From assembly GCA_903813345.2 (NCBI GenBank), contig CAIIXF020000004.1:4171525-4235524 (forward strand): a DNA stretch of 64,000 nucleotides, read 5' to 3'. The DNA is from Owenia fusiformis. Lineage: Eukaryota > Annelida > Polychaeta > Sabellida > Oweniidae. Of the stretch, positions 1 through 64,000 are shown in pieces. The notes beneath the pieces were generated by a model. The model did no database searches, was not told where the DNA came from, and was given only the letters and a program-made list of their open reading frames with translations. Made by a program: the position numbers and the translations under genes. Each line of letters starts with the position of its first letter. Positions within the stretch are counted from its first letter, which is position 1.

Positions 1-1898
1 TCAAAAAGGTCTTTTTTCAACTTGCTTCACATTGACTAAATTTTTTTCAAAATCATCTACATGTTCTCAGAAATTCAAATCTGACTTTCGATTTGACTTT
101 AGATTTGACATTTGACCTTCAAATCTGACTTTAGATTTGACATTTGACCTTCAATGACCTTCTCAAGGTCAAAAAAGGTCAAAAAGGTCTGTTTTCAACT
201 TGCTTCAAATTGACTAAATTTTTTTTTCAAAATCATCTACGTGTTCTCAGAAATTCAAATCTGACTTTAGATTTGACTTAAGATTTGACATTTGACCTTC
301 AATGACCTTCTCAAAGTCAAAAAAGGTCAAAAAGGTCTTTTTTCAACTTGCTTCAAATTGACTAAAAAAATTTTCAAAATCATCTACATGTTCTCAGAAA
401 TTCAAATCTGACTTAAGATTTGACATTTGACCTTCAATGAACTTCTCAAGGTCAAAAAAGGTCAAAAAGGTCTGTTTTCAACTTGCTTCAAAATGACTAA
501 ATTTTTTTTTCAAAATCATCTACGTGTTCTCAGAAATTCAAATCTGTCTTTAGATTTGACTTAAGATTTGACATTTGACCTTCAATGACCTTCTCAAAGT
601 CAAAAAAGGTTAAAAAGGTATTTTTTCAACTTGCTTCAAATTGACTAATTTTTTTTTCAAAATCATCTACATGTTCTCAGAAATTCAAATCTGACTTTAG
701 ATTTGACATTTGACCTTCAATGACCTTCTCAAGGTCAAAAAGGTCTGTTTTCAATATGCTTCAAATTGACTATAATATTTTTTAAAAATCATCTACGTGT
801 TCTCAGAAATTCAAATCTGACTCTAGATTTGACTTAAGATTTGACATTTGACCTTCAATGACCTTCTCAAAGTCAAAAAAGGTCAAAAAGGTATTTTTTC
901 AACTTGCTTCAAATTGACTAAATCAGAAATTCAAATCTGACTTTAGATTTGACATTTGACCTTCAAATCTGACTTTAGATTTGACATTTGACCTTCAATG
1001 ACCTTCTCAATGTCAAAAAAGGTCAAAAAGGTCTTTTTTCATCTTGCTTCAAATTGACTAATTTTTTTTTTCAAAATCATCTACATGTTCTCAGAAATTC
1101 AAATATGACTTTAGATTTGACTTTGGATTTGACATTTGACCTTCAATGACCTTCTCAAGGTCAAATAAAAAGGTCAAAAAGGTCTTTTTTCAACTTGCTT
1201 CAAATTGACTATTTTTTTTCAAAATCATCTACATGTTCTCAGAAATTCAAATCTGACTTTAGATTTGACATTTGACCTTTAATGACCTTCTCAAGGTCAA
1301 AAAAGGTCAAAAAGGTCTGCTTTCAACTTGCTTCAAATTGACCAAATTTTTTTTTCAAAATCATCTACATCTTTTCAGAAGTTCAAATTTGACTTTTACA
1401 AGTTCTCAGAAGTTCAAATCTGACTTTAGATTTGACCTTTGACCTTCAATGACCTTCTCAAGGTCAAAAAGGTCTTTTTTCAACTTGCTTCAAATTGACT
1501 AATTTTTTTTTCAAAATCATCTACATGTTCTCAGAAGTTCAAATCTGACTTTAGATTTGACATTTGACCTTCAATGACCTTTTCAAGGTCAAAAAGGTCT
1601 TTTTTCAACTTGCTTCAAATTTACTTAATTTTTTTTTCAAAATCATCTATCTACATGTTCTCAGAAGTTCAAATCTGACTTTACATTTGACATTTGACCT
1701 TCAATGACCTTCTCAATGTCAAAAAAAGTCAAAGAGGTATTTTTTCAACTTGCTTCAAATTGACGAATTTTTTTTTCAAAATCATCTACATGTTCTAAGA
1801 AGTTCAAATCAAACCTTCTTAAGGTCAAAAGGTATTTTCCAACTTGCTTTAAATTGACCAAATTGTTTTAGGTGGTGACATTTTGTCATGTTAATGCC
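1..1898. repeat. tandem repeat array with pearl-like 3' tail
   Basis: Roughly a dozen imperfect units of about 130-180 bp, each with AGGTCAAAAAGGTC, TTTTTTCAACTTGCTTCAAA, TCTCAGAAATTCAAATCTGA and ATTTGACATTTGACCTTCAA. The array ends in GGTGGTGACATTTTGTCATG at about 1871-1890. The same core and the same tail recur at 59329-60075, where the other end of the element is also present. The arrangement (5' flank, tandem core, 3' flank) resembles bivalve pearl elements. The left end lies outside the window. No coding potential is seen. It lies in or upstream of the first visible GCC2 intron. Confidence 0.8.
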
Positions 1899-2253
1899 TT
1901 GTTTGAAAAGTATGACGTTCACAATTAACTGTGAAAATCTTATCGTATGAACCACCACACAGTAACAGGACAGTAAAATAAAGCATGCATCTAAGGTCAC
2001 GGTGTGTTAAACCACCTTGGAACTTGAAGATGTCCAATGACAGCATTATTTTTAGCTTGAAACCATCTTGCTTGTAATGTCACCAGACCTTTAATTTTCA
2101 TTCATAGCTTTGGTATATTTTCTCCATCCCCCAAATACAGGGCTCCAAACACAAGAATGTGGACTTTTTCACATTATAAGTTTTTCTGTTTGAACCAATG
2201 AAAGTAATAAAACACAAATGTGTCTAATGAGTGTTCTATTATATTTATTTCAG

Positions 2254-2327
2254 AGTTGACAAAAAAAGTCGCTGAACTCGAATGTAAGCCAGAAACATCT
2301 GATGGGGACAGTGAAGCTAAAATAAAG
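2254..2327 (+). CDS. GCC2: GCC2 exon (first visible)
   Basis: Acceptor TTTATTTCAG, donor AAG|GTAATA. Enters in phase 1 and leaves in phase 0, so a coding exon must lie upstream of the window. The peptide LTKKVAELECKP resembles the LEKEIEELRSKP stretch near the N-terminus of vertebrate GCC2. Confidence 0.75.
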
Positions 2328-5300
2328 GTAATAGATTAACACGTTTTTTTCTGAACATGCACATTTTATATCAGAAAACATGAGGAAGCAGGAAATTAAA
2401 CCAATGGAGCCAATCTTCACAAAACAAATCTATAGTTGTCCAATATCTCTCTGCTGCCAGACACCATTCTCCAATCACAGGGCTTCAAAATCAAGAATAT
2501 ATTTTTTCTTTTTACCCTCTGCAATAACCAGTTAGCATTTCCCCCATTAAGAACTCGGAATCTGATTGGCTGTCGCAACACTGCGACAGAAATCATGTAT
2601 AAGCCATTGCGCATAATAAGATCACATGATTCAGTTTAAAGATTCTCGCAATCTTTATCCAATCAGCGTTTGCGAGTGTGTCGGCTCACGTATAAAAGGC
2701 GAATCCAACTCAAATCCATGCAGGGGTGTATGAGGTACTCGAATAGGAAAGAGCTCGTGAAATCTGAATTTAAATGCACATGGTCAATGTTTACACATGT
2801 TTTGAGTTATTGAAGAAAATGTGATATGGGTGTTGTTCCGAATTTGAAGTCATTGCTGGAAAATATGATTTTAATATATGAAATTATATCTATATAAATA
2901 CAGCACTAAAAATAACAGTACACATGAAGTACATGTATGATGTTCAGAAATGTTTGAAACCCTTACGGAAAATTCTGTCTGCATTTTGTCACCATTGCTC
3001 TTTCTTCCCGCATTCTAGTGCTGTTTGAATGAATATATTAATTAATGTATTTCTAACTAAAATATATCACATTTTTTTATAAACCACAAACATTTAGATC
3101 ATAAAAAAATTATTCAATACTTGAGTGAGCACGATATGCAAGGGTTACTAAGTTGACACAGTAAATGACCACTGATATTGTGTTAGTCCATGCACACAGT
3201 GTATTCTGCTAATACACTTTGCTAACACCCCCACTTTCATAGTGAAGTGACTAATTGGTTTATGTTTACGTTTTAATGTGTTTTGGGTTCCTTGTTACAG
3301 CAAGGGGGGCCAGTAAAGTAGACTAACATGTTTGCATGGCAAGTTTTGATCGAATATGTGAGACACTTTAATCGGGTGCTTCCAAGTTGGTTATAGCAGG
3401 GGGAAGAAGGAAGTACGGATTTTGGATACCTGCTTAGGAGGATGCCAGGCACTGTCCTGTTATATCTTCATTTTCCACCATCACATGGGGACAAACAGAA
3501 AATTGAATGACTCAAAAAATGACTGAAAATCCATTTACACCTACTTGAAAATGAGAAAAATCATGGAAATTGGGCATATTTTACCAATTTCATTCTGAAT
3601 TGTGAAAATGAGAATTTGCACCCACTTTAGAAAAAATCTTGCGGAGAACACTGATCTGTTATTTGAGACAAATACTAAGTGCATAATCGATCAAAGTCAA
3701 TAATTGAGCTAAGGTATACATAGGTACTATTTATAGTCTCCTTCATGAATATTTTAATTTATTTGTAAGGATATTATGTAATATGTTTAAGTCATGGATT
3801 GCATAAGGAAAAGGAGACATTGAATTTTGAGAGCTCATTTAGTTGATCTTGTGTGCAGTCATTATACATCTCAATCTTAATAAACCAAAATTGACTGAAA
3901 ATATTTAAAACGGACCTCTGATTTTACTTTAAGAGCAAGAAGGGTTTGTTCCATCCTTCACAAAAAGAGGAACGTTTATATTCTTAATGATTCTTGTACA
4001 TGTCCAAACCTCATACATGGAAGTGAAAAAGTGTTCAATTGAGAGACAAGTTTTTATGGAATATGTCAAATTTATTTAAAGGTTTCACTGTATTTATTTT
4101 TGTTACCAGTGGGTTGTATCAGCATCCTTTGATGGGTAAAACTCATGTATTATTTACAGCAATCGGCCAGATATTACAGGGCATAAGCCAGTATAAAATG
4201 TCCGTCTGCTCATACCTATTTCACACCTTTTCTCTAATTTGATTGAACTGCCTGATTTTCTTGCATTTCTATACAATTTAGAGTATTCACTACTTGCCTG
4301 GGTATTTTATTCCTTGGTGATTTCACTCACTTTTCTCTAGTTTGCATTACAAAACATGCCTAAAATGAGAATTCTCAAATGGGTTTATCGATGGAGATTA
4401 ATTAAAATGGAAGTATCTGGAGATAAATTATGTATCAGAGTTATTCTGATTTAGCAGAGTTTCTCTTAATCTAACTCTTGTGAGAATCACATTGACACGT
4501 GGCTGTGAAATGTGGATTTATTAAGGATTAAAAAATGTCAGATTTTAAATCTTCAATTGTCAGATTGCTGTATTTAAATTGAACTGTCAGACAGCATGCG
4601 TTCAGGCATTAAGACATAAAACGTGTGAAACTTCATTCTATTTATTGATTTTGGTAAATAAATCATGCCTGTAACTGTCAGTGACAGGAATGAGTTAAAA
4701 GTCATATATCAGGGGTTTCACTAGGATTTCTCACAGCAAGCTAAATAAATGAAAACAACAGGCAAAATTAATGGAAACCATAAATCCAACATGGAAAAGT
4801 TGTTAAGTCCTTTAAAACAACAGGCGATTTTGTGAAAACAACCAGTGAAAAGGCCTGTTGCCTGCTGCTAATGAAACCCCTGTATATCAAAATAAATCTC
4901 CTGTTATCTTGGATGAAGGAGTTATAATTCACTCCAAATGAAACAATGCTGCAAATGTTGAAATTTTGATGAAAAAGCAGAAACTTCTCCAAATTGATAA
5001 AATTTAAAAATTTTACATATTTCAAGGAGTTAAACGATGAACTGGAAGAGCTGAGATCAGAGAGAGAAGGAATGTTACAAGCCTATAATGCCACACAAGA
5101 GGCACAGGAAAAAACTGTTGAACAGATTAAGGTACTGATTTTGGCTCATTAGAGAGATTTCACACAATGTTTTTAAAGACCCAAGATTCATAACGCATTC
5201 ACCATATTTATACGATTTGTTCAATTAAAATGGGGTGCGAAACCTCTCTGTTATATTTGGTGATCTACAGGTTGTCATGAAAGTATGGGCCAACCCCCGA

Positions 5301-8300
5301 GGTAGACATATACCATTGTCTTCATTGTATGTCATATATCAGTTTAAAGCTAATACAAAGTTACATTGATTTGCCAAGTAATATGGTTCAACTCTCAAAT
5401 GAGAAAAAGTTGCAGGCATTTTAATATTTAGTGTTTGACCAAAATTTAGTTCAGTTTTACACCAAATTAACAGTGGATGTGTGTTCTCTTGGTCATGTTA
5501 GATGTGGCAATCCTTTTTGGGTAGGATGGATATTAAGTTGGAAAAGACGACAGTGAGAGTATATACTCCAAGAAAACTCTTCTAAAATGCCTTAAAAGGT
5601 TTTAAGAGGATCACAAAATTCCACACCCCTATTAAAAGGGATTTTAAGGTCATATCTGAAAATAATTCCTACTGTTAACATGGTCAAGAGAGTACATTCT
5701 GACTTTTAGTTTGGTGTAAATTTGAAATTTATTTTGGCCAAACACTAAATTTTGAAATGCCTGTCACTTTTTACATTGGAGAGTTGAACCATCTTGGCAA
5801 ATCTATGTAATTTTTATAAGCTTTAAAATGATATATGACACATACCATGGTATATGTTTGCCGAGGGATGCATACTTTCGGGACACCCTGTATTTATTTT
5901 ATCTGTTATTTTAGCATATTTATGCTGCTAGATTAATCTCTATTTGCTAATTAATTAATCACATTATGCTGATTTTTTAAATGAAATCTGTTTACAGACT
6001 TTATCGAGTTCTGTTTTTCGGTAAATTTAATATAAAATAGATTGTAGATTGACAATTGATTTAAGTTCACAATGTTTCTGTCAAAAAGTTTTTGAAAAAC
6101 AAATTTTTGTAATCAAAAAACATTTTGTATTTTGATCACACTGGGTAAGACTACAATATAAGCTAAAGTGGTTTAAATATTTCACTTGCCTTTTAACAAA
6201 TTTTTCTCATCATTTAATTGTCTTTATCAGGTTATTAAATTGACATTTTATGTTCCAGGTTTACGAAGATAATGCAAGTAAACTTATTGAAGAGAAGGAA
6301 GAGTTGATGAAGAATCTACAAGCAAAGGAGAGGAGAAATAAGGTAAAAAGACCTTAAAATTTTTGCTTAAAATCAGATGTTAAGACGTCTACTTAAAATC
6401 CGACGGATCACAATTATTTTACTTTTTTCTCGCTAAAATTTGAATAAATGTCAGATTTTATTGCATTTCTATACAATTTAGAGTTTAAATCTGTTTCCTC
6501 TCTTCCTGTACTCCATGTATATTATTATATGGAGAGGAGAAATAAGGTATGAAATCGTCTAATTTTTCACCATTGAATTCCGATCGTATTCCGATTGTAC
6601 CAAGGGTTTTGTTGATGTGGGGTTTCCGATTGTATTACAGGAGCTGGAAGAACAGGTTGAATGTATGCAGATGAAAGATGCTACCATGACAACCACATTG
6701 CAGTGTATGCAAGACGAACAGACAAAGTCTGATGCAGAAAACAAGGTGAGCTGGGAAAATTATATCTGAAAGTTCCTTATATGTCCATCTTTTCTTTAAA
6801 ATAGATTTTCAATATCTGAAAAAATACCATTGTGAGCCCAGATTCCATTTGAATGTACATTATATGAAATGCCCCGTGAAAATATGTAAGTTTTACATAG
6901 GGCTTTAAGTGGTAGTGATTAGAAGATTCTTGATGTAATAAAAGATGATATTCAAAGGAATTGTTTTGTCTTTATGCTTTACAGAAGTTTGATGACATAC
7001 AATACGAAAATATGGTAAACTTTTAACGTAGATTCAGCAAATTTTCTTCAAAATCAGTTCAACATATTGATGCCTGTGAAAAAAATGTAATTTAGTTTAA
7101 TACTTGACCCCACATCCCTCAAGCCAAATTTCTTAAAATATATGAACAGTGAAACCTGTAAAGTGAAACACCTAGAAGTGGAACACCTCTATTAGTGGAC
7201 CACCTCTCAGAGTTCCTAGACCAACTGACTTGATGTTCAATAAACTTTTACAAGTGGAACACCTTCCAAGTGGAACACTTTTTAGAGGTATCAAATATGT
7301 TCCACTAGGACAGGTTTAACTTTTTCAGCAAAAATTTAATAATGGCCAAAAATCAATTGAATCTGGAGACACCTAAATGTACATTTACTCCCTCCAAAAA
7401 AATTATGTTTTATTAGATAGGCATCTGTATTTTGAACTGACCTGTCAACTGACTGGTAACTAGGAAAATTGGGATATTTTGATTGTTGGAGGGTATATAT
7501 TTATGGTGTGGTGTTTGGCAATTTCTGTATTTTTACGAGAGAAAGAACACATGTGAAAGACTCCATTGTCATGTATACATGTTCTTATTTCTTTATTTTT
7601 TATTTAAATTTGGTGGAAGTGATTCAACTTGTAATTTGTTTGGTCCACATAATGAGGATCCCCATTCACCTGTCTGTCCGTCCATCTGTCTGTCCATCCT
7701 TCCATCTGTCTGACCCTTCTTCCATCCAATTTATTGAGCTATTTAGAATAGGAATGAGTAAAGAATTTAGCATAAGGAATCACTATGTGAGCTCACTCAA
7801 TGATACAATTTCTCTAAATTAAGGAGAGATGATCAACTTTTAATTTTTAATGTTGAGGATTTTCGAATCATTGTACTAAATGTTTGTAAGTGTTTGGGGT
7901 ATGGGCTTTATTGAGGCCAGGGATACATAATCTGAAATGAAATCAATGAAAGGCATCCCACCTTAAGGTCCACCTAGACCTACCTTAATGTGATCCCACC
8001 TTAAGGTCCACCTAGACCTACCTTAATGATACCCACCTTAAGGTCCACCTAGACCTACCTTAATGTGATCCCACCTTAAGGTCCACCTAGACCTACTTTA
8101 ATGTGATCCCACCTTAAGGTCCACCTAGACCTACCTTAATGTGATCCCACCTTAAGGTCCACCTAGACCTACCTTAATGTGATCCCACCTTAAGGTCCAC
8201 CTAGACCTACCTTAATGTGAATGTTTAATGATTTCAGAGTTTGAAGGATGAGATCAAAGTTCTGACTGAGGCCAGGGATAAACTAATGAAAGCTCTTAAG

Positions 8301-11300
8301 ACTATGAAAGTTAAACATCAACAACAACAAGAACAGTTACAACAAAAGCCAGAACAACAACAACAACAACAAGATGACTCAGGCTTAGAAGAGATGAAAC
8401 TAAAACTTGAGAGCTCTGCAACTCAGATACAGGTTTATTATATCATAATTATGCCTTTTCAATTCATTATTTCACCACCAGAAATGGTGTCATATTGTTA
8501 TAGTCTCCAACATTTTTGTGACAGCAGTCGGAGGCATTTGGCATCTGTAAAAAATGGCAGGTGGTGACATTTTCATGTTAATGCCTTGTTTCAGATCAGG
8601 TCAATTCTTTCTTTTCTTTCCATTTTTGGTATCTGTGAGTTTTTAGTTTTTCATATTATCATACAATAATTGCACATTTGTTTGTTCTTTAAACCAACCA
8701 TTGGAACACCTCTTACCTGGTTAACTTACTCTTGTAACTAAGTAACAGGTTTTGAGAGTAAGTGGAATATTATATCGATGTGACTCCTATGTAAGATTTA
8801 ACTGTACTCGTACATGTCATTATTAACATATTTATCACTCTACCACTATTGCTTTTCAGGAGTTGACTGACCTTAAGCAAGAACTTGAGGTTAAATACAA
8901 CCAGGCAACCAATGACCTTGAAATCTCCATCCAATCAAAAGAGAGTATCACCAAACAGCTTGAAGAACTCAACCAATCAGTAGAGAGTCTGAAATCTGAA
9001 AAAGAGGCTGTTCAATCAGATTTGACAGCAAAACTTAATGACTTTGAAAATCTGGAAAGTACACTAGAAAAGGTTAAAAAGGAAAAATCTCAAATGAGTA
9101 AAGATTTTGATGTTTTTAGAAAATCGAGTGCAAGTTTTAAATCAAAACTGAGTGATGTGAATAAACTACTAGAGGATATGAGGCTAGAACGGGATGAATT
9201 GAAAAATATGAGAGACCAATTATCGGAAGAAAATACAAAATTGAAAGACTTTTCACAACATCGTCAAGAAGACATATCCGCTTTGAGAGAAAACATTTCT
9301 CACAAGGACAATGAAAATGAAGCTCTTAAACTTGAACTCAATTCCATCAAAGAAGAAAAACAACATTTAAATTCAGAAAGTGAAGCCCTCAAAGTTGAAC
9401 TTGATTCCATCAAAGCAGAAAAGGAACATCTGAATGTGCAACTGCAAAAATCTCAGTCTGGTGATGCTGATAAAAATGAACAGTTCAGTGAGTTGAAAAC
9501 ACTGTGTGACAGAATAAATGAGGAAAATGTGAAACTCCATAAAGAGCTTGTGAGTTTGAAAGATGAATACTTGAATCTGGAGAAGGAACATGATCTTCTG
9601 AAAGATGAAAAAGAAAAAATGCTTATAGAAATCAACGAAAAGTCCCAAGAAAATGTTTCTGGATTAGCTGAAATGAACAATCAAATAACAGCTCTGAATA
9701 CTGAACTTGAAGCTTTGAAAGAAAGTAAAAAATCTGTGGATGACCATTTGAAGTTTGCTAACGATCAAATTGAGGAACTTCTGCAGCGTATTAAAGATTT
9801 ATCTGTGGAGAAAGACAAAACTACAGTTGATGATGCAGAAACATCTAGAGAGGAGTGTATTAAAGACAAAGAAGAGGATCAACATACAGAAGAAAGTGAT
9901 ACAGATTTAAATGAGGATCAAACCACCAAGAATGAAAAGGAAGATCCTGTTGAAACTCAGATTGGACGAATGAAAACTGATCAGCAATTCTTGGTAGAGG
10001 AAATTGAACAGAAGACTAAAGAAATTACGATAATAACTGAGGAATACCAAGTTACTAAGCAACAGATGATGACAGAAATCACAACTATTAAAACAGAGTA
10101 TGAAAATCTAAAATTCAAACTTGATGAAATGGAAAGTGAAAAAGAAAACCTAATTGAGGAAAATGAAAAATTGAGAATCGATAAAAAGAGTGAGGAAGCT
10201 GATGATGTGGATGCATCTGTGAATTACCAAACAAAAATTGATGAACTAAGTCAGAAAGTTGAAAGTTTAAATTCTGAGCTTGAGAGTCTAAGAGAAAATG
10301 AGACATATATCAAAGATGAAAAAGAGGCTGTGGAATCTGAATTATCAAACAGCCAAGAAAAATTAGTAGAATGGGAAGGACTGATGAATATGATGAAAGA
10401 AGATAAAGAAAAAATGGAAAAGGATTTGTTTGAACTTGAAGAGAAGGAACAGAAGCTCTTAGCAGAAATTGAAGAAAAGACAAGAGTCATTGAGCAGTTT
10501 ACTCAAGAGGCTGAAATTCTACACGCTGAAAATGAAGACTACTCAAAAGAAATTCAAAGTTTCCAGGAACAAGAGCGAAAATTTCTTAAAGAAATACAGA
10601 GCCTGAAAAAAGAAACAGAGACTTTAAATTCAGAAAAGGAACAAATAATGCAGGAATTAAATTCTACCAAAGGCGAGGAAAATGATAATCTTCAGAGTTT
10701 GTTAACATGCAGGCGAGATCTAGACAAGGCAAATGAAGAAATAGCTCAGCTTAAAAACAGTCTTGATATGTCATCAGAACATTCAGAAAGACTTAGTATT
10801 GATAAAAGAAAACTTGGAGAGGAAATTGAGGAAAGCAGACGACAAATCGAAAGTCAGCAGTTGACTTCTGAAGAATTAGATGAAAGTAGACAACATTTGG
10901 AAAATCAGGCTAAGAAATCGGAATGTTTGTCCAAAGAACTGGAAGATACCAGACAACAGCTAGAAGATGAAAGCAAGAAAGTGGAAAGTTTGTCCAAAGA
11001 ACTGGAAGAGACCAGACAACAGCTAGAAGATGAATGCAAGAAAGTGGAAAGTTTGTCCAAAGAATTAGAAGAAGGCAAACAACATCTAGAAGATGAAAGC
11101 AAGAAAGTGGAAAATTTGTCCAAAGATTTGGAAGAAGGCAAACAAAGTTTAGATGAAGCAAATTCTAAAATTGAAATTCTATCTCAAGAAAATGAAGTAA
11201 ACAAACACCAGTTGGGAAATCATGAGGCCATATTGAAAGAACAAGATGTCAGCAAACACCAACTTGAAACCCAACTGAAAGAAATGGAAGAGTGTAAACA

Positions 11301-14300
11301 ACGTTTAAATGAAGCAGAAACCAAAATAGAATCATTGTTAAAGGAGATAGAAGACAATAAGAAACACCAAGATGAAAGTCATGATGAAACGTTGAAAGAA
11401 CTCGAAGAAAAGAACAAACAGTTAGAAGAGGCGAATACCAAAATAACAGTTCTTACAGAGGAGCAAGAACAAACTAAGAATCAAGATAAAGACACAAACT
11501 CTAAATTTGAAAAATTGTCTCAAGAACTTCTACATTCCAAGCAAGATTATGAAAATCTAAAGGAAGAGATGACTTGCCTACAGAATGCCAACAGAGAACT
11601 GGTAGAAAGTATGACCAATGAATGGACTAATAAAGAAACTATTCACACTACTGCAGTTGAAGAGATGAAGAAAACAATTGAAGATAGATTAAATGAGGTG
11701 CAAACATTATCTAGTCATGTTGAGGAGAAAAATAAACAATTGCAGGAATTGACAGAAAAGTTGAATTCAGAATCAGAAAAATCAACTGAATATACTAAAC
11801 TGAATGAAGAACTTAAAGAAACCTGCCAATCACTAAAACAACAACTTGATGAAAATATGAGTGAAAATAATAACTTAAAGGATAGAATAAAGACTTTGAA
11901 TGAAGAGATGAATTATTTGAGATCACAGTTCGAAGGTGTGAGTGCTGAGAAGTGTAGTTTGCAAGATACCTTGGGATCAATGAAACAAGGTTCAGAGAGT
12001 GCAACAACTGAACTTATTGAGTCAAAAGAAATCATCGCAAATCTTAAATCAGAAAAAGAACAGTTGAATTCAGTAATGCGAAATATTGTGTTGGAGAAAG
12101 ACAATTTGACATCAGATTTTGATAAATTAAAAAATGAGCTTCTGGAAGCGAAGGAACAGTTTGAAAGCAAAGCAAAGGAAAGTGCTTCAAAGGAAAATGA
12201 TTTTGAGAACACTATTAAACAACTAAATGATAAAATTGAAAAGATCAAGCTAGAGAATGATGATATTAAAAAATCATTGGAGGAACAATTGGCATCTGCT
12301 GGAGAATTAAATGCAAAACTTGAGAGTGAAAAGGAATCATTGAATATCAAATTGAATGAAAATGAGTTGAATATCAAAGAACTTTTAGATGGATCAGAAA
12401 ATTTAAAAACATCATTAAGTGATAGAGATGCTCATATCAAAGAACTCGAGAAAACAATCGATGAATTGAATCAGAAACTCCAGGAGCTGACTCAGACCCT
12501 ACAAGAGAAGGAATCTGTGATAGAGGAGAAAAACAAAATTGAAGTTGAATCAGTTCAGCAAAATGTAAGTTCTTTTCTTGTGGGGACTACTGTCAAAGTT
12601 TAGCAAATTGGGGTCCTGGTGTGACCAAGTTACACCACAAGCCTTTCACTTAATACTTTTTGAATGCTTTTGAAACCAACCAGATAATATATGTTATTTT
12701 TCACACGGTCGGGAATATACACAATCTGTGTCACCCTCTCATAGTAATACTTCAGTGCATAGCATAGCTAGACAAATAGATAAAAGAAATGATGATCACA
12801 CATGAATATATTTCCAGTCTGAGGCAGAACAAACAAAGATAGTCACCGAAGAAAAACTAAATGAACTAAAGAAACACAATGAAGATGAGATCAAAGCTCT
12901 AAAGGAAGAGATGAAGGAGAAAGCAGACAAAATGAATAAGTTCAAACAAGTGGCCATAAGGGGCAAGAAAGAGCTGGCTGAATTGAATAAAGAGGTACTG
13001 TTTTCTTTAGTGAAAGCTATTTTTAACCTCTTGACTACCCAGAGTGACAAGAATTCTCGTCATCATAGAAATGACCTTGAAACCCACAAAATACTTTTTA
13101 AAATGTGGAGAAATTATCTCTGTAGACTAATTTCACCAAGTTGAGCATCATACATTGTATATATGTAGTCAAATGTCAAAAGCTGGAAAAGAAAAATTCT
13201 CTGGTTTCAAACTGATTTTAGAACCTGGGATTCAAAAGGTTAAGCAAAGTGAATTTTTATGTTTTTGCACATGCTCTTTTGGGGTTGAGCGTAGCAAAAT
13301 GATGATCTTAAGATGCTGCTTGCTTTTAACAAATGCTGTCCAATTTCTTACATTTGTTTAACAACAAATAGCTAATTACAAATAAATATATGAGAAATAA
13401 ATTTGTATGAGCTACCAGTCACTTATATTTGAAATATCCATCATTACATTTCCAAGGAGGATTGGAAGCCAGGGTTCCAACTCGATATTCTTTAATCTCC
13501 ACGCATGCGTCATTTGCTATTCGTGTCTGTATAATTTGTACGACTGCATGGAGAATGACCCGATACTCTCCAACAAAGCTATCGCTAGGTGATTGTTTTG
13601 CAGAATATCGGTGTTGCATTCTGGGAGCCAATCCTCCTTGTTTCATTTCCAAATATTATTTTATTGTTATAGATGGAAGCACTGAAGGCAGAGCAGACAA
13701 CCCTAAAAGAATCAAAAGACAAACTTGTGGAAAATTACAAGGTAAAGTGATAATGCTAAATAATTATGAAAATACTATTACTTGAGTTAGCTCCTTATTG
13801 CAGATATCCAGAGAGAAAATTCACAAAGTTTAATCTAGCCTGATGATCCACGAATAAGTAGTATATGGAAATAATTTGTAGAATCTCGTAAAATTATTTT
13901 AAATTAGAAAAAATATGTAATTTTCTTATTTTTCCCACTATACACCATCAATCTGTGTTTGCCTCACTATACACCATCATTCTTTATTTGCCTCACTATA
14001 CACCATCATTCTGTATTTGCCTCACTATACACCATCATTCTGTATTTGCCTCACTATACACCATCATTCTGTATTTGCCTCACTATACACCATCATTCTG
14101 TGTTTGATATAAAGCTAGTGATTTAATTAGCTTGAATTAATCCCTGGAAAAGGCTGGTCTTTCCAATGGGTAAAATTAATAATAATTTAATCTTATTTTC
14201 TCTTCATTCGAATTCATTTTCATTTCAGTCGCTACAAGAGGAATATGACAACTTGCATGACAGTTTAGATGAAGAGAGACAAAAATCATCCAATTTTGAA

Positions 14301-17300
14301 AAAGATGTCACAAAAACTGATGAAGAACTGACAAAGTTAAAAGAAGAGCTTGCCAGTTTGAATGAAACAAAGAACAAATTATCTGGTGATGTAGAGAAGG
14401 CGAGAAATGATTTGAAGGTAGAATTTGCTTTTCTATTGGTTGATACAAAGCTGTACACTCTGTCAATTATGCAAAAAAAGAAATAAATAAATAAACCAAA
14501 ACAAAATAAATAAACACTATTTCAACAAATATTTTATGCTTTCTAGTATTCAAAACTAATGGTTGTCTAATTGTTAATCAGTGTTTCATGTTACCACTGT
14601 GACATTGTTATAGTTTGCCAACTTTTTTGTGGACAGTGTTCGGTGGTTGGGGTTTGGTGTTTGGAGGCATACGCATAAACTAAATAATGTAAACATATGC
14701 ATGCATGGGCAATAATCATTTCAATATATATCTGTATGACTCAAATATTTGATTCCAGAATTCTGAAAAGAAAATTGAAGAGCAACAAAAATTGATGAAA
14801 ACCATAGAAAAAGAAAGAGATGCCGAGCGACTTCAAAAAGAACAATTTGTCGCAGATAAAGCCAAACTGAACGAAAAAGTGAAAGCTTTAGAGGGTGATA
14901 TAGACCGATTGAAAGAAGAATCAAAACAGAAAGAGATTGATTTCAAAGCTAAGCTGGATGGCTATAACCAGGACCTACAGGAAGCTAAACATGTGAGTAT
15001 TTTTCTTGGCCTTAAATCAAACTGATCACTTACCTTCAGTAAACACTTCTTTGTGGCTCCAGAGGTGTTCACTACAAGTTTTACTATACTGTAAAGTTCT
15101 CATATATATATCTTTTATTGACTCTTAGAATGTCATGGTATGACATATGAGTCAGTACAAAAATAAAAGCTTACTACACTACACTACACTACACTATTAT
15201 TATACAAATACAGTATATACAAAAACATGTTATTAACATAACATACCTGTTTGTTGTATGTCTAGGGGGCCAAACAGAGCAGCATGATGGATCTAGAGAT
15301 CGCTGACTATGAGAGAACAGTGCAGAATTTGAACAGTCAAATATCCGAGAGAGACGCTACCATAGAGGAGATGACAAAAGACACCACACATCTACAAGAC
15401 CGCGTTGAGTCCTTACAGAAAGAACTAGGTAGGGAGAATGCAGGCCCTTAGCCCCCCCCCCAGCCTTAAATCTTTTTTCAAAATCATGCAGATATTCACC
15501 AATTACATACAATCCAACCTATTCCATGACATATGCTTACTCCCCTTATTTGGAGTAATTGGCAAGTCTAAAAAACACCCCTTTATAAAAAGTGGACTGG
15601 CCCAAGTGGCCAATATCGATCCCCAACTCATTATGTATTCATATTTAATTCTTGCCACGTAGGAGTAATTGGAAAATTTTTCAAGTCAATATATATCGTA
15701 CGATCTATTCACTCAACAAATTTCTGTTACTTATAAGTCAGAATTTGTTTTTTGAATAGAGAGTATCATAGTCATAACATTAGTCTAGTATGGCAGAACA
15801 GGGCTCTATTCAGGGTGAAATTACTTCTGAATTGAACTTGAACGGTCCCTCGACCTCATCAACTTTGACCGGGAATGAAGTGATAAACGACGTCTCTTTG
15901 GCTACCACATCCGTCACAGATTATGTCCAATCCTTAGTGGAAGAGGCGGTGACTAGGAAAATGGCTACCCTTGGAAACAGGCCACCAACGAGACCTCCTT
16001 CTGACCGTAGAAGCCCGTCTTCAAGCTATTTACACAACTCGGAATACTCGCTTCCGAGAGAGCAGTCCCCCCGGAGCAGTAAGAAGGCCGTAGAGACGGG
16101 AAAACGAGGTAACGATTCGCACCGAAATGACACCAAATTTCGTGACTACAACTATTCCGCCACACACCACGTGGACGTAAGTAGGTCAACTTTTCGAAAT
16201 CGTTCAAGATCTCCCGTTTCTCAGCTTAGAAGCCCTTCTAGATTGTCTCACCACTCCTACTCTCACACTAATAGACCCTCTGATAGTTCGCCGAGTAGGA
16301 TTTCCGGGACTTCACGTCAGGGAACTCAGAATTCACGATCTATTATCAACAATTTTAGTTCCAAAATTTCACAATCTCAAAATTCAGATTCTAAACCTCG
16401 TATTTTGGATTCTGATGACAACGAGCCGTCTAAATCTAAGTCCTCTGAAGAAGAAGCGGTCTTGTTAGTTCGTTCCTTATGGGATTCAACCATATCAGCC
16501 TTAGAAATTGACCAAGTCAACAGCTCCACTAATTCTAAAGAATCTTTGACTAGGGTAGCTCTCCAGAAAGTTGATGAATCTTCAGTCACTAAAGCTTCAT
16601 TGCCTTGTCCCCCAGTGTTCCATCAGTTGGTGCAGAATATCAATAATCAGATTTCATCTGCCACTTCCGGTTTCAACACAAAGGGAAAACTCTTCAGAAT
16701 CAAATCTTCAAATTATAGATTAGCCAAGGGAGATGATTCAGTCGTACGGCCCCTCAAACTCAATAATTCACTTGGAAACTTAGTCCCAAATGATAAAACC
16801 TTCAGTGATTTCTTCAAGAATGCTGATACTAAAACTCAACTCTCCAATAAAAACTGGAAGGGTCTCGAAGAGAACTTGAGGGCTGTCCTTCAACCTTTGG
16901 TGTACTCAGAGTGGTATATAGGTTCTGTTTCAAAGTTAGTTACCCAACTCACAGCACACTTATCCAACAACACGGATCCACTAGTTACCCAGTTGTTAGA
17001 TTCCATGGGCGATTTACTCCTTAGGGGTTCGACAGCCTCTGTTACTGCTACTGAAGGTATTCTCAAGACTCTCACCAACTCAGCATTACTTCAACGTGAT
17101 CTGATTCAAGAACAAGTACCAACACGCTTCCGCGAATCTATGAGGGTACTACCAGTTGAGCATACATCTACCACTTTGTATCCAGAGTCACAACTTAAAG
17201 ATTTGGTTGACTCAGCCTCCTCAAATCTGACAAACCAAGCACTAGTTACCTTGGCCCAGTCCAGTTCTAGATCTAGTAAAGACAAAGACAGGTCCCAACG

Positions 17301-20300
17301 CCAATCCAGGCCTGACTACAGGAAGAAATCTTCTAACAAAGATTGGTCCAAATCACAAGACAAATCCAAGTCAGATTTTCGTGATTCCAAGAAGAAATAC
17401 GACAATAAAGGTGGTAAGCACTTCAACAAAGACAACAGATTCTCCAAGAAGTGACCATTCTATGATCCCAATCTTCACAATTCCTCCATATCCAGGACCT
17501 GTAGGGGGAAGATTGATGTTTTTCCTTCCGAATTGGAAGCTGTTAACGGAAGATCCGTTTATACTGAAGATGATCCAGGTAGGATACATCCCACAGATGA
17601 ATTCAACTGTGACGTTATGCACCGAACCAAACCAGTTCGAGTCTTCAACATCGAGCAAAGCAGCTCGTTTCAGCAGAGTGGTAGAGGACCTTCTGCAAAA
17701 GAATGCTGTAGAAGAAGTTCTAAACAGACATTCTCCAGGGTTTTACAGCAATCTATTCTTGGTCAAGAAGAAGAATGGAGAAGACAGACCCGTCATCAAT
17801 TTGAGAACTTTAAATCAAGTCTTAATAGTTCCCAAATTCAAAATGGAAACAGTACAGCAGTACATGACCTCCTTCCAACAAGGCGAATGGGCAGTATCCT
17901 TGGACCTTCGGGATGCTTATCTTCATATAATGATGAAAGAGAACTTCCGGAAGTATCTCCGTTTTGTCGTCAACGGGAAAATTCTGCAATTTCGAGTACT
18001 GCCTTTCGGTCTGGCAACAGCACCGATGATATTCACCAAGATCCTGGAACCCCTAGCCTCATTCTTCCACAAGCTCGGGATAAAACTCCACCGGTATTTA
18101 GACGATTGGTTAATCCGAGGAGCATCGCCACAGGAAGTCTCAGATCACCTACGGATTGTGATGACGGTGACGGAAAACCTTGGCTTCATCATCAATCACA
18201 AGAAATCGCAGTTGATTCCGTTGCAGATCTTCGACTATGTAGGTGTACGGTGGGACCTTCATCTAGGGATGTCCTATCCCCCCCAGGACAGAATAGACAA
18301 AATTCTACACCTAACAGACTGGTTCCTCACAGAAAGTCGAGCAACAGCCAAGCAGTGGATGTCTCTTCTGGGATTACTGGCATCAGCAGAGAAACAAGTC
18401 CCACTGGGGAGATTACACATGAGGTTCCTCCAACAATGCCTGTCTCAGAATTGGTCTCAACTCAGAGATCCATTGGACAAGATGATAACAGTAGATCGTA
18501 CTGCAAGATTGGACCTGTTGTGGTGGAATCAAGGCCAGCATCTGGAGAAAGGGATGACTTTAGCTCCTTTTTCACCAGAAGTGACAATATTCACAGATGC
18601 TTCAACAGCGATGTGGGGAGCTCACATGGATCTGAACATATCGAAAGAGTGCTGTGGAAACTGGTCCCAATCAGAATCCAACAACCACATAAACTGGCTG
18701 GAACTAAAAGCCATACAGAAAGCCCTTCAACACTTTCAGACTCACCTCCAAGGAAAGATGGTGTTAATTTGTGCAGACAACACAACTGCGACAACCTACC
18801 TCAACAAACAAGGGGGAACACAGTCAGCAAAACTGACAGAGTTATCTCGACAGATATGGTTATGGGCCGATTTACATCAAGTCCGTCTTCGCGCAAGACA
18901 TGTGCCAGGTCGACTGAATCGAAGAGCAGATCTGTTGAGCCGGGGAAATCAGATAGTTGCGACAGAATGGTCCTTACATCCAGCAGTTGTCAAACAGATG
19001 TTCAAGATATGGGGAACTCCAAATCTAGACATGATGGCGACATGCTACAACAACCAACTACCAGTGTATGTCTCACCAATACAAGATCAAGCAGCTTGGG
19101 CAACAGACGCTCTATCCCTAAGCTGGCAAAATCTTCATCTGTACATCTATCCCCCCACGCCAGTGATAGGATTAGTTCTACAAAAGATAAAGGATCACGA
19201 CTGTTTAACTCTAGCAATCCTTCCAAAATGGCAGAATCAGCCGTGGTTCCCAGAACTATTGGATCTTCTAGTGGACTATCCAAGGGAAATCCCCCCATTG
19301 GAGAAACTTCTCAAAATGCCAAGAAGTCAGATCTTCCATCAAAATCCAGAACTTTTCCATCTTCACGCTTGCAAACTCTCACGAAATCTCTCACTCAGAA
19401 GGGTTTTTCAACACAAGTGTCAAAAAGAATCGCATCAGATGCTAGAAGACCTTCCACCAACAGAGTCTATGATGCCAAATGGAAGAAGTTCTCTATTTGG
19501 TGTTCTGAGAGGAATCTGGATCCCTGCACAGTCTCTGTTCCAGAAATAGCTGACTTCTTACTTTATCTTCATTCAGTAAAGAAGTTAACAGTGAGTACCA
19601 TTGAAGGTTATAGAACTGTCATCAATCAAGTCCTTCAACATTCAAGTGGCACATCACTCTCGTCGACTCAAGAAATCTCTGATCTGATCCATTCTTTCAA
19701 ATTAGAAGATGCTCAGCCTAAAGATCTGATGCCTAAGTGGGACCTAGTGTTTGTACTACACGAGTTAACCAAACCTCCCTTCGAACCAATGTCGACAGCT
19801 GATCTCAAACACGTATCGTGGAAGACACTTTTCCTTCTACTGTTAGCTTCAGGGAAAAGACGTTCTGACATCCATGCCATAGACATTAGGCGTATACAAT
19901 GGACTAGAAACAACTTGGAAGCGGTACTTTTCCCTTTTGTTGGTTTCCTGCCGAAATCATTGAATTGCGCAGAAGGACAGTCCAGATTCCAACCAATCAC
20001 TATCAAGGCTCTAGCTAATTTCGTTGGAAATGAAACGCCAGATAAATTCTTATGTCCTGTGAGGGCCCTAAGATATTATCTTCAAGCCACAGTTCCTATC
20101 AGAGGAGTCAGGAATAGACTTTTCATCCCCTTCAAGAAAGGATGCAGTTCTGATGTACACCCTAACACTCTCTCTAGTTGGGTGAAACAACTGTTGAACT
20201 ATGTCTACAAGAATGCCTCAGAAGAAAGCAAGTTACAAGGGAAGATACGACCACACGAGACAAGAGCCATATCTTCCTCACTAGCTCTACAAGCCAATGC

Positions 20301-23300
20301 CTCATTAACAGCACTCTTCAAGACCTGTTCATGGGCATCCCACAACACCTTCACAAGTTACTACCTCAGAGATGTGACAGTAATGGAGAAAGGCATGCAC
20401 AAGCTGGGCCCGGTGGTACTAGCTGGCACTCTCTGCAACTTTTAGACGTAAGTGTTCTTCACTCACTATATATCTGCAGATGGATTCACGTGGGAAGCTT
20501 GGCCTCGACTGTTTTGCAGAAGGGTTCAACTCAACTAGCTTGTGACCTGGACCCTTGAAGAACTGCAACGGTTACCTCGTTTGGTTTAAACGGCCCTTTC
20601 TTGGTTAACCAGTCTCTATTCATAGGAGTTGGTCATTACCCTTAAATGGCTAAGACTGCTCACTCTGATAGGACATAACAGTCTCCAGTTGGACATGTAA
20701 CAGCCTCCGTCTTGGATCCAACTAGCAGATGGGGGTAATGGTACATGTACTATTCTTTGGGTGACATCTCATTAGGATGGTAATATAGTTCTTTTGTACT
20801 TTTAGTAACGAGGTCCCCACCTCCTTAACTTTTTATTCAGCATATGTCATGGAATAGGTTGGATTGTATGTAATTGAGAAATTTTACCAGTAAATTTTCT
20901 ATTAATTACAATACAAACCTATTCCATGACCAGAGGCCCACCCAGCCTCCCCGCCTTTGGGAAAATGGAGGTTATTTATTATTTTGTTAGCGTATTAAAT
21001 ATGAATACATAATGAGTTGGGGATCGATATTGGCCACTTGGGCCAGTCCACTTTTTATAAAGGGGTGTTTTTTAGACTTGCCAATTACTCCAAATAAGGG
21101 GAGTAAGCATATGTCATGGAATAGGTTTGTATTGTAATTAATAGAAAATTTACTGGTAAAATTTCTCATTTTGAGCACTCTTTAAAAGTGGTCAACTAGA
21201 CACTCATATTGTATATTGTCAAAACTGTGTGTCAGGTCTCTTTAGAATTTAAATGAAATGTCAGATTTTCTTCAATTTTGTTGTTTTTAATTTGAACACC
21301 AATATCTTAATATATTGCTTGTCCCACTTCTATTTTCTTTATGAATTTGTATTCTTAAACATGAGCCTCTTATATATCCATAGATACTGTTGATTCCCAA
21401 AGAGTTCAGGCGGAAGATAGGGGCAACAAACTAAAACAACTCCTTGTTAAAAGCAAGAAAGATCTTGCTGAGGCTAGAAAAACTGAGAGTGAACAAAGGA
21501 CGTCTGATGCTCAACTACGTGGCCAATTAGAAGCCATGCAAATGCAAGGAGAGGAGCTAAAGGTCAGTCTGAATGTTGGTGTCTCACGCTTTTGAAGGTC
21601 AGTCTGAATGTTGGTGTCCCACACATTTTTTTTTTGTTCTTTACAATGTAGAATGTGATCACCATAATTCAAGCTAGATATACTTTCATGCAAATTTCAA
21701 TAACTGGGACATTATTCTGACATGGGCTAAACATGACTTTAACATGTTTTGAGAAAAATTGGATCCTTTGGATTTTAGGACATATTGTTGTTCAAGTGCA
21801 AGAGTTCAAGGTTGTATCCTTATATTGATTTTATTTCTCCAGGTACATATAGCTGAACTAACTGCTGAAAACCAGAAACATTCCGACAAAATCCGAACAT
21901 TGACCAACTCTCATGAGAGAACCGTACGTGCGTTAGAAAATAAGGTCCAATCCTTACAAGGTGACTTGGAGATATCTAAGAGCGAACTAGTTGCTACTAA
22001 TGCTGAATTTGACTCATATAAGGTGAGTGGAGAGACTCTGGGGATGGACGGGGGGGGGGGGGGGGGGGGGTGAAATAAATGAAGTTCTAATATGGGAAGC
22101 ATAGGGGATAGAAAACAGTCTATGAAATGAGAAAAAAATTATTATTTATCTTTCTAGGGTCTAAATACATTCTTCAATCATTTGTATGTCTTAATTATCA
22201 TAACACACCCTAGAAATCACTGCCGCCCTTTTCAAAACCTATAAATATTGTGATCTGAATAAGGATTAAATATTAACTAATTGATCAAATCAAGCAGTTA
22301 AAATGTAGGATTTAGCACATTGATTGTAAAAACCAAGGGAGATCACTTCAGAATATATTCCATAATTTTTTTTATTTTGTCGTCTCTCAGGTTCGTGTTC
22401 ACAGTGTGCTTAAGCAACAGAAGACTAAATCTCCATCTGACTTTGATCCAGAGGCGGAAAAGCTGGAACGAGTGAGACTTGAAAAGTCAGCTGAACAACT
22501 GAGGTTAAAACTTCATGAAACAAGGTGACAACACTTTCCAAGGATAATTTTAATTAACTGATCTAGAACAGGATTATAGCACTAAGGTTGAAAACATTGA
22601 TGCCAAACTTGCCAGACTGACAATATGTTCATTGCAACTAAAAAGTGATTGCCTCTGGGCATCTAGCAACTTGATATGATAGTGTATATTATACTGGTGT
22701 AAAGATTATGAAATAAATTGAATTGAATTGAAAAAAGGCAACCATGAATTGCTCGATGCTCATGTGGGACTTGAGAGATCAATAAGTTATTTAAACAATT
22801 AAGACTGAGGATCACTAAAAGCATCTTTCATTTTGTGTAAAGATATTTTTTCAATATAACGATGCCCTAAAATAGAGATACAATTATTTCAACACACAGA
22901 AAAAATAAGTGATTGAGAGTATGCTTAATAAGTAGAAAATAAAATCTTGAATTTTATCGTTGTTTTCATTTTAGTGATAACCTAACTGCATCGCTGGCAG
23001 AATATGAAGCTCTACAGGAAGAACATGATAATCTCATGACACGCCACAACAAACTTTTACAAGATAAAGAATCAAGAGAAAACTCATGGAAAAACAAGTA
23101 AGCAATCTTCAGGAAAATTTGTATAAGTGGAATGCTTTTGAAACGTCAAAATAATGCTTCATTTGGAAAAGAGGTTCATCAGAGGTTCATCAGCCTTTTT
23201 AAAAAAATCCAGGGGGTTCACTTTTGACAATTTTGGTCCAAAAATGGCCAAAATCACTTAAAAAGTGCTCGGAATGGTGAACTGCATAATTTTTGAATGA

Positions 23301-26300
23301 ATTTTTGGCCAGGAATTTTTGCTCAGATTGTTTTATAAAAAAAATTGAAATTGTTTTACTATCAGATGTGTTCCACTTTATGTGTTCTCCTGTATACTAC
23401 TGATAAAATGTTACGGATAAATCTATCCTTTGTACAAACTCAATTTTGTAATGAAGTTTTTATTAGTTTGGTGAGGCACAAAAGTGATTTTCCATACCTT
23501 ATATCAATCCAGGTACATGCAGAATGAATGATTATTAAATATTTAATAAGAATTGAATACATGCACAAGTAATGTAGAAAAACATATTTGAAATAACCTT
23601 TTTGTCTTCCAAGTTCGCCTGTGGATACTAAGGATACCAAAAACTGTCCTTGAAAATAAGATTCAATTTTTGAAGTATTGAATTCATTTTCAGATATGAC
23701 CAGTTGAACCAAGACTACAGTACAAGTAATACAGAACACACAGAAACTGTAAGACAATTATCACAACAGAATGAACAACTCACCAGCACATTTAAGGTAA
23801 GTCATGGCCAATGAGAAATATAACAGAACACATAGAAACTGTAAGACAATTATCACAACAGAATGAACAACTCACCAGCACATTTAAGGTAGGTCATGCC
23901 CAATGAGTAATATAACAGAACACACAGAAACTGTTAGACAATTATCACAACAGAATGAACAACTCACCAGCACATTCAAGGTAGGTCATGCCCAATGAGT
24001 AATATAACAGAACACATAGAAACTGTAAGACAATTATCACAACAGAATGAACAACTCACCAGCACATTCAAGGTAAGTCATGCCCAATGAGTAATATAAC
24101 AGAACACATAGAAACTGTTAGACAATTATCACAACAGAATGAACAACTCACCAGCACATTCAAGGTAAGTCATGGCCAATGAGTAATATAACAGAACACA
24201 CAGAAACTGTGAGACAATTATCACAACAGAATGAACAACTCACCAGCACATTCAAGATAGGTCATGCCCAATGAGTAATATAACAGAACACATAGAAACT
24301 GTAAGACAGTTATCACAACAGAATGAACAACTCACCAGCACATTTAAGGTAGGTCATGGCCAATGAGTAATATAACAGAACACATAGAAACTGTAAGACA
24401 ATTATCACAACAGAATGAACAACTCACCAGCACATTTAAGGTAAGTCATGGCCAATGAGAAATATAACAGAACACATAGAAACTGTAAGACAATTATCAC
24501 AACAGAATGAACAACTCACCAGCACATTTAAGGTAGGTCATGCCCAATGAGTAATATAACAGAACACACAGAAACTGTTAGACAATTATCACAACAGAAT
24601 GAACAACTCACCAGCACATTCAAGGTAGGTCATGCCCAATGAGTAATATAACAGAACACATAGAAACTGTAAGACAATTATCACAACAGAATGAACAACT
24701 CACCAGCACATTCAAGGTAAGTCATGCCCAATGAGTAATATAACAGAACACATAGAAACTGTTAGACAATTATCACAACAGAATGAACAACTCACCAGCA
24801 CATTCAAGGTAAGTCATGGCCAATGAGTAATATAACAGAACACACAGAAACTGTGAGACAATTATCACAACAGAATGAACAACTCACCAGCACATTCAAG
24901 ATAGGTCATGCCCAATGAGTAATATAACAGAACACATAGAAACTGTAAGACAGTTATCACAACAGAATGAACAACTCACCAGCACATTTAAGGTAGGTCA
25001 TGGCCAATGAGTAATATAACAGAACACATAGAAACTGTAAGACAATTATCACAACAGAATGAACAACTCACCAGCACATTCAAGGTAAGTCATGCCCAAT
25101 GAGTAATATAACAGAACACATAGAAACTGTTAGACAGTTATCACAACAGAATGAACAACTCACCAGCACATTCAAGGTAGGTCATGGCCAATGAGTAATA
25201 TAACAGAACACACAGAAACTGTAAGACAATTATCACAACAGAATGAACAACTCACCAGCACATTCAAGGTAGGTCATGCCCAATGAGTAATATAACAGAA
25301 CACATAGAAACTGTAAGACAGTTATCACAACAGAATGAACAACTCACCAGCACATTCAAGGTAGGTCATGGCCAATGAGTAATATAACAGAACACATAGA
25401 AACTGTAAGACAATTATCACAACAGAATGAACAACTCACCAGCACATTCAAGGTAGGTCATGCCCAATGAGTAATATAACAGAACACATAGAAACTGTAA
25501 GACAATTATCACAACAGAATGAACAACTCACCAGCTCATTCAAGGTAAGTCATGCCCAATGAGTAATATTACAGAACACATAGAAACTGTAAGACAATTA
25601 TCACAACAGAATGAACAACTCACCAGCACATTCAAGGTAAGTCATGCCCAATGAGTAATATTACAGAACACATAGAAACTGTAAGACAATTATCACAACA
25701 GAATGAACAACTCACCAGCTCATTCAAGGTAAGTCATGCCCAATGAGTAATATAACAGAACACACAGAAACTGTGAGACAATTATCACAACAGAATGAAC
25801 AACTCACCAGCACATTCAAGGTAGGTCATGGCCAATGAGTAATATAACAGAACACATAGAAACTGTAAGACAATTATCACAACAGAATGAACAACTCACC
25901 AGCACATTCAAGATAGGTCATGGCCAATGAGTAATATAACAGAACACATAGAAACTGTAAGACAATTATCACAACAGAATGAACAACTCACCAGCACATT
26001 TAAGGTAAGCTATGGCCAATGAGTAATATAACAGAACACATAGAAACTGTGAGACAGTTATCACAACAGAATGAACAACTCACCAGCACATTCAAGGTAA
26101 GTCATGGCCAATAAGTAATATAACAGAACACATAGAAACTGTGAGACAATTATCACAACAGAATGAACAACTCACCAGCACATTCAAGGTAGGTCATGGC
26201 CAATGAGTAATGTAACAGAACACATAGAAACTGTAAGACAATTATCACAACAGAATGAACAACTCACCAGCACATTCAAGGTAGGTCATGCCCAATGAGT

Positions 26301-29300
26301 AATATAACAGAACACATACAAACTGTAAGACAGTTATCACAACAGAATGAACAACTCACCAGCACATTCAAGGTAAGTCATGGCCAATGAGTAATATAAC
26401 AGAACACACAGAAACTGTAAGACAGTTATCACAACAGAATGAACAACTCACCAGCACATTCAAGGTAAGTCATGGCCAATGAGTAATATAACAGAACACA
26501 TAGAAACTGTTAGACAGTTATCACAACAGAATGAACAACTCACCAGCACATTCAAAGTAGGACATGGCCAATGAGTAATATAACAGAACACATAGAAACT
26601 GTAAGACAATTATCACAACAGAATGAACAACTCACCAGCACATTCAAAGTAGGACATGGCCAATGAGTAATATAACAGAACACACAGAAACTGTAAGACA
26701 ATTATCACAACAGAATGAACAACTCACCAGCACATTCAAGGTAGGTCATGCCCAATGAGTAATATAACAGAACACATAGAAACTGTAAGACAATTATCAC
26801 AACAGAATGAACAACTCACCAGCACATTCAAGGTAAGTCATGGCCAATGAGTAATATAACAGAACACACAGAAACTGTGAGACAATTATCACAACAGAAT
26901 GAACAACTCACCAGCACATTCAAGATAGGTCATGCCCAATGAGTAATATAACAGAACACATAGAAACTGTAAGACAGTTATCACAACAGAATGAACAACT
27001 CACCAGCACATTTAAGGTAGGTCATGGCCAATGAGTAATATAACAGAACACATAGAAACTGTAAGACAATTATCACAACAGAATGAACAACTCACCAGCA
27101 CATTCAAGGTAAGTCATGCCCAATGAGTAATATAACAGAACACATAGAAACTGTAAGACAATTATCACAACAGAATGAACAACTCACCAGCACATTCAAG
27201 GTAGGTCATGCCCAATGAGTAATATAACAGAACACATAGAAACTGTAAGACAATTATCACAACAGAATGAACAACTCACCAGCACATTCAAGGTAAGTCA
27301 TGCCCAATGAGTAATATAACAGAACACATAGAAACTGTAAGACAATTATCACAACAGAATGAACAACTCACCAGCACATTCAAGGTAGGTCATGCCCAAT
27401 GAGTAATATAACAGAACACACAGAAACTGTAAGACAATTATCACAACAGAATGAACAACTCACCAGCACATTCAAGGTAGGTCATGCACAATGAGTAATA
27501 TAACAGAACACATAGAAACTGTAAGACAATTATCACAACAGAATGAACAACTCACCAGCACATTCAAGGTAAGTCATGGCCAATGAGTAATATAACAGAA
27601 CACACAGAAACTGTGAGACAATTATCACAACAGAATGAACAACTCACCAGCACATTCAAGATAGGTCATGCCCAATGAGTAATATAACAGAACACATAGA
27701 AACTGTAAGACAGTTATCACAACAGAATGAACAACTCACCAGCACATTTAAGGTAGGTCATGGCCAATGAGTAATATAACAGAACACATAGAAACTGTAA
27801 GACAATTATCACAACAGAATGAACAACTCACCAGCACATTCAAGGTAAGTCATGCCCAATGAGTAATATAACAGAACACACAGAAACTGTAAGACAGTTA
27901 TCACAACAGAATGAACAACTCACCAGCACATTCAAAGTAGGACATGGCCAATGAGTAATATAACAGAACACATAGAAACTGTTAGACAGTTATCACAACA
28001 GAATGAACAACTCACCAGCACATTCAAGGTAGGTCATGGCCAATGAGTAATGTAACAGAACACATAGAAACTGTAAGACAATTATCACAACAGAATGAAC
28101 AACTCACCAGCACATTCAAGGTAGGTCATGGCCAATGAGTAATATAACAGAACACATAGAAACTGTAAGACAATTATCACAACAGAATGAACAACTCACC
28201 AGCACATTCAAAGTAGGACATGGCCAATGAGTAATATAACAGAACACATAGAAACTGTAAGACAATTATCACAACAGAATGAACAACTCACCAGCACATT
28301 TAAGGTAGGTCATGGCCAATGAGTAATATAACAGAACACATAGAAACTGTAAGACAATTATCACAACAGAATGAACAACTCACCAGCACATTCAAAGTAG
28401 GACATGGCCAATGAGTAATATAACAGAACACATAGAAACTGTTAGACAGTTATCACAACAGAATGAACAACTCACCAGCACATTCAAGGTAGGTCATGGC
28501 CAATGAGTAATATAACAGAACACATAGAAACTGTAAGACAATTATCACAACAGAATGAACAACTCACCAGCACATTCAAGGTAGGTCATGGCCAATGAGT
28601 AATATAACAGAACACATAGAAACTGTGAGACAGTTATCACAACAGAATGAACAACTCACCAGCACATTCAAGGTAGGTCATGGCCAATGAGTAATATAAC
28701 AGAACACATAGAAACTGTGAGACAGTTATCACAACAGAATGAACAACTCACCAGCACATTCAAGGTAGGTCATGCCCAATGAGTAATATAACAGAACACA
28801 TAGAAACTGTTAGACAATTATCACAACAGAATGAACAACTCACCAGCACATTCAAGGTAGGTCATGGCCAATGAGTAATATAACAGAACACATAGAAACT
28901 GTAAGACAGTTATCACAACAGAATGAACAACTCACCAGCACATTCAAGGTAGGTCATGCCCAATGAGTAATATAACAGAACACATAGAAACTGTAAGACA
29001 GTTATCACAACAGAATGAACAACTCACCAGCACATTTAAGGTAGGTCATGGCCAATGAGTAATATAACAGAACACACAGAAACTGTGAGACAGTTATCAC
29101 AACAGAATGAACAACTCACCAGTACATTTAAGGTAAGTTATGCCCAATGAGTAATATAACAGAACACATAGAAACTGTAAGACAATTATCACAACAGAAT
29201 GAACAACTCACCAGCACATTTAAGGTAAGTCATGCCCAATGAGTAATATAACAGAACACATAGAAACTGTAAGACAATTATCACAACAGAATGAACAACT

Positions 29301-32300
29301 CACCAGCACATTCAAGGTAGGTCATGCCCAATGAGTAATATAACAGAACACACAGAAACTGTAAGACAATTATCACAACAGAATGAACAACTCACCAGCA
29401 CATTCAAGGTAAGTCATGGCCAATGTGTAATATAACAGAACACATAGAAACTGTAAGACAATTATCACAACAGAATGAACAACTCACCAGCACATTCAAG
29501 GTAAGTCATGGCCAATGAGTAATATAACAGAACACATAGAAACTGTAAGACAGTTATCACAACAGAATGAACAACTCACCAGCACATTCAAGGTAAGCTA
29601 TGCCCAATGAGTAATATAACAGAACACATAGAAACTGTAAGACAGTTATCACAACAGAATGAACAACTCACCAGCACATTCAAGGTAGGTCATGGCCAAT
29701 GAGTAATATAACAGAACACATAGAAACTGTAAGACAATTATCACAACATAATGAACAACTCACCAGCACATTCAAGGTAGGTCATGGCCAATGAGTAATA
29801 TAACAGAACACATAGAAACTGTAAGACAGTTATCACAACAGAATGAACAACTCACCAGCTCATTCAAGGTAAGTCATGCCCAATGAGTAATATTACAGAA
29901 CACATAGAAACTGTAAGACAATTATCACAACAGAATGAACAACTCACCAGCACATTCAAGGTAAGTCATGCCCAATGAGTAATATAACAGAACACATAGA
30001 AACTGTAAGACAATTATCACAATAGAATGAACAACTCACCAGCACATTCAAGGTAGGTCATGGCCAATGAGTAATATAACAGAACACACAGAAACTGTTA
30101 AACAGTTATCACAACAGAATGAACAACTCACCAGCACATTCAAGGTAAGTCCTTGCCAATGAGTAATATAACAGAACACATAGAAACTGTAAGACAATTA
30201 TCACAATAGAATGAACAACTCACCAGCACATTCAAGGTAAGTCATGGCCAATGAGTAATATAACAGAACACACAGAAACTGTTAGACAATTATCACAACA
30301 GAATGAACAACTCACCAGCACATTCAAGGTAGGTCATGCCCAATGAGGAATATAACAGAACACATAGAAACTGTAAGACAATTATCACAACAGAATGAAC
30401 AACTCACCAGCACATTCAAGGTAGGTCATGGCCAATGAGGAATATAACAGAACACATAGAAACTGTAAGACAATTATCACAACAGAATGAACAACTCACC
30501 AGCACATTCAAGGTAAGTCATGGCCAATGAGTAATATAACAGAACACATAGAAACTGTAAGACAGTTATCACAACAGAATGAACAACTCACCAGCACATT
30601 TAAGGTAGGTCATGGCCAATCAATTTTATTGACATCTCCAGAGATTAACTGTTCAAATTGAATGCCCACATAGCTAGGCAAGGTGTGTCCAATTCCAGAA
30701 AATGTTTTGCAATGTGTGAAAAGAATTCAGCCCAAGACTCGATGCATTGTGGAATGACCATTCCTTTCAGGCATTGTTTCCTAAAATTAACGCCTGATGC
30801 TCTGCATCTCGTGGACATTTTGGAAAGCAACACCTTCAACGAATGGTCATTCCATGTCGCACTGTGTCCAGGGCTTAAATCCTTAAGTAGAGAGAGAGAT
30901 TATTTTGAGTTGACACATTATTGCATGGAGGGGTCTTTAACTATTATTTTGTAAACTAATTTGAATATGATAACTTGATTTAACATTTATCATATAATAT
31001 CATCATATTCTGTCAACTTTTCCATCTGTTTCTTTTTTATGATGTCATACTGTGTGGTTCATTTTATTTTTGTGGTGTCATAATGTGTGATACTAACTGA
31101 GTGTTATTCTTCATCATTGGTAGCATAACAAATGGATAACGTCTAAGTTTACTAGAAGATGGGTATGTCATCTGTTCTTGTGTTTTAAGTCACATCTTAA
31201 TACAGTGAACTTTGTTACAGCATCATGCATTTTGAAATCATTCACATTGTGTGTGCTGACATCAATATTGACATCATTTCACATTATGTGTGCTGACATC
31301 AATATTGACATCATTTCACATTATGTGTGCTGACATCAATACTGCCATCATTCACATTATGTGTGCTGCCAACAATATTTACATCAATATTGACATTATT
31401 TCACATTGTGTGTGCTGATATCAATTTTGACATCATTTCTCTCTGTGTGATGACATCAATATTGACATCATTTCACATTATGTGTGCTGACATCAATATT
31501 GACATCATTATACATGCATACTGAAATCAATCTTGTTGATCTATCATACACATCAGATCAATCGTTAACATCACATTAATAGAGTATAGTATATCATTGT
31601 TGGTTGATATACCATTCATTGTACATATCCATTGTAGACATTGCAGTCATTGCTGACATCATATCCATTGTTACGGTCTTCTTTGGTTTTTGTCGGTCTG
31701 TAACAAATGGGAGGTGGTGATATTTTGCACGTTTAATGATGGACTTGTCTTGTTGATATTATAGTCAGTGTCCACATTACATTCATTGTTGACATCACAT
31801 TCATTGTTAACATCGCATTGACATCATTGTCCACATCACATCCATTGTTGACATTACATTAATTGTTCACATCACATCCATTGTTGGCCTTACACTCATT
31901 GTTTACATCACAACCATCATTGGCATGACATTGATATTGACTTATTTTAATTCCAGCAACAAATGAAACTAATGCAGGAAGACCACCATAGAGCTATAGA
32001 AGCTTTACAGAAACAACTTGACCATGCGGAGAACGAATCGTATCGTCTGGAACGTGAGTTGCAAAATCAACCAATCAGAACTAGCAAACTGGATCGGGAA
32101 CCATCAGAGCCACATTTGGAAATTTTGTTGAAAGATCCACACCGTGAAGAACGCCAAGAAGGGGAGGTGAGTTGAATGCTTAAAATTTCTTAATTGTATT
32201 TGAATTAAGAGCTGAATAGTCTACCTGCAGAATTTCTAGCATGGACTCGTCCTAGATATTTAACTGATTCATTTCTTTTGTTTGTTTTAAAGTTGACCGA

Positions 32301-35300
32301 AGCAAGTTGCAGGTTACTATATTTTTCAAGTTAAAGGGGCACAGTCTCTAGCTTTGACCTAAAATATACCAATATTGTAGTAGAGTCCATTAAATGGTGC
32401 AAATTGCAAGTAATAATGTTTATTTCTCACATCACCCCTTATGGAAAAAACTAAAGAGTATACAAGAAGCAATCTTGAATAACAAACATTTAAATAACAT
32501 TTATACATGTGCGACATACATCTTCTTGCCAAGCCTCGATCAAAAATTTACATATATGTTTTATTTTCTAATTACATACAATCCAACCTATTCCATGACA
32601 TATGACATATGCTTACTCCCCTTATTTGGAGTAATTGGCAAGTCTAAAAAAACACCCCTTTATAAAAAAAGTGGACTGGCCCAAGTGGCCAATATCGATC
32701 CCCAACTCATTATGTATTCATATTTAATTCTTGCCACGTAGGAGTAATTGGAATTTTTCAAGTCAATATATATCGTACGATCTATTCACTCAACAAATTT
32801 CTGTTACTTATAAGTCAGAATTTGTTTTTTGAATAGAGAGTATCATAGTCATAACTTTAGTCTAGTATGGCAGAACAGGGCTCTATTCAGGGTGAAATTA
32901 CTTCTGAATTGAACTTGAACGGTCCCTCGACCTCGTCAACTTTGACCGGGAATGAAGTGATAAACGACGTCTCTTTGGCTACCACATCCGTCACAGATTA
33001 TGTCCAATCCTTAGTGGAAGAGGCGGTGACTAGGAAAATGGCTACCCTTGGAAACAGGCCACCAACGAGACCTCCTTCTGACCGTAGAAGCCCGTCTTCA
33101 AGCTATTTACACAACTCGGAATACTCGCTTCCGAGAGAGCAGTCCCCCCGGAGCAGTAAGAAGGCCGTAGAGACGGGAAAACGAGGTAACGATTCGCACC
33201 AAAATGACACCAAATTTCGTGACTACAACTATTCCGCCACACACCACGTGGACGTAAGTAGGTCAACTTTTCGAAATCGTTCAAGATCTCCCGTTTCTCA
33301 GCTTAGAAGCCCTTCTAGATTGTCTCACCACTCCTACTCTCACACTAATAGACCCTCTGATAGTTCGCCGAGTAGGATTTCCGGGACTTCACGTCAGGGA
33401 ACTCAGAATTCACGATCCATTATCAACAATTTTAGTTCCAAAATTTCACAATCTCAAAATTCAGATTCTAAACCTCGTATTTTGGATTCTGATGACAACG
33501 AGCCGTCGAAATCTAAGTCCTCTGAAGAAGAAACGGTCTTGTTAGTTCGTTCCTTATGGGATTCAACCATATCAGCCTTAGAAATTGACCAAGTCAACAG
33601 CTCCACTAATTCTAAAGAATCTTTGACAAGGGTAGCTCTCCAGAAAGTTGATGAATCTTCAGTCACTAAAGCTTCATTACCTTGTCCCCCAGTGTTCCAT
33701 CAGTTGGTGCAGAATATCAATAATCAGATCTCATCTGCCACTTCCGGTTTCAACACAAAGGGAAAACTCTTCAGAATCAAATCTTCAAATTATAGATTAG
33801 CCAAGGGAGATGATTCAGTCGTACGGCCCCTCAAACTCAATAATTCACTTGGAAACTTAGTCCCAAATGATAAAACCTTCAGTGATTTCTTCAAGAATGC
33901 TGATACTAAAACTCAACTCTCCAATAAAAACTGGAAGGGTCTCGAAGAGAACTTGAGGGCTGTCCTTCAACCTTTGGTGTACTCAGAGTGGTATATAGGT
34001 TCTGTTTCAAAGTTAGTTACCCAACTCACAGCACACTTATCCAACAACACGGATCCACTAGTTACCCAGTTGTTAGATTCCATGGGCGATTTACTCCTTA
34101 GGGGTTCGACAGCCTCTGTTACTGCTACTGAAGGTATTCTCAAGACTCTCACCAACTCAGCATTACTTCAACGTGATCTGATTCAAGAACAAGTACCAAC
34201 ACGCTTCCGCGAATCTATGAGGGTACTACCAGTTGAGCATACATCTACCACTTTGTATCCAGAGTCACAACTTAAAGATTTGGTTGACTCAGCCTCCTCA
34301 AATCTGACAAACCAAGCACTAGTTACCTTGGCCCAGTCCAGTTCTAGATCTAGTAAAGACAAAGACAGGTCCCAACGCCAATCCAGGTCTGACTACAGGA
34401 AGAAATCTTCTAACAAAGATTGGTCCAAATCACAAGACAAACCCAAGTCAGATTTTCGTGATTCCAAGAAGAAATACGACAATAAAGGTGGTAAGCACTT
34501 CAACAAAGACAACAGATTCTCCAAGAAGTGACCATTCTATGATCCCAATCTTCACAATTCCTCCATTTCCAGGACCTGTAGGGGGAAGATTGATGTTTTT
34601 CCTTCCGAATTGGAAGCTGTTAACGGAAGATCCGTTTATACTGAAGATGATCCAGGTAGGATACATCCCACAGATGAATTCAACTGTGACGTTATGCACC
34701 GAACCAAACCAGTTCGAGTCTTCAACATCGAGCAAAGCAGCTCGTTTCAGCAGAGTGGTAGAGGACCTTCTGCAAAAGAATGCTGTAGAAGAAGTTCTAA
34801 ACAGACATTCCCCAGGGTTTTACAGCAATCTATTCTTGGTCAAGAAGAAGAATGGAGAAGACAGACCCGTCATCAATTTGAGAACTTTAAATCAAGTCTT
34901 AATAGTTCCCAAATTCAAAATGGAAACAGTACAGCAGTACATGACCTCCTTCCAACAAGGCGAATGGGCAGTATCCTTGGACCTTCGGGATGCTTATCTT
35001 CATATAATGATGAAAGAGAACTTCCGGAAGTATCTCCGTTTTGTCGTCAACGGAAAAATTCTGCAATTTCGAGTCCTGCCTTTCGGTCTGGCAACAGCAC
35101 CGATGATATTCACCAAGATCCTGGAACCCCTAGCCTCGTTCTTCCACAAGCTCGGGATAAAACTCCACCGGTATTTAGACGATTGGTTAATCCGAGGAGC
35201 ATCGCCACAGGAAGTCTCAGATCACCTATGGATTGTGATGACGGTGACGGAAAACCTTGGCTTCATCATCAATCACAAGAAATCGCAGTTGATTCCGTTG

Positions 35301-38300
35301 CAGATCTTCGACTATGTAGGTGTACGGTGGGACCTTCATCTAGGGATGTCCTATCCCCCCCAGGACAGAATAGACAAAATTCTACACCTAACAGACTGGT
35401 TCCTCACAGAAAGTCGAGCAACAGCCAAGCAGTGGATGTCTCTTCTGGGATTACTGGCATCAGCAGAGAAACAAGTCCCACTGGGGAGATTACACATGAG
35501 GTTCCTCCAACAATGCCTGTCTCAGAATTGGTCTCAACTCAGAGATCCATTGGACAAGATGATAACAGTAGATCGTACTGCAAGATTGGACCTGTTGTGG
35601 TGGAATCAAGGCCAGCATCTGGAGAAAGGGATGACTTTAGCTCCATTTTCACCAGAAGTGACAATATTCACAGATGCTTCAACAGCGATGTGGGGTGCTC
35701 ACATGGATCGGAACATATCGAAAGAGTGCTGTGGAAACTGGTCCCAATCAGAATCCAACAACCACATAAACTGGCTGGAACTAAAAGCCATTCAGAAAGC
35801 CCTTCAATACTTTCAGACTCACCTCCAAGGAAAGATGGTGTTAATTTGTGCAGACAACACAACTGCGACAACCTACCTCAACAAACAAGGGGGAACACAG
35901 TCAGCAAAACTGACAGAGTTATCTCGACAGATATGGTTATGGGCCGATTTACATCAAGTCCGTCTTCGCGCAAGACATGTGCCAGGTCGACTGAATCGAA
36001 GAGCAGATCTGTTGAGCCGGGGAAACCAGATAGTTGCGACAGAATGGTCCTTACATCCAGCAGTTGTCAAACAGATGTTCAAGATATGGGGAACTCCAAA
36101 TCTAGACATGATGGCGACATGCTACAACAACCAACTACCAGTGTATGTCTCACCAATACAAGATCAAGCAGCTTGGGCAACAGACGCTCTATCCCTAAGC
36201 TGGCAAAATCTTCATCTGTACATCTATCCCCCCACGCCAGTGATAGGATTAGTTCTACAAAAGATAAAGGATCACGACTGTTTAGCTCTAGCAATCCTTC
36301 CAAAATGGCAGAATCAGCCGTGGTTCCCAGAACTATTGGATCTTCTAGTGGACTATCCAAGGGAAATTCCCCCATGGGAGAAACTTCTCAAAATGCCAAG
36401 AAGTCAGATCTTCCATCAAAATCCAGAACTTTTCCATCTTCACGCTTGCAAACTCTCACGAAATCTCTCACTCAGAAGGGTTTTTCAACACAAGTGTCAA
36501 AAAGAATCGCATCAGATGCTAGAAGACCTTCCACCAACAGAGTCTATGATGCCAAATGGAAGAAGTTCTCTATTTGGTGTTCTGAGAGGAATCTGGATCC
36601 CTGCACAGTCTCTGTTCCAGAAATAGCTGACTTCTTACTTTATCTTCATTCAGTAAAGAAGTTAACAGTGAGTACCATTGAAGGTTATAGAACTGTCATC
36701 AATCAAGTCCTTCAACAATCAAGTGGCACATCACTCTCGTCGACTCAAGAAATCTCTGATCTGATCCATTCTTTCAAATTAGAAGATGCTCAGCCTAAAG
36801 ATCTGATTCCTAAGTGGGATCTAGTGTTTGTACTACACGAGTTAACCAAACCTCCCTTCGAACCAATGTCGACAGCTGATCTCAAACACGTATCGTGGAA
36901 GACACTTTTCCTTCTACTGTTAGCTTCAGGGAAAAGACGTTCTGACATCCATGCCATAGACATTAGGCGTATACAATGGACTAGAAACAACTTGGAAGCG
37001 GTACTTTTCCCTTTTGTTGGTTTCCTGCCGAAATCATTGAATTGCGCAGAAGGACAGTCCAGATTCCAACCAATCACCATCAAGGCTCTAGCTAATTTCG
37101 TTGGAAATGAAACGCCAGATAAATTCTTATGTCCTGTGAGGGCCCTAAGATATTATCTTCAAGCCACAGTTCCTATCAGAGGATCCAGAAATAGACTTTT
37201 CATCCCCTTCAAGAAAGGATGCAGTTCTGATGTACACCCTAACACTCTCTCTAGTTGGGTGAAACAACTGTTGAACTATGTTTACAAGAATGCCTCAGAA
37301 GAAAGCAAGTTACAAGGGAAGATACGACCACACGAGACAAGAGCCATATCTTCCTCACTAGCTCTACAAGCCAATGCCTCATTAACAGCACTCTTCAAGA
37401 CCTGTTCATGGGCATCCCACAACACCTTCACAAGTTACTACCTCAGAGATGTGACAGTAATGGAGAAAGGCATGCACAAGCTGGGCCCGGTGGTACTAGC
37501 TGGCACTCTCTGCAACTTTTAGACGTAAGTGTTTCTTCACTCACTCTATATCTGCAGATGGATTCACGTGGGAAGCTTGGCCTCGACTGTTTTGCAGAAG
37601 GGTTCAACTCAACTAGCTTGTGACCTGGACCCTTGAAGAACTGCAACGGTTACCTCGTTTGGTTTAAACGGCCCTTTCTTGGTTAACCAGTCTCTATTCA
37701 TAGGAGTTGGTCATTACCCTTAAATGGCTAAGACTGCTCACTCTGATAGGACATAACAGTCTCCAGTTGGACATGTAACAGCCTCCGTCTTGGATCCAAC
37801 TAGCAGATGGGGGTAATGGTACATGTACTATTCTTTGGGTGACATCTCATTAGGATGGTAATATAGTTCTTTTGTACTTTTAGTAACGAGGTCCCCACCT
37901 CCTTAACTTTTTATTCAGCATATGTCATGGAATAGGTTGGATTGTATGTAATTGAGAAATTTTACCAGTAAATTTTCTATTAATTACAATACAAACCTAT
38001 TCCATGACCAGAGGCCCACCCAGCCTCCCCGCCTTTGGGAAAATGGAGGTTATTTATTTATTTTGTTAGCGTATTAAATATGAATACATAATGAGTTGGG
38101 GATCGATATTGGCCACTTGGGCCAGTCCACTTTTTTATAAAGGGGTGTTTTTTTAGACTTGCCAATTACTCCAAATAAGGGGAGTAAGCATATGTCATAT
38201 GTCATGGAATAGGTTTGTATTGTAATTAATAGAAAATTTACTGGTAAAATTTCTCATTTTCATATTATATTATGGGTAGTAATGATATACAATACGATAC

Positions 38301-39223
38301 AATTATAACTGAGTTAACAAAGTAGAGCATATACTGTGTTTTATAACAGTCACTATATTTTGTGACCAGCATTTGAAATTAATGTTTGTTTTGGCAATCT
38401 TCAGTAGATGGTTGCAACAAAGTAACTTAATAACAATAACTAAGGTGGTGTTATTCTGTCATTTTTATTTGTCACGTTAAAAAATATTTGTGGTCAAGAG
38501 TTAGAGACTGAATCCCTTTAAGTTTCTTTTTTCATCTTTCAATTACTTTGTTTTTTATTTATTTTATTGTCTCATATACTTACTGCCATTATGATACATT
38601 ATTGTTTATTATTTTTTATGCATGTATGATATACAAGGGGTGCTCAATAAAAGCGTCCATTACTTATTGATCACCCCTCGTACATGTACCAAATGTATAC
38701 AATGAAACCTGTCTAATCCAAACACTTCTCAAATTGAATGTGAACACTTTTTCTTGGTCCAAAATCCTATTGATTAATACATGTTTATAAAACTTTATTG
38801 TATAAAACATATTTATAAAATCTTATAGTCAATACTGTATTTTATTTTCCAAGTCATGCTCTGATTACACAGGTTTTACTGTATTTTATTTTTCTAGTCA
38901 TGTTCAGATTACGCAGGTATTATCACACCGGAATAGCCTGACAACGGTAAAGTCAGATACCGTCATTTGTGACAACGGTATCTGACTTTACCATTGTCAG
39001 GCTATTCCAGTGTGATTATACTGTATTTTATTTTCCCAGTTATGTATTAAGATTACACAGGCTTTACTGCATTTTATTTTCCCAGTCATGTTAAGTATAA
39101 CTGCATTTTATTTTCCCTGACATGTTCAGATTACACAGGTTTTACTGTATTTTATTTTTTGTTAATTTCTATGGTATTATGTTGTAGGGACAGGAACAAC
39201 CTGACATTGAACCACAAGTGCAT
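2254..39223 (+). CDS. GCC2: GRIP and coiled-coil domain-containing protein 2 (GCC185 golgin), partial, 19 exons
   Basis: Encodes a long trans-Golgi tethering golgin; in other animals GCC2 captures endosome-derived vesicles and is held on the trans-Golgi by a C-terminal GRIP domain that binds Arl/Rab GTPases. Exons: 2254-2327, 5027-5131, 6259-6342, 6641-6745, 6985-7014, 8238-8432, 8860-12564, 12818-12994, 13673-13741, 14229-14417, 14759-14992, 15266-15428, 21384-21562, 21843-22022, 22391-22524, 22975-23097, 23694-23796, 31957-32166, 39188-39223. All junctions are AG/GT and phases agree, giving 6095 nt of continuous frame. Family diagnosis comes from the C-terminal half, where the order of motifs follows vertebrate GCC2 as I recall it: KADKMNKFKQVAIRGKKEL, MMDLEIADYE, NKLKQLLVKSKKDLA, VRVHSVLKQQK, EHTETVRQLSQQNE, HHRAIEALQKQL. 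The product is almost all coiled coil. The gene is open at both ends: the N-terminal exon is upstream of the window and no GRIP-coding exon was found. Introns carry two DIRS elements and a 6.8-kb minisatellite. Confidence 0.9.
2452..3448 (+). repeat. dispersed repeat interrupted by ~730 bp
   Basis: 2452-2640 and 3371-3448 together match a continuous sequence at 44395-44640 (shared blocks include CACAGGGCTTCAAAATC, ATCACATGATTCAGTTTA and GGTTATAGCAGGGGGAAGAA). Here the copy is split after CAGTTTA by about 730 bp; TTTA lies on both sides and may be a short target duplication. The inserted stretch has CCAATCAG and TATAAAAGG. Confidence 0.6.
2659..2699 (+). promoter_or_regulatory. possible CCAAT plus TATA promoter in inserted sequence
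   Basis: CCAATCAG at 2659-2666 followed 25 bp later by TATAAAAGG at 2691-2699, a classic spacing. No open frame or recognisable RNA follows, so it may be chance or an internal promoter of the inserted element. Confidence 0.25.
4710..4882. mobile_element. short foldback MITE
   Basis: Ends are inverted copies: CAGGGGTTTCACT on the left and AATGAAACCCCTG on the right, flanked by TATAT on both sides. About 173 bp, non-coding. Confidence 0.6.
5027..5131 (+). CDS. GCC2: GCC2 exon
   Basis: 35 codons, phase 0 at both ends, acceptor ATATTTCAAG and donor AAG|GTACTG. Coiled-coil peptide starting ELNDELEELRSERE. Confidence 0.75.
5266..5892. mobile_element. foldback element with ~230-bp inverted arms
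   Basis: Left end TACAGGTTGTCATGAAAGTA is the inverted, diverged copy of the right end (reverse complement TACAGGGTGTCCCGAAAGTA). The arms can be followed inward to about 5505 and 5675, e.g. TTCTCTTGGTCATGTT against AACATGGTCAAGAGA. TA dinucleotides and the ACAGGGTGTCC terminus suggest a Tc1/mariner-type MITE. It lies in a GCC2 intron. Confidence 0.7.
6259..6342 (+). CDS. GCC2: GCC2 exon
   Basis: 28 codons, phase 0/0, acceptor TATGTTCCAG, donor AAG|GTAAAA. Ends LQAKERRNK. Its last 17 bases plus the donor recur at 6531-6550. Confidence 0.75.
6326..6550. repeat. 19-bp direct repeats at an exon boundary
   Basis: GGAGAGGAGAAATAAGGTA occurs at 6326-6345, spanning a GCC2 exon end and its donor, and again at 6531-6550. 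The ~186 bp between them contain a dispersed repeat fragment (GCATTTCTATACAATTTAGA). Looks like a retroposon insertion with target duplication, or a small junction duplication. Confidence 0.55.
6641..6745 (+). CDS. GCC2: GCC2 exon
   Basis: 35 codons, phase 0/0, acceptor TTGTATTACAG, donor AAG|GTGAGC. Peptide begins ELEEQVECMQMKD. Confidence 0.75.
6985..7014 (+). CDS. GCC2: GCC2 microexon (30 nt)
   Basis: Ten codons (KFDDIQYENM) between TTTATGCTTTACAG and GTAAAC. The reading frame is kept with or without it, so it may be a cassette exon. Less certain than its neighbours because it is so short. Confidence 0.5.
7146..7321. mobile_element. MITE family A (ACAGTGAAACCTG ends)
   Basis: Left ACAGTGAAACCTGTAAAGTG and right GACAGGTTTAACT form an imperfect terminal inverted repeat. 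The interior has AAGTGGAACACC motifs. The same family occurs at 54988-55165, 53463-53972, 58298-58460 and probably 38699-38881. Confidence 0.6.
7956..8218. repeat. 38-bp tandem repeat, about 7 copies
   Basis: Unit CCCACCTTAAGGTCCACC + TAGACCTACCTTAATGTGAT. Nearly identical copies, one with a 2-bp shortening. Ends about 18 bp before the acceptor of the exon at 8238. On the minus strand every unit contains AAGGTAGGT, a donor-like string. Confidence 0.9.
8238..8432 (+). CDS. GCC2: GCC2 exon with Gln-rich stretch
   Basis: 65 codons, phase 0/0, acceptor AATGATTTCAG, donor CAG|GTTTAT. Begins SLKDEIKVLTEARDKL and contains CAA/CAG-rich runs (HQQQQEQLQQ and PEQQQQQQDD). A 38-bp tandem repeat ends about 18 bp before its acceptor. 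Confidence 0.8.
8471..8592 (+). mobile_element. short pearl-like element copy without tandem core
   Basis: Starts TTCACCACCAGAAATGGTG, then CATATTGTTATAGTCTCCAA, GGCATCTGTAA and the tail AGGTGGTGACATTTTCATG...TAATGCCTTG. Same termini as the full element at 59329-60075 but no ~150-bp tandem core. Related partial copies: about 14594-14667, 31665-31750, 56160-56330 and a tail at 58553-58575. Confidence 0.6.
8860..12564 (+). CDS. GCC2: GCC2 giant coiled-coil exon
   Basis: A single open exon of 1235 codons between TTGCTTTTCAG and AAT|GTAAGT. Continuous heptad pattern rich in Glu, Lys, Leu, Ser and Asn, with an acidic break near 9820-9950 (EDQHTEESDTD). Contains a 21-residue coding tandem repeat at about 10910-11130 and a duplicated 19-residue block near 9316-9435. 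Vertebrate GCC2 also has one very large internal exon. Reverse-strand open frames here are by-products of the codon bias. Confidence 0.9.
10910..11130 (+). repeat. in-frame 63-bp tandem repeat inside the GCC2 giant exon
   Basis: About four copies of a 21-residue unit with core KKVESLSKELEETRQQLED. Twenty-one residues are exactly three heptads, so copy-number change keeps both reading frame and coiled-coil register. Confidence 0.85.
12818..12994 (+). CDS. GCC2: GCC2 exon
   Basis: 59 codons, phase 0/0, acceptor TATATTTCCAG, donor GAG|GTACTG. Contains MNKFKQVAIRGKKEL, which lines up with the INKIKLVAVKAKKEL segment of vertebrate GCC2. Confidence 0.88.
13453..13640. mobile_element. MITE with CAAGGAGGATTGG inverted ends
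   Basis: CAAGGAGGATTGG at 13453-13465 and its perfect inverse CCAATCCTCCTTG at 13628-13640. The inversion continues imperfectly inward (CGATATTCTT against AGAATATCGG). Non-coding, about 188 bp. Confidence 0.7.
13673..13741 (+). CDS. GCC2: GCC2 exon
   Basis: 23 codons, phase 0/0, acceptor TTATTGTTATAG, donor AAG|GTAAAG. Peptide MEALKAEQTTLKESKDKL. A foldback MITE ends 32 bp upstream of the exon. Confidence 0.75.
13934..14105. repeat. 29-bp tandem repeat, about 6 copies
   Basis: Unit CCTCACTATACACC + ATCATTCTGTATTTG, almost perfect copies, inside the GCC2 intron before the exon at 14229. Confidence 0.9.
14229..14417 (+). CDS. GCC2: GCC2 exon
   Basis: 63 codons, phase 0/0, acceptor CATTTCAG, donor AAG|GTAGAA. 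Begins SLQEEYDNLHDSLDEERQK, coiled coil. Confidence 0.82.
14759..14992 (+). CDS. GCC2: GCC2 exon
   Basis: 78 codons, phase 0/0, acceptor TTTGATTCCAG, donor CAT|GTGAGT. Contains AERLQKEQ, matching the AEKLQKEQ motif of vertebrate GCC2. Confidence 0.85.
15266..15428 (+). CDS. GCC2: GCC2 exon
   Basis: 54 codons plus one base (phase 0 to phase 1), acceptor TGTATGTCTAG, donor CTAG|GTAGGG. Contains MMDLEIADYERTVQNLN, close to MNMEIADYERLMKELN of vertebrate GCC2. The first DIRS element begins 72 bp after this exon. Confidence 0.88.
15501..15649 (+). repeat. DIRS copy 1 left inverted terminal repeat
   Basis: Inverse of 20994-21127 over more than 130 bp, e.g. GGACTGGCCCAAGTGGCCAA on the left against TTGGCCACTTGGGCCAGTCC on the right. 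The outermost ~20 bp (AATTACATACAATCC) differ from the other end. Confidence 0.9.
15790..17454 (+). CDS. DIRS ORF1, gag-like protein
   Basis: 554 codons from the first ATG after the left terminal repeat. The N-terminal ~200 residues are Ser/Arg/Pro-rich and look disordered. A more ordered part follows (about 225-460), and the C-terminal tail is strongly basic (DYRKKSSNKDWSK, KKKYDNKGGKHFNKDNRF). No zinc knuckle is seen, as is usual for DIRS elements. Presumed nucleic-acid-binding structural protein by position; no direct homology claimed. It ends 7 bp before the first ATG of ORF2. Confidence 0.75.
   Translation: MAEQGSIQGEITSELNLNGPSTSSTLTGNEVINDVSLATTSVTDYVQSLVEEAVTRKMATLGNRPPTRPPSDRRSPSSSYLHNSEYSLPREQSPRSSKKAVETGKRGNDSHRNDTKFRDYNYSATHHVDVSRSTFRNRSRSPVSQLRSPSRLSHHSYSHTNRPSDSSPSRISGTSRQGTQNSRSIINNFSSKISQSQNSDSKPRILDSDDNEPSKSKSSEEEAVLLVRSLWDSTISALEIDQVNSSTNSKESLTRVALQKVDESSVTKASLPCPPVFHQLVQNINNQISSATSGFNTKGKLFRIKSSNYRLAKGDDSVVRPLKLNNSLGNLVPNDKTFSDFFKNADTKTQLSNKNWKGLEENLRAVLQPLVYSEWYIGSVSKLVTQLTAHLSNNTDPLVTQLLDSMGDLLLRGSTASVTATEGILKTLTNSALLQRDLIQEQVPTRFRESMRVLPVEHTSTTLYPESQLKDLVDSASSNLTNQALVTLAQSSSRSSKDKDRSQRQSRPDYRKKSSNKDWSKSQDKSKSDFRDSKKKYDNKGGKHFNKDNRFSKK
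17462..19549 (+). CDS. DIRS ORF2: reverse transcriptase, RNase H and methyltransferase-like region
   Basis: The frame is open from 17381; the first ATG after the ORF1 stop is at 17462 (MIPIFTIPP), which I take as start. Residue numbers below count from 17381. RT: FLVKKKNGEDRPVINLR, SLDLRDAYLHI, LPFGLATAP and catalytic YLDD at about 239-242. RNase H: FTDAS with Asp about 406, WLELKA, ADN with Asp about 466, and NRRADLLSR. Then a region (PNLDMMATCYNNQLP, AWATDALSLSW, PKWQNQPWFPEL) in the place where DIRS elements carry a Dam-like methyltransferase domain. It overlaps ORF3 in another frame over ~2 kb, typical of DIRS. Confidence 0.9.
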   Translation: MIPIFTIPPYPGPVGGRLMFFLPNWKLLTEDPFILKMIQVGYIPQMNSTVTLCTEPNQFESSTSSKAARFSRVVEDLLQKNAVEEVLNRHSPGFYSNLFLVKKKNGEDRPVINLRTLNQVLIVPKFKMETVQQYMTSFQQGEWAVSLDLRDAYLHIMMKENFRKYLRFVVNGKILQFRVLPFGLATAPMIFTKILEPLASFFHKLGIKLHRYLDDWLIRGASPQEVSDHLRIVMTVTENLGFIINHKKSQLIPLQIFDYVGVRWDLHLGMSYPPQDRIDKILHLTDWFLTESRATAKQWMSLLGLLASAEKQVPLGRLHMRFLQQCLSQNWSQLRDPLDKMITVDRTARLDLLWWNQGQHLEKGMTLAPFSPEVTIFTDASTAMWGAHMDLNISKECCGNWSQSESNNHINWLELKAIQKALQHFQTHLQGKMVLICADNTTATTYLNKQGGTQSAKLTELSRQIWLWADLHQVRLRARHVPGRLNRRADLLSRGNQIVATEWSLHPAVVKQMFKIWGTPNLDMMATCYNNQLPVYVSPIQDQAAWATDALSLSWQNLHLYIYPPTPVIGLVLQKIKDHDCLTLAILPKWQNQPWFPELLDLLVDYPREIPPLEKLLKMPRSQIFHQNPELFHLHACKLSRNLSLRRVFQHKCQKESHQMLEDLPPTESMMPNGRSSLFGVLRGIWIPAQSLFQK
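17533..20445 (+). CDS. DIRS ORF3 with C-terminal tyrosine recombinase
   Basis: 970 codons, same frame register as ORF1 and overlapping ORF2. The first ~630 residues are Ser-rich, without a recognisable domain, and probably stay open because they are constrained by RT/RNase H in the other frame; translation may begin further in. From about residue 640 it is a tyrosine recombinase: core-binding part (YDAKWKKFSIWCSE, VPEIADFLLYLH), then Arg in GKRRSDIHA (R777), HETR (H908, R911), His in WASHNTF (H937) and Tyr in SYYLRD (Y943/944). This enzyme would insert the circular cDNA. Confidence 0.88.
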   Translation: MEAVNGRSVYTEDDPGRIHPTDEFNCDVMHRTKPVRVFNIEQSSSFQQSGRGPSAKECCRRSSKQTFSRVLQQSILGQEEEWRRQTRHQFENFKSSLNSSQIQNGNSTAVHDLLPTRRMGSILGPSGCLSSYNDERELPEVSPFCRQRENSAISSTAFRSGNSTDDIHQDPGTPSLILPQARDKTPPVFRRLVNPRSIATGSLRSPTDCDDGDGKPWLHHQSQEIAVDSVADLRLCRCTVGPSSRDVLSPPGQNRQNSTPNRLVPHRKSSNSQAVDVSSGITGISRETSPTGEITHEVPPTMPVSELVSTQRSIGQDDNSRSYCKIGPVVVESRPASGERDDFSSFFTRSDNIHRCFNSDVGSSHGSEHIERVLWKLVPIRIQQPHKLAGTKSHTESPSTLSDSPPRKDGVNLCRQHNCDNLPQQTRGNTVSKTDRVISTDMVMGRFTSSPSSRKTCARSTESKSRSVEPGKSDSCDRMVLTSSSCQTDVQDMGNSKSRHDGDMLQQPTTSVCLTNTRSSSLGNRRSIPKLAKSSSVHLSPHASDRISSTKDKGSRLFNSSNPSKMAESAVVPRTIGSSSGLSKGNPPIGETSQNAKKSDLPSKSRTFPSSRLQTLTKSLTQKGFSTQVSKRIASDARRPSTNRVYDAKWKKFSIWCSERNLDPCTVSVPEIADFLLYLHSVKKLTVSTIEGYRTVINQVLQHSSGTSLSSTQEISDLIHSFKLEDAQPKDLMPKWDLVFVLHELTKPPFEPMSTADLKHVSWKTLFLLLLASGKRRSDIHAIDIRRIQWTRNNLEAVLFPFVGFLPKSLNCAEGQSRFQPITIKALANFVGNETPDKFLCPVRALRYYLQATVPIRGVRNRLFIPFKKGCSSDVHPNTLSSWVKQLLNYVYKNASEESKLQGKIRPHETRAISSSLALQANASLTALFKTCSWASHNTFTSYYLRDVTVMEKGMHKLGPVVLAGTLCNF
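20840..20930 (+). repeat. DIRS copy 1 internal complementary region
   Basis: First half (GCATATGTCATGGAATAGGT... to TGTAATT) is the reverse complement of the left end; second half (GAGAAATTTTACCAGTAAAT... to CCATGAC) is the reverse complement of the right end. The junction ...GTAATT|GAGAAA defines both element ends. Confidence 0.9.
20994..21167 (+). repeat. DIRS copy 1 right inverted terminal repeat
   Basis: Inverse of the left terminal repeat, then a right-specific end (TTTGTATTGTAATTAATAGA ... GGTAAAATTTCTC). Followed by GCC2 intron sequence ATTTTGAGCAC. Confidence 0.9.
21384..21562 (+). CDS. GCC2: GCC2 exon
   Basis: Enters in phase 1, exactly complementing the previous exon across the DIRS-bearing intron. 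Acceptor TATCCATAG, donor AAG|GTCAGT. KLKQLLVKSKKDLAEARK is nearly identical to the KIKQLLVKTKKELADSK segment of vertebrate GCC2 and is the strongest family marker. Confidence 0.9.
21843..22022 (+). CDS. GCC2: GCC2 exon
   Basis: 60 codons, phase 0/0, acceptor TTATTTCTCCAG, donor AAG|GTGAGT. Contains VHIAELTAENQKHSDKI and ends ATNAEFDSYK (vertebrate TSEFESYK). A run of 21 G lies 28 bp after the donor. Confidence 0.9.
22050..22070 (+). repeat. G homopolymer, 21 bases
   Basis: Uninterrupted G run 28 bp after a GCC2 donor. It could form a G-quadruplex in the nascent transcript; its length is also a place where assembly is unreliable. Confidence 0.9.
22391..22524 (+). CDS. GCC2: GCC2 exon
   Basis: Phase 0 to 2, acceptor CGTCTCTCAG, donor AAG|GTGACA. 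Starts VRVHSVLKQQKTKS, matching VRVHNVLKQQKNKS of vertebrate GCC2. Confidence 0.92.
22525..22974. other. GCC2 intron
   Basis: No gene signal. ATGAAATAAATTGAATTGAA near 22709-22730 looks like the 3' tail of a retroposon, but no body was recognised. Confidence 0.4.
22975..23097 (+). CDS. GCC2: GCC2 exon
   Basis: Phase 2 to 2, acceptor TTTTCATTTTAG, donor CAA|GTAAGC. Contains YEALQEEHDNLMTRHNKLL, equivalent to LQSEHDTLLERHNKML of vertebrate GCC2. Confidence 0.9.
23694..23796 (+). CDS. GCC2: GCC2 exon, founder of the 92-bp array
   Basis: Phase 2 to 0, acceptor AATTCATTTTCAG, donor AAG|GTAAGT. Peptide includes EHTETVRQLSQQNEQL (vertebrate EHTQTVSQLTSQNEVL). The last ~70 bases of this exon plus ~22 bases of the intron are the source of the following array. 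Reading on past the donor gives only five more codons before TGA at 23812-23814. Confidence 0.9.
23797..30604 (+). repeat. 92-bp minisatellite made from a GCC2 exon end plus donor, 74 copies
   Basis: From the founder donor (GT at 23797) to the last donor-like GT at 30605 is 6808 bp, exactly 74 x 92. Each unit is ~22 bp of intron (GTAAGTCATGGCCAATGAGT or GTAGGT variants) followed by ~70 bp copied from the exon 3' end (AACAGAACACATAGAAACTG...CACCAGCACATTCAAG). Units differ by a small set of substitutions. Donor forms are GTAAGT and GTAGGT, some AAA|GTAGGA; five units have lost the GT (ATAGGT at 24257, 24901, 25913, 26925, 27661). Units 1-7 and 8-14 form a 644-bp higher-order repeat. 92 is not a multiple of 3, and TGA/TAG occur in read-through, so the array cannot be coding as one frame. 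Confidence 0.97.
30605..31956. other. rest of the GCC2 intron after the array
   Basis: 30640-31220 shows no gene signal. 31225-31512 is a separate ~37-bp repeat. 31665-31750 is a pearl-like tail fragment. 31750-31945 is a degenerate CATTGTT(G/C)ACAT-type repeat leading to the acceptor at 31956. Confidence 0.6.
31225..31512. repeat. ~37-bp tandem repeat, about 8 copies
   Basis: Unit CATCATTTCACATTATGTGT + GCTGACATCAATATTGA with point differences. Confidence 0.85.
31957..32166 (+). CDS. GCC2: GCC2 exon after the array
   Basis: 70 codons, phase 0/0, acceptor TTTTAATTCCAG, donor GAG|GTGAGT. HHRAIEALQKQLDHAE corresponds to EHRKTVETLQQQLSKME of vertebrate GCC2, directly following the exon at 23694-23796, so the whole 8.1 kb between them is intron. 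Confidence 0.9.
32570..32728 (+). repeat. DIRS copy 2 left inverted terminal repeat
   Basis: Inverse of 38074-38220. It has the extra ATATGAC shared with its own right end, so the two ends of this copy were made together. Confidence 0.88.
32867..34531 (+). CDS. DIRS copy 2 ORF1, gag-like protein
   Basis: 554 codons, same start and stop as copy 1. Differences seen: Arg to Gln in the segment DSHQND, Ala to Thr in SEEETVL, Pro to Ser in QSRSDYR, Ser to Pro in QDKPKSD. Confidence 0.75.
   Translation: MAEQGSIQGEITSELNLNGPSTSSTLTGNEVINDVSLATTSVTDYVQSLVEEAVTRKMATLGNRPPTRPPSDRRSPSSSYLHNSEYSLPREQSPRSSKKAVETGKRGNDSHQNDTKFRDYNYSATHHVDVSRSTFRNRSRSPVSQLRSPSRLSHHSYSHTNRPSDSSPSRISGTSRQGTQNSRSIINNFSSKISQSQNSDSKPRILDSDDNEPSKSKSSEEETVLLVRSLWDSTISALEIDQVNSSTNSKESLTRVALQKVDESSVTKASLPCPPVFHQLVQNINNQISSATSGFNTKGKLFRIKSSNYRLAKGDDSVVRPLKLNNSLGNLVPNDKTFSDFFKNADTKTQLSNKNWKGLEENLRAVLQPLVYSEWYIGSVSKLVTQLTAHLSNNTDPLVTQLLDSMGDLLLRGSTASVTATEGILKTLTNSALLQRDLIQEQVPTRFRESMRVLPVEHTSTTLYPESQLKDLVDSASSNLTNQALVTLAQSSSRSSKDKDRSQRQSRSDYRKKSSNKDWSKSQDKPKSDFRDSKKKYDNKGGKHFNKDNRFSKK
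34539..36626 (+). CDS. DIRS copy 2 ORF2: RT, RNase H and methyltransferase-like region
   Basis: The first ATG after the ORF1 stop is at 34539; the frame is open from 34458. All RT (YLDDW) and RNase H (TDAS, LELKA, ADN, NRRAD) motifs are intact. Changes from copy 1 are scattered and none hits a catalytic residue. Confidence 0.9.
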   Translation: MIPIFTIPPFPGPVGGRLMFFLPNWKLLTEDPFILKMIQVGYIPQMNSTVTLCTEPNQFESSTSSKAARFSRVVEDLLQKNAVEEVLNRHSPGFYSNLFLVKKKNGEDRPVINLRTLNQVLIVPKFKMETVQQYMTSFQQGEWAVSLDLRDAYLHIMMKENFRKYLRFVVNGKILQFRVLPFGLATAPMIFTKILEPLASFFHKLGIKLHRYLDDWLIRGASPQEVSDHLWIVMTVTENLGFIINHKKSQLIPLQIFDYVGVRWDLHLGMSYPPQDRIDKILHLTDWFLTESRATAKQWMSLLGLLASAEKQVPLGRLHMRFLQQCLSQNWSQLRDPLDKMITVDRTARLDLLWWNQGQHLEKGMTLAPFSPEVTIFTDASTAMWGAHMDRNISKECCGNWSQSESNNHINWLELKAIQKALQYFQTHLQGKMVLICADNTTATTYLNKQGGTQSAKLTELSRQIWLWADLHQVRLRARHVPGRLNRRADLLSRGNQIVATEWSLHPAVVKQMFKIWGTPNLDMMATCYNNQLPVYVSPIQDQAAWATDALSLSWQNLHLYIYPPTPVIGLVLQKIKDHDCLALAILPKWQNQPWFPELLDLLVDYPREIPPWEKLLKMPRSQIFHQNPELFHLHACKLSRNLSLRRVFQHKCQKESHQMLEDLPPTESMMPNGRSSLFGVLRGIWIPAQSLFQK
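34610..37522 (+). CDS. DIRS copy 2 ORF3 with tyrosine recombinase
   Basis: 970 codons. The recombinase motifs GKRRSDIHA, HETR, WASHNTF and SYYLRD are identical to copy 1. The substitutions cluster in the N-terminal part that overlaps RT. Likely a competent recombinase. Confidence 0.88.
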   Translation: MEAVNGRSVYTEDDPGRIHPTDEFNCDVMHRTKPVRVFNIEQSSSFQQSGRGPSAKECCRRSSKQTFPRVLQQSILGQEEEWRRQTRHQFENFKSSLNSSQIQNGNSTAVHDLLPTRRMGSILGPSGCLSSYNDERELPEVSPFCRQRKNSAISSPAFRSGNSTDDIHQDPGTPSLVLPQARDKTPPVFRRLVNPRSIATGSLRSPMDCDDGDGKPWLHHQSQEIAVDSVADLRLCRCTVGPSSRDVLSPPGQNRQNSTPNRLVPHRKSSNSQAVDVSSGITGISRETSPTGEITHEVPPTMPVSELVSTQRSIGQDDNSRSYCKIGPVVVESRPASGERDDFSSIFTRSDNIHRCFNSDVGCSHGSEHIERVLWKLVPIRIQQPHKLAGTKSHSESPSILSDSPPRKDGVNLCRQHNCDNLPQQTRGNTVSKTDRVISTDMVMGRFTSSPSSRKTCARSTESKSRSVEPGKPDSCDRMVLTSSSCQTDVQDMGNSKSRHDGDMLQQPTTSVCLTNTRSSSLGNRRSIPKLAKSSSVHLSPHASDRISSTKDKGSRLFSSSNPSKMAESAVVPRTIGSSSGLSKGNSPMGETSQNAKKSDLPSKSRTFPSSRLQTLTKSLTQKGFSTQVSKRIASDARRPSTNRVYDAKWKKFSIWCSERNLDPCTVSVPEIADFLLYLHSVKKLTVSTIEGYRTVINQVLQQSSGTSLSSTQEISDLIHSFKLEDAQPKDLIPKWDLVFVLHELTKPPFEPMSTADLKHVSWKTLFLLLLASGKRRSDIHAIDIRRIQWTRNNLEAVLFPFVGFLPKSLNCAEGQSRFQPITIKALANFVGNETPDKFLCPVRALRYYLQATVPIRGSRNRLFIPFKKGCSSDVHPNTLSSWVKQLLNYVYKNASEESKLQGKIRPHETRAISSSLALQANASLTALFKTCSWASHNTFTSYYLRDVTVMEKGMHKLGPVVLAGTLCNF
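37918..38008 (+). repeat. DIRS copy 2 internal complementary region
   Basis: Same sequence as 20840-20930, containing the joined complements of both ends. Confidence 0.88.
38074..38255 (+). repeat. DIRS copy 2 right inverted terminal repeat
   Basis: Inverse of the left repeat, then the right-specific end to GGTAAAATTTCTC. Confidence 0.88.
38256..39187. other. GCC2 intron with small elements
   Basis: Contains a mini-mariner-like hairpin at 38632-38692 (TACAAGGGGTGCTCAATAA against TTATTGATCACCCCTCGTA). From about 38870 to 39160 there are imperfect ~47-60 bp repeats with ACAGGTTTTACTGTATTTTA, interrupted by a foldback at 38919-39020. Confidence 0.6.
38919..39020. mobile_element. foldback MITE, ~45-bp arms
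   Basis: TATCACACCGGAATAGCCTG then ACAACGGTAAAGTCAGATAC on the left; GTATCTGACTTTACCATTGT then CAGGCTATTCCAGTGTGATT on the right, separated by a short loop (CATTTGTGA). It lies inside one unit of a local tandem repeat. Confidence 0.8.
39188..39223 (+). CDS. GCC2: putative GCC2 exon (36 nt)
   Basis: Twelve codons (GQEQPDIEPQVH) between ATGTTGTAG and GTAAGT, phase 0/0. The strong donor implies further exons. It falls in the poorly conserved acidic region before the GRIP domain, so it cannot be confirmed by homology. Confidence 0.5.
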
Positions 39224-39661
39224 GTAAGTGTTGTATTTTAGATTTTTGTTTTGTGTCACCATGGCAACCTGTTGTTACCAATGACACATTGAGTGGTTAC
39301 CATGGTAATATGTATAATTTCATATTATGGTAACTGACTTGTTAAATGGAACATATGGTTGCCTTAATTTAATTTTATTTGTCCATGGCACATTGTGAAA
39401 TATATTTTATTGTGGTATGGTAGTATATTGTTACCAAGGAAACATTGATGCCATAGCAACTTGTAGAAACAGGCATGGTATTCATTGTTTTATTTTTTAT
39501 ATAGTATTTTCTAATATATATTTTTTTTAAATTTAAATGTAACTTTTATTTAAATTAATTTTTTCAACAAGCACTTTTATTATGAATTTTACACAAATAA
39601 GAAAATCAATAAGAAAATATTATATCATGTACTTAAAAATATACTTACAAATTTTGTTAAT

Positions 39662-40271
39662 TTAAAGGAATATTCCTTGCCAGACCCTTTCTCTCTTGAT
39701 ATGGTAGCTATAATCATATATATAGTTTCCATATTTAGCAAAACATGGGAAAATGTTTTAATATGGTCAATATTGATCATTTAAAAATGTAGTGCTTATT
39801 TCCAGTGAGCTGCCATCTTTTAAGATTTCTTGCAGGAAGTGATGTCATCAACTCTCAACTTCTATAACCTTGCCCAGAACAGTATAGGAAAGTAGCACAA
39901 AATCACTTCTAGACAAGTGATCATTACTTTCTGTGCAAAAATATTTTCAGGGCTTGTCAACTTAGAATAAAAGAAGAGATTTTCAGAAGGATTAAATAAG
40001 ATACAAAGTTGAAAAAGAATATTAAGCTGGTTTTGTAATTCTTAATAGCTCCTCACCTAATGCTATATGCAAAGTTGAGAGTCGATGACATCACTTCCTG
40101 TGTGAAATTTTAAAAGATGACAGCTTACTGGAATTGAGCATCACATTTCAAAGTGATCAAATTTGACCATATCAAAACATTTTTGCGTGTTTTGCTAAAC
40201 ATGGCAAGCATATATATGGTTATAGCTACCATATGAGGAGAGAGATGGGTTGGCAAGGAATATTCCTTTAA
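39662..40271. mobile_element. foldback element with ~200-bp inverted arms
   Basis: TTAAAGGAATATTCCTTGCC at the left and GGCAAGGAATATTCCTTTAA at the right. The inversion continues through AGTTTCCATATTTAGCAAAA / TTTTGCTAAACATGG and GGAAGTGATGTCATC / GATGACATCACTTCC. About 610 bp, non-coding, in the region after the last visible GCC2 exon. Confidence 0.8.
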
Positions 40272-40574
40272 TGTTACTATATGCACTTAGTCTAAAAAGG
40301 GGATGGAACTGAAATTGAATGGAACACTTAATACTCCAAATAAAAAGGTATACATAAGCTTTTCATAAATAGTATGTGTATGAAATGGTGAATGGTTTGG
40401 ATGGGGACTCTTATGGATGGAAAGAATTTTTTTATATATATTATTGTTGGGTTAAAGACAAATAAAATGAATATGAACTGGTGACTTTGCAGATTATTAG
40501 ATACATGTATATGTTCATAAACCTCTGGGCTTCATATGTCTTATGGATCATTAAAAACATTTATAAATGTCCAC

Positions 40575-41757
40575 TTTTGGTATAATATTGGTACTATTGG
40601 TGTAAGTTATGGATCATTAAATACATGTCTACTATTGGTGTAACTTATGGATCATTAAATAGATGTCTACGCTTGGTACTTTTGGTGTAACTTATGGATC
40701 ATTAAATACATGTCTACTATTGGTACTATTGGTGTAACTTATGGATCATTAAATACATGTCTACTATTGGTACTATTGGATTGGTGTAACTTATGGATCA
40801 TAAAATACATGTCTGCTATTGGTACTATTGGCGATCATTAAATATATGTCTATTATTGGTACTATTGGTGTAACTTATGGATCATTAAATACATGTCTAC
40901 TATTGGTACTATTGGCGATCATTAAATATATGTCTATTATTGGTACTATTGGTGTAACTTATGGATCATTAAATACATGTCTACTATTGGTACTATTGGA
41001 TTGGTGTAACTTATGGATCATAAAATACATATCTACTATTGGTACTATTGGTGTAACTTATGGATCATAAAATACATGTCTACGATTGGTGCTATTGGTG
41101 TAAGTTATGGATCATAAAATACATGTCTACGATTGGTACTATTGGTGTAACTTATGGATCATTAAATACATGTCTACTATTATTGGTACTATTGGTGTAA
41201 CTTATGGATCATAAAATACATGTCTACTATTGGTACTATTGGTGTAACTAATGGATCATTAAATACATGTCTACTATTGGTACTATGGATTGGTGTAACT
41301 TATGGAGCAATAAATACATGTCTGCTATTGGTACTATTGGTGTAACTTATGGATCATTAAATACATGTCTACTATTGGTACTATTGGTGTAACTTATGGA
41401 TCATTAAATACATGTCTACTATTGGTACTATTAGATTGGTGTAACTTATGGATCATTAAATACATGTCTACTATTGGTACTATTAGATTGGTGTAACTTA
41501 TGGATCATTAAATACATGTCTACTATTGGTACTATTGGTGTAACTTATGGATCATTAAATACATGTCTACTATTGGTACTATTGGTGTAACTTATGGATC
41601 ATTAAATACATGTCTACTATTGGTACTATTAGATTGGTGTAACTTATGGATCATTAAATACATGTCTACTATTGGTACTATTGGTGTAACTTATGGATCA
41701 TTAAATAGATGTCTACGCTTGGTACTATTGGTGTTACTTATGGATCAGTAAATACAT
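40575..41757. repeat. 47-bp minisatellite, about 25 copies
   Basis: Unit GTAACTTATGGATCATTAAA + TACATGTCTACTATTGGT + ACTATTGGT. Variants include an insertion making GGATTGGTGT and ATAAAATAC. Open frames across it arise only from the repeat. Confidence 0.92.
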
Positions 41758-42281
41758 GGCTAATTCGAGAACCCCTGTTTGAATGGGTAGCTGAATTCTA
41801 AACTTGTAGTTCATTTTTTGTAAGACTGTAACTTACAATTCCAAGAAAACCATTGTCTTCTTTTCGATGAACAATGACTTGCAACCAGTTGTAAGTTCCA
41901 ACAGTTCCAAAATTGGAACCCTGGATATCTAAGGTAAGATTAAAGGATTATCTCCTATTGAGAGAGCAAACTGTTGAATAGAGCGTAGTGTGTTAGTGTT
42001 ATACACATGTTAGTCAAACAAAATCTAATTAATTGCCACTGCAATAGGGGCCATAGGGGTTATATTAATACAGATTAATATTGTATTAAATAATACATAA
42101 TACAAAGTCAACTGTTGCATCATGTGATCAGTTCTAAGCCAATGAGAAGTGAGAAATCTTCCATTGATATATATTTCATTAATGTATGCTCATTAATCTG
42201 AAATAGAACCCAAAAAGCAGACCAGGTCTAAGATTAAACAAGTGCCAGAACTTTTAACTTATGAGAGTATCAAAAATTTAA
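41758..42281. other. upstream region of the MFS gene
   Basis: No repeat or clear coding exon. A short inverted TTCCAAAATTGGAA and an AAG|GTAAGA string occur near 41917-41940. It probably includes the 5' untranslated region of the gene at 42282. Confidence 0.4.
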
Positions 42282-43724
42282 ATGATGAAATATAAACTGA
42301 TTCTGCCGTCAAATATGAATTCATTAAAAAGCCGACAGCTGCGTAAATACATTTCTTTGAGTGTTGGGATACTTGGATGGTTTATGGGCGGAATTGTCTT
42401 CGGATTCAACGCATATGCAATTTCACTGAAGGAGACCTTTAACTATACTCAAAGTGAACTAGAAAATGTAGCATCCAGTGGAAATTTAGGACTATCATTA
42501 TCATTTTTGGCAGGTATCATCTTTGACAGGTTTGGTCCTGTGGTAACGTGTACCATTTCGCTTATTCTAACTAGCTCCGGATTTGCACTTATGTGGACCG
42601 CGACAACATTCAGGATGTTCTTCAACTCAAAAACCTGGCTTTTATGCATATTTTACTTTATCGCATCAGTTGGAACAATGTTTATGAACATAGCATCGTT
42701 GGTAGTTAATTGCAAGAACTTTAAGAGACAACATACAGGCATGGTTCTTGGCATCCTTAATGGCATATATGGGATAAGTCCTGCGGTATTTAGTGCCCTC
42801 TATGGGGCAATGTTTGTACAAGGGCATATTGAAGATGCGGAAAATCAAAAGTTGGGAGATTTCATGGTTATGCTTGCTATATTATCAGCATGTATAAATT
42901 TATATGGTATTACGATGCTAAGAACAGTTCCAGAGGAAATGGAATATGATGATATTGAACCAATGGTAGATGATGATACGTGTGAAAGAAATGATGAAAA
43001 TTGCACTGGAGTAAATAAACCAAACGATACAACAGGAGAGACAGTTACGAAACATCCCCAGTTGGATATGAGATGGTGGCAAATGATGAAGACACCTCAG
43101 TTCTACTTCATTTGTTTAATTTTCATGATTATTGGAGGCTTTGGAGGTACATTTACAAATAATATAACAATTGTATTAAAATCTGCTCAAACTGAAGAAC
43201 ATTCAACAATATTTACAGTTGTAATACCAATTTTTACAGCAGTTGGTCTTATATTTGGTGGAGTGATACCAGATTATATTTTTCAGAAATGGCCAGTCAT
43301 TCCGAAGTCATCAATTCTTTTATTCTCTGTCATACTCACGTGTATAAGCGAAATCATCTTCATATTTTTTAATCAAAGTTTGATAGGTCTTATCTGTGCT
43401 TCCGTAATTGGAGCACTAGCATATGGCACCATCTATGTACAAATAAGCGTCATTCTTATAAATTTTTTTGGTCTAAGATACTCTGGACAAAATTATGGTC
43501 TAGGTTACGCAAGTCATGCCATTGGAATAGTTTTATTTCAAAAGCTTTTTGCTTTGAATTATGAAGCTTATACTCCATCTGGTTCAAATAACTGTTACGG
43601 CGACTTGTGTACCAAGTGGTTTTTTGTTCTGATTTTAATTTTAAGTTTTTGTGCACTTTTTTTAAATTTTTGTCTTATGAAAGTTGAAAGAGATCAACAA
43701 ATTTTACATGAAGAATCACAATAA
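42282..43724 (+). CDS. nodulin-like/NFD4-type MFS transporter, intronless
   Basis: 480 codons from ATG 42282; an alternative start is Met12 (MNSLKSRQLRKY) at 42315, just before the first membrane span, and may be the real one. About 12 membrane segments: six between residues 24 and 215, an acidic cytosolic loop (EEMEYDDIEPMVDDD) about 218-265, six more from 272 to 465. The N-terminal half matches the nodulin-like MFS pattern (PF06813): GFNAYAISLKETFNYTQSEL, GNLGLSLSFLAGIIFDRFGP, MFMNIASLVVNCKNF, GMVLGILNGIYGIS. The C-terminal GSNNCYGDLCTKWFFVL fits the cysteine motif of the same family. Substrate unknown. A single exon within intron-rich surroundings, same strand as GCC2; nested in a GCC2 intron if GCC2 continues downstream. 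Confidence is high for an MFS transporter, moderate for the subfamily. Confidence 0.88.
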   Translation: MMKYKLILPSNMNSLKSRQLRKYISLSVGILGWFMGGIVFGFNAYAISLKETFNYTQSELENVASSGNLGLSLSFLAGIIFDRFGPVVTCTISLILTSSGFALMWTATTFRMFFNSKTWLLCIFYFIASVGTMFMNIASLVVNCKNFKRQHTGMVLGILNGIYGISPAVFSALYGAMFVQGHIEDAENQKLGDFMVMLAILSACINLYGITMLRTVPEEMEYDDIEPMVDDDTCERNDENCTGVNKPNDTTGETVTKHPQLDMRWWQMMKTPQFYFICLIFMIIGGFGGTFTNNITIVLKSAQTEEHSTIFTVVIPIFTAVGLIFGGVIPDYIFQKWPVIPKSSILLFSVILTCISEIIFIFFNQSLIGLICASVIGALAYGTIYVQISVILINFFGLRYSGQNYGLGYASHAIGIVLFQKLFALNYEAYTPSGSNNCYGDLCTKWFFVLILILSFCALFLNFCLMKVERDQQILHEESQ

Positions 43725-43906
43725 AGCACTCAGTTGTTCAGAATGAAAGTTTAATGCTTTTAAAGCTACACCTGCTATTCTATGCATAACATTGTGAAAT
43801 GGACTGGTACTGAAATTAAATTGTACATCAAATACATCTTGGTGTTTAGAGTAGCTTCCAATTTATAGGAAATGGTTTTTATGTTAGACATGAATGAAAA
43901 GTGTAA

Positions 43907-43912
43907 AATAAA
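43907..43912 (+). terminator. polyadenylation signal of the MFS gene
   Basis: AATAAA 183 bp after the stop codon, followed by GT-rich TTTTTGTGATGTC repeated twice, a typical downstream element. Confidence 0.65.
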
Positions 43913-44394
43913 TTTTTGTGATGTCTTTTTTGTGATGTCGATCTTGCAGACCTTTAAATACTATGCAAATATCTTATTGGATCAGTGTGTAATAGATCAT
44001 TAAATACCTAATATATGAATAGCCACTATTAGAGAATGTTTCCCCCTGTGTGAATTTTTTGAATAGCTGCATTTGTACTGGGTGTAGTGTCTTACTAATC
44101 CTTGTACTTTCACCACTTCCTTTTTTATTATTTCATGTTTCAATAATCTCTGTTTCTATGAGAATGAACTTTTTGTTACATAAAAGTCAATTTCCTAGTC
44201 AGATGTTTCAGCTAAACTAAATCCAATATATTACAATAGCAATGATAGGGGTCATCAGGCCCGGATCATCAGGCCTCTATCATATGAATTAATATTTTAT
44301 TGAATAATACACTTACATTATACAAATACTTGATGGAAATATAAATGCGATGTATTACCGTCACAGGAAATCTCAACCAGATTTTTGTGTAGCT

Positions 44395-44640
44395 GAATTC
44401 CATCCTCCGATCACAGGGCTTCAAAATCCAGAATATATTCTTTCTTTTTACCCCCTGCGATAAGCAGTTAGCATTTCCCCGATTAAGAACTGCAATCTGA
44501 TTGGCTGTCGCAACAGAAATCATGTATAGGTCATTGCGCATAATTAGATCACATGATTCAGTTTAATTGGGCGCTTCCAAATTGGTTATAGCAGGGGGAA
44601 GAAGGAGGTATGGATTCTGGACACCTGCTTAGGAGGATGC
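44395..44640 (+). repeat. dispersed repeat, continuous copy
   Basis: Shares CACAGGGCTTCAAAATC, CTGATTGGCTGTCGCAACA, ATCACATGATTCAGTTTA and GGTTATAGCAGGGGGAAGAA with 2452-3448 and shows the uninterrupted order. Confidence 0.65.
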
Positions 44641-45220
44641 TGAATTCAAAAGTGACAAAAATTGATAAACTTTGAAAGGTCATAAACATTTTTATTCGGG
44701 TATCCTTGCTACGTCTTTATGCGACTCGGTAGTAATTTGACATTAGGAAGTCATTATGTAATAAAGAGTAAACTATTATTTGACAAGATATACATTTTGT
44801 TTTGTGTGAATATGTGCTTAGTTGAGCTACTATCCTTTTAGAGAGATCCTATTTAAGTGGATTTGTCAGGGGAATTATGTTCACACGTATTATAGCCATT
44901 ACCAAATTAGCACAATTAAAATTTCGAATTGTAATTCTTGTAATGAAATTGTGAATTGTGGCTTTTCATCGATCTTAAAAGGTCATTTTATCTGCTTCAT
45001 TTACTTGATATTACTTGTTGCCTAATATGTTGAGGATTTCAGGCAACTATTAGTCAATAATAACACAATAAATGTTCAAATTGAAGCTAAATTATATTAT
45101 TCTTTTATCTCTTTTACCTAACTCTACATAATATATTCATGATTCAAACTCTGAATCAATGATGTAGGCACCTGGTTCTAAATATAAGACCCTACAAGAT
45201 AGATCAGACATAACTATATA

Positions 45221-45386
45221 TACCAGGTCGTTCAATTCATTAACTATTATTTTTCACCAGTTAGATAAGAGATGCTGATATTTTCGGAATCAATAACCAT
45301 ATCATTTTTTGGATGATATATGAAAATTTCGTGAAAAATATTAAAAACCTTAGCATTTTTCTGCAGACATATTGAACGATCTGGTA
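45221..45386. mobile_element. MITE with TACCAGGTCGTTCAAT ends
   Basis: TACCAGGTCGTTCAAT at 45221-45236 and the near-perfect inverse ATTGAACGATCTGGTA at 45371-45386. Interior is AT-rich with no coding frame. Confidence 0.65.
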
Positions 45387-46980
45387 ATTGATTACCATAT
45401 ATGGATTCTACCTTTTTCAGTAATTAAGCCAATGCCATCTATTGAACAAAATAAGCAATTTTAAAGCAGTTGTATCTTGTAGAAGACTACATGGATTAAT
45501 AATATACAATACCACCCAATATAATAATTCAATAAACCTACAGGCTACATACTATGATATGTATTTTTTTTTTCAAAAAACAAATACTTGTAAGTATATA
45601 CAGTGTATTCATCGATACCATAATCAAATTCTGTATAAGTGGTGGTCCGAGTGGTTAATTTGAGGAATAGTTAAATTTTATCATTTTCCTAATTCTAACT
45701 TTCCTAATGACAAGAAACTTCCCGTTAGATAAAATTATGAAGATAATATTTCCGGCATTTAATTTTCCAAACCTGGCAAAAATTAGGCAATAGGAAAATT
45801 AAATAATTAGGCAAAATTACCACATATACAGTATATGGGAATACAATACATAGCTGACAATGCTGTTGCCCAGCCACTAACAAATGAAGAACTATTGTGT
45901 GAATTATTCTTCTTACTAAGAATAGATAATAAAAAATGCAATATATTAAACAAATATTTCATTCTATTAATGACCTGTTCATCATTCGATCATTGTTTAT
46001 ATAAAGTATAATGCAGTCTTTAACAAAACATACAGACTCTTGCCACAACTAACACCGTTTTTACAAGAAGATGTATCTATGATTTATCAGTTACTAAGAT
46101 ATGCATCTTTAAGTCATTATTTATTATCAACATACCGGTAGTCATTATTCTTTAACATCACTAAGCTTATTTATTAACAAAGTTATTTATTTTTAACATG
46201 TTATTCATTGTCAGGTTCATTATTAATCATTGTAACATCATTATTATATACCATTGAATATTTTCAGCCTTTGTACAACATTTCCATTTTCCTGTATAAA
46301 TGAATAAACACAAGGCCAACTCGGCAACCCCAAAAAGGGTTGTTTCAAAACAAAGTATTCTTTTATCTTTAACAGTACTTGGAATGAAGAACAAAGCTAT
46401 TCAATTTCAACATGTTCTTCATTGCCAAATGTCAGCTTTTGTTTATTGTCAATTGCTCATCTTGTTTTCATCATCATTATTAAGCAGCATTGGATAATAT
46501 CAGCTTTTGATCAACATTTACCTACTGTATAAAGTAAAATTGTTCATCTTTATTTCAGTATTTAGAATGTTCAACAACTTGCTATTTATCATCAGTTGTT
46601 CAACTTCTTCAACATCATTAGGTAATTTCAGCTTTAGATCAACATTTTCATTCTCCTGTATAAAGTAAAGTCATTCATCCCATCCTTATTTCAGTATTTG
46701 AAATGTTCAACAACATGCCATTCATTGTCAGTTGTTCATCTCCTTTATCATCGTTATGAAACATCATTGGATAATTTCAGCTTTTGATCAACATTTACCT
46801 TCTCCTGTTTAAATTGTACAAAGTCATTCAATATTTATAATAGTATTTTGCAAGTTGAACAAAGTTTTCAACTTGTTATAAAATATATCATCAGATAGCT
46901 TGAGCACTTGTCCTTTCTGTCATAGTTAATCATTTTCTACATCAATATTTTTCATCATTCTCTCTTAGTTATTCACTTTT

Positions 46981-47292
46981 GAAATATTTATTCATCATTA
47001 ACACAATTTTTGTATAACTTTGACTCATTTTCTTTCTCTCAAAGTTATTCATTTTCAACATGAACTTGGTTCTTTATTTTCTGCATCATCACTTGCTTTA
47101 ACCTCATAAGCTCTTGCTGTTTCTTAAAAATAATATATATTTCAATGAAATATTTATTCATCGTTAACACAATTTTTGTGTAACTTTGACTCATTTTCTC
47201 TCTCTCGAGGTTATTCATTTTCAACATGAACTTGGTTCTTTATTTTTTGCATCATTGCTTGCTTTAACCTCGTAAGCTCTTGCTTTTTCTTT
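46981..47292 (-). repeat. 166-bp tandem duplication of the PR/SET gene 3' end
   Basis: 46981-47126 repeats 47147-47292 with an offset of 166 bp. Both copies include the codons for KIKNQVHVENE, the stop and the following sequence with TGAATAAAT. Only the copy joined to the SET exon (stop at 47211) is in frame with it. Confidence 0.85.
47153..47158 (-). terminator. polyadenylation signal of the PR/SET gene
   Basis: AATAAA on the minus strand about 53 bp after the stop codon. A duplicate lies at 46987-46992. Confidence 0.5.
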
Positions 47293-47480
47293 CTCATTAG
47301 TATCTCGTCTCTACATGTATACCAAGAATGATATGGACTGATTTCCCTTTGCATTGTCTCATTGAACCACTTGCAGTATGTCTCAGGTGGAATTCTTAGA
47401 CCATTCATCGTGTATTTCCAACCATAAAATACAAAGAGTTCTGATCCTGCTGGAATGTCCTTTATGGCTCGGTAATATAC
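47211..47480 (-). CDS. PR/SET protein terminal exon
   Basis: 89 codons and stop. Acceptor ATATGCTTACAG|GTATATTACC; the first 10 bases are also the edge of the 32-bp array. Carries AIKDIPAGSELFVFYGWKY and a charged tail. Its last part and the 3' flank are duplicated 166 bp downstream. Confidence 0.88.
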   Translation of the reverse strand, partial: VYYRAIKDIPAGSELFVFYGWKYTMNGLRIPPETYCKWFNETMQREISPYHSWYTCRDEILMRKKKQELTRLKQAMMQKIKNQVHVENE

Positions 47481-50400
47481 CTGTAAGCATATATAATGAC
47501 ATGGTAATATATCTGCAAACATACATTATGACATAATATGTCTGCAAACATATATTATGACATGGTAATATATCTGCAAACATATATTATGACATGGTAA
47601 TATACCTGCAAACATATATGATGACATGGTAATATACCTGCAAACATATATTATGGCATGGTAATATATCTGCAAACATATATTATGACATGGTAGTATA
47701 TCTGCAAACATATATGATGACATGGTAATATATCTGCAAACATATATTATGACATGGTAATATATCTGCAAACATATATTATGACATGGTAGTATATCTG
47801 CAAACATATATTATGACATGGTAATATATCTGCAAAAATACATTATAATATGATAAAATTATCTGCAAAAACATATTATGACATGGTAATATATCTGCAA
47901 ACATATATTAATATGACATGGTAATATATCTGCAAACATATATTATGACATGGTAATATATCTGCAAACATATATTATGACATGGTAATATATCTGCAAA
48001 CATATATTATGACATGGTAATATATCTTCAAACATATATTATGACATGGTAATATATCTACAAGCATATATTAGGACATGGTAATATATCTGCAAACATA
48101 TATTATGACATGGTAATATATCTGCAAACATATATTATGACATGGTAATATATCTGCAAACATATATTATGACATGGTAATATATCTGCAAACATATATT
48201 ATGACATGGTAATATATCTGCAAACACATATTATGACATTGTGATATATCTGCAAACATATATTATGACATGGTAGTATATCTGCAAACATATATTATGA
48301 CATGGTAATATATCTGCAAACATATATTATGACATGGTAATATATCTGCAAACACATATTATGACATTGTGATATATCTGCAAACATATATTATGACATG
48401 GTAGTATATCTGCAAACATATATTATGACATGGTAATATATCTGCAAACATATATTATGGCATGGTAATATATCTGCAAACATATATTATGACATGGTGA
48501 TATATCTGCAAACATATATGATGACATGGTAATATATCTGCAAACATATATTATGACATGGTAATATATCTGCAAACACATATTATGACATTGTGATATA
48601 TCTGCAAACATATATTATGACATGGTAGTATATCTGCAAACATATATTATGACATGGTAATATATCTGCAAACATATATTATGGCATGGTAATATATCTG
48701 CAAACATATATTATGACATGGTAATATATCTACAAGCATATATTAGGACATGGTAGTATATCTGCAAACATATATTATGACATGGTAATATATCTGCAAA
48801 CATATATTATGACATGGTAATATATCTGCAAACACATATTATGACATTGTGATATATCTGCAAACATATATTATGACATGGTAGTATATCTGCAAACATA
48901 TATTATGACATGGTAATATATCTGCAAACATATATTATGGCATGGTAATATATCTGCAAACATATATTATGACATGGTGATATATCTGCAAACATATATG
49001 ATGACATGGTAATATATCTGCAAACATATATGATGACATGGTAATATATCTGTAAACATATATTATGACATGGTAATATATCTGTAAACATATATTATGA
49101 CATGGTAATATATCTGCAAACATATATAATGACATGGTAATATATCTGCAAGCATATATGATGACATGGTAATATATCTGTAAACATATATTATGACATG
49201 GTAATATATCTGCAAACATATATAATGACATGGTAATATATCTGCAAGCATATATTATGACATGGTAAAATATCTTCAAAAATATATTAAGACATGGTCA
49301 TATATCTGCAAACATGTATAATAACATGGTAATATATCTGCAAACATATATTATGACATGGTAATATATCTGCAAACATATATTATGACATGGTAATATA
49401 TCTGCAAACACATATTATGACATGATACTATGTCTGCAAACATATATTATGACATGGTCATATATCTGCAAGCATATATTATGACATGGTAATATATCTG
49501 CAAACATATATTATGACATGGTAATATATCTGCAAACATATATTATGACATGGTAATATACCTGCAAACATATATGATGACATGGTAGTATATCTGCAAA
49601 CATATATTATGACATGGTAATATATCTGCAAACATATATTAATATGACATGGTAATATATCTGCAAACATATATTATGACATGGTAATATATCTGTAAAC
49701 ACATATTATGATATGGTAATATATCTGCAAACATATATTATGACATGGTAATATATCTGCAAACACATATTATGAGATGGTAATATATCTGCAAACATAT
49801 ATTATGACATGGTAATGTATTTGCAAACATATATTATGACATGGTCATATATCTGCAAACATATATTATGATATGGTAATATATCTGCAAGCATATATTA
49901 TGACATTGTAATATATCTGCAAACATATATTATGACATGGTAATATATCTGCAAGCATATATTATGACATTGTGATATATCTGCAAACATATATTTTGGC
50001 ATGGTAATATACCTGCAAACATATATTATGACATGGTAATATATCTGCAAACATATATTATGACATGGTAATATATCTTCAAACATATATTATGACATGG
50101 TAAAATATCTGCAAACATATATTATGACATGGTAATATATCTGCAAACATATATTATGACATGGTAATATATCTGCAAACATATATGATGACATGGTAAT
50201 ATATCTGCAAACATATATAATGACATGGTAATATATCTACAAGCATATATTAGGACATGGTAATATATCTACAAGCATATATTATGAAATGGTAATATAT
50301 CTGCAAACATATATTTTGGCATGGTAATATACCTGCAAACATATATTATGACATGGTAATATACATGCAAGCATATATTATGACATGGTAATATATCTGC

Positions 50401-53400
50401 AAACATATATGATGACATGGTAATATATCTACAAATACTCGTATATTAGGACATGGTAATATATCTGCAAGCATATATTATGACATGGTAGTATATCTGC
50501 AAACATATATTATGACATGGTAATATATCTGCAAACATATATTATGGCATGGTAATATATCTGCAAACATATATTATGACATGGTAATATATCTGCAAAC
50601 ATATATTATGACATGGTAATATATCTGCAAACATATATAATGACATGGTAATATATCTGCAAACATATATGATGACATGGTAATATATCTGCAAACATAT
50701 ATGATGACATGGTAATATATCTGCAAACATATATTATGACATGGTAGTATATCTGCAAACATATATTATGACATGGTAATATACCTGCAAACATATATTA
50801 TGACATGGTAGTATATCTGCAAACATATATTATGACATGGTAATATATCTGCAAACATATATTATGACATGGTAAAATATCTGCAAACATATATTATGAC
50901 ATGGTAATATACCTGCAAACATATATGATGACATGGTAGTATATCTGCAAACATATATTATGACATGGTAATATATCTGCAAACATATATTAATATGACA
51001 TGGTAATATATCTGCAAACATATATTATGACATGGTAATATATCTGCAAGCATATATTATGACATGGTAATATATCTGCAAACATATATTATGACATGGT
51101 AATATATCTACAAGCATATATTAGGACATGGTAATATATCTGCAAGCATATATTATGACATGGTAGTATATCTGCAAACATATATTATGACATGGTAATA
51201 TACCTGCAAACATATATTAGGACATGGTAATATATCTGCAAACATATATTATGACATGGTAATATATCTGCAAACATATATAATGACATGGTAATATATC
51301 TTCAAGCATATATTAGGACATGGTAATATATCTGCAAGCATATATTATGACATGGTAATATATCTGCAAACATATATAATGACATGGTAATATATCTTCA
51401 AGCATATATTAGGACATGGTAATATATCTGCAAACATATATTATGACATGGTAATATATCTGCAAACATATATAATGACATGGATATATATCTGCAAACA
51501 TATATTATGACATGGTAATATATCTGCAAACATATATAATGACATGGTAATATATCTGCAAACATATATTATGACATGGTAATATATCTGCAAATATTAT
51601 ATTATGACATGGTAATATATCTGCAAACATATATTATGACATGGTAATATATCTGCAAACACATATTATGGCATGGTAATATACCTGCAAACATATATTA
51701 TAACATGCTAATATATCTGCAAACATACATTATGACATGGTTATATATCTGCAAACATATATTATGACATGGTAATATACCTGCAAACATATTATGACAT
51801 GGTAATACATCTGCAAACATATATTATGACAGGGTAACATATCTGCAAACATATATTATGACATGGTAATATATCTGCAAACATATATTATGAGATGGTA
51901 ATATATCTACAAACATATATTATGACATGGTAATATATCAACAAGGATATATTATGACATGGTAATATACCTGCAAACATATATTATGGCATGGTAATAT
52001 ATCTGCAAACATATATTATGACATGGTAATATATCTACAAACATATATTATGACATGGTAATATACCTGCAAACATATATTATGGCATGGTAATATATCT
52101 GCAAACATATATTATGACATGGTAATATATCTGCAAACATATATTATGACATGGTAATATACCTGCAAGCATATATTATGACATGGTAATATATCTGCAA
52201 ACACATATTATGACATGGTAATATATCTGCAAACATATATTATGACATGGTAATATACCTGCAAACATATATAATGACATGGTAATATACCTGCAAACAT
52301 ATATTATGACATGGTAATACATCTGCAAACATATATTATGACATGGTAATATATCTGCAAACATATATTAATATGACATGGTAATATATCTTCAAGCATA
52401 TATTAGGACATGGTAATATATCTGCAAACATATATTATGACATGGTAATATACCTGCAAACACATATTATGACATGGTAATATACCTGCAAACATATATT
52501 ATGGCATGGTAATATATCTGCAAACATATATTATGACATGGTAATATACCTGCAAACATATATTATGACATGGTAATATACCTGCAAACATATATTATGA
52601 CATGGTAATATATCTGCAAATATTATATTATGACATGGTAATATATCAACAAGGATATATTATGACATGGTAATATATCTGCAAACATATATTATGACAT
52701 GGTAATATATCTGCAAACATATATTATGACAGGGTAATATATCTGCAAAGTTTATATTATGGCATTTATTCTATGACAACAAAACTCATCATAAGTACAT
52801 ATACTTTCTCACATACTTCTCATTGACATTTCAATGAACTCCTTGAGTGAGAGGTGTTTCTCTATTATTTCAAGGTAAATATCAATTGAACAGTTCAGAT
52901 CACTGTATCTATTGTATTGTATATCCAGATCGCAATGTCTATAGGTATTTTGAACTTAAAGTAATCCTACCATTTATTATGGACAATATGTTTCTATTCT
53001 GGAAAATTCCTGGCTGAAAAATATTGATTCAAACGGCTTGACTCGCTTTAAGGTACTTAACTTGGAGCAGTATTCTTGATATAAATGTGTGCTGGAGGCA
53101 TATATTTGCACAAAAGTTTGTTTTGGAATTTATTATATTTAATTTGAGAGATTTATGTATGGATTAGACTCAAAACCAACCAGGCTTGAAGAAGACATTT
53201 ATTACAAATATTTTGATCCTTTTTTATGTCTAAGTATATTATCTATTGTATCGGTTACATTCTTCTTCAGTTTAATAAGCAAATCGGAATGTTTGCCCAT
53301 TTATAAGATTTATTCGTTTCTGCTTTTCATCACAAAGAACATCAATATATTCAAATTTAAAGTTGATATTGTTTAACATTGGTTTAATATCATGATAGTA

Positions 53401-56128
53401 CTAATGAATTGAATTTGAAGGTCGATCTTTTGGCAAGAAAGTTGAAAAAGGTAGATGTTAACTACAGTAAAACCTGCCTTGGTGAGCATCTCTCACTCTC
53501 TAGTGAACACCTGTTTCTAGTGGACACCCATTCTCTGCATAAACTCTATTATTACCACCTTGCCGGGCCAGTTCTAGGGGTTTTAGTGCTAGTTTAGAAG
53601 GCGTTCATTTTACTATATCGAGAAATGTGTGCCGTCATAGTGGTGGTCCATATGGACCGGTCTAGAATATATTCTGGACCGGCAAATTTTCCCCGGGAAA
53701 TTAGATATCGTTCAGTACGTAAGATTTTCTTGCTATTTCAGCCCTGGTCGTTAACGGTGGTAATAATACTAATAACATCATTTCTGCGAGCAATATAGTG
53801 AAATATCGGACCTTGGGCCTTCGGCCCTCGGTCCAATATTTCACTATATGGCCCTTAGAAATGACGTTATTGTACTACTGACTCCTGTATAAATTGCCCT
53901 CTCTGTAGTGAACACCTACCAACACGTTTTTCTCTCAGCAAAAAATGTTCAAAATACACAGGGTTTACTGTATCTATAACTAATTTTGGACATTTTTTGC
54001 ATATAAATCTTCAAAACCTCCTTCAGATTCTGCTATCCAATAATTGAGATTGCAATTACCGATAAAATTTTAAGATAAAAAGATTTACTAGTTTATAGTT
54101 AAACATGTCTTATCTGAATGTTGCTGTAGATGTAATCTGTAGATGTGTTCACTTTTCAATGTGAGATTAATACTGCTATGTTAAAGTTAGTACTAATTTT
54201 GTACTAACTGAGTACTTGGCATGTGTATGGGTGCTCATTGACTTATAAAATATCATTGAAATCAGCGCTATTTTATCACTCATCATATTCGAATTTCATT
54301 TAGTACTAAAATGCAATAAATTAGTACGCATGTCATATGTGCTCATTTAGTACGAATATTTACTAAAAAGAGTATTCAATTAGCGCTAAAATGCCATGAA
54401 TACAATTTTATTACTTGGCTTGTCTCGATGTGTATCTTCATATGGATGATTACTAGTGTAAGACACCTACATTATCATAGCATCCACATGCCTCCACATT
54501 CTGTTCAATCATCAAAGAGGCTGAATTGACATATCGCAACCAATTAGATCTTTCCAATGGTGCTCCATCCCGATAAAATATCAGATCGCTATTTTTGTCT
54601 GTTATCTACAAGAAAACAATTGTAGATAACTGAGTTTATTCTAATTTTTTAATTGCTTGATATACTGCATCTTGTGTATTGCCCATTGAACCTCATGTTA
54701 AAATTATAAATTTGTAAGCTCTTCAATTTGGGAATGTCATCCAAAATTAATAATAGGTTTAACATCCCATTAAAGGGCCCAAATCTGGGAGGATGGGAGA
54801 TGAAAAAGAAATTCAAAAACAAAACCTTTATTTATTGTATTTCTTTTTCATAATATCATCTGTTAAAATAAAATAACACATGTATGTATAGCTATCAAAC
54901 TTTTTGGATTCACAAAACTGAAGCTGAAATAGATATGATCTTAGGTCACAATTTTATGCTTCTATTGTCATTTGGAATCATTACAAGTACAATGAAACCT
55001 GTTAAGTGGAACACTTCTAGAAGTGGAATTCCTCTATTAGTGGAACACTTCAGAGTCCCATGACTAACTGACTAATGTTTATTAATTTTTTTTAGAGGAA
55101 CACCTCCCAAGTGGAACACTTTTTAGCTGTACCAAAGCTGTTCCACTTAGACAGGTTTTACTGTACATATTTGGGCACTACAGTTTTTCTGACGAATCAC
55201 TTAGATCATGGAGGGGGATGATATTAAACATATATTTAATTTTGAATAGCCTTAATGAAATTAACAGTTTGATCAAGAGATTTATCTCAAAAAGGTGTAA
55301 TGTTACAGATACAATTTAAATGTATCTGATTTTTAATTAGTTAAATGTCCTTGTTGTTAAGATTTTAGAATTTTTCCACATAATAGAGGACTTGATAGAT
55401 AAATATATGGCAGGAGTGATTTTGGTTGTACATGTTGTACCGTAATTTTAGAAAAACTGACAAGTGTTACGAGAATTTGCTGGCTATTTAATTTGGCGGA
55501 TCCGCCAATAAAATGGGCGCCAATTTAAGTAGAAGTACAGCAAATGTAACCACAATGATCTTTTTACTTACAGCAAATGCATACTCCCCATCGTTAAACA
55601 AGTCATCTTCATTATAGATGATTTCCCCCTCATATGGGCCCATATATGTGTCAACAGGAATCAATTGATCAGTAAACACACCTAGACCTGCGCCGGGTAA
55701 TGTCGACTTTGCCAAACGTAATCCATTGGGGAGCGTCAATATTGCTCGTTTAGATATGTTCCATTTAATATCAATATCAATTATAACATTATCATACTCT
55801 TCTGGGCATTCTGTGTCATATTCAATTTCATCGTCAACCTTGTTACTTTCCTCAACTTCCTTGTTATCATCATCTTCTTTTGCTGTTTCTTTTTTAATTG
55901 ATTTTACGATTGATAAAGCTTCGGCTTGTATGTCCTCAATTGCGTTGATGCGGTCATGTAATACTGCATTGGTTTCAATAATTGTATTCTGTAGGCGTTC
56001 TAAGGATTTGTTTACGGTGTTTGTCAAGAAGGACATCGTTTCTTGTAGGGAGATCATCTTGGTCACAAGATCTTTGTTGTTGTTGATGTTGTGATTGGAC
56101 GGAATATCACAGATGTCTGCTTGTTTTT
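47211..56128 (-). CDS. PRDM-type PR/SET domain protein, three exons, 5' end not found
   Basis: Exons on the minus strand: 56128-55572, 54605-54471, 47480-47211, all with GT/AG ends and matching phase (in at phase 1, then 0 and 0), giving about 319 codons. First exon: Gln/Asn/Glu-rich coiled coil (MISLQETMSFLTNTVNKSLE), an acidic linker (EYDTECPEEYDN), then the start of the PR/SET domain (LPNGLRLAKSTLPGAGLGVF, MGPYEGEI). Second: YRDGAPLERSNWLRYVNSA, the RYVN core found in PRDM9/PRDM7-like domains. Third: YRAIKDIPAGSELFVFYGWKY, the substrate-channel end. The domain resembles PRDM9, a histone H3 lysine methyltransferase; whether this one is active is not known. After a short Lys/Gln-rich tail (MQKIKNQVHVENE) it stops: no C2H2 zinc fingers follow. 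An upstream exon is needed but was not recognised. Confidence 0.85.
47471..52764 (-). repeat. 32-bp minisatellite carrying the PR/SET splice acceptor, about 165 copies
   Basis: Minus-strand unit ATGTCATAATATATGTTTGC + AG|ATATATTACC. The unit next to the gene (47471-47502) contains the real acceptor: its last 10 bases (GTATATTACC) are the first 10 bases of the terminal exon. Thus each unit is ~22 bp of intron end plus ~10 bp of exon start. The array fills about 5.3 kb of the 7.0-kb intron. Variants: TTGCAG or TTACAG or TTGAAG at the acceptor, GTATATT or ATATATT or ATACTAC after it, occasional 3-bp insertions. The many small open frames here come only from the repeat. Confidence 0.96.
53463..53972. 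mobile_element. MITE family A copy with nested insertion
   Basis: Left TACAGTAAAACCTG, right ACAGGGTTTACTGTA, interior AGTGAACACC motifs. Split by ~250 bp that include GGTCCATATGGACCGG and the foldback at 53771-53871. Confidence 0.6.
53771..53871. mobile_element. foldback MITE, ~42-bp arms
   Basis: AATAACATCATTTCT...ATATAGTGAAATATCGGACC pairs with GGTCCAATATTTCACTATAT...AGAAATGACGTTATT. The loop GGGCCTTCGGCCC is itself a hairpin. Confidence 0.8.
54471..54605 (-). CDS. PR/SET protein middle exon
   Basis: 45 codons, phase 0/0, acceptor TTTTCTTGTAG, donor AAT|GTAGGT. Encodes ITDKNSDLIFYRDGAP and NWLRYVNSASLMIEQNVEAC, the centre of the PR/SET fold. Confidence 0.88.
54606..55571. other. PR/SET first visible intron
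   Basis: Contains the family A MITE at 54988-55165. The rest shows no coding or repeat signal. Confidence 0.5.
54988..55165. mobile_element. MITE family A copy
   Basis: TACAATGAAACCTGTTAAGT at the left and TAGACAGGTTTTACTGTA at the right. Interior AAGTGGAACACTT repeats as at 7146-7321. Confidence 0.65.
55572..56128 (-). CDS. PR/SET protein exon with coiled coil and SET start
   Basis: Acceptor CTATTACCTTTTTTAG, donor GCT|GTAAGT. The frame stays open upstream to an ATG at 56255, but that part runs through a pearl-like repeat (56160-56330) and the polypyrimidine acceptor is strong, so I place the exon start at 56128. Confidence 0.82.
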
Positions 56129-56159
56129 CTAAAAAAGGTAATAGAAAAGTTGATTTTTT

Positions 56160-56330
56160 TATGTCATCATTAGAAGTTATGACACATTGTTTTGGTCTCC
56201 AACTTTTTTGTGGATTGTGTTCAATGGTTGGCATTTGGGGTTTGGTGCTTGGCAATCAGTGTTCGGTGTTCATTGTCTGTAACAAATGACAGGTAGTGAT
56301 ATTTTGCATATTAATGCCTCGTCTAATCAA
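56160..56330 (+). mobile_element. degenerate pearl-like element without core
   Basis: ATGTCATCATTAGAAGTTAT at the left (degenerate form of TGTCACCACCAAAAGGTGGT), then TTGTTTTGGTCTCCAACTTT, GTCTGTAACAAATGACAG and the tail GGTAGTGATATTTTGCATAT. It adjoins the upstream side of the PR/SET exon at 56128. Confidence 0.55.
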
Positions 56331-59328
56331 ACTGTCTTATCAAACCTGCTAATGTATATATTCATTGTCAATTGCAATAGATTAGAATTAGAAAGAAACG
56401 ATGACATTTAATGGTAATATTATTTCAAAATGATGTACATGTACAACTCATTGAAATCAGGAAGGAGTAAAAACACTCTAAGAGATTACTGCCACCTATA
56501 TAAAAAACTGCAATTAATTATTTTACGTTCTACCTATGCCTAAACACCCCTTATAGAAAACCCAACCTAGCTTCTTGTTTATTGTATTATTATTGTATGT
56601 TTTTTTTGTATAAAAAAACTGCCACCAATGTTTTTAACTTTGGCAGTCTATGTTTTGTATATTTGAATGTATTAACAGGAATAAAAAAGAAAAAAAAACT
56701 ATAAGAGGGGCTGAACTGATCCAAAGGAAAACCATATAGTCATACATCAAGGCATTTCTCAACCACAATAGAGAGTTTTCTGTATACGTTTTCAGTCAAA
56801 CTTACACTGCAACTTTAACTTTTAAATGACCGAAACACCACTAGGGAGGAAGGTTTCTCAAAGAAACCAGGAAAGTACATTTCATTGGAAAAATTTTCCT
56901 AATCGAGGGAACTGATTTGTGAATATCCAAGCAATGGCAGAATTAATGTCTAAGTTGTAATCATATTTTGAAACTGGAACTCACATACTACCTACTTGCC
57001 GAATATTTTGTTGTGATTTGAGTTCCTCCCCAGTGCTATACCTAACTTGTCCAAGTGCAGGTTTGCGTATTCCAAAAAACTGAAACCTCTCTAAATCAAC
57101 CCAGAAGATACATGACTAAATTACCATATCTGAGACAATGTGGATATAATCAGAAACATGTGTGTTATATTTCCACTAGGTTTGAGAACATGACTTGAAA
57201 TATATACTGAGATAGTCACTGACAAAATTTATTGATCACCCCTTGAATTACACGAGGGTTTAAAAATACTGAAAACATAAAAGATGCAATTGTTGGCGAT
57301 TTTTATAGAAGTCCATGATATTGCCAAAGGCTAGCTAAGCAAATTTGATGTAAGTAAAATGTTATAATTATAAATTGTCTTGCATGTATTTTATATCATT
57401 TTATGTTTTTTTTATGATTTGTAATAACTTTATTAAAAAAAATCTCGATGCAACATTATTGAAGAGAATAATAAACTACAACTAAACTGTCAAATACTGT
57501 TTACTAATAAATAATTGAAATAAAATTCGTCCAATTAGATAAAAATTGAGGAACCTTTCTCAGTAAAAGATAGAGATATTGATAAATTAGAAACGCATGC
57601 CAATTATCTTATTTATAAATATGCCATTTATCAAGTTGTTGGTTGTTAACTTTCACTTTATTGCTATCATCCAATATCAAGTTGACCTCCTTGATATTAA
57701 ATTTGAGTTGGACATCTAGACAAAGAAATTTAAACCAGTAAATCACATTGTATTCTTTTTCATGAAACAAAATGATCTCCGAGTCATTAACTGTAAAACT
57801 AGTGAGTTAATACCCAGAAGAATTTTTATATCTTTCATCAAAAAGTTCCAATTGAGAAAAAAAATTTGGCCAAATCACCGATCGTAAATGATGGGAGAGT
57901 TTGTGATTAATTAAGGTTATTAATTTGTTATTTACAATTTTAATTATGTCCTAATATGGTAAAATTTTATGACAGCAAAATGAGCAACTTTACAGTTTGT
58001 AATAGAAGGATTAAGCTATTTGTTCAGGGAATGAGTTATTAGATTTTAGCTGTGGCTAAGAATTATCACTTTGAAATATGCTGCTTTATTAGATAACACC
58101 TACAGTATCAGCTGTCATGGGCGTAGCACTATTTTTCTAAGTAGTACGCCACCACCACAGGAACAAGAGTTGAGTGAATCAAAAAACGAGCATTAAGGGG
58201 GGTCTGGAAAATTTTGAAATATGGTTGTATTTAGAGCGAATTTGCAACCATCTGGTACACCTTCGCGTACCCAGCGTACCGGGCGCTACGCCCATGGCTG
58301 TCTAAGTGGAACACTTTTGGTACCTCTTAAAGGTGTTCCACTTGGGCTGTGTTCCACTTGGGCGGTGTTCCACTTGTTTCATTTAACATTTAGTCAATTG
58401 GTCTTGGGCCTCTGAATAGTGTTCCACTTACAAAGGTGTTCCACTTACACAGGTATTATATTATTACTGTATCACTTGGTAATATGTTTCTTTGTTAAAG
58501 TGGCAGGAAAGACTAAAATGTTGGTAGTAATCCTTTCAAATATACATCAATTTTGTCATGTTAATGCCTTGTTTAATAGTTAAAGAGAGAATCAGAGATA
58601 GCGAGCAGGCTAAACGAAAAATTGTTTCAATCTTAGAATATTTTTGGCTCATGTCATTCCTTGTCATGTCTATATTCTAAAAATCACAAAAGTGCATACT
58701 TTATTCAAGGAAAATAAAAGATTTTTACAATAATGTATTATTTCTCTATAAGAATGGTTACCATTCTTATTATTTGGGAGAGTTTAAACATTTTTCACCC
58801 ATTTTTGCACTTTGAATCATTAATAACTTCACCTATTTATAACATATTGTTAATCTTTTGGGAGATATTGTATTTGATATTGTAAGGAATAGATTGGTAG
58901 GTCAATTATGCAAATTGCTTGTAATTTTGTCACCCCCAATGGATCTGATTCTGCCTTTAAAGTTCAGTCATTTTTGATTTGCATGATTTTTATATTTTCA
59001 TGCAATTTAGAGTGTTGACATCCTTGTTTCAATCATTCCTTCTTTATTTCACTCGTTTCCACTCTGCTTTCCATTACTAAACATAAGAATGTGACATTTT
59101 CCTCACAGATTAAGTAGATTAAAATTTTATTGAAAGAGGATTCCGTATTGAGCGTAACTAAATATCAGAACTATAAAAAGACAGTTTATTTGAGGTTTCA
59201 TTAATTTACTTCCTGCTAAAGCTACGTGGATTTTGATTTAATAAGGTACTCATTCATCCATGTTTTGTAAACATATTAATTTTTGACATATGCAAAATTC
59301 AGACCATTTTGACCATTTGTAATTTTAA
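56331..59328. other. non-coding stretch, no gene recognised
   Basis: A degenerate inverted family A MITE lies at about 58298-58460 (GGTGTTCCACTT repeated). A mariner-like fragment TTATTGATCACCCC is at about 57230. 58553-58575 is a pearl-like tail, and 58975-59170 is a dispersed repeat related to 4255-4500. The missing 5' exon of the PR/SET gene could be here but I could not identify it. Confidence 0.5.
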
Positions 59329-60075
59329 TGTCACCACCAAAAGGTGGTGACATATTGTTATGGTCTCCATTTTTTGATGGTGGTCGGCCGTTGGCGATCG
59401 GCATCTGTAACAAATTCTCACAACTTCTAATAACTTAACAAATACTGTTTAGATGGACTTCAGTTTTTTTTAAATCAGCTGCATGTTTTTCAGAAGCTGC
59501 ACGTTTTCAATGACTTTTTCAATGACTTTTTCAAGGTCAAAAAAGGTAAAAACGGTCTTCTTTCAACTTGCTTCAAATTAACCAATTTTTTTTTTTTTTC
59601 AAAACCATCTACAAGTTATCAGAAGTTCATATCTGACTTTTGATTTGAGATTTGACCTGCGATGACCTTCTTAAGGTCAAAAAAGGTCAAAAAGGTATTT
59701 TTTCAATTTGGTTCAAAATTGCCAATTTTTTTTAAAAATCATCTTCAAGTTCTCAACTGTTAAAATCTGACTATAGATTTGACCTTTAATGACATTTTCA
59801 AGGTCAAAAAGGTCTTTTTTATCTTTCTTCAAATTGACCAATTTTTTTCAAAAACATCTACAAGTTCTCAGAAGTTCAAATCTGACATTAGATTTGAGAT
59901 TTCACCTTCAATGACCTTCTCAGGGTCAAAAAGGTCTTTTTCTACTTGCTTCAAATTGACCAATTTATTTTTTCAAAATCATCTACAAGTTCTCAGAAAT
60001 TCAAATCTGACTTAAGATTGAACTCATAATATTGTGAGCAACTAGGTGGTGACATTTTGTCATGTTAATGTCTTG
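59329..60075 (+). mobile_element. pearl-like element with tandem core
   Basis: Left end is a palindrome TGTCACCACC AAAA GGTGGTGACA, then ATTGTTATGGTCTCC. The core is about four ~110-150 bp repeats (GGTCAAAAAGGTC, TTCTCAGAAGTTCAAATCTG). The tail is GGTGGTGACATTTTGTCATG. Same core as 1-1850. The plan (flank, tandem core, flank, no ORF) fits bivalve pearl elements, which are thought to be non-autonomous; family assignment is by resemblance only. Confidence 0.6.
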
Positions 60076-60239
60076 TAATATCTTCATATATTAGACAATA
60101 CTAGTTACCATGGTAACAAAATTAGGGACTTAAAGTTTGAAAAGTTTGCAACCTGCAAGTGACATTTAGTCATGTAAATTTGGTAGGGATATGGTGAACA
60201 CTGGTCAGTCAGTCCATCAGTCTGTCATGTCAGCTGGAC

Positions 60240-60700
60240 TGAATGAAGATGATAAGATTTCAGATTTCATGGATTCATCTGAAATTTGAGGGATGTTTCT
60301 ACATATTAAAGTTTAGAACTGATTAGTTTTTGTGCATTCTGGGTAAGTGTAAAGACCGGGTGTAAAGATGCCCATTTTGAATTTTCCATACTAAAATTTT
60401 GTCTGTTGAGGCTTGTCTACAGGTTTTCAGTCAAACTGTTTCATGGATTCATTTGAAATTTTCTGGGATGTCTCTACATATGAAAATTTAGAACTGATTA
60501 GTTTTTGGCCATTCTGGGTAAATGTTAAGGCGGCGATTTTGGATTTTCCATCTTAAAATCTTGTCTGTCGAGGCTTGTCTACAGATTTCCAGCCAAACCA
60601 TTTTGGGATTTTTCTTGGTATGAAAGTCTGCAACTGATTAGATTTAGGGCATTCTGGGTAAATATTAAAGTGGCCATTTGGGACTTTTCATTCCGAACAC
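60240..60700. repeat. three diverged ~140-175 bp repeats
   Basis: GAACTGATTAGTTTTTG, CATTCTGGGTAAAT and TTGTCTGTTGAGGCTTGTCT recur around 60316, 60491 and 60631 with decreasing similarity. Confidence 0.7.
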
Positions 60701-61359
60701 TGTCTATTCTATTCAAGGGTGCGATACTGTTCACTCTGTGTTTTGTTCTTGTTCATATTGCTATGTTATGATGACTCAATCATTTGCATTCTTATACACT
60801 GTGTTATTACCAACGGGATTAAGTTCTAGACTTAGGGTTTAAATTCATTCACCTGAACTGGGGTAATATTTTAATCTGCATGTAGAAACACTTTGTTTAA
60901 CTGTGTTTAATGCCGCATTATATTGTTATTGTAATAAACAGAAAGTAGCATATTCTCAGGGGAAAAATGACACGGCGATCATATTTTGAATTGCAAAATA
61001 AAGTGGAAAAGAGTGGAATTAGTAAGAAATGAAATATATGGACATGTTATTGATACTCTAAATTTTATAGAAATTCAAGAAAATCAGACACTTCTTTCAA
61101 ATTTTAGGGAGAAATTAAGTGGAACTAGCAAGGGCATTTGGCTAAAACTGATTATTTCATTCAACAGCCTTAACTAGTTTCCGACAGATGAGGAAACTGT
61201 CCCAATAAAAATTTTACAGAAATGTTTTTGGAGTATAACTGAAAATATTGTCCCTTTAGAAGCAAAACATCCTTTTTTAGGTTTTGGTCTTTCCTTTTGC
61301 CCAGCTTTATTTAATCTTAGCTTTGTCCCAACCTGTTCCAAACTTATATAGTGATCTCT
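60701..61359. other. no feature recognised
   Basis: AT-rich sequence with no repeat, element end or credible exon that I could see. Confidence 0.4.
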
Positions 61360-61861
61360 AATGGCCTGTCTTACCTGTTATGGTTGACTGTAGAACATGT
61401 TTGGCAAAGATGGGTAGCAGCAGTAGAACTGTCTTACCTGTTATGGTTGACTGTAGAACATGTTTGGCAAGGATGGGTAGCAGCAGTAGAACTGTCTTAC
61501 CTGTTATGGTTGACTGTAAAACATGTTTGGCAAGGATGGGTAGCAGCAGTAGAACTGTCTCACCTGTTATGGTTGACTGTAGAACATGTTTGGCAAAGAT
61601 GGGTAGCAGCAGTAGAACTGTCTTACCTGTTACGGTTGACTGTAGAACATGTTTGGCAAAGATGGTTAGCAGCAGTAGAAATGTCTTACCTGTTATGGTT
61701 GACTGTAGAACATGTTTGGCAAGGATGGGTAGCAGCAGTAGAACTGTTTACCTGTTATGGTTGACTGTAAAACATGTTTGGCAAGGATGGGTAGCAGCAG
61801 TAGAACTGTCTTACCTGTTATGGTTGACTGTAGAACATGTTTGGCAAAGATGGGTAGCAGC
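61360..61861. repeat. 63-bp minisatellite, first block (about 8 units)
   Basis: Unit CTGTCTTACCTGTTATGGTT + GACTGTAGAACATGTTTGGC + AAAGATGGGTAGCAGCAGTA + GAA. On the minus strand every unit reads AACAG|GTAAGA or a variant (GTGAGA, GTAAAC), a good splice donor. 63 is a multiple of 3, so open frames on the plus strand are artefacts of periodicity. Confidence 0.92.
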
Positions 61862-62728
61862 TAGAGGCTGACGGTAATACCGGTTATACGGTTTCGGTAC
61901 GGAATTGAGCATTTACCGGTATTGAAGTTATTAACCGGTTAACCGACGATAATCCCCGGGGAAATAAAAGACACCTCGTTTTTTAATTATTTCGTTTATT
62001 TTCCACTTTCACGATGCCTACATTTACATAGACATTTAGATGTCCATGTTTGGCAGTTCAGGTGTGATTTCCATGTTTGGCAGTTCAGGTGCGATGTCCA
62101 TGTTTGGCAGCTCAGGTGTAGTAGCTTCATGCTCAGATTTGGTTGTACTTATGTTTGGCAGTTCCGGTGTAGTGTCAACGTCAGATCCAGAAACTGAATT
62201 ATGTTTAAGTAAGAGTCATTTACGAACAACAAGGCATTGACAACCTTAGGTTGAAGTCGTGCCCGTTTGGAAGTGATGGTGCCAGCTGCACTGAATTTGC
62301 GTTCATTTGACACGGATGACGCAGGAATAGCATTTCGTATTATATTTGTAACTTTAATATTTTGTGATAGTATCTGAGCTTTTAATTGTGAACAAAATAA
62401 AGTACAATCTCTCTGCTAAAGTGTTTAGCAAACAAATAAATAGAAGAATCTGAACTCCCGTGCCTTTCGCAAGTTTTAATTTTTAAATTTTAATATAAAC
62501 GAAATATATATTAACATACGTTGGCCATTAGAGTCCTTATCATCATGTAGGAGGGTTGTTATAACGTATGCATATAGACTTGAGAAGCTACGGAGAGAGT
62601 TAGGAACAAAGTTGGGGTGGCAGCGCATTGGCATTTTATCTTACATATTTTTACCGGTATTTCGGTAACGGTACGGTTATTAGCGTGATGGTTACCGGTA
62701 CTGGTTTTCAGTACCGTTGCGACCTCTA
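61862..62728 (-). mobile_element. short hAT-family transposon, copy 1
   Basis: 867 bp with an 8-bp target duplication GTAGCAGC at 61854-61861 and 62729-62736. Ends TAGAGGCTGACGG and, inverted, TAGAGGTCGCAACGG (A at position 2 and G at 5 as in hAT elements). It carries on the minus strand only the C-terminal part of a transposase. Several CGGTAC/ACCGGT-rich subterminal repeats lie near both ends. Inserted into the 63-bp minisatellite. Confidence 0.88.
62149..62415 (-). pseudogene. hAT transposase C-terminal dimerisation domain remnant
   Basis: 88 codons and a stop at 62149. Contains AIPASSVSNERKFSAAG and RARLQPKVVNALLFVND, the signature of the hAT C-terminal dimerisation domain (SxxSER.FS.AG ... 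R..L.P..V..L.F). Open only from a TAG at the upstream side, with a possible acceptor TTTAG|CAGAGAG at 62415. The rest of the transposase (zinc finger, RNase H-like core) is absent, so the element is non-autonomous. Confidence 0.82.
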
Positions 62729-63239
62729 GTAGCAGCAGTAGAACTGTCTTACCTGTTACGGTTGACTGTAGAACATGTTTGGCAAAGATGGGTAGCAGCA
62801 GTAGAAATGCCTTACCTGTTATGGTTGACTGTAGAACATGTTTGGCAAGTATGGGTAGCAGCAGTAGAACTGTCTTACCTGTTATGGTTGACTGTAAAAC
62901 ATGTTTGGCAAGGATGGGTAGCAGCAGTAGAACTGTCTCACCTGTTATGGTTGACTGTAGAACATGTTTGGCAAAGATGGGTAGCAGCAGTAGAACTGTC
63001 TTACCTGTTACGGTTGACTGTAGAACATGTTTGGCAAAGATGGTTAGCAGCAGTAGAAATGTCTTACCTGTTATGGTTGACTGTAGAACATGTTTGGCAA
63101 GGATGGGTAGCAGCAGTAGAACTGTTTACCTGTTATGGTTGACTGTAAAACATGTTTGGCAAGGATGGGTAGCAGCAGTAGAACTGTCTTACCTGTTATG
63201 GTTGACTGTAGAACATGTTTGGCAAAGATGGGTAGCAGC
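62729..63239. repeat. 63-bp minisatellite, second block
   Basis: Same unit as 61360-61861. The last five or so units have the same order of variants as the first block, showing that the block was copied together with the hAT element. Confidence 0.92.
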
Positions 63240-64000
63240 TAGAGGCTGACGGTAATACCGGTTATACGGTTTCGGTACGGAATTGAGCATTTACCGGTAT
63301 TGAAGTTATTAACCGGTTAACCGACGATAATCCCCGGGGAAATAAAAGACACCTCGTTTTTTAATTATTTCGTTTATTTTCCACTTTCACGATGCCTACA
63401 TTTACATAGACATTTAGATGTCCATGTTTGGCAGTTCAGGTGTGATTTCCATGTTTGGCAGTTCAGGTGCGATGTCCATGTTTGGCAGCTCAGGTGTAGT
63501 AGCTTCATGCTCAGATTTGGTTGTACTTATGTTTGGCAGTTCCGGTGTAGTGTCAACGTCAGATCCAGAAACTGAATTATGTTTAAGTAAGAGTCATTTA
63601 CGAACAACAAGGCATTGACAACCTTAGGTTGAAGTCGTGCCCGTTTGGAAGTGATGGTGCCAGCTGCACTGAATTTGCGTTCATTTGACACGGATGACGC
63701 AGGAATAGCATTTCGTATTATATTTGTAACTTTAATATTTTGTGATAGTATCTGAGCTTTTAATTGTGAACAAAATAAAGTACAATCTCTCTGCTAAAGT
63801 GTTTAGCAAACAAATAAATAGAAGAATCTGAACTCCCGTGCCTTTCGCAAGTTTTAATTTTTAAATTTTAATATAAACGAAATATATATTAACATACGTT
63901 GGCCATTAGAGTCCTTATCATCATGTAGGAGGGTTGTTATAACGTATGCATATAGACTTGAGAAGCTACGGAGAGAGTTAGGAACAAAGTTGGGGTGGCA
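63240..64000 (-). mobile_element. hAT-family transposon, copy 2, cut by the window end
   Basis: Matches 61862-62622 with a constant offset of 1378 bp and almost no differences. Preceded by the same GTAGCAGC. It arose by tandem duplication of array plus element, not by a second insertion. Confidence 0.88.
63527..63793 (-). pseudogene. hAT transposase C-terminal remnant, copy 2
   Basis: Same 88-codon open region as 62149-62415, offset 1378 bp. Confidence 0.8.

Follow-up and report, generated by a model that had tools for sequence, protein, structure and literature searches.

The 31-bp repeats of the human CBS gene are alternatively spliced. This VNTR, c.1444_1467+7(16_21), is the closest precedent for the array described here; its unit, like ours, spans an exon end, a splice donor and intron sequence (24 bp of exon and 7 bp of intron, a split read from the allele name), although it is smaller and less repeated, with 31 bp and 16-21 copies versus 92 bp and 74 (PMC2630376). 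The CBS VNTR is also a single human locus, whereas the present genome has arrays of both the donor and the acceptor kind at many places. In a second CBS allele, 844_845ins68, a splice junction is likewise duplicated in tandem; splicing strongly favours the more distal site, and normal mRNA results. This allele has only two copies and lies on the intron 7/exon 8 side, and thus is nearer to an acceptor-type array (PMC2630376). In designed libraries of tandem 5' splice sites, identical donors compete and the first of equal donors is predominantly used, whereas an order preference was not found for tandem acceptors (PMC6783452). In those libraries the paired sites were spaced by 2-77 nt and set in human contexts, unlike the roughly 70 natural copies at 92-nt steps found here. 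Such designed pairs have served to study how the spliceosome selects one of several 5' splice sites of equal quality. Here a single genome provides ladders that arose naturally, one with about 70 nearly identical donors and one with about 160 acceptors, a natural test of splice-site choice that bears on whether position alone decides, how far first-site preference reaches and what splicing noise costs. The arrays also suggest that minisatellites can be born across splice junctions repeatedly, without evident gene loss. Among the titles and abstracts listed in our literature searches, none described splice-junction minisatellites as a class.

The window (the whole 64,000-nucleotide stretch of Owenia fusiformis DNA analysed) contains part of a gene that its sequence identifies as GCC2, as the first-pass annotation had proposed. 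Five exons share one frame across the array-bearing intron (23797-31956), and the two joined C-terminal exons match one PDB sequence, that of GCC2 (3bbp_D, E 4e-5, residues 1-35 of 85). A GRIP domain lies downstream on the same strand (C4:4247578, about 12 kb past the window end), and one gene combines the coiled coil with the C-terminal Rab-binding and GRIP region of this golgin. Exons were traced up to the one ending at 39223, together with the C-terminal exons.

Table 1 Features of the window and their coordinates.
Feature	Position	Strand	Remarks
GCC2 exons	21843-22022, 22391-22524, 22975-23097, 23694-23796, 31957-32166	+	one 250-codon frame
Founder GCC2 exon	23694-23796	+	103 bp; repeat unit derives from its last ~66-73 bp
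Exon-intron junction array	23731-30620	+	92 bp x 74.9; Tandem Repeats Finder and unit table
Block duplication	23742-25080	+	695 bp from 23742 identical again 644 bp (7 units) on
Founder donor GTAAGT (AAG/GTAAGT)	23797-23802	+	predicted sole productive one of 70 GT donors
TGA stop of all later-GT-donor products (VSHGQ-stop)	23812-23814	+	69/69 later GT donors
Downstream GCC2 exon	31957-32166	+	acceptor TTTTAATTCCAG/CAACAA
Last exon of PR/SET-like gene	47211-47480	-	VYYRAIKDIPAGSELFVFYG...; founder of second, acceptor-type array
Intron-exon junction array	47471-52765	-	32 bp x 165, ..ATGTTTGCAG/ATATATTACC..; founder at exon-side end
Preceding PR-like exon of PR/SET-like gene	54471-54605	-	by eye
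Preceding PR-like exon of PR/SET-like gene	within 55488-56255	-	PRDM2_PR 7.1e-5

Tandem Repeats Finder gave a period of 92 and 74.9 copies with 96% matches and 0% indels, bearing out the 92-bp unit with 74 repeats that had been read from the sequence alone. By unit length and identity (tandem units of about 10-100 bp, highly identical) the array is a minisatellite. Mean pairwise identity among copies 1-73 is 96%, and 24 of the 92 columns vary, with variant combinations that recur and with ordered blocks. Each unit consists of exon end, donor and intron start, in tandem and in register, with the founder junction on the exon side. The array is real, but its extent was first given as 23694-30610: similarity begins at 23731, and the final unit, which is incomplete, runs to about 30620. 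Similarly, the unit does hold an exon-intron junction, but rather than about 70 bp of exon and 22 bp of intron, it appears better read as exon-derived sequence, a 3-bp insertion and about 16 bp of intron. A genome-wide search of the accessible stretches, queried with the founder exon and a single unit and scoring only the best candidates, gave 74 matches, all inside the array, and no other founder. The 695-bp identical recurrence at a lag of seven units begins at 23742, so that growth of the array involved the coding end of the exon. Such block copying, seen in one assembly, suggests that copy number varies between individuals.

With the founder included, 75 donor positions lie in register, of which 70 keep GT (36 AAGGTAGGT, 27 AAGGTAAGT, 5 AAAGTAGGA and 2 AAGGTAAGC) and five have AT instead (AAGATAGGT). 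The count of five exceptions in the first-pass annotation therefore stood, but its restriction of the remainder to GTAAGT or GTAGGT did not, since 7 of the 70 deviate at position +6. Reading past the founder donor gives VSHGQ and then a stop, as had been stated, and for each of the 69 GT donors that follow, predicted read-through meets this same TGA five codons into the intron. Hence, the founder donor alone is expected to be productive. The earlier claim that later donors add frame-shifted sequence and a stop is correct in that their use is predicted to truncate GCC2 ahead of the GRIP domain, but no variable sequence would be added. As the one shared TGA lies at least 74 nt upstream of every new junction, a single NMD-prone mRNA class is expected rather than a set of isoforms.

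Similar arrays were sought genome-wide with a pattern of three AGGTAAGT at gaps of 20-50 or 51-81, the same letters reversed serving as control. Among the matches listed (the first 100 of 450 and of 612, respectively) there were at least 22 distinct arrays, and the 5' edge was examined in 20 of these (C2:22932031 and C2:27516117 were left out). Seven of the 20 start at an exon identified by homology, with the match ending 0-5 residues short of the first donor: Muted-like (5.9e-15), NIF phosphatase (4.9e-6), UDP-glucose/GDP-mannose dehydrogenase (1.5e-10), FANCI solenoid (5.7e-6, under its own curated cut-off), ligand-gated channel (6.6e-14), MRPL52 (7.6e-7) and KIAA0895-like (PDB, 2.3e-7). By eye, nine others have a frame that stays open as far as the first donor but no homology that we accepted, two have no open frame, and in two the edge was not reached. 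Exon homologies at L050 (0.004) and L062 (HSP70, 0.017) were not accepted, control edges having given chance values of 0.0033-0.024. PDB searches with L056, L053 and L068 found nothing, and neither did NCBIfam searches with six exon candidates. The corresponding acceptor search yielded seven arrays, of which one ends at a myosin-Ib exon (PDB, 2e-7), four at an open frame and two at nothing exon-like. One of the four open frames, at acceptor array L064, had a 2OG-oxygenase match (0.0029) too weak to accept.

Matches to the donor pattern numbered 450 versus 362 for the reversed control at the shorter gap and 612 versus 372 at the longer, and those to the acceptor pattern 34 versus 24. Counted as distinct arrays listed at gap 20-50 on C1 plus the first 29.6 Mb of C2, donor arrays numbered 4 and control arrays 12. 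Donor arrays thus showed no excess over the listed reversed-letter controls, which argues that arrays do not form preferentially at donors. For 10 of the 12 listed control arrays the longest open frame at both edges (20 edges) was compared with Pfam. One edge had a match below 0.001, an SNF transporter exon (3.6e-18) with the match ending about 45 bp before the array; three others, at 0.0033-0.024, were taken as chance. Pfam matches below 0.001 in 6 of 18 donor arrays (without L051 and L052) versus 1 of 10 control arrays do not differ significantly by numbers alone, and the comparison is unsymmetrical in that donor-array frames were picked by eye so that they ended at the donor. What carries weight is that every one of the homologies extends right to the first donor. 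At 25 kinase-domain loci no array crossed an end of the domain match. Sixteen arbitrary 8-kb pieces (128 kb) contained 8 arrays with periods of 28-89 and 2.9 copies or more, which corresponds to about 31,000 per genome. If the genome has 25,000 consensus donors, a figure that is a guess, and units measure 55 bp, random birth would give about 70 junction arrays, and the at least 14 listed on C1 and C2 (98 Mb) also scale to about 70, a comparison valid to an order of magnitude only.

We consider it probable that the GCC2 array is a minisatellite of the splice-junction kind, tolerated as one by-product of the prolific birth of minisatellites, and that the founder donor is the one used. Minisatellites would be born very often and some would by chance span splice junctions. 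At GCC2 a short stretch across the exon end, the donor and the first intron bases would have been duplicated in tandem and then expanded by slippage or unequal exchange, including copying of seven-unit blocks together with the coding exon end. Such duplication would keep the founder exon and donor on the exon side and displace all copies into the intron, so that the array would be tolerated while the founder donor is used. We infer that cells choose this donor for nearly all productive GCC2 mRNA, because it adjoins the exon body and because, among equal donors in tandem, preference falls on the first; that the exon-side site is probably the one used agrees with the published first-come-first-served rule for tandem donors. 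Leakage to later donors would yield the one truncated class, presumably subject to NMD, and the copies themselves would be neutral. Since similar arrays occur at exons of unrelated genes, a general by-product fits better than a GCC2-specific device.

The units might instead be incipient introns or cassette exons in which AAG/GT serves as both acceptor and donor, either in recursive splicing or because an intron is gained when AGGT is duplicated in tandem. AAGGT is indeed present in 65 of the 75 units, and a tandem duplication across an intron-exon boundary, a likeness to the GCC2 array, has made a new intron elsewhere (PMC4974935). However, the GCC2 units lack a good acceptor: of the eight AGs in the consensus unit, the one before GT has 7 pyrimidines among the preceding 12 nt and an A at -3, and the others have 4 to 6. 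A Dscam-type cassette has its own acceptor and donor in every unit, for which 7 of 12 pyrimidines at the best AG is poor context. We therefore regard this reading as very improbable and retain the earlier description of a ladder of donors founded on the GCC2 exon and devoid of polypyrimidine-AG acceptors. It is about equally hard to believe that assembly inflated or invented the repeat. Tandem arrays are a classic site of assembly error, but the variable columns with their recurring combinations and ordered blocks, the lack of any N in the window, the 31.9-Mb contig and the numerous other tandem arrays of the genome all speak against it.

No sign of selection on the copied donors was seen. The donor 9-mer columns showed no excess conservation (4/9 variable versus 20/83 elsewhere, Fisher P 0.23). 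Exon-derived columns were less variable than intron-derived ones (13/70 versus 11/22, Fisher P 0.0056), which could reflect constraint on the copies and counts against a neutral reading, but repeated seeding from a selected exon would give the same result. When columns 0-3, which form the edge of the unit, were excluded, the synonymous lean of exon-part variants was not significant (6/12 versus 3.3 expected, P 0.084). If later donors competed with the founder, each loss giving the same NMD target, array length could tune GCC2 output. This is unlikely, though the least unlikely of the alternatives: 65 of the 75 donors (founder included) are predicted to pair with U1 about like the founder (-9.5 to -10.3 kcal/mol; founder -10.3), all later GT donors reach the same early stop, and the CBS junction VNTR is associated with reduced enzyme activity according to the title of Lievers 2001, cited in PMC2630376, yet the donors lack extra conservation, the same architecture occurs at unrelated genes and first donors are preferred (PMC6783452). 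Slightly more doubtful still is an extension of this idea in which splice-junction arrays are length-variable control elements genome-wide in this lineage, copy number setting the rate at which the founder is missed and tuning many genes via NMD, with GCC2 an extreme case. The dense predicted U1-complementary sites across 6.8 kb could also act as a platform of some 70 intronic sites that titrates U1 or blocks premature polyadenylation of the long transcript. Abundant U1 can hardly be titrated by one gene's nascent transcripts, the U1-pairing columns bear no sign of selection and acceptor-type arrays occur too, and hence we give this scheme very little credence. U1 sequestration or modulation of GCC2 isoforms, as first put forward, is not supported, given the ordinary donor columns and the similar arrays that start at exons of unrelated genes. 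For the GCC2 array, a part in regulation or as a U1 decoy is possible but unsupported.

The second junction array of the window is of the acceptor type and lies at a PR/SET-like gene. Its founder exon matches PRDM2_PR (9.2e-5) and SET (0.0055), both under the Pfam curated cut-offs; the top-scoring Pfam match, Nitrate_red_del (8.8e-5), was taken as chance. As no order preference is reported for tandem acceptors in PMC6783452, this array would need a rule other than order, perhaps exon definition. AG is kept in 161 of 167 aligned units, and in both arrays of the window a working frame results from the founder junction only. The acceptor-type array is a mirror image of the GCC2 donor array within the same 64 kb.

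The first-pass annotation had described a GCC2 exon-intron junction amplified into a 92-bp unit repeated 74 times, nearly all with an intact donor, and the array we found lies near that description (see table). When the array is divided into units aligned to the founder donor (23797), 70 of the 75 donor positions carry GT, in line with the five exceptions counted before, and the other five carry AT. When the 498-Mb genome was searched with the founder exon plus the first unit, 74 matches appeared among the best-scoring candidates and all lay inside the array; hence no other founder is in sight among those candidates and the proposed origin, exon 23694-23796, stands.

The gene identity likewise held. 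Five exons with GT/AG splice sites at their junctions join in one frame, a GRIP domain (36 bits) is encoded some 12 kb past the window, in the same orientation, at C4:4247578-4247670, and the two C-terminal exons of L002, a stretch fetched outside the window, gave on joining a single PDB match at E up to 0.1, which was GCC2 (3bbp_D, E 4e-5, residues 1-35 of 85); the second of these is the GRIP exon. By sequence the gene is thus GCC2, in a tracing that covers the exons up to 39223 and those in L002. Two copies of a single retrotransposon (about 15500-21170 and 32570-38260), 99.0% identical over 5.7 kb, lie between GCC2 exons and flank the array; besides reverse transcriptase and RNase H they show a weak match to tyrosine recombinase, and they are presumably DIRS-like. 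The large open coiled-coil exon contains a 63-bp repeat (10912-11211) whose length keeps the frame, and a single-frame MFS transporter (Nodulin-like/MFS_1, 42282-43724, same strand) apparently sits within a long GCC2 intron.

Reading past the founder donor gives VSHGQ and then TGA at 23812-23814, as predicted, and all 69 GT donors among the 74 later positions would, if used, include this same stop. Since the TGA sits at least 74 nt upstream of any new junction, mRNAs from later donors would be NMD targets by the 50-55-nt rule, known mainly from mammals. The founder donor is no stronger than most copies in U1 pairing energy (-10.3 kcal/mol vs -10.0 for the commonest copy). The units had been said to lack a polypyrimidine-AG acceptor, and each of the eight AGs in the consensus unit indeed has at most seven of 12 pyrimidines upstream, so that neither cassette exons from the units nor recursive splicing at them is likely.

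Among copies 1-73 of the array 24 of 92 columns are variable. The donor 9-mer (4/9) and the remaining columns (20/83) do not differ significantly (Fisher P 0.23), and thus this comparison gives no sign of protection of the copied donors. In the second of the two comparisons of this kind, variable columns were less frequent in the exon-derived part of the unit than in the intron-derived part (13/70 vs 11/22, P 0.0056). Of 12 variants in the exon part, six are synonymous with 3.3 expected (P 0.084), a count that leaves out four unit-edge columns, two of them variable. These last two results could reflect repeated seeding from a selected exon, without demonstrating it. Because 695 bp from 23742 reappear identically seven units further on, the coding exon end took part in block duplication.

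Within the same window an acceptor array forms the mirror image of the GCC2 donor array. Its unit is the intron-exon junction ATGTTTGCAG joined to ATATATTACC, its founder is the exon-side unit, and AG is kept in 161 of 167 aligned units. All 46 genome matches to this junction fall inside the array, and among 143 recognised in-register acceptors, founder included, only the founder keeps a stop-free frame. The three PR and SET matches are all under the Pfam curated cut-offs and by score identify the gene weakly; the case for a PR/SET-like gene rests on two different PR-profile stretches in order, together with the middle exon. A Nitrate_red_del match (8.8e-5) on the last exon, just over its own cut-off, was taken as chance.

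Features of the two junction arrays and their genes
Feature	Position	Strand	Evidence
GCC2 exons	21843-22022, 22391-22524, 22975-23097, 23694-23796, 31957-32166	+	single 250-codon frame
Donor array in GCC2 intron	23731-30620	+	TRF: period 92, 74.9 copies, 96% matches, no indels
Last exon, PR/SET-like gene	47480-47211	-	PRDM2_PR 9.2e-5, SET 0.0055 (Pfam)
Acceptor array, 32 bp x 165	47471-52765	-	adjoins last exon of PR/SET-like gene
Middle exon, PR/SET-like gene	54471-54605	-	by eye
Further PR-domain stretch, PR/SET-like gene	55488-56255	-	PRDM2_PR 7.1e-5 (Pfam)

Elsewhere in the genome, AGGTAAGT x3 gave 450 matches at gaps of 20-50 and 612 at gaps of 51-81 (overlapping matches), and the first 100 places of each include at least 22 distinct donor arrays. 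Of the 20 whose 5' edge was examined, seven adjoin an exon identified by homology (six Pfam, one PDB), the match stopping no more than 0-5 residues short of the first donor. Nine have, by eye, an open frame up to the first donor but no accepted homology (a few, presumably, are genes such as tetraspanin and HSP110), two show nothing exon-like by eye, and in two the array edge was not reached. The acceptor pattern TTTTGCAGG x3 gave 34 matches vs 24 for its reversed control, and seven distinct arrays; at their 3' edges one has an exon with accepted homology (myosin-Ib), four an open frame (one with a weak 2OG-oxygenase match) and two nothing resembling an exon. Donor arrays are not in excess over control arrays built on the reversed 8-mer, and one of ten control arrays also lay beside an exon; minisatellites make up about 8% of the 142 kb fetched outside the window. 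Hence the junction-array class looks like the expected outcome of random minisatellite birth in a repeat-rich genome.

When a segment spanning a junction is duplicated in tandem, one intact junction is left at the exon side, and were splicing to choose that junction the array would be nearly harmless. If rules from other systems transfer to Owenia fusiformis, donor ladders would agree with PMC6783452, in whose designed library the first of two equal donors was predominantly used. For acceptor ladders a different rule would be required, such as exon definition, because the same study reports no order preference for tandem acceptors; in human CBS ins68, a duplicated intron-exon junction, the more distal copy was strongly favoured (PMC2630376). 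The human CBS 31-bp VNTR c.1444_1467+7(16_21) has the same architecture as the GCC2 array, which is a larger version of it (PMC2630376). Among the titles and abstracts listed in our literature searches, none describes the class in donor and acceptor form. The value of these arrays is as a natural experiment more than as a demonstrated regulatory device.

Further tandem arrays were also seen. A 54-bp x 7 array outside the window (L001:6579-6962) includes acceptor-like TTTTCTCTGTTTCCAG, with no exon recognised beside it. In a 58-bp array (L047, C1:51116462-51116989, -), for which no founder exon was seen, most listed units have polypyrimidine-ATAG, six bases and then GTAAGT, and by sequence look like repeated micro-exons. 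Within the window, a 63-bp array occurs twice (61366-61861 and 62729-63239); a 27-bp array, the same in both cases, comes after each copy, and the reverse strand of the 63-bp unit contains CAGGTAAGA.
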